45,806 nucleotides of DNA from Candidatus Rokuibacteriota bacterium (GTDB lineage: Bacteria; Methylomirabilota; Methylomirabilia; Rokubacteriales; CSP1-6), in contig JAUSJX010000083.1 in the NCBI GenBank assembly GCA_030647435.1, positions 1-45,806 on the forward strand, read 5' to 3'. Made by a program: the position numbers and the translations under genes. Shown here one piece after another: positions 1-45,806 of the stretch; the stretch's first letter is position 1, and each line of letters begins with the position of its first letter. Below the pieces are notes generated by a model. The model ran no database searches, was not told the DNA's origin, and saw nothing but the letters and a program-made list of their open reading frames with translations.

Positions 1-239
1 AGCTCGACGATCCGCTTCTCGAGCTGTCGGACCTTACGCTTCAGCTCGATCTCCCGCGCGAAGCCGCTCACCGACGCGAAGAGGACGCCCACGAAGGCCG
101 ACAGCAGGAGCAGCAGGGACAGCGGCAGACTCGCGGTTCGCGAGTTGAGGAAGCTTACCGTCACAGGGTCCGGATTCTGGACGGCGAACGCCATTGCCGC
201 CGCGCCGAGGATCGCGATCAGAACGTATACGAAGACCAT
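1..239 (-). CDS. LapA-domain small membrane protein (partial)
   Basis: The reading frame starts at an ATG (complement of 237-239) with an AGGAGG ribosome site at about 244-249 and runs off the left edge, so only the first 79 residues are seen. It begins with a hydrophobic helix, followed by the LapA/DUF1049 signature FAVQNPDPVTVSFLN, a second hydrophobic helix rich in Leu (SLPLSLLLLLSAFVGVLFAS) and a basic coiled-coil start (ELKRKVRQLEKRI). This is the normal order for LapA-domain inner-membrane proteins, which are linked to lipopolysaccharide assembly in enterobacteria. It lies 31 bp downstream of the broken peptidoglycan-binding gene and is probably cotranscribed with it from the sigma-54-like promoter at 646-660. 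Family assignment is firm; the exact role is not known from sequence. Confidence 0.8.
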   Translation of the reverse strand, partial: MVFVYVLIAILGAAAMAFAVQNPDPVTVSFLNSRTASLPLSLLLLLSAFVGVLFASVSGFAREIELKRKVRQLEKRIVE

Positions 240-270
240 GGGGACCTCCTATGCCCGGCGCTCGCGGCTC

Positions 271-612
271 TCACCGGCTCTCGCGTTGCTCATTCGCCCT
301 AAAGGGCGCGAGGGCCCGGTCCGCGGGGCTCGGAACTTGGGGTGGGGGAACGGCGATGTACTTCCGCAGGGCCGACTTCGTGCGCGGGCCCATGATCCCG
401 TCGATCGGACCCGGATCGTAGCCGGCGGCCACCAGAGCCTGCTGGACTTCTCACACGTGACTGGTCCTGGCGCCGGCCCCTGACACGGCGGCCTTCGCGG
501 CAGGCGGCGGTGACGCCGGCTCGTCCGCCCACACCAGGCCCGTGAGCGCGGCCGTCATCACGATCGGGATGCCCACGAGGACTCCAAGACGCGTCGAGAC
601 TCTCCGTCGCAT
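271..612 (-). pseudogene. Secreted peptidoglycan-binding protein interrupted by in-frame TGA
   Basis: The start is the ATG at 612 (MRRRVSTRLG), preceded by TAAGGAGG. Residues 1-30 form a signal peptide (basic start, hydrophobic core GIPIVMTAALTGLVW). After 53 codons a TGA at 451-453 stops translation, but the same frame continues without any shift for another 59 codons to a TGA at 271-273. The part after the stop contains a peptidoglycan-binding_1 half-domain (EVQQALVAAGYDPGPIDG, then IMGPRTKSALRKY). Arg is expected where the stop lies (CGA to TGA is one transition). As sequenced, only a 53-residue exported peptide would be made. A sequencing error is the main alternative. It shares its promoter with the downstream LapA-like gene. 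Confidence 0.75.
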
Positions 613-645
613 AGCGTGATCCTCCTTACCCTGCGCGATGGAACC

Positions 646-660
646 GCAAGGCCTATGCCA
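646..660 (-). promoter_or_regulatory. Sigma-54 (-24/-12) promoter
   Basis: On the minus strand the sequence reads TGGCATAGGCCTTGC, a full match to TGGCAYR-N4-TTGC. The predicted start site is near 634, leaving a 22-nt leader that holds the ribosome site of the gene starting at 612. A GTAA-N3-TTAC-like element lies about 85 bp upstream. Confidence 0.75.
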
Positions 661-737
661 TGACGTAAATGCCTGAAAGATCGAGGACACGCCGACGGCG
701 ACAGACTCGTCCAGGATTGCGTGGAAGGAACTTCCGA

Positions 738-748
738 GTAGTTCTTAC
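738..748. promoter_or_regulatory. Putative activator site GTAGTTCTTAC
   Basis: One mismatch to the GTAA-N3-TTAC motif found upstream of other sigma-54 promoters in the window; centred about 83 bp upstream of the -24 element at 660. It overlaps a 6+6 bp inverted repeat, GTTCTT-ACAC-AAGAAC (741-756). Confidence 0.45.
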
Positions 749-794
749 ACAAGAACAGCCGCTCCGGTCTCCGCGCGCCGCCGATTGCACCGAG

Positions 795-820
795 CCCCCG
801 GGGTGGACTCGCCCCGGGGG
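795..820 (-). terminator. GC-rich hairpin downstream of the Ivy-like gene
   Basis: CCCCCGGGG / 8-nt loop / CCCCGGGGG lies 20 bp past the stop of the minus-strand gene ending at 840. There is no clear U-tract, so termination is inferred from position and stem strength. Confidence 0.5.
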
Positions 821-839
821 ACCAGACTTCGTGTGGCTG

Positions 840-1385
840 TTAGGGGCTCACGCCGGGATAGGGACTGCCCCCGCGGCGCAGCGCGCGGAGCCCGCTGTCC
901 ACGATGAGGGGCGCGGTGTTCCGGGTCACGTTTTCGCTGCCGTATCCGTAGTAGTGCGCGAAGCCGCCTTCGTCGAGCCGGGCGAGGAGCTCTGATCCGC
1001 CGTCACGGATCAGCACGAGGACCCGATGCGTGTTGCACGCGCTCGGCGCACAGCCTGTCAGGGCGATGTAGTCCACTCCGCCGATGCGGACCATGCGGAG
1101 CGGTCCGCTGCCGCCGAAATAGGCGCCGGCGCCCGAAGAAAGCTGCCCGCCGCCCTGCGACGCCGGCGCCCAGTCGGCCCCGAAGAGATCACGGACCTTG
1201 TCGCCCACCTGCGGATTCTGCAGCACCTCATCTACCGTGTACCCATAGGCGAACACGCGACCATCCCCCGGGAGCAGCTCGGCCGCTGGCGGTATCGGGG
1301 ACCCAGGTGGCGGAGCGATCGTGCAGCCGGTCGCGAGGAGCACAGCCAGAGCGGACGGCCATCCAGCACGATGCAGGTAACGCAT
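840..1385 (-). CDS. Ivy-like (lysozyme inhibitor) lipoprotein
   Basis: The start chosen is ATG at 1385 (MRYLHRAG) because GAAGGAGG precedes it and it gives a clean lipoprotein signal: hydrophobic core then LLATGC, with Cys at about residue 20. The mature region contains GCAPSACNTHRVLVLI and then LLARLDEGG. This matches the core of the Ivy/YkfE family, whose lysozyme-blocking loop is typically GCKPHDC followed by a strand and a small acidic turn. The basic Lys of the loop is replaced (Ala), so inhibition is not assured. In the known family such proteins are periplasmic inhibitors of C-type lysozyme or related muramidases. It lies 106 bp downstream of the DUF1328 gene and may be read from the same sigma-54 promoter. 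About 181 aa; the family call is moderate. Confidence 0.55.
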   Translation of the reverse strand: MRYLHRAGWPSALAVLLATGCTIAPPPGSPIPPAAELLPGDGRVFAYGYTVDEVLQNPQVGDKVRDLFGADWAPASQGGGQLSSGAGAYFGGSGPLRMVRIGGVDYIALTGCAPSACNTHRVLVLIRDGGSELLARLDEGGFAHYYGYGSENVTRNTAPLIVDSGLRALRRGGSPYPGVSP

Positions 1386-1491
1386 GGGAGCCTCCTTCAG
1401 GATTTCGGTTTGGCCCGGCAAGTAAGAAGGACGGTCGCGGCGTCACGGGCCTCGGCACGCCGCGACTGTCTCCAGCGCACCTCGCGGAAAC

Positions 1492-1659
1492 CTACGGCAC
1501 CCGTACTCCTCGACCGCTGACCAGATGGATGACCAGTATCACGATGCCGACCAGGAACAGAATCCAGGAGATCTGGGACGCTATCGCCGCAACGCCGAAG
1601 AGACCCAGGGCGCCGGCGATGAGACCCACGAGCAGAACCGCGAGTGCGTAGTAGAGCAT
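1492..1659 (-). CDS. DUF1328 small membrane protein (YtjA-like)
   Basis: A 55-residue protein made of two hydrophobic helices (YYALAVLLVGLIAGALGLFG and SWILFLVGIVILVIHL), the typical size and pattern of the DUF1328/YtjA family: small inner-membrane proteins often seen in stress regulons. The ATG at 1659 has a good AGGAGG just upstream (about 1669-1674). A perfect sigma-54 element ends at 1691, so the predicted transcript starts about 20 nt before the start codon. Divergent to the truncated ferritin-like copy at 1992. Function unknown. Confidence 0.8.
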   Translation of the reverse strand: MLYYALAVLLVGLIAGALGLFGVAAIASQISWILFLVGIVILVIHLVSGRGVRVP

Positions 1660-1690
1660 CGTTCTGTCCTCCTTGGGCCCCTTAGGAGAC

Positions 1691-1705
1691 GCAAGTGGCG
1701 TGCCA
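1691..1705 (-). promoter_or_regulatory. Sigma-54 (-24/-12) promoter
   Basis: Minus strand TGGCACGCCACTTGC, a perfect consensus match. It faces the DUF1328 gene; predicted start near 1679. The candidate activator site at 1817-1827 lies about 117 bp upstream and could also serve the divergent promoter at 1928. Confidence 0.8.
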
Positions 1706-1816
1706 GGGCGATCAGCGCCGCCTAGCGCGGTCCGGCTTCGCCTCCCCTGCCAGCTATTTAAAGGATAGTTCCGCTCGAGATCTCGAGAGCGCCGGCTAGC
1801 GGCGGCGGTGTGACGA

Positions 1817-1827
1817 GTTTTTCTTAC
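1817..1827. promoter_or_regulatory. Putative activator site GTTTTTCTTAC (weak)
   Basis: Two mismatches to GTAA-N3-TTAC. It lies in the divergent region, about 106 bp from the -24 element at 1928 and 117 bp from the one at 1705. The motif and its flank (CTTACACGGTAGC) are conserved in the second repeat copy at 2661. Confidence 0.35.
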
Positions 1828-1927
1828 ACGGTAGCTTTTTCCGTTTTCGATCGCGCGCCGCGAGGCCAAACGCGGCCGCTCGCTGTGTTTCCGACTGCTT
1901 AGCTCAGGTGGCTGTCGGGCTGCGGAT

Positions 1928-1942
1928 TGGCACGCTCCTCGC
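1928..1942 (+). promoter_or_regulatory. Sigma-54 promoter, duplicated copy
   Basis: TGGCACGCTCCTCGC, one mismatch to consensus (T to C in TTGC). Predicted start about 1954. It drives the truncated ferritin-like fragment and, by readthrough, the 82-residue secreted protein at 2159. Confidence 0.7.
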
Positions 1943-1991
1943 AGCTTGCAAAGCATCGGCGACGGCACGCCGCGAGAGAGGAGAGCGCCCC

Positions 1992-2126
1992 ATGGACAAG
2001 CCATTTCTCACGGACATCAAGGAGCTGCGTCGACGGGCCCGCAGTCATATAGAGGAAGGCGCGGTCACCGAAGGCTATCGCGCGGACCGCGAGACCGTGC
2101 TGCGGTTGCTCAACGAAGCGCTTTGA
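1992..2126 (+). pseudogene. Truncated ferritin-like 5' fragment
   Basis: A 44-codon frame whose first 43 codons are near-identical to the start of the ferritin-like protein at 2836 (MDKPFLTDIKELR..., ending LLNEAL). It stops at the edge of the duplication with TGA. It has no metal-binding ExxH motifs, so it cannot be a functional ferritin. The ribosome site and promoter are intact, so a short N-terminal peptide could still be made. It is followed after 32 bp by the gene at 2159. Confidence 0.8.
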
Positions 2127-2158
2127 ATCCATGACATTCCACGAGAGGGGGTGAACAC

Positions 2159-2407
2159 ATGAAGAAGATCCTGATGGCTCTTGCCCTGGTGGTGGCTGTC
2201 GCCGGCACGGCGCTGGCCAACCAGTGCCCGCTGCTGATCAAGCAGATCCAGGACGCGACCGCCGGCAAGACCGACGATGCGTCGAAGAAGGCTCTGGCGC
2301 TCGCCGCTGAGGCGAAGGTGCTTCACGACTCCGGCAAGCACGCCGAGTCCATCGCCACGGCCGACGAGGCCGCGAAGGCGATCAACCTCACGCTCAAGAA
2401 GAAGTAG
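2159..2407 (+). CDS. Small secreted helical protein, unknown family
   Basis: An 82-residue protein with a classical signal peptide (KKILMALALVVAVAGTALA, cleavage after AxA near residue 20). The short mature part is rich in Ala and Lys, has one Cys (NQCPLLIK), and probably forms two amphipathic helices. GAGAGGGGGTG precedes the ATG. It has no promoter-like sequence of its own in the 32-bp gap, so it is probably expressed from the duplicated sigma-54 promoter upstream, and it ends at a strong terminator. I do not recognise a named family. Confidence 0.75.
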   Translation: MKKILMALALVVAVAGTALANQCPLLIKQIQDATAGKTDDASKKALALAAEAKVLHDSGKHAESIATADEAAKAINLTLKKK

Positions 2408-2417
2408 CCCGGAGTGC

Positions 2418-2455
2418 GGCCCCCGGGGGCGGATCGGCCCCCGGGGGCCTTTCTT
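2418..2455 (+). terminator. Rho-independent terminator
   Basis: GGCCCCCGGGGGC / GGATC / GGCCCCCGGGGGCC followed by TTTCTT, immediately after the stop codon of the gene ending at 2407. Confidence 0.85.
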
Positions 2456-2660
2456 GCGTCCCGCCCGCTAAGTGTGGGAAAACTAGCGCGAATATGGCCA
2501 CCGACGACTGCGCAGACCGCTATCCCTTCCGCGAGATCGAGTCGAAGTGACAGCGGGTCTGGGAGGAGAGCGGTCAGTTCCGCGTCACCGAGGATCTCGC
2601 TTTGAAGGATAGTTCCGCTCGAGATCCTGAGAGCGCCGGCTAGCGGCGGCGGTGTGACAG

Positions 2661-2671
2661 GTTTTTCTTAC
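2661..2671. promoter_or_regulatory. Putative activator site GTTTTTCTTAC (weak)
   Basis: Same element as at 1817, conserved in the duplication; about 106 bp upstream of the sigma-54 promoter at 2772. Confidence 0.35.
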
Positions 2672-2771
2672 ACGGTAGCTTTTCCCGTTTTCGATCGCGC
2701 GCCGCGAGACCAAACGCGGCCGCTCGCTGTGTTTCCGACTGCTTAGCTCCGGTGGCTGTCGGGCTGCGGAT

Positions 2772-2786
2772 TGGCACGCTCTTCGC
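2772..2786 (+). promoter_or_regulatory. Sigma-54 promoter of the ferritin-like/SOD operon
   Basis: TGGCACGCTCTTCGC, one mismatch to consensus. Predicted start about 2798, giving a 38-nt leader with GAGAGGAG before the ATG at 2836. Confidence 0.7.
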
Positions 2787-2835
2787 AGCTTGCGAAGCAT
2801 CGGCGACGGCACGCCACGAGAGAGGAGAACGCTCA

Positions 2836-3408
2836 ATGGACAGACCATTTCTCACGGACATCAAGGAGCTTCGTCAACGGGCCCGCAGTCATATGGAGGA
2901 AGGCGCGGTCACCGAAGGCTATCGCGCGGACCGCGAGACCGTGCTGCGGTTGCTCAACGAAGCGCTCGCGACGGAGCTCGTGTGCGTCCTGCGGTACAAG
3001 CGCCACTACTACATCGCGGCGGGCATCCACGCCCAGGCGGTGGCCGCTGAGTTCCTCGAGTACGCCAACGACGAGCAGGGTCACGCCGATCTCATCGCCG
3101 AGCGGATCGTGCAGCTCGGCGGGGCGCCCGACTTGAACCCCGATGGCCTCCTGTCGCGGAGCCATTCGGAGTACGTCGAGGGCGAGGATCTGGTCGATAT
3201 GATCCGAGAGGACTTGGTGGCCGAGCGGATTGCCGTCGACTCCTACCGCGAGATGATCGAGTACCTCGGTGACGACGACCCGACGACGCGCCGCCGGCTC
3301 GAGGAGATCCTCGCCACGGAAGAGGGGCACGCCGAGGACCTGCGGATGCTCATCGACGCGTTGGGCAGGGACGAGCGCAAGGCCTTGCGTGCGAGCAGCC
3401 AGAGCTAG
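2836..3408 (+). CDS. Ferritin-like (bacterioferritin/Dps-type) protein
   Basis: A 190-residue four-helix ferritin-like protein. Carboxylate/His ligands are visible in the right order: E in NEALATELVCVLRYKRHYY (helix 1), NDEQGHADLIAERI (ExxH, helix 2), EDLVAERIAVDSYREMIEY (helix 3) and EEILATEEGHAEDLRML (ExxH, helix 4). A ferroxidase di-iron centre is therefore likely. Proteins of this type oxidise and store iron, or protect DNA from Fenton chemistry in the cytoplasm. The leading segment (residues 1-40) is an extra charged helix. It is the first gene of a run with a hypothetical protein, a superoxide dismutase, a CsbD-like and a CBS protein, all on the plus strand, consistent with an oxidative/desiccation stress operon under sigma-54. 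Confidence 0.85.
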   Translation: MDRPFLTDIKELRQRARSHMEEGAVTEGYRADRETVLRLLNEALATELVCVLRYKRHYYIAAGIHAQAVAAEFLEYANDEQGHADLIAERIVQLGGAPDLNPDGLLSRSHSEYVEGEDLVDMIREDLVAERIAVDSYREMIEYLGDDDPTTRRRLEEILATEEGHAEDLRMLIDALGRDERKALRASSQS

Positions 3409-3425
3409 CGAGGAACCGGGCCGCT

Positions 3426-3686
3426 ATGGGCCTCTGGGGCATGAAGTACTCGGATGCGGACGACAAGTGGTGGGTGGATATGGTGCTGCAAGACGCGCCG
3501 CCGGCGGTGCGCCTGGATAGGGTCGGCGGGCGCGTCGTGGCTGACGGCTTCGATGGCGTCACCGGGCCGGTCCTCGTCCACAAGGCGAGCATTCCGCCGG
3601 AGGCGCTGAACGACTGGCCGAGCGACATGCCGGTCATCCTCACCCGCGTCGAGCTGGGACCGGACTCATCGTTATCGACCTCGTGA
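3426..3686 (+). CDS. Hypothetical 86-residue protein
   Basis: A small soluble protein (starts MGLWGMKYSD) with no signal peptide and no motif that I recognise. It sits 17 bp after the ferritin-like gene and 18 bp before the superoxide dismutase gene, so it is translated within the same operon. Its C-terminal half (PVLVHKASIPPEALNDW, then MPVILTRVE) resembles a decayed fragment at 25542-25693, so a paralogue once existed elsewhere in the window. Confidence 0.7.
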   Translation: MGLWGMKYSDADDKWWVDMVLQDAPPAVRLDRVGGRVVADGFDGVTGPVLVHKASIPPEALNDWPSDMPVILTRVELGPDSSLSTS

Positions 3687-3704
3687 GAGGGAGACAAGAG
3701 AGCC

Positions 3705-4307
3705 ATGACCTACAAGGTACAGGAGCGTCTCAAGCCGCGGTCGTTGACGGGCATCTCCGACGGGCAGATCGAGCAGCATTGGCAGCTGTACGAAGCGTAC
3801 GTCAAGAACACGAACGAGCTGCTCGACGAGCTCCGGGGGGCGGACACGGGATCGCGGCACTGGGCGGAGCTCAAGCGCCGGCTCGGATTTGAATTCAACG
3901 GAATGGCGCTGCATGAATACTACTTCGGCAATCTGGCGGCGGACCGCGCGTTGAGACCGAAGAGCGCGCTCACCGACGCCTTGGTGACCGGCTGGGGCGA
4001 CTTCCGGGCTTGGCGGGAGGACTTCGCCAAGACGGCGGCCATGCGAGGTATCGGCTGGGTCGTCCTCTATCACGACCCGTGGGCCGGCCGCCTGTTCAAC
4101 TGGTGGGTGAGCGATCACGAGGTCAACCACCCTGCCGGACTGACTCCGATCCTCGTCCTCGACGTGTTCGAGCACGCCTGGATGGTCGACTACGCGATGG
4201 GAGAAAAGAGCAAGTACGTCGACGCATTCCTGGAGAACGTCGGCTGGGAGACGGTCGAGCGACGCTTCAAGGACAGCCGGGACCGCCCGGCACGCGTGGC
4301 CTCATAG
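3705..4307 (+). CDS. Fe/Mn superoxide dismutase
   Basis: A 200-residue protein with the Fe/Mn-SOD architecture. The N-terminal helical hairpin has His in IEQHWQLYEAYVKNTN and His in NGMALHEYYFGNL. The C-terminal alpha/beta domain carries VLDVFEHAWMVDY, equivalent to the metal-binding DxWEHAYY, preceded by the conserved WVVLYHDPWAGRL strand region. The Trp of DVWEHAY is Phe here, and the partner Tyr is Trp. The superoxide to peroxide and oxygen reaction is inferred from the four preserved ligands (2 His, Asp, His). GAGAGGGAGACAAGAG precedes the ATG. No signal peptide, so cytoplasmic. It follows the ferritin-like gene, a common pairing for oxidative stress. Confidence 0.85.
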   Translation: MTYKVQERLKPRSLTGISDGQIEQHWQLYEAYVKNTNELLDELRGADTGSRHWAELKRRLGFEFNGMALHEYYFGNLAADRALRPKSALTDALVTGWGDFRAWREDFAKTAAMRGIGWVVLYHDPWAGRLFNWWVSDHEVNHPAGLTPILVLDVFEHAWMVDYAMGEKSKYVDAFLENVGWETVERRFKDSRDRPARVAS

Positions 4308-4356
4308 CTGCCGCGAGGCAATGCGTCTGCAGCTCATCTCTAGACGGGAGGCGTTG

Positions 4357-4617
4357 ATGAACAAGGACATCCTGCAGGGCAAGAGGCGGGAACTGAAGGG
4401 CCTCGTCAAGGAGCAGTGGGGCAAGCTCACGGACGATGACCTCGACAAGATCGACGGCCAGGCCGAGCGCCTCGTCGGTGTGCTGCAGCAGCGGTACGGC
4501 TACGCGAAGGAGAAGGCCGAGCAGGAGTACAAGCGCATCATGGAGCAGTGGTTCGGCAATGGCGGCGGTCTCGACATGGGCCACCCGCGGCTGGACGGTG
4601 ACCACGAGAAGAAGTGA
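4357..4617 (+). CDS. CsbD-like stress protein
   Basis: An 86-residue hydrophilic protein. The central part (KGLVKEQWGKLTDDDLDKIDG, then AERLVGVLQQRYGYAKEKAEQE) is the CsbD-family pattern (VKGKWGKLTDDDLTxIxG...LxGxLQxxYGxxKExAExE). The start is ATG 4357 with GGGAGG upstream; an earlier in-frame ATG at 4321 lacks a ribosome site. CsbD proteins are small general-stress proteins of unknown mechanism. The C-terminus has an extra Gly/Asp/His-rich tail. Last gene before a strong hairpin region. Confidence 0.85.
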   Translation: MNKDILQGKRRELKGLVKEQWGKLTDDDLDKIDGQAERLVGVLQQRYGYAKEKAEQEYKRIMEQWFGNGGGLDMGHPRLDGDHEKK

Positions 4618-4640
4618 CAGGCTGCACGAGCGGAAAACAA

Positions 4641-4715
4641 GCGTCCGGACTCCGCGCGACCGGACGCATAGAGAGCTGGAGGCCGCGCAGAGCGAGCTCC
4701 CGCGGCCTCCAGCTC
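4641..4715 (+). terminator. Two hairpins downstream of the CsbD-like gene
   Basis: First hairpin GCGTCCGG...CCGGACGC (4641-4667). The second, stronger one has a 15-bp stem GAGCTGGAGGCCGCG...CGCGGCCTCCAGCTC (4673-4715). No U-tract follows. They could terminate or attenuate the upstream operon before the CBS gene. Confidence 0.5.
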
Positions 4716-4751
4716 AATCACCTTGAGGGCGTAGAACCGAAGGAGGCCGTG

Positions 4752-5204
4752 ATGGCTCGACGGGTTGGACAGGAACGCTACGATGCGCAGTACGTGGGGG
4801 ACATCATGACCAGCCCCCCGCGAACGCTGGACGTGACGGCGTCCGTCATGGACGCGGCGACACTCATGCGGGAGGGCGACTTCGGAGACGTGGTGGTTCT
4901 CGAGGAGGGCCGGCTCTGCGGCATCCTCACCGATCGCGACATCGTCGTGCGCGTGCTGGCGACCGGGGACGATCCCTCGAGCGTACGCGTGGGTGATGTC
5001 TGCAGCCGGGAGCTGGTCACAGTGTCCGAGGGAAACGGCATCGGCGACGCGGTCAGGCTCGTCCGCGCGAAGGCGGTCCGGCGCCTCCCGGTCCTGGACG
5101 ATGACGGAAGGCTCGTCGGCATCCTGTCCCTCGGCGATCTCGCGCTGGCGCGCGATCCGAAGTCGGCGCTTGGCGACATCAGCGCCGCGACACCGAATAT
5201 ATAG
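4752..5204 (+). CDS. CBS-domain pair protein
   Basis: A 150-residue protein made of two CBS motifs and little else: first YVGDIMTSPPRTLDVTASV...VVLEEGRLCGILTDRDIVVRV, second VGDVCSRELVTVSEG...RLPVLDDDGRLVGILSLGDLA. Such tandem pairs form a Bateman module that binds adenosine nucleotides or S-adenosylmethionine and senses energy state; no effector domain is attached. AAGGAGG precedes the ATG at 4752. It lies 134 bp after the CsbD-like gene and 14 bp before a small lipoprotein gene. A second stand-alone CBS pair follows otsA at 24742. Confidence 0.85.
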   Translation: MARRVGQERYDAQYVGDIMTSPPRTLDVTASVMDAATLMREGDFGDVVVLEEGRLCGILTDRDIVVRVLATGDDPSSVRVGDVCSRELVTVSEGNGIGDAVRLVRAKAVRRLPVLDDDGRLVGILSLGDLALARDPKSALGDISAATPNI

Positions 5205-5218
5205 AGGAGGAAACCAGC

Positions 5219-5395
5219 ATGCGCACCCCAATTCGATGCACGCGCCGCTTCCTGGTCCCGCTCGCCATAACCGTCGCGCTGCTGGCGGGCTGTGCGGTTC
5301 AGCCCGAGCCGGTGGTGACTGCCACGGTTGGCGCGCCGAACACTGTCACGTATCCGGAAGGCCGGTATCAGCTGTACCCCTCTCTGCCAATATGA
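5219..5395 (+). CDS. Small lipoprotein, probably truncated by the IS3 insertion
   Basis: A 58-residue frame with a lipoprotein signal (RRFLVPLAITVALLAGC) after GAGGAGGAAA. The mature part reads AVQPEPVVTATVGAPNTV then TYPEGRYQLYPSLPI and stops. Small lipoproteins of this kind usually continue after GRYxL with a Gly/Tyr/Trp-rich end (PYYWVWIP-like). The abrupt, unrelated end next to an IS3 element suggests loss of the C-terminus. The remainder is not visible on the other side of the element. Confidence 0.55.
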   Translation: MRTPIRCTRRFLVPLAITVALLAGCAVQPEPVVTATVGAPNTVTYPEGRYQLYPSLPI

Positions 5396-5452
5396 GTGAG
5401 ACAGCGTCCCCCGGGAAGTTTAGTGTCGAGGGTGAGTCAGGATTGGAGAGCG

Positions 5453-5851
5453 ATGAGCGCATTGGAGCAGGCCCTTGGTGGACCGGCGATCGAGGTGGTG
5501 GCGAAGGCGACGAGGCGGCGGTTCACGGTGGAGTACAAGCGGAAGATCGTCCGGGAGGCCGACGCCTGCAAGACGTCGGGCGCGGACGGGGCGTTGTTGC
5601 GGCGGGAGGGGTTGTACTCGTCCCACCTGACGACGTGGCGCGCGGCGCGGGAGCGAGGAGAGCTGGCGGCGGCACCGAAGAAGCGCGGGCCCGTGCCGCG
5701 GGTCCCCGATCCGCGCGACCAGCGGATCACCGAACTGGAGCGAGAGAGCACCCGGTGGCGGAAGCGCGCCGAGCGGGCTGAGGCCCTGGTCGAACTGCAA
5801 AAACAAGTCGCGGCATTGCTGGGAACGCCGCTGACTACCGAGCCCTCGTGA
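5453..5851 (+). CDS. IS3-family transposase OrfA
   Basis: A 132-residue helix-turn-helix protein: TRRRFTVEYKRKIVREADAC is the usual start of the IS3 OrfA helix-turn-helix, followed by a C-terminal coiled coil (RITELERESTRWRKRAERAEALVELQ) used for multimerisation. The start is ATG 5453 with GGAGAG upstream. Its stop (TGA 5849-5851) overlaps the start of OrfB. Confidence 0.85.
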   Translation: MSALEQALGGPAIEVVAKATRRRFTVEYKRKIVREADACKTSGADGALLRREGLYSSHLTTWRAARERGELAAAPKKRGPVPRVPDPRDQRITELERESTRWRKRAERAEALVELQKQVAALLGTPLTTEPS

Positions 5852-6924
5852 TGGCGACGGTCGCCGAGATCGGGCCCCGGCTCGGTCTCGCGCCGACGTG
5901 CGCGGCGCTCGGGCTGCCGCGCGCGACCTACTACCGGCGGCGGCGGCCCCAGAGCGCCCCGCCGCCGCGGCGTCCCTCGCCCCGCGCGCTCAGTCCGGGC
6001 GAGCGCGGCGCGGTCCTCGCCGTGCTGCATGAGCCGCGCTTCGTGGATCTCGCCCCGGCGGAGGTCTATGCCACGCTGCTGGACGCCGGGCAGTACGTCT
6101 GCTCGGAGCGCACGATGTATCGCGTGCTGGCGGCGCACCAGGAGGTGCGTGAGCGGCGCCGGCAACTCCGGCATCCTCGCTACGCGGCCCCGGAGCTGCC
6201 GGCCCGCCGGCCCAACGAGCTGTGGAGCTGGGACATCACGAAGCTGCTGGGGCCGGCGAAGTGGACCTACTTCTACCTGTACGTCATGCTCGACGTCTTC
6301 AGCCGGTACGTGGTGGGCTGGATGGTGGCCCATCGCGAGAGCGCGACGCTGGCCGAGCAGTTCATTCGTGAGACCTGCGCCCGCCAGGGCATCGGCCGCG
6401 AGCAGCTGACGGTCCACGCCGACCGGGGGCCCGCCATGACTTCCAAGCCCGTGGCCCTCTTGCTGGCCGATCTCGGCGTAACCAAGACCCATGCGCGGCC
6501 GCATGTCTCCAACGACAACCCGTTCTCGGAGGCCCAGTTCAAGACGCTGAAGTACCGCCCGGCGTTCCCGACGCGCTTCGGCGCGATCCAGGATGCCCGG
6601 GCCCACTGCCACGTCTTCTTCCCGTGGTACAACACCGCGCACCATCACTCCGGCCTCGGCCTGCTCACGCCCGCCGACGTGCACCACGGCGTGGCGGAGC
6701 AGCGCGTCGCGGCGCGAGCGATCGTGCTCGCCACGGCCTACGCCGCGCATCCGGAACGCTTCCCCGCCGGCCTGCCCCACCCGCCGGCGCGTCCTGCGGA
6801 AGTCTGGATCAACCGACCCAAGATCCTGGAACCCTCGCAGGAGTCAACGAATACCCAGCCATCCCACCGCTTGCCCACGCAGGCGCCTTCGCCTAGCCTG
6901 TCGTCGATCGCGGCGCGGTCGTAA
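5848..6924 (+). CDS. IS3-family transposase OrfB (DDE integrase)
   Basis: A 358-residue rve-type integrase beginning at GTG 5848 (or ATG 5851), translationally coupled to OrfA. The catalytic triad is visible: Asp in LWSWDITKL, Asp in LTVHADRGPAMTSKP and Glu in VSNDNPFSEAQFKTLKY, with the usual FPWYNTAHHHSGLGLLTP after it. The N-terminus has the expected helix-turn-helix (LGLPRATYYRRRR). The last ~30 residues (NTQPSHRLPTQAPSPSL...) do not look like the family and may be read from flanking DNA. Catalytically it appears intact. Confidence 0.9.
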   Translation: MMATVAEIGPRLGLAPTCAALGLPRATYYRRRRPQSAPPPRRPSPRALSPGERGAVLAVLHEPRFVDLAPAEVYATLLDAGQYVCSERTMYRVLAAHQEVRERRRQLRHPRYAAPELPARRPNELWSWDITKLLGPAKWTYFYLYVMLDVFSRYVVGWMVAHRESATLAEQFIRETCARQGIGREQLTVHADRGPAMTSKPVALLLADLGVTKTHARPHVSNDNPFSEAQFKTLKYRPAFPTRFGAIQDARAHCHVFFPWYNTAHHHSGLGLLTPADVHHGVAEQRVAARAIVLATAYAAHPERFPAGLPHPPARPAEVWINRPKILEPSQESTNTQPSHRLPTQAPSPSLSSIAARS

Positions 6925-6951
6925 GGGCCCGTGAGAAGCAAGGAGGAGCCG

Positions 6952-9450
6952 ATGCGTCGGGGTGCAAAACCCACGAAGCCTAAGGTCGAAGCCAAGTCCC
7001 CTGTCGCCCGCAAGTCGCTGAAGAACGAAGGTTCTAGGGTCCGCGACCTTGAGAAGTGCCTCGCGGAGAGCCTGGAGCGGGAGAAAGTGACAGGCGAGAT
7101 CCTGCAAGGAAAGAATCGCGCGTTGACCGAGGCGCTCGAGCAGCAGAGGGCGACGAGCGAGATCCTGCGCGTGATGAGCAGCGCGCACACCGACGCGCAG
7201 CTGGTGTTCGACACGACCGTGCAGAGCGCCGTACGACTCTGCAACGCGGCCAATGCCGCCGTGTTCCGTACCGACGGCAGGACGGTGTACGAGCCCGCGA
7301 ACTATGGCAGCTCTCCCGAGGCGCTGGCGGCCATGCGGGCACGGTACCCTCGGCCGCTGAACATGGAAACCACGGCGGGGATCGCGATACTGACGCGGTC
7401 GGTTGTCGAGATCCCGGACATCGAGGATCCCTCGGCGATCGAGTTCGTGCGGCAAAGCGGACGACTGCTCGGATTCCGGAGCGAGGTCACGGTCCCAATG
7501 CTGCGCGAGGGCGAGGCCGTCGGCGCCATCACCGTGGCACGACGCGAGCCGGGTCGGTTTTCGGATGCCGAACTTGAGCTCCTCAAGACCTTTGCCGACC
7601 AGGCCGTCATCGCCATCGAGAACGTGCGCCTGTTCAAGGAGCTGGAGGCGCGCAACGCCGAGGTGACGGAGGCGCTGGAGCAGCAGACCGCGACGAGCGA
7701 AATCCTCCGCGTGATCAGCCGCTCCGGCACCGACGTGAAGCCCGTGTTCGATGCCATCGCGGAGAGCGCGCGGCGCTTGCTTCGTGGTTGGGGCGCGCTC
7801 GTCGTGCGCCTCGACGGTCAGCTGCTCCACGCCGCCGCGATCAGCGGCGGCGTGCCCGGCTCCGCTGAGGGGTTGCGCGAGCTCTTTCCGACGTCCGCGG
7901 AACGCGGGACGACGTTAACCGGTGATGCGATCCTCGATCGTGAGGTCAAGTTCATCACGGACGTCGAAACCGACGAGATGTGGGCCGGCATGCGAGCCCG
8001 GGCGGGGACACGTGGCTGGCGCGCGAACCTGGCGGTGCCGATGCTCCAGGACGGTCAACCGATCGGCGCGATCACGGTGACCCGAGCGGAGCCGGGACCG
8101 TTCGCACCCCAGGACATCGAGCTGCTGAAGACCTTCGCGGACCAGGCCGTCATCGCGATCGAGAACGCCCGACTGCTGAACGAACTGCAACAGCGCACGC
8201 GCGAGCTCGCCTGCTCCGTCGAGCAGCTCACCGCGCTCGGCGAAGTCGGGCGCGCCGTCAGCTCGACGCTCGATCTCGAGACAGTGCTGACGACGATCGT
8301 CTCGCGCGCGGTGCAGCTGTCCGGCCTCGATGGCGGCGTGGTCTTCGAATACGACGAGGCGACGGAGGAGTTCGTGCAGCGTGCCGCCACAGAACAGGGC
8401 GGTGCGCTCGCGCTCGCGCGGCGCGCCACGCGGATCCGCAAGGGCGAAGGCCTGGTCGGCCGCACCGCGATCACGCTCGAGCCCGTCCAGGGCGCGGACA
8501 TCTCCGCAGCCGGCGCAGACGAGAGTCGCTTGCGCGACAACCTCATCGAATCGGGCATCCGTGGCCTGCTCGCGGTACCGATGGTGCGTGAAGGCCAGCT
8601 CATCGGCAGCCTCGTCGTCAGCCGCAACGCTGCCGGAGCGTTTTCGCCCGAGACCGTCGACTTGCTGCGGACGTTCGCGACGCAGTCTGCACTCGCGATC
8701 CAGAACGCACGGTTGTTTCGGGAGATCCAGGATAAGAGTCGACAGCTCGAAATCGCCAGCCAGCACAAGTCCGAATTCCTCGCGAGCATGGCCCACGAAC
8801 TGCGTACACCGTTGAACGCGATCATCGGATTTTCGGACGTGCTGCTGCAGGGGATGTTCGGCGAGACGAGTGAGAAGCAGACCGAGTACCTTCGCGACAT
8901 CCTGGCGTCGGGCCAACACCTCTTGTCGCTCATTAACGACATTCTCGACCTCTCGAAAATCGAGGCGGGCCGGATGGAGCTTGACCTCGCAGCCTTCGAT
9001 CTGCCAACGGCGATCGACAACGCCATGATCCTGATGCGCGAGCGCGCCGCGCGCCGCGGGATCGCGCTCGAGCGTCACGTCGACGAACGTGTGGCCGAGA
9101 TTCGAGCCGACGAGCGCAAGGTGAAGCAGGTCCTACTGAATGTGCTCTCGAACGCTGTGAAGTTCACTCCAGAGGGTGGCCGCATCGAGGTCCGCGCTGC
9201 GCTTGCGGATGGCATGGCGGAGATCTCGGTGACCGACACAGGCATCGGCATCGCGCCCGAGCATCATGACGCGGTCTTTGAAGAGTTTTGCCAGGTCGGC
9301 AAAGCGGACAAGAAAGCGGAAGGGACGGGACTCGGCCTGGCGCTCTGCCGGAAGTTCGTCGAGCTGCACGGCGGGCGGATCGGGGTCAAGAGCGAGGTTG
9401 GCGTCGGCTCGACATTTACGTTCACGCTTCCGGTGCGCTGTGGCGAATGA
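6952..9450 (+). CDS. Soluble multi-GAF sensor histidine kinase
   Basis: A cytoplasmic hybrid-free kinase of about 832 residues. It has a basic N-terminus and coiled coil, then three GAF domains separated by near-identical linkers (EALEQQRATSEILRVMS, then EALEQQTATSEILRVIS). GAF ends are marked by LLKTFADQAVIAIEN twice and LLRTFATQSALAIQN once. HisKA follows (FLASMAHELRTPLNAIIGFSD, phospho-His in MAHELR) and then HATPase (N box NVLSNAVKFTPEGG, G1 DTGIGI, G2 GTGLGLALCRKF). The start is ATG 6952 after AAGGAGG; the GTG at 6931 has none. No membrane segment, so it senses a cytoplasmic ligand. There is no response regulator next to it; the frameshifted NtrC-type regulator at 12550, which has no kinase of its own, is one possible partner (inference). 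Confidence 0.92.
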   Translation: MRRGAKPTKPKVEAKSPVARKSLKNEGSRVRDLEKCLAESLEREKVTGEILQGKNRALTEALEQQRATSEILRVMSSAHTDAQLVFDTTVQSAVRLCNAANAAVFRTDGRTVYEPANYGSSPEALAAMRARYPRPLNMETTAGIAILTRSVVEIPDIEDPSAIEFVRQSGRLLGFRSEVTVPMLREGEAVGAITVARREPGRFSDAELELLKTFADQAVIAIENVRLFKELEARNAEVTEALEQQTATSEILRVISRSGTDVKPVFDAIAESARRLLRGWGALVVRLDGQLLHAAAISGGVPGSAEGLRELFPTSAERGTTLTGDAILDREVKFITDVETDEMWAGMRARAGTRGWRANLAVPMLQDGQPIGAITVTRAEPGPFAPQDIELLKTFADQAVIAIENARLLNELQQRTRELACSVEQLTALGEVGRAVSSTLDLETVLTTIVSRAVQLSGLDGGVVFEYDEATEEFVQRAATEQGGALALARRATRIRKGEGLVGRTAITLEPVQGADISAAGADESRLRDNLIESGIRGLLAVPMVREGQLIGSLVVSRNAAGAFSPETVDLLRTFATQSALAIQNARLFREIQDKSRQLEIASQHKSEFLASMAHELRTPLNAIIGFSDVLLQGMFGETSEKQTEYLRDILASGQHLLSLINDILDLSKIEAGRMELDLAAFDLPTAIDNAMILMRERAARRGIALERHVDERVAEIRADERKVKQVLLNVLSNAVKFTPEGGRIEVRAALADGMAEISVTDTGIGIAPEHHDAVFEEFCQVGKADKKAEGTGLGLALCRKFVELHGGRIGVKSEVGVGSTFTFTLPVRCGE

Positions 9451-9566
9451 AAAAGCCGAAGGACTCCGCCGCTACAGTAAACTCACGAACTCACTGTCTC
9501 ATTCTCGTTGACAGGTTCCGACCTCACCCTCTTCGGTTTCATCTGTATCCCGGGGAGCGCGGGCGC

Positions 9567-9818
9567 GTGCGGGCGGACGTCATGCTGGGGCTCTGCCGTC
9601 TGCTGGAGGATGAGTCGCGGTGGCCCATGTCAGGCCAGCGGCTCTGCCAGGGCACGCTGCTCTCACGGGAGCAGTACCTGGCCGGTGTGTTTCGCTGGGG
9701 GTACGCGGACGCGCGGGTCGGACCCAACGGTCCGATGACGACCGAGGAGGTGTCGCACTGGACGGCGGCGATCCGCAAGGAGAAGGGAGACAAGGATGCG
9801 GCTGGCGGCGGTCGGTGA
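9567..9818 (+). CDS. Hypothetical small protein overlapping the phosphoesterase gene
   Basis: A short frame (GTG 9567 or ATG 9582 to TGA 9818) encoding about 78-83 residues, hydrophilic, with GTLLSREQYLAGVFRWGYAD and a charged C-terminus. It overlaps the next gene by 23 nt, which would fit translational coupling. No family recognised and no strong ribosome site. The 116 bp before it (9451-9566) shows nothing else. Confidence 0.35.
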   Translation: MRADVMLGLCRLLEDESRWPMSGQRLCQGTLLSREQYLAGVFRWGYADARVGPNGPMTTEEVSHWTAAIRKEKGDKDAAGGGR

Positions 9819-10560
9819 CGTCCACTGCAAGAAGACCTCGCGCGGGGCCTTCGAGGCGCTGTTCGCCGCCATGGGTGCCGCCGCCGACGTCTTGGTCCTC
9901 TGCGGGGACCTGACCGACTACGGGCTGGCGGACGACGAGGCGCGAGTGGTGGTAGCAGAGCTGAGCGCGGTCAAGCCGGCGCCCGTCGTCGCGGTGCTCG
10001 GCAATGACGATTACGAATCGGACCAGGCCGACCACGTCAAGGGCATTCTCGGTGACGCCGGGGTGAAGGTGCTCGATGGAGACGCGTGCGAGATCGACGG
10101 TGTTAGCTTCGCCGGCGTCAAGGGCCTGGGCGGAGGCTTCGGGGAGCGGGTGCTCCAGCCCTGGGGCGAGGACGTCACCAAGCGATTCGTGCGTGAGGGG
10201 GTCGAGGAATCGCTCAAGCTCGAATCGGCCCTCGCACGGATCACGAGCGCCCAGCGCGTCGCCGTTCTCCCCTATTCGCCGATTCGGGAGACCGTCGAGG
10301 GGGAGCCTCCCGAAGTATTTCCTTTCCTCGGATCCAGCCGTCTCGAGGAGCCGCTGCTGAGGTACCCGATCGCCGTCGCACTCCACGGCCACGCCCATCA
10401 CGGCCGCCTCGAGGGCCGGACGCGGAGCGACGTTCCCGTCTACAACGTGTGCATCCCGGTGCTCGAGAAGCTGGCCCTGGGCCATCGGCCGTACTGGATG
10501 GTCGAGCTGGATCCCGCGGGATCGCCCTCAGCTGTCGGCCGAAGATTGCGGGCTGTGTAA
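9796..10560 (+). CDS. Calcineurin-like metallophosphoesterase
   Basis: A 254-residue protein with all metallophosphatase blocks in order: GDVHC (residues 7-11), GDLTDYG, GNDDYE (the GNHD/E block with Asp for His), LPYSPI, and HGHAHHG near residue 200. These bind two metal ions and hydrolyse phosphoesters; the substrate cannot be read from the sequence. GAAGGGAGACAAGG precedes the ATG. It is cytoplasmic (no signal). The GNHD His (a proton donor in many members) is Asp here. It is followed by an activator-like site and a sigma-54 promoter for the next operon. Confidence 0.85.
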   Translation: MRLAAVGDVHCKKTSRGAFEALFAAMGAAADVLVLCGDLTDYGLADDEARVVVAELSAVKPAPVVAVLGNDDYESDQADHVKGILGDAGVKVLDGDACEIDGVSFAGVKGLGGGFGERVLQPWGEDVTKRFVREGVEESLKLESALARITSAQRVAVLPYSPIRETVEGEPPEVFPFLGSSRLEEPLLRYPIAVALHGHAHHGRLEGRTRSDVPVYNVCIPVLEKLALGHRPYWMVELDPAGSPSAVGRRLRAV

Positions 10561-10567
10561 GAGTGAC
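10557..10567. promoter_or_regulatory. Putative activator site GTAAGAGTGAC
   Basis: One mismatch to GTAA-N3-TTAC; centred 103 bp upstream of the sigma-54 element at 10665. It overlaps the end of the phosphoesterase gene. Confidence 0.45.
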
Positions 10568-10664
10568 GCGGTGTGCGAGAAGTTCTGACCGGGTCGCGGT
10601 CCGCACGAGCCGGTCAACCCCGTCCTTTCCGAGGATTTCGACCCTCAAGCTCGCGTAACGCCAT

Positions 10665-10679
10665 TGGCACGCCCATTGC
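10665..10679 (+). promoter_or_regulatory. Sigma-54 (-24/-12) promoter
   Basis: TGGCACGCCCATTGC is a perfect match. The predicted start near 10691 excludes upstream ATG codons as the start of the BON protein and supports the position near 10742. Confidence 0.85.
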
Positions 10680-10741
10680 GTCATCGTGGGCAGAGGTTCG
10701 CGGATGGACGTCAAGCGAGAAATCCAAGGAGGACGACGACA

Positions 10742-11407
10742 ATACGTTATCTGACTGTCACGAGTGTGGGGCTGGCCGCGGTGATGCTGGTCGGCGCACC
10801 GGCGTACACGCAGGCGCAGACCACGACCGAGAAGCCGAGCACCACCGAGCGGATGGAGCAGAAGGCCGACGAGGCCGGCAGCAAGGTCAAGAGCATGGCC
10901 CGAGAGGCCAAGACGAACGTCACCGATTCTTGGGTGACCTCCAAGACCAAGATCGCCCTCTTCGCCGACGAGCGGGTCAAGGGGCGTCAGATCAGCGTCG
11001 AGACCAAGAGCGGAACGGTCATGCTGCGAGGCAAGGTCGATTCGGAGGAGGCCAAGGCGGCGGCATCCGACATCGCGAAGCGCGTTGAGCACGTCAAGAG
11101 CGTGCGCAACGAGCTCCAGGTCGTGCCGCCGGCGGACCGCCCGAGGGTCGACACAGACGACAAGGCGATCATGAGCATGGTCGAGCAGCGGTTGAAGGAG
11201 GATCGGCAGCTGAAGACCGCGAAGATCAACGCGCGCGTCGACTCCGGCATCGTGACGCTGACGGGCGAGGTGAAGAGCTTTGCGCTGAGCTCGCGGGCGT
11301 CCGAGGTTCTGAGTGACGTGCCAGGCGTCCGCGCCGTGAGGAACGATCTGAGCTACGAGCCGCGGAGCAGCAGCCTTGCGCCCTCGGCGCCGTCCGGAGG
11401 GAAGTAG
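10742..11407 (+). CDS. Secreted double-BON (OsmY-like) protein, apparent ATA start
   Basis: The frame after AAGGAGG begins ATA CGT TAT CTG (Ile/Met-RYLTVTSVGLAAVMLVGAPAYTQA), a typical signal peptide whose normal ATG appears to be ATA. No in-frame ATG lies between the predicted start site (10691) and this point. After the signal comes a Lys/Ala-rich helical segment and two BON domains: SWVTSKTKIALFADERVKG...GTVMLRGKVDSEEAK... and IMSMVEQRLKEDRQLKTAKI...GIVTLTGEVKSFALSSRA.... BON domains bind phospholipid surfaces; OsmY-like proteins are periplasmic and osmotically induced. About 221 aa. The next gene starts directly after the stop. Confidence 0.85.
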   Translation: MRYLTVTSVGLAAVMLVGAPAYTQAQTTTEKPSTTERMEQKADEAGSKVKSMAREAKTNVTDSWVTSKTKIALFADERVKGRQISVETKSGTVMLRGKVDSEEAKAAASDIAKRVEHVKSVRNELQVVPPADRPRVDTDDKAIMSMVEQRLKEDRQLKTAKINARVDSGIVTLTGEVKSFALSSRASEVLSDVPGVRAVRNDLSYEPRSSSLAPSAPSGGK

Positions 11408-11626
11408 ATGGCCCGAGCGCGCGGCAGCCGCAGGCGGCACGCCGGGCCGACCCGGACCGATCGGATCGTCGAGCGGAAGATGAAGGCGGTTATCGGTGAG
11501 TACAAACGGGGCCGGCTCCGGTCGAGATCGGGCGCCCGCGTCCGCTCGCCGAAACAGGCCGTGGCGATCGGCCTGAGCGAGGCGAGGCGGGCCGGCGCCA
11601 GGATCCCGAAGCGGCCCCGCTCGTAG
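11408..11626 (+). CDS. DUF6496 basic protein
   Basis: A 72-residue, strongly basic protein. The segment RKMKAVIGEYKRGRLRSRSG then KSPKQ-type (VRSPKQAVAIGLSEARRAG) is the DUF6496 pattern (VMxEFKxGxLxSGSGxKVxSRKQAIAIxLSEAxKAG). The ATG abuts the TAG of the BON gene (TAGATG), so they form one operon under the sigma-54 promoter at 10665. The high positive charge suggests nucleic-acid binding; no function has been shown for the family to my knowledge. Confidence 0.8.
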   Translation: MARARGSRRRHAGPTRTDRIVERKMKAVIGEYKRGRLRSRSGARVRSPKQAVAIGLSEARRAGARIPKRPRS

Positions 11627-11640
11627 AGGCGGTTCGACGA

Positions 11641-11670
11641 TGCTCCCCGGGCCTTCCGGCCCGGGGAGCA
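11641..11670 (+). terminator. Strong hairpin after the BON/DUF6496 operon
   Basis: TGCTCCCCGGGCC / TTCC / GGCCCGGGGAGCA, a perfect 13-bp stem, 14 bp past the stop codon. No U-tract. Confidence 0.65.
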
Positions 11671-11740
11671 GGACGAAGGGCGACCGCCTCGACGCGAGGC
11701 TCAAGCAGCTGCCGCCCCCGTGGCCGTGACGAGCGACCGA

Positions 11741-11943
11741 TCATCCCCCCCGGGGCGCGGCGCCGGAATCGGGGTGCCCGTGTAGTGCCGTCGAGGACGA
11801 GCAGTTGGTCAGGATGCTCTGAGCCAGCTTGGCGTTGGGCACCACGATGAGGTCCTTGCTCAGACTGCGTATCCGGGAGGGCCGCGGCCGTCACGGCGAC
11901 GGCCACAGCCAGAGGAGGCAACAGCTCCGGCGCGAGGCCAGTC
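11741..11943 (-). pseudogene. Remnant of an MscS-type mechanosensitive channel
   Basis: On the minus strand 11875-11741 encodes RIRSLSKDLIVVPNAKLAQSILTN before losing resemblance and stopping. This is the conserved beta-domain segment of MscS channels (TRIRTxDNxLIVVPNSKLAQxxVTN). Upstream, in a different frame, lies a hydrophobic run (ELLPPLAVAVAVTAAAL) that could be the pore helix. Most of the gene is missing, so this is a decayed fragment. A different protein with MscS-like membrane helices is present at 26121. Confidence 0.5.
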
Positions 11944-12142
11944 ACGGGTTGATGTCGATCCCGCGCTGCTCCGGCCGAGGCTCGGCGGGCTCGAGGAATT
12001 GGGCGGCGCAGAAGGCGCAGTATTCGACCGACTCGAGCGTGTACGCGCATACGGGACAGCAGGGGCGTCCGCACTCGATGCATCCGAGATCCTCGACCGC
12101 GCGCAGGATCGGCGCTCCGCAATCACAGGTGGATCTGTTCAT
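11942..12142 (-). CDS. Small zinc-ribbon protein
   Basis: A 66-residue protein with eight or more Cys arranged in pairs: CDC near the start, then CIEC, CCPVC, YCAFC. The CxxC spacing indicates one or two zinc ribbons. AGGAGG precedes the ATG at 12142. It is divergent from the NtrC-type gene at 12550; both starts face a shared activator-like site. No catalytic domain; a role in protein or nucleic-acid contact is only a guess. Confidence 0.7.
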   Translation of the reverse strand: MNRSTCDCGAPILRAVEDLGCIECGRPCCPVCAYTLESVEYCAFCAAQFLEPAEPRPEQRGIDINP

Positions 12143-12202
12143 ATGACCTCCTCTCGAAGTTTCGCGGCGTGTGTCCGCCGATACGCACGTAATTGATCGG
12201 CT

Positions 12203-12217
12203 GCAAGTTGTGTGCCC
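12203..12217 (-). promoter_or_regulatory. Sigma-54 promoter of the zinc-ribbon gene
   Basis: Minus strand GGGCACACAACTTGC, one mismatch (T to G at position 1). Predicted start near 12191. Confidence 0.65.
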
Positions 12218-12326
12218 CAGCGTCACGATCTCGCGGATTCGGAGTGCCCGGCCGAAATGACGGCGTAGAGGCCGGCTCCGCGCGCGACCGGCCGGGACAG
12301 AAGCGCCCCTGTGTCGAGTTTGCACG

Positions 12327-12337
12327 GTAAGAATTTC
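12327..12337. promoter_or_regulatory. Putative activator site GTAAGAATTTC
   Basis: One mismatch to GTAA-N3-TTAC. It lies about 115 bp from the divergent promoter at 12217 and 129 bp from the one at 12461. Confidence 0.45.
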
Positions 12338-12460
12338 CAGGCAGACCGTGCCCCTGTCCCGAACAGCCTCGGGCGCAGCGTCGATTTCCGGGCGTGACTT
12401 CGCGTAACCCACCGACGGGGTTGCCAAATGCGCCGGCACGGCATCTCCGGGCCGCCCCCG

Positions 12461-12475
12461 GGGCACATCGTTTGC
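12461..12475 (+). promoter_or_regulatory. Sigma-54 promoter of the NtrC-type gene
   Basis: GGGCACATCGTTTGC, one mismatch (same T to G as its divergent partner). Predicted start near 12487, before the ATG at 12550. It implies that the regulator is itself sigma-54 dependent. Confidence 0.65.
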
Positions 12476-12549
12476 TCTCTTTCGGATGGGGCGGGGGACG
12501 GCGTCCTCCGCCAGGAAACGACGCTCCGAAGCCTCTGGGAGGTGGCGAG

Positions 12550-13925
12550 ATGAAGCATCGCATCCTCATCGCGGACGACGAGGAAGCCGCACGCTCCGGA
12601 CTTGCGTCGCTGCTTTCGACGTGGGGGTACGACGTTGAGGTGGCCGTCGACGGAAAGGATGCCCTCGACCGCGCGGCGGAGTTCCAGCCCTGCGTCGTCA
12701 TCGGCGACATGGTCATGCCGGGGATGGACGGGATGACTCTTCTGAAGCCACTGGCGGAGACGGTGCCCGACGCCGTCGTCATCTTCCTCACGGGGCACGC
12801 CACCGTCGAGAGCGCGGTCGCGGCGATGAAGGACGGCGCGTACGACTATCTGACCAAGCCCGTGGAGCCGAAACGCCTCCGCGTGCTCCTGGAGAAAGCC
12901 GTCGATCGGGTCACGGTGCTTCGCGAAGTGACCTTGCTGAGGCGGCAGCTGAGGGAGAGCCGAGGCTTCGGCGCGCTGCTGGGGACGAGTCCTGCCATGC
13001 AGGAGGTGTACCGCTTCATCGAGCTGGCCTCGGCGAGCTCGGCCCCGGTCCTCATCTCCGGAGAGACCGGCACGGGCAAGGAGCTGGTCGCCCGCACGAT
13101 TCACGAGATGTCCACGCGTGCAAAAGGCCCCTTCGTGGCGGTGAACTGTTCAGCGATTCCCGAGACGCTCCTGGAGAGTGAGCTGTTCGGCCACGAGAAG
13201 GGCGCCTTCACGGGAGCGCTCGAGCGACGGGCCGGCTACTTCGAGCTGGCGACCGCGGGCACGATCTTCCTGGACGAGATCACGGAGATGAGCCTCGCGC
13301 TCCAAGCGAAATACCTGCGCGTGCTCCAGGACGGCGTCATCCGGCGCCTCGGCGCGAAGGGCGAGCTGTCAGTCGACGTCCGGGTCGTGGCGGCGACGAA
13401 CCGGGACGCCGCGCAGGCGGTGCAGGACAAGGCTCTGCGGGAGGACCTGTACTACCGAATCAACGTCCTCAATATCTCCCTGCCTCCGCTCCGGCGGCGC
13501 CTCGAGGACCTCGACCTCCTCATCGACGCCTTCATCACCGAATTCAACGAGGAGTACAAGCGGCAGGTGAAGCCCGTGGACGACGCCACCCTGGCACGTT
13601 TGCGCGAGCATGGCTGGCCCGGGAACGTCCGCGAGCTGCGGAATATCATCGAGCGCGCCGTGGTCGGCAGCGTGGGGGATTTGATCACGTCCGAGAGCCT
13701 GCCGTTCGCCTCACCCCCACGACGAAGCCCGCTTCGACCGACGCGGTCATCTTACCGCTGGGCACGACGCCCGAGCAGGGCGAGCGCGAGCTCATCCAGA
13801 GAACGCTGGAATCCGTGAAGAACAACAAGACGCGCGCCGCCGCGATTCTCGGCACGACCCCCAAGACCCTTCAGAACAAAGCTCGGCGCTGGCGGTGCGA
13901 GGCCGCTGAGACGGCCGGGAGTTGA
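12550..13925 (+). pseudogene. NtrC-family sigma-54 activator, frameshifted before the DNA-binding domain
   Basis: Receiver domain (Asp53 in GDMVMPGMDG, Thr in LTGHA, Lys in TKPVE), then the AAA+ activator domain: Walker A GETGTGKE, the sigma-54 contact loop GAFTGA, Walker B TIFLDE, and the R-finger region. After LPFASPP the frame is wrong and stops at 13818. One frame over, the sequence continues TTKPASTDAVILPLGTTPEQ... to a Fis-type helix-turn-helix (KNNKTRAAAILGTTPKTLQNK) ending at 13925. A single missing C in the run at 13713-13717 explains it. As sequenced the protein would lack the DNA-binding domain. The lesion sits in a homopolymer, so a sequencing error is likely. Its close paralogue at 18094 is intact. 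Confidence 0.85.
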
Positions 13926-13940
13926 TCCGGCGGGCGCCGT

Positions 13941-13951
13941 GCAAACTTTAC
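13941..13951. promoter_or_regulatory. Putative activator site GCAAACTTTAC
   Basis: One mismatch to GTAA-N3-TTAC; 119 bp upstream of the sigma-54 element at 14065. Confidence 0.4.
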
Positions 13952-14064
13952 CCGCCCTCGGAAGGAGTGACCGGATCGGGGGGGGCGCGTGCTCGGGCGC
14001 CCATCGGCCAGATGCGGGCTTGAATGAATGATTGTGTTCCGCGTTGAGGCCCCTGGCTGTAGGG

Positions 14065-14079
14065 TGGCACGGCCGATGC
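14065..14079 (+). promoter_or_regulatory. Sigma-54 (-24/-12) promoter
   Basis: TGGCACGGCCGATGC, one mismatch. Predicted start near 14091, before the ATG at 14122. Confidence 0.65.
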
Positions 14080-14121
14080 ACCAAGGCGATGCATCAAGGT
14101 GTCGTCCAGGAGGTGGCCACG

Positions 14122-14614
14122 ATGAGACCGATCGTGCAGTTCTTCTTCTCGAGACTTCCGGGCCCCGGCCTGCGGATGCGAGCGCAGCAATCCCTCGGCG
14201 CGGCGCCTTTCGCGGCAATGACGCCGGGCTCGACGCCAGACGTCGGCGCCGTCGACGCGGGCCTCATGCCGGTCGCGGCCGTGGTTCTGCTTGTGCTGAT
14301 CGTGTGGAGCGCGGTGAAGCTCTACGACCGGAGCCGAAAGCGGAAGGAGGAGGCGGTTGTGCTCCAGGCGAAAATCTCCGACGCGTTGATGGTCGAGCCG
14401 TCGCTGTCCGGTCTGCCCCTGACGCCCACCGTCCGGATGCCCCCTGTGGCGACGCGGCCCCGTGATGATCGAGCTCAGCGGCTCAGTCCCGCGGCCGGCG
14501 CTCCGGCAGGCTGCCATCACCCTGGTCCTCCGGGAAGCCGACAGCATCGGCAAGAGCTGTTGTCTCCAGGACCGGATTGCTGTCACACCGGCGCGCCTCG
14601 GGCGGGCCGCCTGA
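14122..14614 (+). pseudogene. Membrane-anchored small protein, frameshifted (possibly BON-like)
   Basis: The start is ATG 14122 after CAGGAGGTGG. One transmembrane helix (LMPVAAVVLLVLIVWSAVKLY, about residues 50-70) is followed by a basic segment and a soluble region. After VATR the frame becomes nonsensical (Pro/Gly/His-rich, running to 14670). In another frame, VMIELSGSVPRPALRQAAIT then LVLREADSI...DRIAV continues to a TGA at 14612-14614 with a BON-like turn. Removing one C from CCCC at 14458-14461 restores the frame. Function unknown. First gene of the operon with the receiver protein at 14652. Confidence 0.55.
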
Positions 14615-14651
14615 GAGCGGCCTCGGTCCAGAGCCGTCGTGGCCCAGGCAC

Positions 14652-15035
14652 ATGGCCCAGCGGATCTTAGTCGCGGATGACGACCCCTCCTCACTGGAGG
14701 GACTGCGCGTGCTGCTAGCGAACTGGGGATATGAGGTAGAGACCGCCTCGGACGGACGGGTTGCACTGCAGAAGATCTCGGCGGCCAAGCCCAAGGCGGT
14801 CATCATGGACGTGGTCATGCCCATGATGGACGGGCTCGAGCTCCTGGGCGCGCTCCGAATCGAGAGACCCGGGATGCCCGTCATCGTCCTGACAGGGCAG
14901 GGGGGCCTTGACACGCTCTTGCGCGCGAGGCAGCAGGGAGCCTACGCGTATCTCGCGAAGCCGGTAGACGTCGGGCGCCTCAAGAGCGTGTTGGCCCGCG
15001 CACTCGCAAAGCCGGAGGGGGGGACGACGCCGTGA
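14652..15035 (+). CDS. Stand-alone response-regulator receiver
   Basis: A 127-residue CheY-type domain with no output domain: acidic pair in LVADDD, phospho-acceptor Asp53 in IMDVVMPMMDG, Thr/Ser position in VLTGQG and Lys in LAKPVD. Its sequence is close to the receivers of the two NtrC-type proteins here (the same ...LLANWGYEVETASDG... pattern), so it probably arose from one of them or shares their kinase. It overlaps the YjbQ gene by 4 nt. It likely acts as a phosphate sink or by protein contact (inference). Confidence 0.85.
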   Translation: MAQRILVADDDPSSLEGLRVLLANWGYEVETASDGRVALQKISAAKPKAVIMDVVMPMMDGLELLGALRIERPGMPVIVLTGQGGLDTLLRARQQGAYAYLAKPVDVGRLKSVLARALAKPEGGTTP

Positions 15036-15493
15036 CAGCGACCATCGTGGACCGGCGGGGCGGGTTGAAGGTCGTGCGGCAGACCTTCGCGGTCTCCAGC
15101 GCGACGCACCGGCAGGCGATCGACGTGACGCCCCAGGTGCGGGGCGCCCTCCACGGCGCCGGCGTGTCGAACGGGCTCGTCATCGCCAACTGCCTGCACA
15201 CGACCTGCGCGGTGGTCATCGACGAGCCCCGGCCCGAGCTGGTCGACCACCTGGTGCGGCTGATCGGCCGCCTGGTGGATGACGACGCTCCATACAAGCA
15301 TAACGATCCGCGACTCTCGGACTGCGAGCGGGGCAACGCCGCGGCGCACTTGCGCGCGACCATCCTGGGGCACGGAGTCGCCGTCGGCGTCACGGACAGC
15401 GAGCTTCTGCTGGCCGGGTCCCAGGCCATCATCCTCGCGGAATGGGACGGCCCGCGCCCACGGCAGATGCACGTCCAGATCATGGGGATATAA
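15032..15493 (+). CDS. YjbQ/UPF0047 family protein
   Basis: A 153-residue protein starting at GTG 15032, which overlaps the TGA of the receiver gene. Family marks: NCLHTTCAVVIDE (the HTTxxxxxNE block, Asn to Asp), HNDPRLSDCERGNAAAHLRATILG (the DNxxSHLRAxLLG block) and the end GPRPRQMHVQIMG. Members form compact trimers; some show weak thiamin-phosphate synthase activity, but their true role is not settled. The usual GxWQ is GSQAIILAEWDGPR here. Confidence 0.85.
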   Translation: MTATIVDRRGGLKVVRQTFAVSSATHRQAIDVTPQVRGALHGAGVSNGLVIANCLHTTCAVVIDEPRPELVDHLVRLIGRLVDDDAPYKHNDPRLSDCERGNAAAHLRATILGHGVAVGVTDSELLLAGSQAIILAEWDGPRPRQMHVQIMGI

Positions 15494-15494
15494 C

Positions 15495-16175
15495 GTGGCC
15501 CTATCACGAGTTGACCTGACCCGATCGGTCCGACTCATCCGAGTCGTCGTGGCCCTGCTTCCGCTCGCCTGCGCGTGCCTCTTCCCGCCGCCGGCGTCGG
15601 CCGGAGCGCCGACAGACCAGCTCAAGGCCCCTGTCGACCAGGTGATCCGGATCCTCCGGGACCCGAGGCTCAAGCCGGACTCCATGGCGGCCGAGCGCCG
15701 GGCCGCGATCCGCAAGGAAGCTGAGTCCATCTTCGACTTCCCGGAAACCGCCAAGCGCGCGCTCGGCCGTCACTGGCAGAACTTGAGCGCCGCCGAGCAG
15801 CGCGAGTTCGTGTCCCTCTTCACCGATCTGCTCGAGCGGGCCTACCTCGTGAAGATCGAGCGATACAGTGGGGAGCCGATCGTCTACACGGGCGACTCCA
15901 TCGAGGGCGAGCTGGCGACCGTCAAGACCAAGTTCATCACGAAGCAGGGCACCGAGATTCCGATCGAGTACCGTCTTCTCCGGCACGGCGACCGCTGGCT
16001 GGTCTACGACGTCTTCGTCGAGGGGGTCAGCCTGATCGCCAACTACCGGACCCAGTTCGACCGGATCATGCGGACCGGCTCGTACCAGGAGCTCGCCCGC
16101 AGGCTCCGAGCCAACCAAGCCGAGTTCAGCGTCCCGGCAGGCTCGCAGCAGGGGGCCCGGATGCCGCGGTCGTGA
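15495..16175 (+). CDS. MlaC/Ttg2D-family periplasmic protein
   Basis: A 226-residue protein starting at GTG 15495, immediately after the YjbQ stop. Signal peptide (LIRVVVALLPLACACLFPPPASA) then the Tol_Tol_Ttg2/MlaC fold: PVDQVIRILRDPRL...IFDFPETAKRALGRHWQNLSAAEQREFVSLFTDLLERAYLVKIERY, and the C-terminal RLLRHGDRWLVYDVFVEGVSLIANYRTQF, a highly typical signature. MlaC carries phospholipids across the periplasm for outer-membrane lipid asymmetry. The other Mla components are not in this window. Confidence 0.88.
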   Translation: MALSRVDLTRSVRLIRVVVALLPLACACLFPPPASAGAPTDQLKAPVDQVIRILRDPRLKPDSMAAERRAAIRKEAESIFDFPETAKRALGRHWQNLSAAEQREFVSLFTDLLERAYLVKIERYSGEPIVYTGDSIEGELATVKTKFITKQGTEIPIEYRLLRHGDRWLVYDVFVEGVSLIANYRTQFDRIMRTGSYQELARRLRANQAEFSVPAGSQQGARMPRS

Positions 16176-16187
16176 AAGGAGCCAACC

Positions 16188-16577
16188 ATGCTTAGTCGAG
16201 CGCCACTGCGCTTCGTCCTGATCACGCTCTCCCTGGCGAGTCTCGTCTGGCTGTTCCCGGCGGCCTCGCCGGCCGGCGTCCGCCACGCCGGCACCGTGCT
16301 GGTGGTGGATGCTTCCGCCGGCACCTTGACCCTCGAGGAGTATTGGATCAATGGGCAGCGGCGTATGCTCAAGATCCGCATCACCACCGACACGCAGTTC
16401 GTCCTGTCCGAGCGCAACGAGATGTTCAGGGATCTGACCGACACGTTCACCACGACGCCGATCCACGCGACGGATCTCAGGATCGGAGACTTCGTCGTCG
16501 TCGAGCTGGTGGACACGGCTTCTGACAACCTTGCGAGCCTCGTGATGGTCACGCACCCTGCGGCGGCCGGCTCATAG
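16188..16577 (+). CDS. Exported beta-rich protein of unknown function
   Basis: A 129-residue protein with a signal peptide (RFVLITLSLASLVWLFPAASPA) and AAGGAGCC before the ATG. The mature part looks beta-strand rich: HAGTVLVVDASAGTLTLEEYW, then LKIRITTDTQFVLSE and LRIGDFVVVELVD. This recalls small exported OB/beta-barrel-like domains with a TLTL turn and a final DxVxV strand. No family named. Operon with the MlaC-like gene (12 bp gap) and the LEA-like gene. Confidence 0.7.
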   Translation: MLSRAPLRFVLITLSLASLVWLFPAASPAGVRHAGTVLVVDASAGTLTLEEYWINGQRRMLKIRITTDTQFVLSERNEMFRDLTDTFTTTPIHATDLRIGDFVVVELVDTASDNLASLVMVTHPAAAGS

Positions 16578-16596
16578 GACCAAGGAGGGATGCGCG

Positions 16597-16965
16597 ATGC
16601 TGAAGATGCTGGCAAGTTTCGCCTCCGTGCTGTTGATGCTGGGACTGCTCGGGGCGGAGCTGGCTCGGGCGGCCGATGACTCGAAGGTGAAGCAGGGCGC
16701 CAAGCAGGTCGAGAGCGGAGCCAAGCAGGTCGGCGAGGGCGTAGTGGATACCGCCAAGGGCGTTGGCAAGACGGTCGTTGGCGGCGCCGAGGTCGCGGGG
16801 GAGAAGATCAAGGAGGCCGGCGAGGCCGCCAAGCCGGCCGCCAAGAGCGCATGGAACAATGTCCGCGACGGCGCGGTGTCCTTCGGTCACAGCGTGAAGA
16901 CGTTCTTCACGCGGCTCTTCAGCGATTCAGCTGAGCGCGAAGTAGACGAGAAAAGGAAGATGTGA
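16597..16965 (+). CDS. Exported LEA-like/apolipoprotein-like helical protein
   Basis: A 122-residue protein with a signal peptide (SVLLMLGLLGAELARA) followed by Lys/Ala/Gly-rich 11-residue-like repeats (KVKQGAKQVESGAKQVGEG...DTAKGVGKTVVGGAE...EKIKEAGEAAKPAAKSA). This composition resembles late-embryogenesis-abundant group 3 and amphipathic lipid-binding helices, which protect membranes and proteins on drying. The family call rests on composition, not a motif. CAAGGAGGG precedes the ATG. Last gene of the operon before a terminator. Confidence 0.7.
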   Translation: MLKMLASFASVLLMLGLLGAELARAADDSKVKQGAKQVESGAKQVGEGVVDTAKGVGKTVVGGAEVAGEKIKEAGEAAKPAAKSAWNNVRDGAVSFGHSVKTFFTRLFSDSAEREVDEKRKM

Positions 16966-17046
16966 TCACGATCGAATCGCGGATGGGATGCCACACGCGC
17001 TGACATAGACCTCGCCCCGTGACGCCGCCGTGATGGCGGGAGGGAC

Positions 17047-17080
17047 GGCGGGCGCGGTGTGAAGAGGTACCGCGCCCGCC
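17047..17080. terminator. Hairpin between convergent genes
   Basis: GGCGGGCGCGGT / 10-nt loop / ACCGCGCCCGCC: a perfect 12-bp stem between the LEA-like gene (+) and the OmpA-type gene (-); probably serves both. Confidence 0.65.
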
Positions 17081-17161
17081 CTGAGTGGGACCCCTACGTC
17101 ACCTGTCGTTCTCGACGCTCACGGGTTCTCGCGCATGCCGGCGCCCGACGCCAGCGCGCTG

Positions 17162-17776
17162 CTACTCAACGTCGGTCATCAGCGTGACGGTCACCCGGCG
17201 CTTCTTCTCGTCGGGAGTGCCGCGGTCGCCGAGCGGGCCCATGCCGATGGCCTGCACGCGAGAGAGCTGCACGCCCTTGTCCGCGAGGAAGCGGCGGACG
17301 GCCTCGACACGGCGCTGGGCGAGCGTGTAGTTGTAGCTCTTGGTGCCCTTGGGGTCGGTGAAGCCGCCGAGCTTGACCACGAGCGTCGGGCTCGCTTCCA
17401 GCTCCTTGACTACGGTGAGGAGGGCGGTCTGGGCCCCGTCGGAGAGGTCGGCCTGGTCGAACCCGAAGTAGATCTCGACTGTGTCCACCGTCTTCTGGTT
17501 GTAGCGGTTCGACCAGAGGCGCGTGAGGCGGCTGTCCACGCCGCCGGCCTTGGCCATGGCGCCGTCGGCGCGCTCACCGGCGTCGCGCGTGAGCCGGGTA
17601 GTCTCGCCGAGATTCGTCTCGGTGGTCTTGATCTGCCCGCTGAGCCCGTCCATCCGCTCGCCGATCTCGGCTTCCTTCTTGCCCATGAGATCGCGGACCC
17701 AGTCCCGACTCGCGCAGCCTGAGACGACCATGAGCACGGCAGGTAGCAGCACGGCGATCCTTGTCATCTGCAGCAT
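17162..17776 (-). CDS. OmpA-family peptidoglycan-associated lipoprotein
   Basis: A 204-residue protein. Lipoprotein signal (IAVLLPAVLMVVSGC), then a coiled-coil region (residues 35-95, KKEAEIGERMDGLSGQIK...) and an OmpA C-terminal domain: VEIYFGFDQADLSDGAQTALLTVVKEL...LGGFTDPKGTKSYNYTLAQRRVEAVRRFLADKGV, with the Asp/Arg pair that binds diaminopimelate. It tethers the outer membrane to peptidoglycan. AAGGAGG lies 5 nt before the ATG at 17776. It has its own sigma-54 promoter and shares activator-like sites with the divergent regulator gene at 18094. Confidence 0.88.
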   Translation of the reverse strand: MLQMTRIAVLLPAVLMVVSGCASRDWVRDLMGKKEAEIGERMDGLSGQIKTTETNLGETTRLTRDAGERADGAMAKAGGVDSRLTRLWSNRYNQKTVDTVEIYFGFDQADLSDGAQTALLTVVKELEASPTLVVKLGGFTDPKGTKSYNYTLAQRRVEAVRRFLADKGVQLSRVQAIGMGPLGDRGTPDEKKRRVTVTLMTDVE

Positions 17777-17827
17777 TCTGACCTCCTTCTCCAGGGTTGA
17801 GGACGATTGAGGTCGTCCGCTCGGAAT

Positions 17828-17842
17828 GCAACATATGCGCCA
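17828..17842 (-). promoter_or_regulatory. Sigma-54 promoter of the OmpA-type gene
   Basis: Minus strand TGGCGCATATGTTGC, one mismatch (A to G). Predicted start near 17816, a 40-nt leader. Confidence 0.6.
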
Positions 17843-17907
17843 GCACTGGACCGCAGGCTTTCGCCGTCGAGAGGGTCGATGGCGGGCACGTCGCGGCCGG
17901 CGACCGC

Positions 17908-17918
17908 GTAATCTTTAC
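17908..17918. promoter_or_regulatory. Putative activator site GTAATCTTTAC
   Basis: Perfect GTAA-N3-TTAC. First of two sites 21 bp apart (two helical turns) in the divergent region between the OmpA-type and NtrC-type genes. Confidence 0.6.
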
Positions 17919-17928
17919 GCGGGGCCGT

Positions 17929-17939
17929 GTAAGCGTTAC
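17929..17939. promoter_or_regulatory. Putative activator site GTAAGCGTTAC
   Basis: Perfect GTAA-N3-TTAC; 21 bp from the previous site, centred 92 bp from the -24 element at 17842 and 89 bp from the one at 18023. Confidence 0.6.
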
Positions 17940-18022
17940 TCGACGCCCGCGGCTGCGAGACCGGTGGAGGCCTCCGCGAGCCTGGTTCCCGCGGTTGCCT
18001 GCACTTGACTGCCATCCCGGTT

Positions 18023-18037
18023 TGGCACAGCCTATGT
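18023..18037 (+). promoter_or_regulatory. Weak sigma-54-like promoter of the NtrC-type gene
   Basis: TGGCACAGCCTATGT keeps the -24 box but has GT instead of GC at -12. It lies at the right distance from the activator sites and from the ATG at 18094, but the -12 change makes it doubtful. Confidence 0.35.
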
Positions 18038-18093
18038 AAGCGGTTCGACTGCACTCGGGGTGTCACCGCACCTTTGGGGGCGAGATAAATCCC

Positions 18094-19482
18094 ATGAGCC
18101 TCAAGATACTGGTAGTTGATGACGAGACCGCCGCGCGGAGGGGGCTGGTGTCTCTCCTCTCGGGCTGGGGCTACGCCGTCGAGGAAGCCGCCGACGGGCA
18201 GGAAGCCCTCGAAAAGGCCGTCGCCGGCCTGCCGTCAGTGGTCATCACCGACCTCGTCATGCCCCGTCTCGACGGCCACGCTCTCCTCAAGGCGCTGCGC
18301 GAGGAAGCGCCCTTTGCCGCCGTCATCCTTTTAACAGGGCAGGGCAGTATCGAGACCGCCGTGGCCGCCATGAAGGACGGCGCCTACGACTACCTGACCA
18401 AGCCCGTGGAGGTGGCGCGCCTCAAGCTGCTCATTCCCAAGGCCGCCTCCAGCAGCGAGGCCCTGCGCGAGGTCGCGCTCCTGCGCCGTCAGCTCCGCCA
18501 AGTCATGGGTATGGGGCGGCTGGTGGGCACCGGGCCCGCGATGCAGGCGCTCTACCGGATGATCGAGATGGCGGCGCCCACGCCGGCGCCGGTCCTGATC
18601 TCGGGGGAGAGCGGCACGGGCAAGGAGCTGGTGGCGCGGACCATCCACGAGCTGTCGCCGCGGGCGCAGGCGCCATTCGTCGCGGTCAACTGCGCGGCCA
18701 TTCCCGAGACGCTCCTCGAGAGCGAGATCTTCGGCCATGAGAAGGGCGCCTTCACGGGCGCGCTCGAGCGCCGGGCCGGCTGCTTCGAGCTCGCGCACCA
18801 GGGGACGCTCTTCCTCGACGAGATCGCCGAGATGAACCCGGCGATGCAGGCCAAGTTCCTTCGGATCCTCGAGACCAGCGTGGTCAGGCGCCTGGGCGGC
18901 CGCGCCGAGGTCAAGATGGACGTGCGCGTGCTGGCGGCCACGAACAAGGACCCACAAAAGGCGCTGCGAGATGGCACGCTTCGCGAGGACCTGTACTACC
19001 GCCTGAACGTGGTCAGCCTTGCGCTGCCGCCGCTCCGCGACCGGCGCGAGGACATCCCGCTCCTCATCCAGGCCTTCGTCGAGGAGTTCAACGCCAAGTA
19101 CGACAGGCGCATCGGCGGCGTCGACCAGGCGGCGCAGGCGGCGCTCGAGGCGGCCCCGTGGCCCGGCAACGTGCGCGAGCTGAGGAACACCCTCGAGCGG
19201 GCGGTCATCGTCTGCGGCGAGGGGCGGATCGGCCTCAGGCACCTGGCTGATCCGTCCGGCAGCGCCAGCCCGCGGGCGGCCGCCCCGCTCCCCGAGCATC
19301 CCTCGGCGGTGTCCGGGAACGACTTGGCCGTGCCCATCGGGACGAGCCTGGATGAAGCGGAAAAGCAGCTGATCCTGCGCACGCTTGCCGCCCAGGACAA
19401 CAACAAGACGCGGGCCGCTCAGGTTCTGGGTATCAGCCTCAAGACGCTGCATAACAAGCTCAAGGCGTACGGCGGCCCATGA
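18094..19482 (+). CDS. NtrC-family sigma-54-dependent response regulator
   Basis: A complete 462-residue regulator. Receiver: Asp53 in TDLVMPRLDG, Thr81, Lys103. AAA+ domain: Walker A GESGTGKE (residues 172-179), sigma-54 loop GAFTGA (219-224), Walker B LFLDEIAEM, DVRVLAATNKD, and RLNVVSLALPPLRDRREDIPLL. The C-terminal Fis-type helix-turn-helix (NNKTRAAQVLGISLKTLHNKLKAYG) should bind a palindrome. It overlaps the kinase gene by 4 nt, so they form a two-component pair. It is the best candidate for the protein that binds the GTAA-N3-TTAC sites in the window (inference), two of which lie in its own promoter region. Confidence 0.93.
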   Translation: MSLKILVVDDETAARRGLVSLLSGWGYAVEEAADGQEALEKAVAGLPSVVITDLVMPRLDGHALLKALREEAPFAAVILLTGQGSIETAVAAMKDGAYDYLTKPVEVARLKLLIPKAASSSEALREVALLRRQLRQVMGMGRLVGTGPAMQALYRMIEMAAPTPAPVLISGESGTGKELVARTIHELSPRAQAPFVAVNCAAIPETLLESEIFGHEKGAFTGALERRAGCFELAHQGTLFLDEIAEMNPAMQAKFLRILETSVVRRLGGRAEVKMDVRVLAATNKDPQKALRDGTLREDLYYRLNVVSLALPPLRDRREDIPLLIQAFVEEFNAKYDRRIGGVDQAAQAALEAAPWPGNVRELRNTLERAVIVCGEGRIGLRHLADPSGSASPRAAAPLPEHPSAVSGNDLAVPIGTSLDEAEKQLILRTLAAQDNNKTRAAQVLGISLKTLHNKLKAYGGP

Positions 19483-20963
19483 GGCTCCGGCTGGGGATCC
19501 GCTTCAAGGAAGCGGTCGCGGTCAGCCTGGTCGCGCTGACCCTGGTGGCGGTGACCACGGCTGTGCACCTCGCCCAGCTCACCCGCGTGATAGTGGAGGA
19601 GGCGGGGCGCCAGGTCCAGCTCGTGGCGCGGCAGATCTACGCCCAGAGCAGCCGCTCGATCCTGCGGGGGTCGCGGCGGGCCCCGAATGAATTGCTGCGG
19701 CGGGACGGCGAGCTCCGCGGCTTCCTTGATGCCAGCGTCGGCTACTCGCCACACCTGCTGTACGTGCTGATCGCCGACCGCGCCGGGCGGGTCATCGTGC
19801 ACACGGAGCGGCCGCGGGAGGGGACCGTGGCGCCGGTCTACCCAAGCCTCGACGCGCTCCTGAAGGAGAACGCCGCCTCGCGCTTTCTCACCCTCTATCG
19901 CGCCGGGCAGACGTACGAGGTCGTGCTGCCGATGAACCTGAACGGCGAGCCCTTCGGGAGCATTCGGCTGGGACTCAGCACGACGCTCCTCAGGCGCGAG
20001 CTCAACTCGGCCCTGCGCCAGAGCCTGACGCTGGCCGCGCTGGCCCTGCCGCTGGCGTGGCTCGTGGCCTGGGCCCTCGCGCGGCTGATGCTGAAGCCCC
20101 TGCGCTCGCTGACGCGGGAGGTCGGGCGGCTCGCCCGCGGCGAGTTCGAGATCGCGCCGTCCAGAGTAGCGCACGACGAGTTCCAGGAGCTGTCCGCGGA
20201 CCTCCAACGGCTGGGGCAGCAGCTCGAGCCGGCCCGCGTGGCCATGCTCTCCGAGCGCGCCCACGTGACCGTCCAGTCACTCGTGAGCTACTCCCAGCGG
20301 CTGGCGGCGCTCGGCCGCCTGACCTCGGGGGTGGCCCACGAGGTCAAGAATCCGCTCAACGCGATGATGATCCATCTCGAGCTTCTCAAGGAGCGGCTGG
20401 ACGCACCTTCCCAGGAGGTGCAGCAGAGCCTGGAGGTGATCGGCAGCGAGATCCGGCGTCTCGACCGCGTCGTGCAGGGTTTCCTGCGCTTCATGCGGCC
20501 GCACGAGCTGGAGCTCAAGGCCATCGAGGTCGCGACGCTCGTCCAGAGCGCCGTGGTGCTCGTCGAGGCCGAGTGGCAGAGCCAGGGGATCCGCTTTGCC
20601 GTCGAGGTGGCGCCGGGGCTGCCCACCATCGAGGCCGACGAAGAGCTTCTCCGGCAGGCCTTGCTCAACCTCATCCAGAACGCCTGCCAGGCCATGCCGC
20701 GCGGCGGCTTCGTCACGGTCGGGGCCCGGGTCGAGGGCACCACGCTCTGCCTCGAGGTGACGGACGAGGGCGTGGGCATCGCGCCCGACGACGTCGAGCG
20801 CATCTTCACGCTGTATTACACGACCAGGCCCGACGGCACCGGCATCGGGCTCTCGGTCGTCTACCGCATCGTGCAGATGCACGACGGCTCGATCGACGTG
20901 CGGAGCGAGCTCGGCCGGGGCACGACCATGACGGTCCGGCTGCCATTGAGGGGAGCGCGATGA
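19479..20963 (+). CDS. Membrane sensor histidine kinase (NtrB/ZraS-like)
   Basis: A 494-residue kinase. TM1 about residues 11-33, an extracytoplasmic domain 34-180 (with PHLLYVLIADRAGRVIVHTE, a PAS/CACHE-like fold signature), TM2 about 181-203, HAMP 204-255, HisKA with His287 in SGVAHEVKNPLNAM, and an ATPase with LIQNACQAMPRGG, DEGVGI, and TRPDGTGIGLSVVYRI. The short final HATPase box and EVKNPLN are typical of NtrB-like kinases that partner NtrC regulators. It detects an envelope signal and phosphorylates the regulator at 18094 (inferred from the overlap). The next gene encodes a lipoprotein that might take part in sensing. Confidence 0.92.
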   Translation: MRLRLGIRFKEAVAVSLVALTLVAVTTAVHLAQLTRVIVEEAGRQVQLVARQIYAQSSRSILRGSRRAPNELLRRDGELRGFLDASVGYSPHLLYVLIADRAGRVIVHTERPREGTVAPVYPSLDALLKENAASRFLTLYRAGQTYEVVLPMNLNGEPFGSIRLGLSTTLLRRELNSALRQSLTLAALALPLAWLVAWALARLMLKPLRSLTREVGRLARGEFEIAPSRVAHDEFQELSADLQRLGQQLEPARVAMLSERAHVTVQSLVSYSQRLAALGRLTSGVAHEVKNPLNAMMIHLELLKERLDAPSQEVQQSLEVIGSEIRRLDRVVQGFLRFMRPHELELKAIEVATLVQSAVVLVEAEWQSQGIRFAVEVAPGLPTIEADEELLRQALLNLIQNACQAMPRGGFVTVGARVEGTTLCLEVTDEGVGIAPDDVERIFTLYYTTRPDGTGIGLSVVYRIVQMHDGSIDVRSELGRGTTMTVRLPLRGAR

Positions 20964-21448
20964 GACTCGCGCTGCTCGTTGTCGCGGCGTGCCTGGGCCT
21001 TACGGGCTGCGCGACGATCAAGAGCTGGTTCGCGCCTTCGACCCCGCCCGCCGGGGCCGAGCAGCCGGAGGAGCGCGCGAGGCGAGCCGCGCCCCCGCCG
21101 ACATCGAGCCCACCGCACGCGGCGCCGCCGCGTCCCGGCACGCCGGCGCCTGCGCCGCCTCCGGTCCCCGCTGACGCGCCGCCGCCTGTGCTCTCGCCCG
21201 TGCTGAGCGCAGTGGATGAGCAGAGGCTCCGCGCCGAGACCCAGCAGCGCATCGACGGCGCCGAGCAGCGTCTGCGCCAGATCGATCAGGCGAAGCTCGC
21301 GTCCGGTCAGCAGGACAGCCTGCAGACCGTCCAGAGCTTCCTCGACAAGGCGCGCGAGGCGCTCCAAGCGCAGGACGTCCAGCGTGCCTTCACCCTGGCC
21401 GACAAGGCGTACCTTTTGGCGGACGAGCTGGCCAGACGCCCGCGTTGA
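20960..21448 (+). CDS. Proline-rich lipoprotein with helical C-terminus
   Basis: A 162-residue protein whose ATG overlaps the kinase stop (ATGA). Lipoprotein signal ALLVVAACLGLTGC, then a Pro/Ala-rich spacer (about residues 30-85), then a helical region (RLRAETQQRIDGAEQRLRQIDQAKL... QSFLDKAREALQAQDVQRAFTLADKAYLLADEL) that looks like a TPR-like pair of helices. Probably outer-membrane anchored. Its place in the two-component operon suggests an accessory role in signal perception. No named family. Confidence 0.75.
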   Translation: MRLALLVVAACLGLTGCATIKSWFAPSTPPAGAEQPEERARRAAPPPTSSPPHAAPPRPGTPAPAPPPVPADAPPPVLSPVLSAVDEQRLRAETQQRIDGAEQRLRQIDQAKLASGQQDSLQTVQSFLDKAREALQAQDVQRAFTLADKAYLLADELARRPR

Positions 21449-21469
21449 CCCGGCGCCGGCGGGCTCCGT

Positions 21470-21480
21470 GTAAGCCTTCC
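21470..21480. promoter_or_regulatory. Putative activator site GTAAGCCTTCC
   Basis: One mismatch to GTAA-N3-TTAC. Lies 21 bp from the next site; 113 bp from the otsB -24 element. Confidence 0.45.
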
Positions 21481-21490
21481 CCCACCCTGG

Positions 21491-21501
21491 GTAACTCTTA
21501 C
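21491..21501. promoter_or_regulatory. Putative activator site GTAACTCTTAC
   Basis: Perfect GTAA-N3-TTAC, 92 bp upstream of the otsB -24 element. Confidence 0.55.
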
Positions 21502-21587
21502 CTCCCGCTCTCCACGCGCCACGCCGGCGAAGACGTCTAAGTCCGCGTCACGCCGTGGTTGCCGTGCCATGGCGTGATGACGGGCGG

Positions 21588-21602
21588 TGGCACGGGCCTT
21601 GC
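21588..21602 (+). promoter_or_regulatory. Sigma-54 promoter of the otsBA operon
   Basis: TGGCACGGGCCTTGC, a perfect match. The predicted start (about 21614) is only 2 nt before ATG 21616, implying a leaderless or nearly leaderless otsB message. Confidence 0.8.
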
Positions 21603-21615
21603 GCATGGACACCGT

Positions 21616-22437
21616 ATGCACAACGGTCTGGTCGAAGACGCCAAAGTACTCACGGATCGGATAGGGGAATGGCTGGGCGACGGCCGCAGTCTCCTGTTCA
21701 TGACCGACTATGACGGCACGCTGACGCCGCACGTGCCGAACCCGGCCGAAGCCTGGCTCGGGCAGCGAGTGCAGCGACAGCTCTCCGCGCTGGCCCGGGC
21801 GCCGCAGGTCCGCCTGGCTATCGTCTCCGGGCGAGATCTCGGCGATGTGACTGCGCGCGTCGGCGTCGCCGGCGCGGTCTACGCGGGCTGCCATGGCCTT
21901 CAGGTCGACGGGCCCGGCATCGCGTTCAGTCATCCGGAGGCGGTCGCGCAGCAGCGGACAGTGCAGGCGGTCGGCGAGGAGCTCGCGCAGCGGGTCGCGG
22001 GGATCGACGGCGTGCGGGTCGAGCCCAAGCGTCTCTGCATCACCGTCCACTACCGCGACGTGCCGGACGAGGCGCGGCGCCTGGTCGCGGTCGAGCTGGA
22101 GCAGGCCCTCGCGCGCGAGGGGGGGCGGCTCAAGATCTTCCACGGCACCAAGGCCATCGAGATCCTGCCGCAGGTGGCCTGGAGCAAGGGGCACTGCGCC
22201 AAGCAGATTCGCGACTGGGCGCTCCAGACACTTCCGAAACCCATGCTCTCCGTCTACATGGGCGACGACTGGACCGATGAGCTGGCCTTCGAGGCGCTCC
22301 TGGGGCAGGCCATCACGGTGCGCGTGGGCCCCCCGGACATCGTCTCCCGCGCCACCTACCGGCTCGACGACGTAGACGCCGTTCACGAGCTGATCGAGCG
22401 CCTGGCGACCGTGGTCGGGTGGCGGCCCGTGCCATGA
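21616..22437 (+). CDS. otsB: Trehalose-6-phosphate phosphatase
   Basis: A 273-residue HAD phosphatase that removes phosphate from trehalose-6-phosphate. Motif I MTDYDGTL (nucleophile first Asp), motif II IVSGRD, cap-domain substrate contacts (CHGLQ, KRLCITVHYRD), motif III Lys in WSKGH, and motif IV MGDDWTDE. The start is set at ATG 21616 because the sigma-54 promoter ends at 21602; a longer frame from 21559 would begin upstream of it. No ribosome site is visible. The stop overlaps the otsA start (ATGA), so OtsA product is handed to OtsB from one coupled message. Cytoplasmic. Confidence 0.9.
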   Translation: MHNGLVEDAKVLTDRIGEWLGDGRSLLFMTDYDGTLTPHVPNPAEAWLGQRVQRQLSALARAPQVRLAIVSGRDLGDVTARVGVAGAVYAGCHGLQVDGPGIAFSHPEAVAQQRTVQAVGEELAQRVAGIDGVRVEPKRLCITVHYRDVPDEARRLVAVELEQALAREGGRLKIFHGTKAIEILPQVAWSKGHCAKQIRDWALQTLPKPMLSVYMGDDWTDELAFEALLGQAITVRVGPPDIVSRATYRLDDVDAVHELIERLATVVGWRPVP

Positions 22438-24758
22438 GCATCGCGGCGCGTCTCGTGGGAGCCATCTGGCTCGCGGCTCTCGTCGTTACAGGCGGCTTCA
22501 CGTATCTCCAAGTTGTCGAGGAGCGGCGGCACCTGTTCGACGACATGGAGCGCCGCGCTGCGGCGCTCGGCGAGGGGTTGAAGGAGGCCGCGGAGCCGGC
22601 CCTCGCCCGGGGAGGCCGGCCCACGCTCGAGCGGCTCGCCGCCAAGTTCGGCCGGCGGGGCCAGGGTGTGGCCTTCCTAGACCGCGCCGGGACGGTCCAG
22701 GCCGCGACGCCGGACATCGGCCCCGTGGTCCCGCAGGTATTTCCGGATGGGGTGGCGGCGCTCAACAGCGGGGAGACGCGGCGCGGGCTCGCTCTCGTGG
22801 ACGGCCGCTCTTTCTATGTGTATGCGAGCCCCGTGCTGCGCGACGAGCGCAACATCGGCGTGGTGCTCGTCGTGCTCGACGCACGGCCTCTGGTCGAGGC
22901 CCAGTGGCGGATCTGGCAGAACAACGGGCTCCGCTTCCTGGTGCTCGTGGTCGTCCTCTCGGGGATCGCGCTCCTGATCGTTCGCATGAGCGTGATTCAG
23001 CCGCTGGCCAGCATGGCCCGCTGGACCAAGGATCTCCGCCGCGGCGCCCCCGCGAGCCCGCTCGAGCTCTCGGACTCCAGGCTCTTCGGTCCCATGGCGC
23101 GCGAAGTCTCGGTCCTGGCGAAGAGCTTCCACCGCGCGCAGGCGGCGGCGGAAGAAGAGGCGGCGCTCCGGCTGTCGGGCGAAACGCTCTGGACCGAGGA
23201 GCGCCTGAAGCAGTTCGTCAAGCTGCGGCTGGGAGGCTCCCCGCTTTTCGTCGTCTCGAACCGGGAGCCCTTGAGCCATGTCTGGAAGGACGGCAGGATC
23301 CAGACGGAGCACCCGGCCTCCGGGCTCGTGACGGCCATGGAGCCCGTGATGCGCGCCTGCGGCGGCGTCTGGGTGGCGCAGGGCAGCGGCGACGCGGACC
23401 GCGAAACGGCGGACGAGGCGGGCCGGCTCGGGCTGCCGCCGGACGATCCTCGCTACACGCTGCGCCGGCTCTGGCTCACCAAGGAGGAGGAGGCGGGCTA
23501 CTACTCCGGCTTCGCCAACGAGGGGCTGTGGCCCCTCTGCCACCTCGTGCACACCCGCCCGCAGTTCCGTCCCGAGGACTGGGCGCACTATACGGCGGTC
23601 AACGAGAAGTTCGCCGCGGCCATCCTCGAGGAGGTGGCGGACGTGGATGCGCCGCTCGTTCTCATTCAGGACTACCACTTCGCGCTCTTGCCGGCGCTCA
23701 TCAAGCGTGAGCGTCCGGATGCCCGCGTCGTGATCTTCTGGCACATTCCCTGGCCCAATGCCGAGGCCTTCGGCATCTGCCCATGGCAGCATGAGCTGCT
23801 GCTGGGCATGCTCGGCGCCGACCTCGTGGGCTTCCATACGCAGTACTACTGCAACAACTTCCTCGAGACCGTCGAGCGGGCCATCGAGGCGCGCGTCGAG
23901 TGGGAGCAGTTCGCCGTCACCCGCGGACAGCGGACGACGCTCGTCAAGCCGTTTCCGATCAGCGTGGCGCCCAACTTCGTCGCCAACCCGCCGAACGTCT
24001 CCCGCGCGGACCTCCTGCGCGGGCTCGGCATCTCCTGCGAGTTCCTGGGGGTCGGCGTCGAGCGGCTCGACTACACCAAGGGCCTGCCCGAGCGCATCCG
24101 GGCCATCGGGCGGTTCCTCGAGCGCTCTCCCGAGTACCAGGAACGCCTCGTCTTCGTCCAGCTGGCGGCGCCGAGCCGCTCGAGCATTGCGCGCTATCAG
24201 GAGATCGACGCCGAGGTGGATGCCGCCGTGCGCGACGTCAATACGCGCTTCGCCACGAGGAAATGGCGGCCGGTGCTCTACCTCAAGCGGCACCACGACC
24301 ACCGGGAGATCTGGCCCTTCTACCGCCACGCCGACTTCTGCATGGTCACGTCGCTCCACGACGGCATGAATCTGGTCGCCAAGGAGTTCGTCTCGGTCCG
24401 TGAGGACGGGGGGGGCGCTCTCATCCTGAGCCAGTTCACGGGGGCGGCGTCGGAGCTCCGCGACGCGCTGCTCGTCAATCCCTATGACCTCGACGGCGTG
24501 GCCGACGCCATCCGCCGCGCCGTCGAGATGCCGGGCGCCGAGCAGCGCGCCCGCATGGGCCGGATGCACCAGACGGTGCGGGAGCACAACATCTACCGCT
24601 GGGCCGGGCTGCTCCTGGGGGAGCTGTCCCGCATCCCCGAGGAGCCCGCCGGGACCCTGGCGGTCTCAACCCCTGCGGTGTCCAGCCCTGCAATCTCGAG
24701 CCCTGCAGTCTCCAGCCCCGCAGTCTCCAGGAGGATGAGCGATGAAGACGCTGCGTGA
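22434..24758 (+). CDS. otsA: Trehalose-6-phosphate synthase (GT20) fused to a membrane sensor module
   Basis: A 774-residue protein with an N-terminal module not found in ordinary OtsA (about 470 aa): TM1 residues 5-25, an extracytoplasmic domain 26-163 (VAFLDRAGTVQAATPD, then YVYASPVLRDERNIGVVLVVLD, a CACHE-like pattern), TM2 165-185, and a HAMP-like helix pair 186-240. The GT20 domain starts near 268 (PLFVVSNREP) and keeps the key residues: Asp in QDYHFALLP, His in FWHIPWP, Arg/Lys in ERLDYTKGLP, and DGMNLVAKE. It should transfer glucose from a nucleotide-glucose to glucose-6-phosphate at the inner face of the membrane. The C-terminal tail (AVSSPAISSPAVSSPAVS) is low complexity. Glucosylglycerol-phosphate synthase is the alternative GT20 activity. 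Confidence 0.88.
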   Translation: MSIAARLVGAIWLAALVVTGGFTYLQVVEERRHLFDDMERRAAALGEGLKEAAEPALARGGRPTLERLAAKFGRRGQGVAFLDRAGTVQAATPDIGPVVPQVFPDGVAALNSGETRRGLALVDGRSFYVYASPVLRDERNIGVVLVVLDARPLVEAQWRIWQNNGLRFLVLVVVLSGIALLIVRMSVIQPLASMARWTKDLRRGAPASPLELSDSRLFGPMAREVSVLAKSFHRAQAAAEEEAALRLSGETLWTEERLKQFVKLRLGGSPLFVVSNREPLSHVWKDGRIQTEHPASGLVTAMEPVMRACGGVWVAQGSGDADRETADEAGRLGLPPDDPRYTLRRLWLTKEEEAGYYSGFANEGLWPLCHLVHTRPQFRPEDWAHYTAVNEKFAAAILEEVADVDAPLVLIQDYHFALLPALIKRERPDARVVIFWHIPWPNAEAFGICPWQHELLLGMLGADLVGFHTQYYCNNFLETVERAIEARVEWEQFAVTRGQRTTLVKPFPISVAPNFVANPPNVSRADLLRGLGISCEFLGVGVERLDYTKGLPERIRAIGRFLERSPEYQERLVFVQLAAPSRSSIARYQEIDAEVDAAVRDVNTRFATRKWRPVLYLKRHHDHREIWPFYRHADFCMVTSLHDGMNLVAKEFVSVREDGGGALILSQFTGAASELRDALLVNPYDLDGVADAIRRAVEMPGAEQRARMGRMHQTVREHNIYRWAGLLLGELSRIPEEPAGTLAVSTPAVSSPAISSPAVSSPAVSRRMSDEDAA
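24669..24728 (+). repeat. Four 15-bp tandem repeats at the 3' end of otsA
   Basis: Units at 24669, 24684, 24699 and 24714 (consensus AGCCCTGCAGTCTCC) encode SSPAV/I repeats. The last unit runs into AGGAGG, the ribosome site of the CBS gene. Confidence 0.85.
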
Positions 24759-25203
24759 CCTCATGCGATCCGGCTTTCTCTTCACGGTACAGAAAAAGGC
24801 CATGGTGTCGGAGGCGGTCCGGCTCATGGCCGACCACAATGTCGGGATCGTGATCGTGCTGGACGGCACCCGGCTCGCGGGCGTCTTCTCCGAGCGTGAC
24901 GTGGTTCGACGCGTGCTGTATCAGGGCCTGGACCCTGTCCGGACACCGCTCGGCGAGGTCATGACCGGGTGCGTGATCACGGCTGACGCGGAGATGGACT
25001 ACGAGTCTGCCATGCGCGCCATGGACGAGGCCGGTATCCGCCACCTGCTCGTGACGAGCGGGTCGGGGATGCTGTCCATGATCTCGGTCCGGGACCTGAT
25101 GCGCGCGACCATCCACGACAGGGACGAAGAGGTCCAGCACCTGCGCGAGTACCTCTACCAGGTTCCGGCCGGGGGCTCCAAGCCGCAGGCGGCCTCCGTT
25201 TAG
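24742..25203 (+). CDS. CBS-domain pair protein, coupled to otsA
   Basis: A 153-residue tandem CBS protein: LRDLMRSGFLFTVQKKAMVSEAVRLMADHNVGIVIVLDGTRLAGVFSERDVVRRV, then VMTGCVITADAEMDYESAMRAMDEAGIRHLLVTSGSGMLSMISVRDLM. It overlaps the otsA 3' end by 17 nt, so it is cotranslated with the trehalose enzymes. Such modules bind adenine nucleotides, so it could tune the pathway to energy state (inference). It is related in design to the CBS protein at 4752. Its stop overlaps, tail to tail, the stop of the dodecin-like gene on the other strand. Confidence 0.85.
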   Translation: MKTLRDLMRSGFLFTVQKKAMVSEAVRLMADHNVGIVIVLDGTRLAGVFSERDVVRRVLYQGLDPVRTPLGEVMTGCVITADAEMDYESAMRAMDEAGIRHLLVTSGSGMLSMISVRDLMRATIHDRDEEVQHLREYLYQVPAGGSKPQAASV

Positions 25204-25451
25204 GGACGGGTCAGAAACCCGCCCGAGGCAGGGTCGAGCGGGTCGCTCACGCTCAGGTCTTCGTCGTCGGGGGTGTCCTCGGAGTCGTCATCGCTCGCGA
25301 CCATCCGGACGATGACCGTATCTTCGAGAACCCGTGCGCCATCGAGACGGAGCCAGCTGAAGCCCATGGCCGTGGCGCCCTGCACGGTGGTGTCCAGCGC
25401 CTCTTTGATCGCCCGCTCGAGCGTCTCCGGCGAATGGTCGGACAATGGCAC
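25200..25451 (-). CDS. Dodecin-like small protein with acidic tail
   Basis: An 83-residue frame from GTG 25451. HSPETLERAIKEALDTTVQGATAMGFSWLRLDGARVLEDTVIVRMVA matches the dodecin layout (SPxSWEDAxxxAVxxAxxTLxxxxxxxVxxxxGxxxxxxVxxYxVxxxV), followed by an unusual acidic tail (DDDSEDTPDDEDLS). Dodecins are flavin-storing dodecamers. A ribosome site (AAGGAGG) lies before an ACG codon at 25470-25472, which would add VTIETAV, the missing first strand. The true start may therefore be there, with ACG instead of ATG. Flavin-binding Trp is shifted (FSWLRLDG). Moderate family confidence. Confidence 0.5.
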   Translation of the reverse strand: MPLSDHSPETLERAIKEALDTTVQGATAMGFSWLRLDGARVLEDTVIVRMVASDDDSEDTPDDEDLSVSDPLDPASGGFLTRP

Positions 25452-25513
25452 GGCTGTTTCGATGGTGACCGTTCGGGCCCTCCTTCAAGCGAGCCTAGCG
25501 TGAGGCTCCGGAT

Positions 25514-25528
25514 TGGCACGGTCCTGGC
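25514..25528 (+). promoter_or_regulatory. Sigma-54-like promoter of a decayed gene
   Basis: TGGCACGGTCCTGGC, one mismatch. No activator-like site is seen upstream. It precedes the frameshifted fragment at 25542 and its surroundings (GCTCCGGATTGGCACG) resemble the promoter at 2772. Confidence 0.5.
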
Positions 25529-25541
25529 AAATCAAAAGGCC

Positions 25542-25693
25542 ATGACGGTGCCACCCATCTGCCTCACCGGCTCCGTGCTCGCCCCCAAGGGCAGCGTTTC
25601 TCCGGCAGCGCTCGACGATTGGTCACAAGCGACACCCCGGTCATCCTCGCCCGCGTCGAGCCAACTCCCGCAGGCTCATCCCCGTCATCTTGA
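25542..25693 (+). pseudogene. Fragment related to the hypothetical protein at 3426
   Basis: ATG 25542 opens GSVLAPKGSVSPAALDDWSQ; after a one-base loss near 25630 another frame continues DTPVILARVEPTPAGSS to TGA 25691-25693. This parallels PVLVHKASIPPEALNDW...MPVILTRVELGPDSS in the protein at 3426. The N-terminal half is absent. A decayed paralogue, not a working gene. Confidence 0.55.
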
Positions 25694-25879
25694 ATGCGGG
25701 CTGGGGGGCGCGACCGAAACTCCGCGAGCGCCGGTCTTCTCGATCGCCCGGGCCACCAGACCCGACGCGAGGTCGGCGCGCGCCGACGGAGGCACGTGAG
25801 GCGAGGACGCGCAGGTGGTCATGAGGACCACACTAGCAAATCCCAGTACCAGGGCGAACAGCCGGCGGGTCCGAGCCAT
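25685..25879 (-). CDS. Possible small lipoprotein
   Basis: A 64-residue frame with a basic start, hydrophobic core and Cys (RRLFALVLGFASVVLMTTCASS), then a short Ala/Ser/Pro-rich mature part. No clear ribosome site, and the lipobox (LMTTC) is imperfect. The only gene-like signal in 25694-26120; the rest of that 300-bp stretch holds nothing I can name. Confidence 0.4.
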   Translation of the reverse strand: MARTRRLFALVLGFASVVLMTTCASSPHVPPSARADLASGLVARAIEKTGARGVSVAPPSPHSR

Positions 25880-26120
25880 GAGGCGGCCAGGGTAGCGCCC
25901 ATCACGGCCCGGGAACAGAAGCCTGGAGGCCCGCCCGAGCGGGAGTATCCTGATACTCGAGGTGCGGGCCGGCTCCCGGCTCGCCTCGAGCCGTGGCGTA
26001 CCCGGTCGATGCCGCTACTCGAGGCGGGGCCGGACGGCCCTGATGGACCGGAACTCCGACACCCCGGTAGCCCACGCGCGACATGCCGTCGGGTGCGGCG
26101 GAGCTGAAGGAGGCACGACC

Positions 26121-26822
26121 ATGGCAGAGATGTGGAGCGGTCTCGTCTGGGCGGCTCTGCGGGATCTCAACACGCGGCTGGTGGCGGTGCTGCCGAGCAT
26201 CCTCGCCATGCTGACGCTGGCGGCCGTAGGACTCGTCGCCGCCTGGGTCGCCGCCCTGCTGCTGAAGCGGCTCGCCCGGGCGGTGGCCTTCGACCAGCGC
26301 GCCGAGACCTGGGGACTCGTATCCCCGATCACGCGCGCGGGTCTTCGCCGGTCCCCCTCCCAGCTGCTCTCGGTTATGGTGTTCTGGGCGATCTTCGTCC
26401 TCTTCCTGACCCTTGCCGTGGATGCCCTCGCCATTCCCGGCGCGGGCCGGGTCACGGATTTCGTCTTCGCCTGGGTGCCCAGGGCCGTCGGCGCCGCCGT
26501 CATCTTCCTCGTCGGCTGGCTCGTGGCAAACTTCCTCGGCGAAGGCGCGCTGATCGCGGCGGTCAACGCCGGAGTGCCGGAGGCGCGGCTCCTGGCCCGC
26601 GCGGTGCGCTGGGGAGTGCTGCTCTTCGCCAGCGCCACGGCGGTCACCCACCTCGGCATCGGCAAGGAGATGGTGCTGGTCGCCTTCGGCATCACGTTCG
26701 GCGGGCTGATCCTGGCTCTGGCCCTGGCCTTCGGCCTCGGGGGGCGCGCGCTGGCCCGACAGATCCTGGAGCGCCGGCTCCGCCACGATCCTCACCCGAG
26801 CGAGACGCTCACGCACCTGTGA
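26121..26822 (+). CDS. Multi-pass membrane protein with MscS-like conserved TM helices
   Basis: A 233-residue protein with about five hydrophobic segments: LPSILAMLTLAAVGLVAAWVAALLL, LLSVMVFWAIFVLFLTLAVDAL, VPRAVGAAVIFLVGWLVANFLG, WGVLLFASATAVTHLG and VLVAFGITFGGLILALALAFGLGG. The end GITFGGLILALALAFGLGGRALA is the conserved helix shared by MscS-type channels and TM_helix proteins, but no cytoplasmic beta domain follows. It may be a truncated-type channel or membrane tension sensor. AAGGAGG precedes ATG 26121. It is 56 bp upstream of treY and could be first in that operon, which would fit osmotic adaptation. Confidence 0.75.
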   Translation: MAEMWSGLVWAALRDLNTRLVAVLPSILAMLTLAAVGLVAAWVAALLLKRLARAVAFDQRAETWGLVSPITRAGLRRSPSQLLSVMVFWAIFVLFLTLAVDALAIPGAGRVTDFVFAWVPRAVGAAVIFLVGWLVANFLGEGALIAAVNAGVPEARLLARAVRWGVLLFASATAVTHLGIGKEMVLVAFGITFGGLILALALAFGLGGRALARQILERRLRHDPHPSETLTHL

Positions 26823-26878
26823 GAGCCCCGGATCGAGAGCGCCCCGGCCCCCGGTCGGGCCATGATGCCGGCGCCGCC

Positions 26879-29800
26879 GTGACGGACCTCGACGCCCTGC
26901 TCGAGCAGGGCGTCGCGGCGCTCGCGCGCCCGCGGCGCGCGACGTACCGGCTCCAGCTCGGACCGGCGCTGCGCTTCGAGGACGTCGGCGCGCTGGCTCC
27001 ATACCTGGCCGCGCTCGGGGTGAGCGACGCCTATCTCTCGCCCTGCTTCAAGTCCGGCCCCGGCAGCTCCCAAGGGTACGACGTCACCGACCACAGCGCC
27101 TTCAATCCCGAGGTCGGCAGCGAGACGACGTTCGCCCAGATGGCGGGGACGCTCGGCGCGCACGAGATCGGGGTGATCCTGGATATCGTCCCCAATCTCA
27201 TGGGCATCGTCGGGGACGCGAATCCCTGGTGGACCGACGTGCTCGAGAACGGGCCGTCGTCCCCCTACGCGAGGTTCTTCGACATCGACTGGGCGCCGGT
27301 GAAGCCCGAGCTCTACGGCAAGGTCCTGCTGTCGGTCCTGCCCGACCAGTACGGCCGCATGCTGGAGTCCCAGCAGCTCCGGCTCGAGTTCTCCGAGGGG
27401 GCGTTCGTCGTGCTCTATGCGGGGGAGCGCCTGCTCGTCGCGCCCGACTCGTACGCGCAGGTACTTTCCTACCGTCTCGAGACGCTCGGCGCGCGCCTGT
27501 CGCCCGAGGATCCGCACCTGCGGGAGCTCCAGAGTATCCTCACGGTGCTCGAACACCTGCCCGCGCAGATGGAGACGGATCTTGCGCGCTCCGAGGAGCG
27601 GCTCCGCGAGAAGGAGATTATCAAGCGCCGGCTGGCGGCCCTGGTCAAGGAGTCGACCGAAATCCGCGAGTTCCTCGACGACAATGTCCGGCTTTTCAAT
27701 GGGACGTCTGGCGATCCGGCGAGTTTCGATCTGCTCGACCGCCTGCTCTCGGCGCAGGCCTACCGCCTTGCCGACTGGCGGGTGGCCGGCGACGAGGTCA
27801 ACTACCGCCGCTTCTTCGACGTCAATCACCTGGCCGCCATCCGGACGGAGTTCCGCGAGGTCTTCGACGCGAGCCACCGGCTGGTCTCTCGCCTCGTCGG
27901 CGACGGCGCGGTGACGGGACTCCGCGTGGATCATCCCGACGGTCTCTACGCCCCGGGCGAGTACTTTCGCCGGCTGCAGGAAGAGGCCCTCCTCGGCGCG
28001 CCGCCCGCCGCCTGGCGCCCGGCCTACCGGGCCAGGCAGCGGAGGCGCTTCTCGCACGCTATAGGGAGGTGGCGGCGGATCCGGCGGCGCCTGCCGCGCG
28101 GCCCCTCTGGCTCGTCGGCGAGAAGATCCTCATGGCCGACGAGCGCCTGCCCGAGTGGTGGCGCGTCGCGGGCACGACAGGCTACGATTTCCTCGGATCC
28201 GTCAACGGCCTCTTCGTGGACCGCGGCCACGTCCGGCAGATGACGGGGCTCTACACCCGCTTCGCCGGGGCCGCCCCGCCCATGGCCGACATCGCCTATG
28301 CGGCCAAGCGGCTGATCATGCAGGTGTCGATGGCGAGCGAGGTCAATCAGCTCGGTCACCATCTCGACCGGATCTCCGAGAGGCGGCGGCACGCGCGCGA
28401 CTTCACCCTGCACAGCCTGATCCGCGCGCTGCGCGAGGTCATCGCCTGCTTCCCCGTGTACCGGACGTACATCGGCGACGAAGGGCCCGAGATGAGCCCG
28501 CGCGACCTCGCGTTCGTCGAGCGCGCCGTGGCGGAAGCCAAGCGGCACAATCCGACGGTGAACGTGTCCATCTTCGATTTCGTCCACGACATTCTCCTGC
28601 TGCGGGAGCCCCCGGGGGGGGCCGGCGGCGACGACGGGCGCCATCACTTCGTGATGCGCTTCCAGCAGACCACGGGCCCCGTGACGGCCAAGGGCGTCGA
28701 AGACACGGCGCTGTACATCTACAACCGGCTCGTCTCGCTGAACGAGGTCGGAAGCGATCCGGCCCGGTTCGGCGAGCCCGTGCCGGCCTTCCACGAGAAG
28801 AAAGCGAGGCGCCGGGCGCGCTGGCCGCAGTCGCTGCTGGCCACATCCACGCACGACACCAAGCGGGGCGAAGACGTGCGCGCGCGTATCAGCGTGCTCT
28901 CGGAGATCCCCGCCGAGTGGGGCGTCTGCGCCCGCCGCTGGCGCGCCATCGGGAAGCGGTGGAAGCGGGAGGTCGACGGGCAGGCCGCGCCGGACCGCAA
29001 CGACGAGTATCTGCTCTACCAGACGCTGGTCGGCGCCTGGCCGGCGGAGCCGCAGCCGGACCTTGGGGCGTTCACGACCCGCATCTGCGAGTACATGGAG
29101 AAGGCCACCAAGGAGGCCAAGCCCAATACAAGCTGGGTCAACCCGCATGCCGCCTACGACGCGGCGACCCGGGAGTTCGTCACGGGGCTCCTCGCTCCCA
29201 GCGGGCGCTTCCTCGACGAGTTCCTGTCGTTCCAGCAGCGGGTCGCGCGCTACGGCATGGTCAACTCGCTCGCCCAGACCCTGCTCAAGCTCGGGGCTCC
29301 AGGGGTGCCGGATATCTACCAGGGGGCGGAGCTCTGGGATCTCTCGCTGGTGGATCCCGACAACCGGCGCCCCGTAGACTTCGCCCGGCGCCAGTCGCTC
29401 CTGACGGCCCTGGATGCCCTCGTCGCGGACCGCGGCGATGACCTGGCGGGGCTGTGCGGCCTGCTGCTCGAGAGCTGGGCCGACGGACGGGTGAAGCTCT
29501 ACCTGATCCGGCGCGGGCTCGCGTTGAGGCGGGAGCGGCCGGCCCTGTTCGAGGCGGGGACGTACCTCCCGCTGGAGGCCTGCGGAGAGCGCGCCGAGCA
29601 TCTCGTCGGCTTCGCCCGCGCCAAGGCGGGCGGCGCCGTCATCGTGGCCGTCCCGAGGCTCACCGCTCGCCTGACGGGATTTTCGGGTGCCCTCGCCCTG
29701 GGCGCCCCACCGTGGGGCGAGACCTGGCTCTCGCTCGGCAGCGACGCTCTCGCGGGACGCTTCCGCGATCGACTCACCGGCGGAGTGCTCGAAACGGAGC

Positions 29801-29883
29801 GTCGCGGCGGCGCGCCGACGCTGCCGGCGACCGCGCTCTTCGCGAGCTTCCCGGTGGCGCTGCTCGAGCCGGAGGCGCCATGA
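26879..29883 (+). pseudogene. treY: Maltooligosyl trehalose synthase, one frameshift
   Basis: Converts the reducing end of an alpha-1,4-glucan into a terminal trehalose unit by intramolecular transglucosylation. The first part (GTG 26879) has ATYRLQLGPALRFEDVGALAPYLAALGVSDAYLSPCFKS and the nucleophile block TGLRVDHPDGLY. Near 28025 the frame is lost, and it resumes one frame over with AAEALLARYREV...LWLVGEKILMADERLP (acid/base Glu), TTGYDFLGSVNGLF, VMRFQQTTGPVTAKGVEDTALY, STHDTKRGEDVRAR and GVPDIYQGAELW, all canonical. One missing base restores about 1,000 residues. Either a sequencing error or an inactive gene. treZ follows 28 bp later. Confidence 0.9.
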
Positions 29884-29911
29884 CCGCCGCCGCGCGCGGG
29901 CTCGACTGACC

Positions 29912-31744
29912 ATGGCGCTCGCCCTCCGCCGCGCCCGAAGCATGCCGTTCGGGGCCGAGGCCCGCGACGACGGTGTCACCGGCTTCCGGCTCTGGGCTCC
30001 CGGTGCCCACAGCGTGGCGTTGTGGCTGGACGAGCGGAGGCGCGCCCTGCCCATGCCCCGCGATCCGCAGGGCTGGGCGGCGCTGGCAACCCCCGAGGCG
30101 CCGCCCGGCACGCGCTATCGCTATCAGATCGACGGCGAGTTCCTCGTGCCCGACCCGGCCTCGCGCTTTCAGCCCGACGGCGTGCATGGTCCGAGCGAGG
30201 TCGTGGATCCGCTCGCCTACTCCTGGTCCGACGCGGAGTGGGAGGGTGTTGCGGTCGAGCGGCTGGTGTTCTACGAGCTGCACGTGGGAACCTTCACTCG
30301 CGCGGGAACCTTTGCGGCCGCAGCCGAGCGGATCGACCATCTGGCCGCGCTCGGCGTCACCGCGGTCGAGCTGATGCCCGTGGGCGAGTTCCCCGGCTGC
30401 CGGAGCTGGGGATACGACGGCGTCCTGCCGTTCGCCCCCGCGGCCCGGTATGGGCGCCCCGAAGACCTCAAGCTCTTCGTCGACGCCGCCCACGCCCGCG
30501 GCCTTGCGGTGTTCCTCGACGTGGTCTACAACCACTTCGGGCCCGAAGGCAACTACCTGCCCCGCTACGCGCCCGCCTTCTTCGACCCTCGCCGCCAGAC
30601 GCCGTGGGGCGCGGCGATCAACTTCGCCGACGCGGGCTCCGAGATCGTTCGGGCCTTCATGGTCCACAATGCCCTCTACTGGCTCGAGGAGTTCCACATG
30701 GACGGCCTTCGCCTGGACGCGGTCCATGCGATCAGCGACGAGTCCCGCTCGCACGTGCTCGTCGAGCTGGCGCAGGTCGTGGCCAAGGGCCCCGGCGGCG
30801 AGCGGCAGGTCCACCTCGTGCTCGAGAACGACGGCAACGAGGCCCACCTCCTCGCCCGCGACGGCGCGCCGCTCTACAGTGCGCAGTGGAACGACGACGT
30901 GCACCACGCCCTGCACGCGCTGCTCACGGGCGAGCGAGGCGGCTACTATGCCGACTACGAGCCGGCGGCGCCGGCGCTCGGTCGCGCCCTCGCCGAGGGC
31001 TTCGTCTACCAGGGCGAGTACTCGCGCTACCGCGGCCGCCCGCGCGGTGAGCCGAGCGGAGACCTCCCACCCACCGCCTTCGTCGGCTTTCTCCAGAACC
31101 ACGATCAGGTGGGCAACCGCGCGTTCGGCGAGCGCATCACGGCACTGGCGGGGCCGGACGCAGTGAGGGCGGCCACGGCCGTGCTCTGCCTCGCTCCGCC
31201 GCTCCCCTTGCTGTTCATGGGCCAGGAATGGGCCGCCCCCGTGCCCTTCCTCTTCTTCAGCGACCTGGGTCCGGACTTCGGCCCGGCCGTCGCGGAGGGC
31301 CGGCGGCGCGAGTTCGCCCGCTTCCCCGAGTTCGCCGACGCGGGAGCGCGCGAACGGATCCCCGACCCGCAAGCACTGGAGACTTGGGAGCGGTCGGTGC
31401 TCGACTGGAGCCTCGCCGACCTGCCGGCGCATCGGGAGTGGCTGGACCTCCACCGAGCGCTGCTCCGCATCCGGCACGCCGAGATCGTGCCATTGCTGCA
31501 GAACCCTATCGCGCCGCGGGCGCGCTGGAGCCGTCTCGGCGAGACGGCGCTTGAGGTCGAGTGGACATTCCCGGTCCGGCGGGTGCTGCGCCTCGTCGCC
31601 AACCTCGGCCCGGCGGCGGTGCCTCACGTGGGGCCGCGACCAGAGTGGGGACGGTCGCTCTACGCGCTTGGGCTCGGCCGGGAAGGCTGGGCGGAGCTGC
31701 CGCCGTGGAGCGTGGGCTGGTATCTGGCGGAGGCCGAGCGATGA
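29912..31744 (+). CDS. treZ: Maltooligosyl trehalose trehalohydrolase
   Basis: A 610-residue GH13 enzyme that releases trehalose from maltooligosyl-trehalose. N-terminal E-set domain (GFRLWAPGAHSVALWLD), then the barrel: VFYELHVGTFT, VTAVELMPVGEFPG, WGYDGVLPFAP, DVVYNHFGPEGNYL, nucleophile in DGLRLDAVHAI, acid in VLENDGNEA, and VGFLQNHDQVGNRAFGER, all diagnostic of TreZ rather than GlgB. It pairs with treY in the expected order. Its last 85 bp overlap the opposite-strand glgM frame if that gene is read through its amber codon. Confidence 0.93.
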   Translation: MALALRRARSMPFGAEARDDGVTGFRLWAPGAHSVALWLDERRRALPMPRDPQGWAALATPEAPPGTRYRYQIDGEFLVPDPASRFQPDGVHGPSEVVDPLAYSWSDAEWEGVAVERLVFYELHVGTFTRAGTFAAAAERIDHLAALGVTAVELMPVGEFPGCRSWGYDGVLPFAPAARYGRPEDLKLFVDAAHARGLAVFLDVVYNHFGPEGNYLPRYAPAFFDPRRQTPWGAAINFADAGSEIVRAFMVHNALYWLEEFHMDGLRLDAVHAISDESRSHVLVELAQVVAKGPGGERQVHLVLENDGNEAHLLARDGAPLYSAQWNDDVHHALHALLTGERGGYYADYEPAAPALGRALAEGFVYQGEYSRYRGRPRGEPSGDLPPTAFVGFLQNHDQVGNRAFGERITALAGPDAVRAATAVLCLAPPLPLLFMGQEWAAPVPFLFFSDLGPDFGPAVAEGRRREFARFPEFADAGARERIPDPQALETWERSVLDWSLADLPAHREWLDLHRALLRIRHAEIVPLLQNPIAPRARWSRLGETALEVEWTFPVRRVLRLVANLGPAAVPHVGPRPEWGRSLYALGLGREGWAELPPWSVGWYLAEAER

Positions 31745-32904
31745 GCGGCGATCGCTTCCCGGTAGACCTCGAGCGTTCGCTCAGCAATGCGCTCCCAGCT
31801 GAACTGCGCCTCGACGCGCCGGCGCCCGGCGCGGCCGAAGGCGGCGGCGCGCTCGGGCTGGGCGAGCAGGGCGCGCATCGCTGCGGCCAGGGCGGCGGGA
31901 TCGGCGGGCGGTACGAGCTAGCCGGTCTCGTCGTGGACGACCACCTCGCGGATGCCCCCCACGCCCGTGGCGACGACCGGGGTGCCGCAGGCCATCGCCT
32001 CGAGGTTGATCAGCCCGAAGGGCTCGTACACCGACGGGCAGACGAAGAGCGCGGCGTGGCTGTAGAGCTGCACCACGTCCTCCCGGGGCAGCATGGCGTT
32101 GAGCCAGCGCACGCGGGGGTGCTGCGTCACGGCAGCACCGAGCCGCGCCTCCAGCTCCCTGGTGTCGGGGCTGCTGGCGCACAGGACGAGCTGGGTGTCC
32201 TCCGGCAGTCCCGCAGCGGCCTCGAGGAGATGAAAGATCCCCTTCTGCTCGCTGATGCGCCCCACGAACAGGACGTACGGGGTGCGGACGCTGTACCGGT
32301 CCAGAGCGTCCCGGCGCTCGGTGCGGCGGAAGGCCCCGGTGTCCACGCCGTTGTGAATAACCCGGACGCGCTCCGCGTCGACGGAGAAATGAGCCAGCAC
32401 GTCCTCGCGCATCTGCCCCGAGACGGCGATGACCCGATCGGCACTCTCCACGGCCACGCGCTCCGCCCATCGCGACACCGCGTACCCCGCGCCGAGCTGC
32501 TCCGCCTTCCAGGGCCGGAGGGGCTCGAGGCTGTGGAGGGTGACCACGAGCGGGATGTCGGAGAGCGTGCGAACGAGGAGTCCGGCCAACGCCACGTACC
32601 AGGTATGCGAGTGCACGACGTCGGCGTCCACGCGGTCGCGGGCCATGAGCAGGTCGGTCGAGAGGGCTTCGAGCGCCGGCGCATAGCGGGCGTCGCCCGT
32701 TCCTGTCGGCGGGCTCTCGGCCAGCCGGTCCCAGGACGGATAGCCGCGCACGCGCAGCCCGTGTTCGGACCGCTCATCACCACCAAAGCAGCGCACCTCG
32801 ACCCCAGCCCGGCCGGCGAGCGCGCGGCTCAGGTGGTCGACGACGACGCCTGCGCCGCCGTAGACGTGCGGCGGGTACTCGCGGGTGAGCATCAGCACTC
32901 GCAT
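31660..32904 (-). pseudogene. glgM: GT4 maltose-1-phosphate synthase, interrupted by in-frame TAG
   Basis: Begins MRVLMLTREYPPHVYGGAG at 32904 and has DVVHSHTWYVALAG, LHSLEPLRPWKAEQLG, VIHNGVDTGAF, FVGRISEQKGI and FVCPSVYEPFGLINLEAMACGTPVV. These are the marks of actinobacterial-type GlgM/GlgA, which joins ADP-glucose to glucose-1-phosphate (maltose-1-phosphate for GlgE) or extends glucan. A TAG at 31918-31920 interrupts HDETG*LVPPADPAAL; Tyr (TAC) is expected in this TGYLVPP block. The frame continues without a shift (FSWERIAERTLEVYREAI) to 31660. It is the only minus-strand gene inside this plus-strand island, with just 46 bp to the divergent DUF5752 gene. Confidence 0.85.
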
Positions 32905-32950
32905 GGAGACGTTCCCATCACCCGTCGGCGCCATCAGAGACCCTCCCGTC

Positions 32951-33613
32951 ATGCCCGCGGCTGAACCCTTCGTCTTCCAGGGATGCGTCCAGGTCTGCGA
33001 GCTGCTCCCTCACGAGGCGCACGACGCGCGCGAGCTGCTCGAGGAGATCAGGCGCGTGCCCGCCGAGTCCATCTTCTGCCACACCTCCGTGCTGCTGGTG
33101 CACCGCCCACCGCAGCCGGACGCCTATCCCAATGACTTCGCGCTGTGGGCGGACATCGAGCTTCGCGACCGGCGCCTCACCGAGCGGCTCGCCGCCATCG
33201 ATCCGTTCCGGCTCGGTTCCATCGAGGGCGTCCGTGCCGAGCTCGTCTCCACCCTCGAGCATCACCTGCAGCAGCTCTCCGCCGCGCCATCCCGCGCGGG
33301 CGAGCCGTTTCGATTCCTACAGTATCACCTCGTGCCCGTCCCGACGGGCCACGAGGTGCGGACGCTCCGGGAGTTCCGGGACGCCCTCACCGGGGTCGAT
33401 GCCAGCACCCTCTTCTTCCACATCATCGAGGCGCGCTACCGGCTCGGGCGCGGGCGGGGCGACTTCGCCGAATGGGTCGACACGGCCCTCGGCCGCCATG
33501 AGCTCGCCGAGCGCCTGAGCCATATCGATCCGTACGCCGGCACGCTCGAGCGGGTCCGGGAGCGGCATCTCATCGCGCTCAACCGGGCGCTGGAAGAGGA
33601 GGGCGGAGCGTGA
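32951..33613 (+). CDS. DUF5752 family protein (copy 1)
   Basis: A 220-residue protein with FVFQGCVQVCELLPHEAHDARELLEEI, SIFCHTSVLLVHRP, DAYPNDFALWADIELRD, and DFAEWVDTALGRHELAERLSHIDPY, duplicated about midway (each half has FxxH...NDFA/DFAEW...L.IDP). It matches DUF5752, which is usually found beside TreT-type glycosyltransferases. Its stop overlaps the GTG of the next gene (GTGA). Copy 2 at 44282 has the same layout with its TreT. Likely a partner or regulatory subunit of TreT; no activity known. Confidence 0.82.
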   Translation: MPAAEPFVFQGCVQVCELLPHEAHDARELLEEIRRVPAESIFCHTSVLLVHRPPQPDAYPNDFALWADIELRDRRLTERLAAIDPFRLGSIEGVRAELVSTLEHHLQQLSAAPSRAGEPFRFLQYHLVPVPTGHEVRTLREFRDALTGVDASTLFFHIIEARYRLGRGRGDFAEWVDTALGRHELAERLSHIDPYAGTLERVRERHLIALNRALEEEGGA

Positions 33614-34806
33614 ACGGGATGGGCGGCAAGCTGGACGACTACCGCGCGGTGGCTCCGCGTGGCTCGGTGGACTTCATGCTCCGCATCGCGGAACGGCTGC
33701 GGGGGCGCCGCATCGTCCAGGTCAGCGTGTCCCGCTATGGCGGCGCCGCCGCCGAGATCCTGAACCGGATCGTGCCGATCCTGAACGACCTGGGCATCGA
33801 GACAGCATGGGAGGTCATGCTCGGCAGCGCCGACTTCGACGCCATCGTCACGGCGGTGAGCAAGGGACTGGCGGGCGTCGAGCAGGTGGTGACCGAGGCG
33901 ATGCTGGCCCGCCTGCACGCCACGTGCGCCGGCAACGCGCGGCGACTCCCGCTCGACGCCGATCTCGTGATCGTCCACGATGCGGCCACGCTGCTGCTCG
34001 TGGAAGGGCGGCCCCCGGCCGGGCGCTGGCTGTGGCGGTATCACGGGGATCTCTCGTCCCCGCAGCCGCAGCTCTGGAACGCTCTCCGGCCTTTTGTCGA
34101 CAAGTACGATGCCGCGGTCTTTTCCGCCCCGAAGTTCGCCGCGCCGCTGTCGACCCGACGCTTCGTCATCGCGCCCTCGATCGATCCGCTCTCCGAGCGC
34201 AATCGCGAGATGCCGCGCGGCGAGCAGAGCCGGCACCTGGAGCGCTTGGGCGTGCGGACGGACAAGCCGATCCTGCTCCAGGTCGGCCCCTTCGAGCGGC
34301 TCCAGGATCCGCTCGGCGTCGTCAATGCCTACCGGCTCGTGAAGATGCACCACGACGTGCGCCTCGTCCTGGCGGGCTCGCCGCCGGGGCCGGGCGGCGT
34401 GCTCGCGGAGACGCAGGAAGCGGCGAGCCAGGACCCCGACGTCACTGTCCTCGTGCTGCCCCCCGACCCGCAGACCGAGCTCAACGCGCTGGAGCGCGCG
34501 GCGACGATCGTGCTGCAGAAGCCGCTCTTCACCGACTTCGGCACCGACGTCGCCACGGCCATGTGGAAGGGCAAGCCCGTGGTCGGAAGCCTGGCCGGAG
34601 GGATCCCCTCGCAAATCGTGTCCAAGGTCACCGGATACACTGTGGAGACGGTCGAGGGCGCCGCCTTCCGCATCCGGCATCTGCTGAGCAATCCGGAGCT
34701 GATCGGCCGGATGGGCGCCGCCGGCCGCGAGCACGTGCGTCGCAATTTCCTGATCACGCGGCACCTGGGCGACTACCTGGCGCTGCTCGCCCACCTCACG
34801 GGATGA
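33610..34806 (+). CDS. Diverged TreT-like GT4 glycosyltransferase
   Basis: A 398-residue GT4 protein, clearly a paralogue of the TreT at 43080-44292: same start (DYRAVAPRGSVDFMLRIAERLRG), same C-terminus (GREHVRRNFLITRHLGDYLALLAHL). But key positions differ. HVNSTRDGGGVAE is VSVSRYGGAAAE, HDPQPAAMIE is HDAATLLLVE, WRCHIDLS is WRYHGDLS, and the nucleotide-binding STREGFGLTVAEAM is LFTDFGTDVATAM. It may therefore have a different acceptor or donor, or be a non-catalytic partner. Coupled to DUF5752 by a stop/start overlap. Confidence 0.82.
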   Translation: MNGMGGKLDDYRAVAPRGSVDFMLRIAERLRGRRIVQVSVSRYGGAAAEILNRIVPILNDLGIETAWEVMLGSADFDAIVTAVSKGLAGVEQVVTEAMLARLHATCAGNARRLPLDADLVIVHDAATLLLVEGRPPAGRWLWRYHGDLSSPQPQLWNALRPFVDKYDAAVFSAPKFAAPLSTRRFVIAPSIDPLSERNREMPRGEQSRHLERLGVRTDKPILLQVGPFERLQDPLGVVNAYRLVKMHHDVRLVLAGSPPGPGGVLAETQEAASQDPDVTVLVLPPDPQTELNALERAATIVLQKPLFTDFGTDVATAMWKGKPVVGSLAGGIPSQIVSKVTGYTVETVEGAAFRIRHLLSNPELIGRMGAAGREHVRRNFLITRHLGDYLALLAHLTG

Positions 34807-34822
34807 GAAACGGGCCCATGCC

Positions 34823-36061
34823 ATGGCGCACGATCTGCTAACCGGGGACGCCCAGGCCGCGCTCGCGCGCATCGGCTCGGCTGACCTCGTCATTGGGGTG
34901 CCGACGGCGGGCGCCGCCCCGAGCCTCGACGGTGTCGCGGCCGCCGTGCGCGTCGGGCTCCAGGTGCATTTCCCCGGGCAATCGGCCGCGGTGATCCACG
35001 TCGACCAGGGGGGCGCCGACGATCCTGGCGGCGCGCCGGCCCAGGCTTTCGGCGAAGTCCCGCTCGTTCGGATCCGGCCGGCGCACGCGACCGGCGGCCC
35101 GCTGGTCCAGTTGAGACTCGACGAGGCCGTGGCCACGACGCTGGCGACGGGGCAGGCGCTCGGGGCGCGGGCCATCATCCTGCTCAACGCCGAGAACGCG
35201 AGCCTCAACGCCGACTGGGTGGGCGGTCTCGGCGGGCCCGTGCTCGCGGACGATTGCGGTCTCGTGGTGCCCGTCTATCAGGGCGGGCACTACGAGGGCA
35301 CGCTCACTCACGCGCTCGTCGTCCCGCTGATCCGAACCCTCTTCGGCAAGCGTCTCGCGCGCCCGCTGGCCGAGGAATTCGGCTGCTCTGGGAAGGCGGC
35401 GGCCTTCCTGCTCGAGCAGAACGTCTGGGAGACGGACCTCGGGCGCAACGGGGTCGAGTTCTGGATCCCCGCAGCCGCCATCGCCGAGGGAGTCGCGATC
35501 GGTCAGGCGGCGCTCGGGCCGCGGCGCGTCCCCGCCCCCGCCCAGCCAGCGCCGCTCGGGGAGATCGTGGGGCGCACGGCCGGCTCGCTCTTCTCGATCG
35601 CCGAGCGGTACGAGGTCCTCTGGCTCGAGCGTCAGGGCTCGGAATCGGTCCCCTGCGTGGGATCGCTGCCGGAGCCGCAGCCGGGCCCCGCACCCGATCC
35701 CGAGCGCTTGCTGGGCGGCTTCCAGCAAGGCGTTCGGGACCTCTATCCGGTCTGGGAGCGCATCCTGGCGCCGGAGACCCTGAGCGAGATACTGGCACTC
35801 GGCGAGTATGCCACCGGCGAGTTCCGGTTCCCCGACGGCCTCTGGGCTCGCGTCGTGTATGATTTCCTCCTCGCCTATCGCGCGCGGGTCGTCTACCGGA
35901 GCCACATCGCCCAATCGCTCGCCCCGCTCTACCTGGGCCGCGTGGCGTCCGTGGTCTACGAGACGCGCAACCGGCCACCCGCCGCGGTGGCGAAGGCGAC
36001 CGAGCGATTGTGCCAGGTCTTCGAGGAGTGGAAGCCCTACCTGGTGGACCGCTGGCGATGA
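34823..36061 (+). CDS. GT-A glycosyltransferase related to glucosylglycerate synthases, degenerate DxD
   Basis: A 412-residue protein with the layout of glucosylglycerate-synthase-type glycosyltransferases: an N-terminal sugar-nucleotide fold (VIGVPTAGAAPSLDGV), GHYEGTLTHALVVPLIRTLFGKRLARPLAEEFGCSGKAAAFLLEQNVWETDLGRNGVEFWI, and the end PLYLGRVASVVYETRN. The usual metal-binding DxD after strand 4 is replaced by LLNAENASLNADW, so nucleotide-sugar chemistry is doubtful or metal-independent. The ATG overlap and tight spacing place it with TreT-like and GlgE. It could be a compatible-solute enzyme or a pseudoenzyme. Confidence 0.65.
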   Translation: MAHDLLTGDAQAALARIGSADLVIGVPTAGAAPSLDGVAAAVRVGLQVHFPGQSAAVIHVDQGGADDPGGAPAQAFGEVPLVRIRPAHATGGPLVQLRLDEAVATTLATGQALGARAIILLNAENASLNADWVGGLGGPVLADDCGLVVPVYQGGHYEGTLTHALVVPLIRTLFGKRLARPLAEEFGCSGKAAAFLLEQNVWETDLGRNGVEFWIPAAAIAEGVAIGQAALGPRRVPAPAQPAPLGEIVGRTAGSLFSIAERYEVLWLERQGSESVPCVGSLPEPQPGPAPDPERLLGGFQQGVRDLYPVWERILAPETLSEILALGEYATGEFRFPDGLWARVVYDFLLAYRARVVYRSHIAQSLAPLYLGRVASVVYETRNRPPAAVAKATERLCQVFEEWKPYLVDRWR

Positions 36062-38058
36062 GGCCCCAGACCGTGAAGAAGCAGCGGATTCGTCCCATCC
36101 TGATTGAGCGCGTTCAGCCGGCGGTAGACGACGGGCGGTATCCCTGCAAGCGCGAGGTCGGCGATCGTCTCGAGGTCTCCGCCGACATCTTCAAGGAGGG
36201 CCACGATCTCCTCGACGCGATGATCCTGTACCGCGCCAGGGACGAGTCGCGCTGGAGCGAGGCGCCCATGCGCCCCGTCGGTAATGATCGATGGTCGGGG
36301 CAATTCCGGCTCGAGCGCAACACGCGCTACGCCGTCACCATCGAGGCGTGGACGAATGTCTTCGGCTCCTGGGTGGAGGAGATGGAGCGCCGCACGGCCG
36401 CCGGGCAGACCGATCTCGTGAGCGAGCTGCTGGAGGGACGTGAGCTGGTCCGCCGGGCCGCGGCGCATGCCGCGGCGGAAGGGGCGGTGGCGCTCCGCCT
36501 CGCGCTCGAGCGCTACGATGCCGCCTCCAGCCAGCAGGCCCGCCTCGACCTGCTCCTCGACCCCGCGCTCCGTCGGGTCGTCTCGCGGGTGCAGGAGCGC
36601 AAGGACCGCGCCCGCTACGACCGCGAGCTCGAGGTCGTCGTCGACCGCGTACGCGGGTGCTGGGGCGCCTGGTACGAACTCTTCCCCCGCTCCCAGGGGC
36701 TGGTCCCCGGCAGGCACGGCACTTTCGCCGACTGCATCCGGCGCCTCCCGGACATCAAGGGCCTAGGTTTCGACGTCGTGTACCTGCTGCCCATTCACCC
36801 GATCGGCCGGACTCACCGCAAAGGGCCGAACAATGCGCTGGAGGCTGGGCCCACGGATCCGGGAAGCCCGTGGGCCATCGGCGGGCCCGAGGGCGGGCAC
36901 ACCGCGGTCCATCCGGAGCTCGGCACGCTCGACGACTTCAGGCGCCTCCTCCAGGCCGCGCATGGGCTCGGCATCGAGATCGCTATCGATCTGGCCATCC
37001 AGTGCTCGCCCGACCATCCCTGGGTGCGCGAGCATCCGGAGTGGTTCTACCGGCGTCCCGACGGCACGCTCAAGAACGCCGAGAACCCTCCGAAGAAGTA
37101 CCAGGACATCTACCCGGTCAATTTCTCGTGCGAGGCCTGGGAATCGCTCTGGGACGAGCTGCTGCGCGTGGTGCTCTTCTGGGTGGACCAGGGCGTGCGC
37201 ATCTTCCGGGTGGACAACCCGCACACCAAGCCGCTGGAGTTCTGGGAGTGGCTCATCCGCGAGGTCCAGGACGGCCACCCCGACGTCATCTTCCTCTCGG
37301 AGGCGTTCACCCGGCCCAAGGTGATGAAGGCCCTGGCCAAGGCGGGCTTCAGCCAGTCGTACACTTACTTCACCTGGCGCAACTTCAAGGAAGAGCTGAC
37401 CGAGTATTTCGAGGAGCTGACGCGGTCGGAGATGGCCGAGTACTTCCGCGGCAATCTCTTCTGCAACACGCCGGACATCCTGCCCGAGATCCTGCAGCGC
37501 GGCGGGCCCCCCGCCTTTAAGATGCGGGCCGCTCTGGCCGCGACCCTCTCCCCACTCTGGGGCATCTACAGCGGCTTCGAGCTCTGCGAGGCCGCGCCCG
37601 TGCCCGGGACCGAGGAGTACCTGGACTCGGAGAAGTACCAGATCCGCGTGCGCGACTGGGACCGGCCCGGCCACATCAAGGATTACGTGGCCCAGCTGAA
37701 CCGGATCCGGCGCGAGAACCCGGCGCTGCAGGCCAGCCGGAACCTCCGTTTCCACCAGGCCGACAGCGCGCACGTGCTCTTCTACGGCAGGATGACCGAG
37801 ACCCGCGATAATGTGGTCCTGATGGCGGTGAACCTGGATCCCTTCGCGGCCCACGAGGCGACGCTGCACCTCCCGCTGGACGAACTGGGCTTCGCGGCGG
37901 ACGAAACGTACGAGATGCACGAGCTGCTCACGGACAGCCGCGCGCTCGGCCGGGGGGCGCGGCAGACGGTGACGCTCGATCCCCAGGTCTCCCCCGCCCG
38001 CATCTACCAGATCGAGCGGTGGCGGCGCCGGGAGCACGATTTCCAGTACTTCATCTAG
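36058..38058 (+). CDS. glgE: Alpha-1,4-glucan:maltose-1-phosphate maltosyltransferase
   Basis: A 666-residue GH13_3 enzyme that adds maltose from maltose-1-phosphate to a growing alpha-1,4-glucan. Family marks: N-terminal domain (RIRPILIERVQPAVDDGRYP), GAWYELFPRS, VYLLPIHPIGRTHRKGPNN, PWAIGGPEGGHTAVHPELGT, nucleophile in FRVDNPHTKP, acid in FLSEAFTRPKVM, SYTYFTWRN and the subsite residues of NTPDIL. All are in place, so it should be active. The ATG overlaps the previous stop (ATGA). It is supplied by maltokinase (39868) and GlgM (31660) in this window. Confidence 0.95.
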   Translation: MRPQTVKKQRIRPILIERVQPAVDDGRYPCKREVGDRLEVSADIFKEGHDLLDAMILYRARDESRWSEAPMRPVGNDRWSGQFRLERNTRYAVTIEAWTNVFGSWVEEMERRTAAGQTDLVSELLEGRELVRRAAAHAAAEGAVALRLALERYDAASSQQARLDLLLDPALRRVVSRVQERKDRARYDRELEVVVDRVRGCWGAWYELFPRSQGLVPGRHGTFADCIRRLPDIKGLGFDVVYLLPIHPIGRTHRKGPNNALEAGPTDPGSPWAIGGPEGGHTAVHPELGTLDDFRRLLQAAHGLGIEIAIDLAIQCSPDHPWVREHPEWFYRRPDGTLKNAENPPKKYQDIYPVNFSCEAWESLWDELLRVVLFWVDQGVRIFRVDNPHTKPLEFWEWLIREVQDGHPDVIFLSEAFTRPKVMKALAKAGFSQSYTYFTWRNFKEELTEYFEELTRSEMAEYFRGNLFCNTPDILPEILQRGGPPAFKMRAALAATLSPLWGIYSGFELCEAAPVPGTEEYLDSEKYQIRVRDWDRPGHIKDYVAQLNRIRRENPALQASRNLRFHQADSAHVLFYGRMTETRDNVVLMAVNLDPFAAHEATLHLPLDELGFAADETYEMHELLTDSRALGRGARQTVTLDPQVSPARIYQIERWRRREHDFQYFI

Positions 38059-38077
38059 CACGATGAGCAAAACTCCA

Positions 38078-38202
38078 CAGGCTGCTCAAAAAGGTCCAGA
38101 TGCGAGGCGGCGCCTGACGGCCGCACGCGAAGCGTACTCTTTGTACGTTGAGCGTGCGGCCGAGGGCGCCAACGAAGCAGATGGGCCTTTTTCAGCAGCC
38201 TG
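38078..38202. repeat. MITE-like palindromic element between glgE and treS
   Basis: A 125-bp near-palindrome. The left end CAGGCTGCTCAAAAAGGTCC mirrors the right end CAGGCTGCTGAAAAAGGCCC (read on the other strand). The inner arms GGCCGCACGC...GCGTGCGGCC also pair. No coding capacity. It lies within the operon and ends 11 bp before treS; a strong transcript hairpin is expected there. Confidence 0.8.
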
Positions 38203-38213
38203 TTAGGGGAGCC

Positions 38214-39893
38214 ATGACGGTCGGCGACGGGCTCTGGCACAAGGACGCGATCTTCTACGAGCTGCACGTCCGCGCCTTCAAGGACGGCAACGACGACGGG
38301 ATCGGCGACTTCACCGGCCTGACGAGCCAGCTCGACTACCTCGAGGAGTTGGGCGTCGACTGCCTGTGGCTGCTGCCGTTCTTCAAGTCACCGCTCCGCG
38401 ACGACGGGTACGACGTCAGCGACTACCGGGCGATCCATCCCGATTACGGCACGATGGCGGACTTCGAGACATTCCTCGAAGCCGCCCACGCCCGGGGCCT
38501 CCGCGTGATCGCCGATCTCGTGATGAACCACACCTCCGACCAGCACGCCTGGTTCCAGGCGGCGCGCCGCTCCCCCGAGTCGCCGTTCCGCGACTACTAC
38601 GTGTGGAGCGACACCGACCAGGGTTACTGCGACGCGCGCATCATCTTCGTTGACGCGGAGCCGTCGAACTGGTCCTGGGACCCGGTCGCCAAGGCCTACT
38701 ACTGGCACCGCTTCTTCCACCACCAGCCCGATTTGAACTACGACAATCCCGCCGTCCGGGCGGAGATGCTCGGCATCATGGCCTTCTGGCTCGACAAGGG
38801 CCTCGACGGCTTCCGGTGCGACGCCGTGCCCTATCTCTACGAGCGGGCGGGGTCGAGCTGCGAGAACCTGCCGGAGACGCACGCCTACCTCAAGGAGGTC
38901 CGCGCCTGGGTGGACGCGCATTATGAAGGGCGGATCCTGCTGGCCGAGGCGAACCAGTGGCCGACGGACGTGCGCGCCTATTTCGGCGACGGTGACGAGT
39001 TCCACATGGCCTTCCACTTCCCCCTCATGCCGCGCGTCTTCCTCGCCGTCCGCCACGCCGACCGCCGGCCCGTCACCGACATCTTCCTGCACACCCCGGA
39101 GATCCCGCCGGCCTGCCAGTGGTGCCTCTTCCTCCGCAACCACGACGAGCTCACGCTTGAGATGGTGAGCGAGGACGAGCGCCGGCATCTCTACTACGCC
39201 TACGGCGAGGACCCGCGGATGCGGCTGAACGTCGGGATCCGGCGGCGCCTCGCCCCGCTGCTCGACAATGACCGGCGCAAGATCGAGCTGCTCACGGCAC
39301 TGCTCTTCACCCTGCCCGGGAGCCCGATCCTCTACTACGGCGACGAGCTCGGCATGGGCGACAACATCTACCTCGGCGATCGCAACGGCGTCCGCACGCC
39401 CATGCAGTGGACCGGCGACCGCAATGCCGGCTTCTCCCGGGCCGACACCGCGCGCCTCTTCCTTCCGCTGATCGTGGATCCCGTGTACGGCTACCAGGCC
39501 ATCAACATGGAAGCTCAGCTCCGGACGCCCACCTCGCTGCTCAAGTGGATGAAGCGGATCATCGCGGTGCGCAAGAAGACGCGCGTCTTCGGCCGCGGCA
39601 CGCTGCGCTTCCTGCGCCCCGTCAATGAAAGCGTGGTGGCCCACGTCCGGTCCCACGAGGGGGAGACCGTGCTGGCGGTACACAACCTCTCGAGCGCGGC
39701 GCAGCCCATCGAGCTCGACCTGCGCGCCTGGGCCGGCCACACGCCAATCGAGATGCTGGGGGAAAGCCGCTTCCCGACGATCGGGGCTCAGCCCTACGTC
39801 ATCACCCTCGGGCCCTACGGCTACTACTGGTTCCGGCTCCAGCCGCCGCTGTCCGACCAGCCCTTCTATGGCATCGAGAACACCTCGCTCTGA
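38214..39893 (+). CDS. treS: Trehalose synthase (maltose alpha-D-glucosyltransferase)
   Basis: A 559-residue GH13_16 enzyme that interconverts maltose and trehalose. Marks: [65 protein letters not shown], nucleophile in [13 protein letters not shown], acid in LLAEANQWP, and [15 protein letters not shown], plus the C-terminal beta domain. It works with the maltokinase that overlaps it to feed GlgE. The start is ATG 38214 with TAGGGGAG upstream, provided by the edge of the MITE-like element. Confidence 0.95.
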
Positions 39894-41403
39894 CGCGGCG
39901 GCGGTCGTCCGGCATCTCTCGGAGGCGGCCGCGCCGGCGCTCCGCGCCTTCATCGAGCGGCAGCGCTGGTTCGCGGCCAAGGCCCGCGGTCTCGGGACGG
40001 CCCGCATGGAAGACTGGTCCGCGCTCCGCAAGGATCCGCCGCTCGCCCTGCTGCTGATCCGCGCTGACGAGACTCGCTACTTCGTCCCGGTCGCGCTCGG
40101 CCAAGCGCCGGCCGATCCGGCGCGGACGATCGGCCCGCTCGGCGGCCTCACCCTCTTCGACGCGCACTGGCACCCGAACTTCGGGACGAGTCTGCTCGAC
40201 GCGATCAAGTCGCGGCGCGTCTTCGCATCGGCCTGCGGGAGCTTTCGCTGCGCGCCTGTGGAGCCGTGGGATCACGCCTCGTGGGACGGGCTTGACCGCG
40301 TGCCGGCCACGCCACACTCGGGCGAGCAGAGCAACACCTCGATCTTCTTCGACCGGCGCTTGATCCTCAAGTCCATCAGACGGCCGAAGTCCGGCATCAA
40401 CCCGGACTTCGAGATGCTGCGCTTCCTCGCGGACCGCCCAGGCTTCGTTCACGTACCCCGGCTGGCCGGCTGGGCGGAATAGACCGGCCAGGGCGAGACG
40501 GCCACCGTGGCCCTGCTCCAGCAATTCGTGGCCAATACGGGCGACGGGTGGACCCACACGCTCGCGCGGCTCGACGACCTCTGCGAGCGACTCGCCGCCG
40601 CAGACGGTCCCCCAGACAGTCCAGCCGACGTCGAGGAGCGCGTGGCCGCGCTGGGCGTCGAGCCGCTGGCCGAGGTCCACGAGCTGGGCGCGGTGACCGG
40701 GCGGCTCCACGCGGCGCTCGCCTCGGACCCCGGCCCGCCGGCATTTCGCCCCGAGCCCATCACGGGCGAGGACGTGGGACGTTGGCGACGCACCCTCGTC
40801 CGGGACCTCGAGCGGCTGACGGCCGAGATCGCGGTCGCCTCCGCGCGAATGCTGCCCGCCGACCGGGCGGCGCTCGAGCCGCTCCTCGACGCGCGCCCGC
40901 GGATCGAGCGGGCCGCCGATGACCTCGTCCCGCTCGCCGATGGCACTGCGCACAAGATCCGCTGTCACGGCGACTACCACCTGGGCCAGGTGCTCAAGAC
41001 CGCCGAGAGCTTCGTCGTGATCGACTTCGAAGGCGAGCCGGCGCGGTCTCTCGACGAGCGCCGCGCCAAGCAGTGTCCGCTGCGGGACGTAGCGGGCATG
41101 CTGCGCTCGTTCGACTACGTGGTTCACGCCGCGCTCGCCGCCCGGCCCGAAGCCGGGCGCGCCCGGCTTCGTCCCGCCCTCGAGGCCTGGGAGCGGCTCG
41201 CCGCCCGCGCTTTTCTCAGCGGCTACATGATGGCCGCCGGCAAGAGCCCGGCGCGCCTCCTGCCGCGATCAGCGGAGGCGGTGCGGCGGGCCTGCGCGGC
41301 CTTCGAGCTCGAGAAGGCCTGCTACGAGCTCCGCTACGAGCTCAACAACCGCCCGGACTGGATCTCGATACCGCTGGCCGGGATCTCGCGCTTGCTTGCG
41401 TGA
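39868..41403 (+). pseudogene. Maltokinase, interrupted by in-frame TAG
   Basis: Phosphorylates maltose (from TreS) to maltose-1-phosphate for GlgE. It begins within treS (ATG 39868, 26-nt overlap), with AFIERQRWFAAKARG and the aminoglycoside-phosphotransferase-like fold ending in the catalytic loop KIRCHGDYHLGQVLK and the metal-binding IDFEGEP. A TAG at 40480-40482 interrupts LAGWAE*TGQGETATVALLQQFV. Relatives have Tyr there (WxEY, TAC). The rest follows in the same frame. As sequenced, an N-terminal 204-residue fragment would be made, with possible reinitiation at GTG 40507. A suppressed amber, an error or true inactivation are all open. Confidence 0.88.
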
Positions 41404-41440
41404 CCGGAGTCCGGGCGAGACCCGCGGAGGAGGACATGCC

Positions 41441-41923
41441 ATGCTGCGAAAACTGATCCTCAGTGATCGACCCGCCGCCAGAGCGCCCAGGGCCGATGTC
41501 AAGGACATCCCCGCGCTGGCTACGGTCATCGTGACGTCCGAAGCGCCGGAGCATCCCGTCGATCACCTCTTCGACGCCTCAGGGGGCCCCGGCGGCACGC
41601 GGTGGATCGCGGGGGCCGACGGAGAGCAGACGCTGGTCCTCGCGTTCGACGCGCCGCAGTCGATCCGCGCGATCGGCATCGAAGCGGAGGAGCCCAGCGC
41701 GACCAGGACGAACGTGCTCACCATCTCGCTGTCGGAGGACGGCGGCCGGACCTACCAGGAGCGGATCCGTCAGGAATTCAACTTCAGCCAGCCCGGGACC
41801 ACGTTCGAGTGCGAGGAGTGGTCCGTCCCGGCGGAGCGGGTGACCCATCTCCGCGTCGTGATCCAGCCGGACAAGGGACACGCCCCGCACCGCGCCACAC
41901 TGACATCCCTGACGGTCCGCTAG
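41441..41923 (+). CDS. Discoidin/F5-8C-like domain protein
   Basis: A 160-residue protein after GGAGGAGGACATGCC. HPVDHLFDASGGPGGTRWIAGADGEQTLVLAFDAPQSIRAIGIEAEEP...SEDGGRTYQERIRQEFNFSQPGTTFECEEWSVPAERVTHLRVVIQPD is a galactose-binding-like beta-sandwich. No signal peptide. It closes the glgE-treS-maltokinase operon, so it may bind alpha-glucan or act as a scaffold (inference). The stop TAG at 41921-41923 contains the TA target of an IS630 insertion. Confidence 0.75.
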   Translation: MLRKLILSDRPAARAPRADVKDIPALATVIVTSEAPEHPVDHLFDASGGPGGTRWIAGADGEQTLVLAFDAPQSIRAIGIEAEEPSATRTNVLTISLSEDGGRTYQERIRQEFNFSQPGTTFECEEWSVPAERVTHLRVVIQPDKGHAPHRATLTSLTVR

Positions 41924-43082
41924 TGTCCTGTCTCGGAAGTGAGTGGGACAAGTTGTGCTCGTTGCGCGTTCTCAGGAGTGAAAGGAGAACGCCAATGCGC
42001 ACGGGACGACCGATTCCACCGTGGACGATCAGCGACGACGAGCGGGACACGTTGGAGCGTTGGGCCCGTCGGCCGACGACGGGGCAAGGGTTGGCCCAGC
42101 GGGTCCGGCTGATTCTCGGGTGCGCCGCTGGCAAGACGAACACACGCGTCGCTCACGACCTGCGGCTGACGAAGCAGACCGTGGGGAAGTGGCGCACGCG
42201 CTTCCTGGCCCAGCGTCTGGACGGCTTGCTCGACGAGCCGCGGCCAGGCGCACCGCGCACCGTCAGCGATGCCGATGTGGAGGCGGTGCTGACCCGGACG
42301 CTGGAGACGAAGCCCGCCGACGCCACGCACTGGAGCACACGCTCGATGGCGCAGACGTGCGGCCTGAGTCGGAGCACGGTCAACCGCATCTGGCGGGCCT
42401 TCGCGCTGCAACCGCATCGCACGGAGACCTTCAAGCTGTCGAAGGACCCGCTGTTCATCGAGAAAGTCCGCGACATCGTCGGGCTGTATCTGCATCCGCC
42501 CGACCGCGCCCTGGTGCTGTGCGTGGACGAGAAGAGTCAGATCCAAGCCCTGGATCGGACCCAACCGCTGTGGCCGATGCGGCCGGGCCAGGTGGAGCGG
42601 CGGAGTCATGACTATGTCCGGCACGGCACCACCTCGCGGTTTGCGGCCTTGGATGCCAAGCGCGGCACGAGCATTGGGCCGCTGCACCGACGGCATCGGG
42701 CCCTCGAGTTCCGACAGTGCCTTGCCACGATTGACGCGGCCGTGCCCGCCGACCTCGAGGGGCACCTGATTCTCGACAACTACGGCACCCACAAGACGCC
42801 GATGATTCACCCCTGGCTGGCCCGACGGCCCCGGTTCCATCTCCACTTCACGCCGACCAGCAGCTCCTGGCTCACCCTGGTCGAGCGCTGGTTCGCGATG
42901 CTGACCGACAAACAGATCACGCGTGGGGCGCACCGGAGCACGCACGCACTCGAGGCAGCGATCATCGCCTACATCGCTCTCAGCAATACGGCCCCGAAGC
43001 CCTTCGTGTGGACCAAGAGCGCTGACGAGATCCTGGCCAGCGTCGCTCGATTTTGTTATCGAATCTCTGGGACAGGACACTA
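41921..43082. mobile_element. IS630-family insertion sequence with TA target duplication
   Basis: Inverted ends GTGTCCTGTCTC (left, from 41923) and GGGACAGGACAC (right, to 43080), flanked by TA at 41921-41922 and 43081-43082, the target duplication of IS630/Tc1-type elements. It encodes one transposase. Removing it rejoins CCGC-TA-GCGG. It looks recent and complete. Confidence 0.9.
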
Positions 43083-43083
43083 G
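41995..43083 (+). CDS. IS630-family transposase
   Basis: A 362-residue transposase starting at ATG 41995 after AAAGGAGAACGCC. N-terminal helix-turn-helix (RVAHDLRLTKQTVGKWRTRFL) and a second winged part; DDE catalytic core with Asp in LCVDEKSQIQALDRTQ, Asp in LILDNYGTHK, and Glu in SSSWLTLVERWFAMLTDK. It appears intact. The stop TAG is completed by the TA duplication and the G outside the element. Confidence 0.92.
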   Translation: MRTGRPIPPWTISDDERDTLERWARRPTTGQGLAQRVRLILGCAAGKTNTRVAHDLRLTKQTVGKWRTRFLAQRLDGLLDEPRPGAPRTVSDADVEAVLTRTLETKPADATHWSTRSMAQTCGLSRSTVNRIWRAFALQPHRTETFKLSKDPLFIEKVRDIVGLYLHPPDRALVLCVDEKSQIQALDRTQPLWPMRPGQVERRSHDYVRHGTTSRFAALDAKRGTSIGPLHRRHRALEFRQCLATIDAAVPADLEGHLILDNYGTHKTPMIHPWLARRPRFHLHFTPTSSSWLTLVERWFAMLTDKQITRGAHRSTHALEAAIIAYIALSNTAPKPFVWTKSADEILASVARFCYRISGTGH

Positions 43084-44292
43084 CGGCTCAGGTGTGCCAG
43101 GAGCGACAGATAGTCGCGCAGATGACGGGTGATGAGGAAGTTCTCCCTGACGTGCTCGCGTCCCGCCTCGCCCATCCGCCGCATGAGCTGAGGGTTGCTC
43201 AGGAGGTACCGGATCCGGAAGGCGCATCCCTCAACGGAGTTGACCGTGTACCCGGTGACCCCGTAGATGATCTGGACGGTAATGCCGCCCGTCGCCCCGC
43301 CGATCACCGGCTTGCCCCTCAACATGGCCTCGGCCACCGTCAGGCCGAACCCTTCGCGCGTGGACTTCTGTATCACGATGGTTGCCGCGCGCTGAAGCGC
43401 GTTGATGGCGAGATGGGCGTTGGACGGCAGGTCGAGCAGATAGATGTCGGGGTCGCGCTCGGCCGCCTCGCGCACGTCGTTGAGCACCGCGGCGCCCTCG
43501 GGGTCGTCGGTCGCCCCGCCGCCCGCCAGGACGAGGCGCACGTCGTGGTAGCCCTTCACCAGCTTGTAGGCGTTGATCACGCCGATCGGGTCCTTGAAGC
43601 GGTCGAAGCGCGACACCTGGAGCAGGATGGGCTTGTCGTCGGGCACGCCGAGCCGTTCGAGGGTCTTCTTGATCTCCTTCGCGCTCATCCGCCGGTTCTT
43701 GTCCGCGAGCGGGTCGATCGACGGATAGGCGAGGAACTGGGGGATCGGCAGCTGCTGGGCGAAGGCCGGCAGCGAGAAGACTGCCGCGTCGTAGCGGACC
43801 ACGAAGCGGCGCAGGAAGGTCCACGCGCGCCGCTGGGGGGTGGAGAGATCGATGTGGCAGCGGCCACACCCATTTGCCCTCCGACGGCCGCGCCTCGATC
43901 ATGGCCGCCGGCTGGGGATCGTGGATCAGCACGAGATCGCCAGCCGGGCGGAGACGCTCGGCGTTGGCCCGATTGACCTCGACGTAGTGCTCCAACATCG
44001 CCTCGGTGAAAACCTGCTCCTTGCCCTGCAGCGCGTTGTGAAATGCCTTGGTCGTGGCGTAGAAGTCGGAGTCGCCCTCGATGACGCTCCAGTCCGCCTT
44101 GATCCCGAGGCCGCGCATGATGGGCACGAAGCGGTTCAGGATCTCAGCCACTCCGCCGCCGTCGCGGGTGGAATTGACGTGCAGGAACCGCCGGCCCTGC
44201 ACCCGGTCCGCGAGATGGAGCAGGAAGTCCACTGTGCCCTTGGGGGCGATGTCCCTGTACGGCTCGATCGAGTTGAGCTCGCTAGCACTCAT
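43080..44292 (-). pseudogene. treT: Trehalose glycosyltransferring synthase, one frameshift
   Basis: A GT4 enzyme that joins NDP-glucose and glucose to give trehalose. The first part (ATG 44292, overlapping DUF5752 by 11 nt) has DIAPKGTVDFLLHLADR, LHVNSTRDGGGVAEILNRFVP, VLIHDPQPAAMIE and KWVW. Near 43862 an extra base shifts the frame. Correcting it gives WRCHIDLSTPQRRAW and then VVRYDAAVFSLPAF..., LLQVSRFDRFKDP, STREGFGLTVAEAMLRGKPVI, and NFLITRHLRDYLSLLAHL. All TreT signatures are conserved; about 403 residues after correction. The lesion is in GGCC, so an error is plausible. Its stop is convergent to the discoidin-like gene, now parted from it by IS630. Confidence 0.88.
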
Positions 44293-44956
44293 GTCCGTTG
44301 TCGCCCTTGCCGAGCTCGGCGTCGATGAGGTGCAGCGTCTCGCCCCGGATCTTCTCCAGCCCGCCCAGGTAGGGGTTGATGCGGCCGATGGCGCCGGCGA
44401 GAGAGTCCAGGCCCAGCTCCTGGCCGATCCAGTGGGCGAAGTCGCCCCCGGCCACCTCGCCCCGCACACGCGCGTGCAGCGTGTGCAGATACACCGTGGA
44501 GAGGTCGGCCTCTGCGAGGCAGCGGCGGAACTCAGAGAGGGTACGGGCCTCGAGGCCCATGGGCACCTCGAGGACATGGGATTGGACGAAGAAGAAGGGA
44601 TCCCCGAAAACACATCGCGGAACCTGCTGAAGCGTCGCGATGTGGCTTTCCACAATAGACACGAGCTCCTCGCGGAGCTCCTCGACGGTCGCGAAGCGGT
44701 AGGGATCGACCACGGCCAGGCGCTCCGCCAGCCCCTTATCGCCGACCTGGGTTGCCACCCAGTTGGCGAAATCGTTGGGATAGCCGCCGGCGACGCGCGG
44801 GTGACGGAGGAAGATGCTGTGGGTGTGGTAGTAGATGGAGCCCGCCGGGATCTGCTCGAGCCCCTCCATCAGCTCTCGCTCGTCCCGGGCCCGGCGGCCC
44901 AGGATCTCGCGGAGCTCCAGGCAACCCACGAAGATGAAAGGCTTGGTCTCACGCAT
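44282..44956 (-). CDS. DUF5752 family protein (copy 2)
   Basis: A 224-residue protein similar to the one at 32951: PFIFVGCLELREILGRRARDERELMEGLEQI, SIYYHTHSIFLRHPRVAGGYPNDFANWVATQ, FFFVQSHVLEVPMGLEARTLSEFRRCL, and DFAHWIGQELGLDSLAGAIGRINPY. It precedes and overlaps TreT, as in copy 1, so the pair is a conserved cassette. It is the closer match to the family norm of the two. A sigma-54-like promoter lies just upstream. Confidence 0.85.
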   Translation of the reverse strand: MRETKPFIFVGCLELREILGRRARDERELMEGLEQIPAGSIYYHTHSIFLRHPRVAGGYPNDFANWVATQVGDKGLAERLAVVDPYRFATVEELREELVSIVESHIATLQQVPRCVFGDPFFFVQSHVLEVPMGLEARTLSEFRRCLAEADLSTVYLHTLHARVRGEVAGGDFAHWIGQELGLDSLAGAIGRINPYLGGLEKIRGETLHLIDAELGKGDNGHEC

Positions 44957-44980
44957 GTCTCACCTAGCAGAACTAGGTGT

Positions 44981-44995
44981 GCAAACTCCGGGCCC
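44981..44995 (-). promoter_or_regulatory. Sigma-54-like promoter of the DUF5752-treT operon
   Basis: Minus strand GGGCCCGGAGTTTGC, two mismatches but GG and GC at the diagnostic spacing. Predicted start near 44969; the ATG is at 44956. Confidence 0.45.
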
Positions 44996-45115
44996 GGGAC
45001 CCGCGAGAATCGACTGAGTGACGACTTGAGGACCCGAAGCCTCGAAGTTCGCCGATTTGGAGCCCGCTCGGGTGACGACGGGAGTTGGGGCCGGGCGCCA
45101 TCTGCCCCGCTGAGG

Positions 45116-45126
45116 GGAAAACTTAC
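45116..45126. promoter_or_regulatory. Putative activator site GGAAAACTTAC
   Basis: One mismatch to GTAA-N3-TTAC; 22 bp from the next site, between divergent sigma-54-like promoters. Confidence 0.45.
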
Positions 45127-45137
45127 ACTCGACTCGG

Positions 45138-45148
45138 GTAACGCTTAC
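45138..45148. promoter_or_regulatory. Putative activator site GTAACGCTTAC
   Basis: Perfect GTAA-N3-TTAC (the reverse complement of the site at 17929). About 114 bp upstream of the promoter at 45257. Confidence 0.6.
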
Positions 45149-45256
45149 ATGCCGGAGCCTCCACCCTGAGGAGGCACCGGAAAGGACCAATTCACCCAGG
45201 TAGGCAAATCGCTGAATTCTCACATCTTCCCTCGGCAGGCGCTCGGGGCCGCCGGC

Positions 45257-45271
45257 TGGCATCGCCGTTGC
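45257..45271 (+). promoter_or_regulatory. Sigma-54 promoter of the receiver gene
   Basis: TGGCATCGCCGTTGC, matching except for C at position 7. Predicted start near 45283, 14 nt before the ATG. Confidence 0.65.
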
Positions 45272-45296
45272 TCTACATCCTGTCGGGACAAGGTCA

Positions 45297-45719
45297 ATGG
45301 CGAGCGCGACGAATAGGGCGGTGCTCGAGAGGGAGGGAGGCCCGGGGGCTGCGCGGCTCGTGATCGTGGACTCATACAGCCACAGCCGGGCGGGATTGCG
45401 GTGTTTGCTGCCGGGGGCCGGGTGCGAGGTCGAGGCGGTCATGGGGAGCTGCGAGGCCATCAGGGGGCTGAAGGATGGCCGATTCGATCTGGCCGTCATC
45501 GACCTCGACCTGCCGCGCGCCCACGGAATAGCGATGACAGGCTGGGACCTGGCGCGCATCTTCCGAGCGCTCGATGCGGGCCTGGGGCTCATTCTCGTGG
45601 CGGCCGAGTGCAGCCGCGAGGCCGGAACGCTAGCCGACCGACTCGAGCGTGCGCGGCTCCTCGAGAAGCCCGGTCTTCACCAGAATCTGTACGGCCCCCT
45701 GTGTGGATGCGGGGGCTGA
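45297..45719 (+). CDS. Receiver-like protein with a reduced acidic pocket
   Basis: A 140-residue receiver-type domain. Strand 1 is LVIVDSYSHSR, where the usual two acids are one Asp plus Ser. The acceptor Asp69 lies in LAVIDLDLPRAHG, and the switch Lys in LEKPGL. The Thr/Ser switch position is in ILVAAE (Ala). Phosphorylation may be weak or lost, as in atypical receivers. Extra 20 residues at the N-terminus. No output domain. The final 87 bp of the window (45720-45806) hold no clear gene. Confidence 0.65.
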   Translation: MASATNRAVLEREGGPGAARLVIVDSYSHSRAGLRCLLPGAGCEVEAVMGSCEAIRGLKDGRFDLAVIDLDLPRAHGIAMTGWDLARIFRALDAGLGLILVAAECSREAGTLADRLERARLLEKPGLHQNLYGPLCGCGG

Positions 45720-45806
45720 GATGAGAGGGGGCATCGGCTCCGAAAGTGATAGACCGTCTGACGTGACTCGCCATCACGGACAGGAGGGAGCCGAGGCCCG
45801 AGGAGA

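Follow-up and report, generated by a model that had tools for sequence, protein, structure and literature searches.

Gene neighbourhood of the synthase

The window analysed here, meaning the whole stretch of 45,806 nucleotides, comes from a Candidatus Rokuibacteriota genome of 5.79 Mb in 176 contigs, and all the features described in it below lie on the forward strand. It contains a gene for a sensor-fused trehalose-6-phosphate synthase of family GT20 (22434..24758), which encodes 774 residues from an ATG at 22434 to a stop codon ending at 24758 and was assigned with Pfam and AlphaFold2. Upstream are genes for an NtrC-type response regulator with receiver, sigma-54 AAA+ and Fis HTH domains (18094..19482; Pfam) and for a sensor histidine kinase (19479..20963; sCache_3_2 8.5e-9, HAMP 1.1e-5), the latter encoded 1.5 kb upstream of the synthase, with whose sensor module its own is homologous. 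A small lipoprotein-like protein with the N-terminus MRLALLVVAACLGLTGC (20960..21448) lies between the kinase and otsB, the gene for trehalose-6-phosphate phosphatase (21616..22437; TIGR00685 158.9 bits, cut-off 68). The otsB stop and the synthase start share 4 bp (ATGA), and a gene for a CBS-domain protein (24742..25203; PF00571 7.7e-18) overlaps the synthase end. The order regulator, kinase, lipoprotein, otsB and synthase is kept in three other genomes (G060, G057 and G069), and the CBS gene is also present in G060 and G057; the corresponding loci are L192 to L194 for the lipoprotein-like gene and L192 and L193 for the CBS gene. Trehalose genes are numerous in the window.

A sigma-54-like site, TGGCACGGGCCTTGCG (21588..21603), precedes otsB and has one mismatch to TGGCAC-N5-TTGCW, a pattern expected 0.009 times per 300 bp and strand. 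The preliminary description had proposed transcriptional control of the synthase from a sigma-54 promoter. This proposal gains strength in so far as an NtrC-type activator and a kinase are encoded upstream and the site is found before otsB in four of four syntenic genomes (window 21588, L192 7936 on the minus strand, L193 5961 on the plus strand and L194 9063 on the minus strand). The promoter, however, is that of otsB, and its effect would extend to the synthase through operon coupling. Only about 13 nt separate the site from the otsB ATG in the window; either the message would be nearly leaderless or the site is unused. In L194 an extra small reading frame is located between the site and otsB. 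No sigma-70 promoters were found in the region. In 53 of the 80 homologous loci otsB is a direct neighbour of the synthase gene, whatever its side and strand. The kinase and regulator are not general neighbours, since no more than about 9-11 of the 80 loci have them within 5 kb.

Domain organization and predicted fold

The synthase is arranged in the order TM1, extracytoplasmic Cache domain, TM2, HAMP-like linker, signalling helix and GT20, and the fusion of a sensor to a GT20 enzyme is confirmed. The length of the reading frame alone was rejected as a sign of fusion, as bifunctional OtsA-OtsB proteins of Bacteroidota and Nitrospirota are equally long (740-780 residues). Hydropathy and the structural model agree on the two membrane helices that had been described for the protein, TM1 at about residues 5-27 (22446..22514) and TM2 at about residues 165-187 (22926..22994). 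The single Cache domain between them spans about residues 28-157 (22515..22904). TM2 is followed by the HAMP-like linker at about residues 187-237 (22992..23144), in which P190, W197, R202 and E224 are conserved, and by a conserved signalling helix and a W253-T-x3-L258 helix that lead into GT20 (residues 238-266; 23145..23231). The GT20 catalytic domain occupies residues 270-735 (23241..24638); the Pfam profile PF00982 matches residues 272-731 over its positions 4-471 of 473 with an E value of 2.5e-115. A 15-bp tandem repeat of 4.5 copies (24663..24730) codes for the Ser/Pro/Ala/Val tail of the protein.

The AlphaFold2 model of the whole synthase, computed from an alignment of 79 homologs, has a mean pLDDT of 88.4, and the tail, residues 749-774, is its sole disordered stretch. 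A long helix (residues 2-59) comprises TM1 and a membrane-proximal helix, and is followed by a PAS-like sheet (77-149) and a second long helix (151-202) made up of TM2 and the first HAMP helix. After the connector come a helix at 215-249, a short helix at 255-266 and the GT20 domain. The full model matches solved OtsA structures, among them 5jio with a TM-score of 0.91 by target length, and these are the nearest structures to its C-terminal part.

The sensor module and its kinship with histidine kinases

Sequence profiles recognize the Cache domain of the window synthase weakly and that of its relatives significantly. The Pfam family sCache_3_2 scores 21.1 bits against the synthase, where the Pfam cut-off is 28.4, and reaches an E value of 3.5e-4 when residues 1-268 are searched alone; 16 of the 79 family members match it, the best with an E value of 1.1e-8. 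When residues 1-268 were modelled alone (pLDDT 87.5), the receptor fold of Cache and HAMP-like parts was obtained, and its closest fold matches are the Cache domains of WalK/YycG (5is1, Z 14.8 over 126 residues; 4ywz, Z 14.6), CitA (1p0z, Z 14.3) and DcuS (3by8, Z 13.2), with KinD also matched. The full-length WalK model 9a5d aligns with this model over 255 residues (Z 15.8). The CACHE-like domain of the preliminary description is thus borne out by fold, and so is its HAMP-like linker, a helix-connector-helix after TM2, though Pfam HAMP has no match in the window synthase and matches four of 79 relatives, the best at 3.5e-5.

The sensor-GT20 family profile built on residues 1-267 finds histidine kinases in the phylum of the window and aligns with them from its first residue right through HAMP, scoring 93 bits against a kinase at locus L154 and 85 bits against the kinase L161, which is encoded on contig C155 of the window's own genome. 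Both kinases carry Pfam HAMP, HisKA and HATPase_c, and the HAMP-like segment of the synthase aligns with their Pfam-recognized HAMP domains. From this end-to-end alignment it follows that the GT20 enzyme sits at the usual position of the kinase core, as had been claimed from the sequence at the outset. The same profile scores 42 bits (41.7) against the kinase of the window, again from end to end; this shows homology only, the two sensors being remote relatives. A ligand shared by this kinase and the synthase is not supported, as BLASTP finds no real match between their sensors and its single hit aligned unrelated parts.

Conservation is distributed unevenly over the module. In the alignment of 79 homologs A235, A239, E242, L245, R246 and T254 are nearly invariant and W253 and L258 are invariant, and the most constrained N-terminal residues (P190, W197, R202, E224, A239, E242, R246, W253 and L258) lie in the transducing part. 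Conservation is lowest in the Cache domain and higher in the transducing linker. Values of dN/dS between neighbours in the phylum are 0.12-0.59 for the Cache domain, 0.09-0.42 for TM2, HAMP and linker and 0.06-0.21 for GT20, and both halves of the synthase are under purifying selection. This pattern is the usual one for sensors in which the input varies and the transmission is fixed.

Why should an enzyme of sugar synthesis carry the input module of a kinase? The reading that we consider best, with a probability of about 0.6, is that the synthase is a one-component transmembrane receptor with trehalose-6-phosphate synthesis as its output. The main rival, a possible explanation but a good deal less probable, is that the N-terminal module has lost its signalling and serves as nothing more than a membrane anchor, which keeps the enzyme close to a partner such as a sugar importer or OtsB. 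The low conservation of the Cache domain is in its favour. A relative from Aminobacter has a single TM anchor and no Cache domain, and in relatives from Acidobacteriota the same GT20 is joined to a Na+/H+ exchanger domain; location at the membrane is thus seen repeatedly, each time with a different module. An anchor, however, needs no 130-residue Cache domain, HAMP and signalling helix, and these are kept in 122 proteins from at least 10 phyla; nor does it account for a linker in which E242 and W253, like the four HAMP-like residues named above, are nearly invariant. The constraint on the linker and the dN/dS values favour, short of proof, a working transducer over a bare anchor.

The catalytic domain

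The eleven substrate and catalytic residues of OtsA that were checked are kept in the sensor-fused synthases, in agreement with what had first been noted for the window protein. Residues R277, G297, Y357, W366, D413, H437, R544, K549, R582, D643 and E651 do not vary in any of the 79 homologs and match Arg9, Gly22, Tyr76, Trp85, Asp130, His154, Arg262, Lys267, Arg300, Asp361 and Glu369 of E. coli OtsA, the roles of the OtsA residues being taken from PMC1769515 and PMC6879718. In E. coli OtsA, Arg9, Trp40, Tyr76, Trp85 and Arg300 bind glucose-6-phosphate, and Gly22, Asp130, His154, Arg262, Asp361 and Glu369 bind UDP-glucose (PMC1769515). The eleven invariant residues lead us to expect an active synthase. 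One position near the acceptor site differs: the second Trp of the OtsA WFGW motif is replaced by Q316 in the window synthase, and the homologs have His (60 of 79) or Gln (7 of 79). The replaced residue is named here by the motif because Trp40 of PMC1769515 fits neither motif Trp exactly (38 and 41 when counted without Met).

Family membership was assessed with profiles and a tree. The NCBIfam OtsA equivalog TIGR02400 scores 420.4 bits, below its cut-off of 564.85, and the model for glucosylglycerol-phosphate synthase scores lower still, 282 bits. A quick IQ-TREE analysis of 72 GT20 rows splits classical OtsA and OtsAB, with starred support, from a second subfamily, which holds the TPP fusions of Nitrospirota, the Na+/H+-exchanger fusions of Acidobacteriota, soluble forms and all the sensor fusions together. 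The window synthase is best filed, on its sequence, as a GT20 enzyme that probably works like OtsA in a separate subfamily, and not as an OtsA equivalog. The soluble members without a sensor and the Aminobacter form suggest that the activity of the subfamily does not need a sensor. This speaks against the receptor reading, as do the rarity of kinase and regulator neighbours, the replaced Trp and the failure of the window synthase on its own to pass the Pfam thresholds for Cache and HAMP.

The equivalog score, the replaced Trp and the position on the tree could also mean that the protein is a sensor-gated GT20 with another acceptor or donor, which makes a different phosphorylated disaccharide or glucoside. 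We regard this as improbable, since the glucose-6-phosphate contacts equivalent to Arg9, Tyr76, Trp85 and Arg300 are invariant, the adjacent OtsB passes the trehalose-phosphatase cut-off, trehalose genes abound in the window and the glucosylglycerol-phosphate model fits less well than that for OtsA. It is far less probable again that GT20 has become a dead or regulatory enzyme which senses sugar phosphates, the protein being a receptor for the metabolic state. Loss or change of function in the GT20 fold is known from plant class II TPS proteins and pseudoglycosyltransferases (PMC1769515). The eleven catalytic and ligand residues checked are, however, without exception among the homologs, selection on GT20 is strongly purifying, and the sensor-GT20 protein is the sole GT20 in most genomes of the phylum that have one.

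Distribution and origin of the fusion

The search for the same architecture gave 122 distinct sensor-GT20 proteins from at least 10 phyla, 119 of which have exactly two TM helices. Nearly all of the best 80 homologs, which come from other species, are co-linear with the synthase over residues 1-734 at 43-68% identity. The nearest named relatives belong to Candidatus Rokubacteria/Methylomirabilota, and further hosts are found in Nitrospirota, Acidobacteriota, Elusimicrobiota, Omnitrophota, Thermodesulfobacteriota, Myxococcota, Bacteroidota (including the cultured Niastella soli), Verrucomicrobiota, Edwardsbacteria and Daviesbacteria. Many bacteria of soil and groundwater have the fused enzyme. 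A full-length member is present in 50 of 94 Methylomirabilota genomes and, in the phyla of the other seeds, in 14 of 100 genomes (Nitrospirota seed), 10 of 119 (Acidobacteriota), 6 of 60 (Elusimicrobiota), 6 of 79 (Syntrophus) and 4 of 198 (Bacteroidota), counts that were taken from match tables and each include the seed by construction. No full-length member was found in plasmid records.

The genome of the window encodes a second sensor-synthase (L002) with 50% identity and the same plan, and an otsB follows it. On the GT20 tree two changes suffice for the sensor label, the second being a truncated member (L063), and the sensor-GT20 proteins thus behave as one origin inside the subfamily distinct from classical OtsA. 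Some soluble members of the subfamily start exactly at the WT-x3-L helix (MWTKDRL in L138, for example), which places the fusion point at about residue 252. An artefact of assembly or gene calling, for which no point in favour was found, has a negligible probability, as the protein is a single open frame with full-length co-linear orthologues in other species, in dozens of independent assemblies and one complete chromosome (L064), and with a second copy of the plan in its own genome.

Database records name the relatives just "trehalose-6-phosphate synthase". The architecture was not described in the literature found on trehalose-phosphate synthase with HAMP, Cache or sensor, or on Rokubacteria, although coverage was incomplete and this absence is weak. 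There is an even chance that the proteins are a widespread undescribed receptor family in which a compatible-solute enzyme is the output domain and trehalose synthesis is set directly by a ligand outside the cell or by a condition of the envelope, without a kinase, a second messenger or transcription; in related proteins the same enzyme is attached to a Na+/H+ exchanger.

A proposed receptor with a metabolic output

If the synthase is a receptor-enzyme, a signal from outside may start or stop sugar synthesis with no relay protein. The Cache domain outside the membrane would bind a small molecule or respond to an envelope condition; the osmolarity or water loss named in the preliminary description is a guess. 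The change would pass through TM2 and the HAMP-like linker, as in histidine kinases, to the signalling helix, which runs into the N-terminus of the cytoplasmic GT20 synthase. The helix of the sensor ends just ahead of the strand bearing R277 and the loop to G297. OtsA closes on substrate binding with a movement of helix 1 and the Arg35-Gly39 loop that can reach about 12 A, and allosteric effectors are known for mycobacterial OtsA (PMC6879718). Closure of a loop near the N-terminus thus belongs to OtsA catalysis, and an N-terminal input is well placed (PMC6879718). We infer that HAMP rearrangement, perhaps within a dimer, shifts the N-terminal segment of GT20 and either eases or blocks closure of the active-site loop that adjoins the acceptor-binding Arg277 and Gly297. 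This would alter how fast UDP- or ADP-glucose and glucose-6-phosphate are converted to trehalose-6-phosphate, and the co-translated OtsB would convert the product to trehalose. In this genus the neighbouring kinase and sigma-54 activator would probably add a slower transcriptional control.

Trehalose-6-phosphate is the precursor of the stress sugar trehalose, and Cache-HAMP modules are known mainly as drivers of kinases, cyclases and chemoreceptors. If such a module gates a metabolic enzyme, bacteria own a direct membrane switch for the synthesis of a stress sugar, one that about half of the Methylomirabilota genomes sampled have and that is dispersed among at least 10 phyla. Adjustment of trehalose within seconds of an outside change could then be tested with one protein, and the enzymatic read-out would make the synthase a convenient receptor model for HAMP signalling and for biosensors.

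Comparison with known systems

The OtsA proteins of E. coli and Mycolicibacterium thermoresistibile resemble the window synthase in fold, in donor and acceptor residues and in having OtsB as a partner. They are soluble and have the second Trp of WFGW, whereas the window synthase lacks this Trp, falls below the OtsA equivalog cut-off, has a sensor of about 255 residues and belongs to a separate GT20 subfamily. A bifunctional OtsA-OtsB (TPS/TPP) fusion is known in Thermoproteus tenax (PMC3634074), and such fusions are also found in Bacteroidota. They too link GT20 to a trehalose-6-phosphate phosphatase function. Their fusion partner is the phosphatase, however, while that of the window synthase is a sensor and otsB is a separate overlapping gene.

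The Cache-HAMP kinases WalK/YycG, CitA, DcuS and KinD share with the synthase the two TM helices, the extracytoplasmic Cache fold and the HAMP-like linker, and with kinases of this type from the same phylum the synthase sensor is homologous from end to end. The output of the synthase is a glycosyltransferase and not HisKA/HATPase, and there is no phosphorelay. In transmembrane receptor-enzymes with cyclase or diguanylate-cyclase output the Cache-HAMP input is attached directly to a cytoplasmic enzyme, and by analogy the synthase would follow the same direct plan. The output of those receptors is a second messenger, but the output of the synthase would belong to the primary metabolism of a compatible solute.

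Kinases with related sensor modules

Histidine kinases lie downstream of the synthase and otsB in three other genomes (L154, L155 and L156, from G031, G034 and G026, respectively), and in each the sensor module of the kinase is homologous to that of the synthase. Pairs of related sensors, one with an enzyme and the other with a kinase as its read-out, therefore recur. A closely related sensor module is also found in a second kinase of the same genome as the window, on another contig (L161, contig C155). This locus also encodes a sigma-54 regulator, together with a further otsB-like gene, but no GT20 gene was found near the second kinase.

Other members of the GT20 subfamily

The GT20 subfamily of the sensor-synthase is attached to other membrane modules as well. 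In Acidobacteriota, a Na+/H+ exchanger membrane domain (PF00999) precedes the GT20 domain, forming an antiporter-synthase fusion. PF00999 was confirmed in the proteins encoded at L182 (3507-7553, minus strand) and L184 (2921-5842, plus strand), and a third fusion, at L183 (3069-6953, minus strand), was assigned by its count of transmembrane helices. The Aminobacter plasmid pANY103b encodes a 606-residue protein of the subfamily (L204, 3010-4830) that has one N-terminal transmembrane helix and is without a Cache domain. A 975-residue open frame at L091 (1471-4395, minus strand) ends in a GT20 domain of the same subfamily, and a Pfam search of its first 500 residues matched no family; it may simply be an open frame. 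At L157 in genome G080, the fragments of an extra GT20 gene, in two pieces (8965-9607), lie upstream of the intact otsB-synthase pair and are a decayed duplicate.

Features of the window

The Ser/Pro/Ala/Val tail of the synthase is encoded by a tandem repeat at 24663-24730, with a 15-bp unit in 4.5 copies, which directly precedes the CBS-domain protein gene that overlaps the synthase. Sigma-54-like sites are commoner than expected in the window as a whole, with 24 matches at no more than two mismatches versus a mean of 13 and a maximum of 21 in shuffled sequence. The treY gene (26132-29883) is divided between two reading frames with a break near 28000, the N-terminal part being matched in frame 26132-28243 and the C-terminal part in frame 27229-29883. 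This split is a frameshift or a sequencing error. The region from 21616 to 40482 is a trehalose super-cluster that contains otsB, the sensor-synthase, treY, treZ, treT, a GlgE-like gene, treS and a maltokinase cap, and it thus brings together nearly every known trehalose route.
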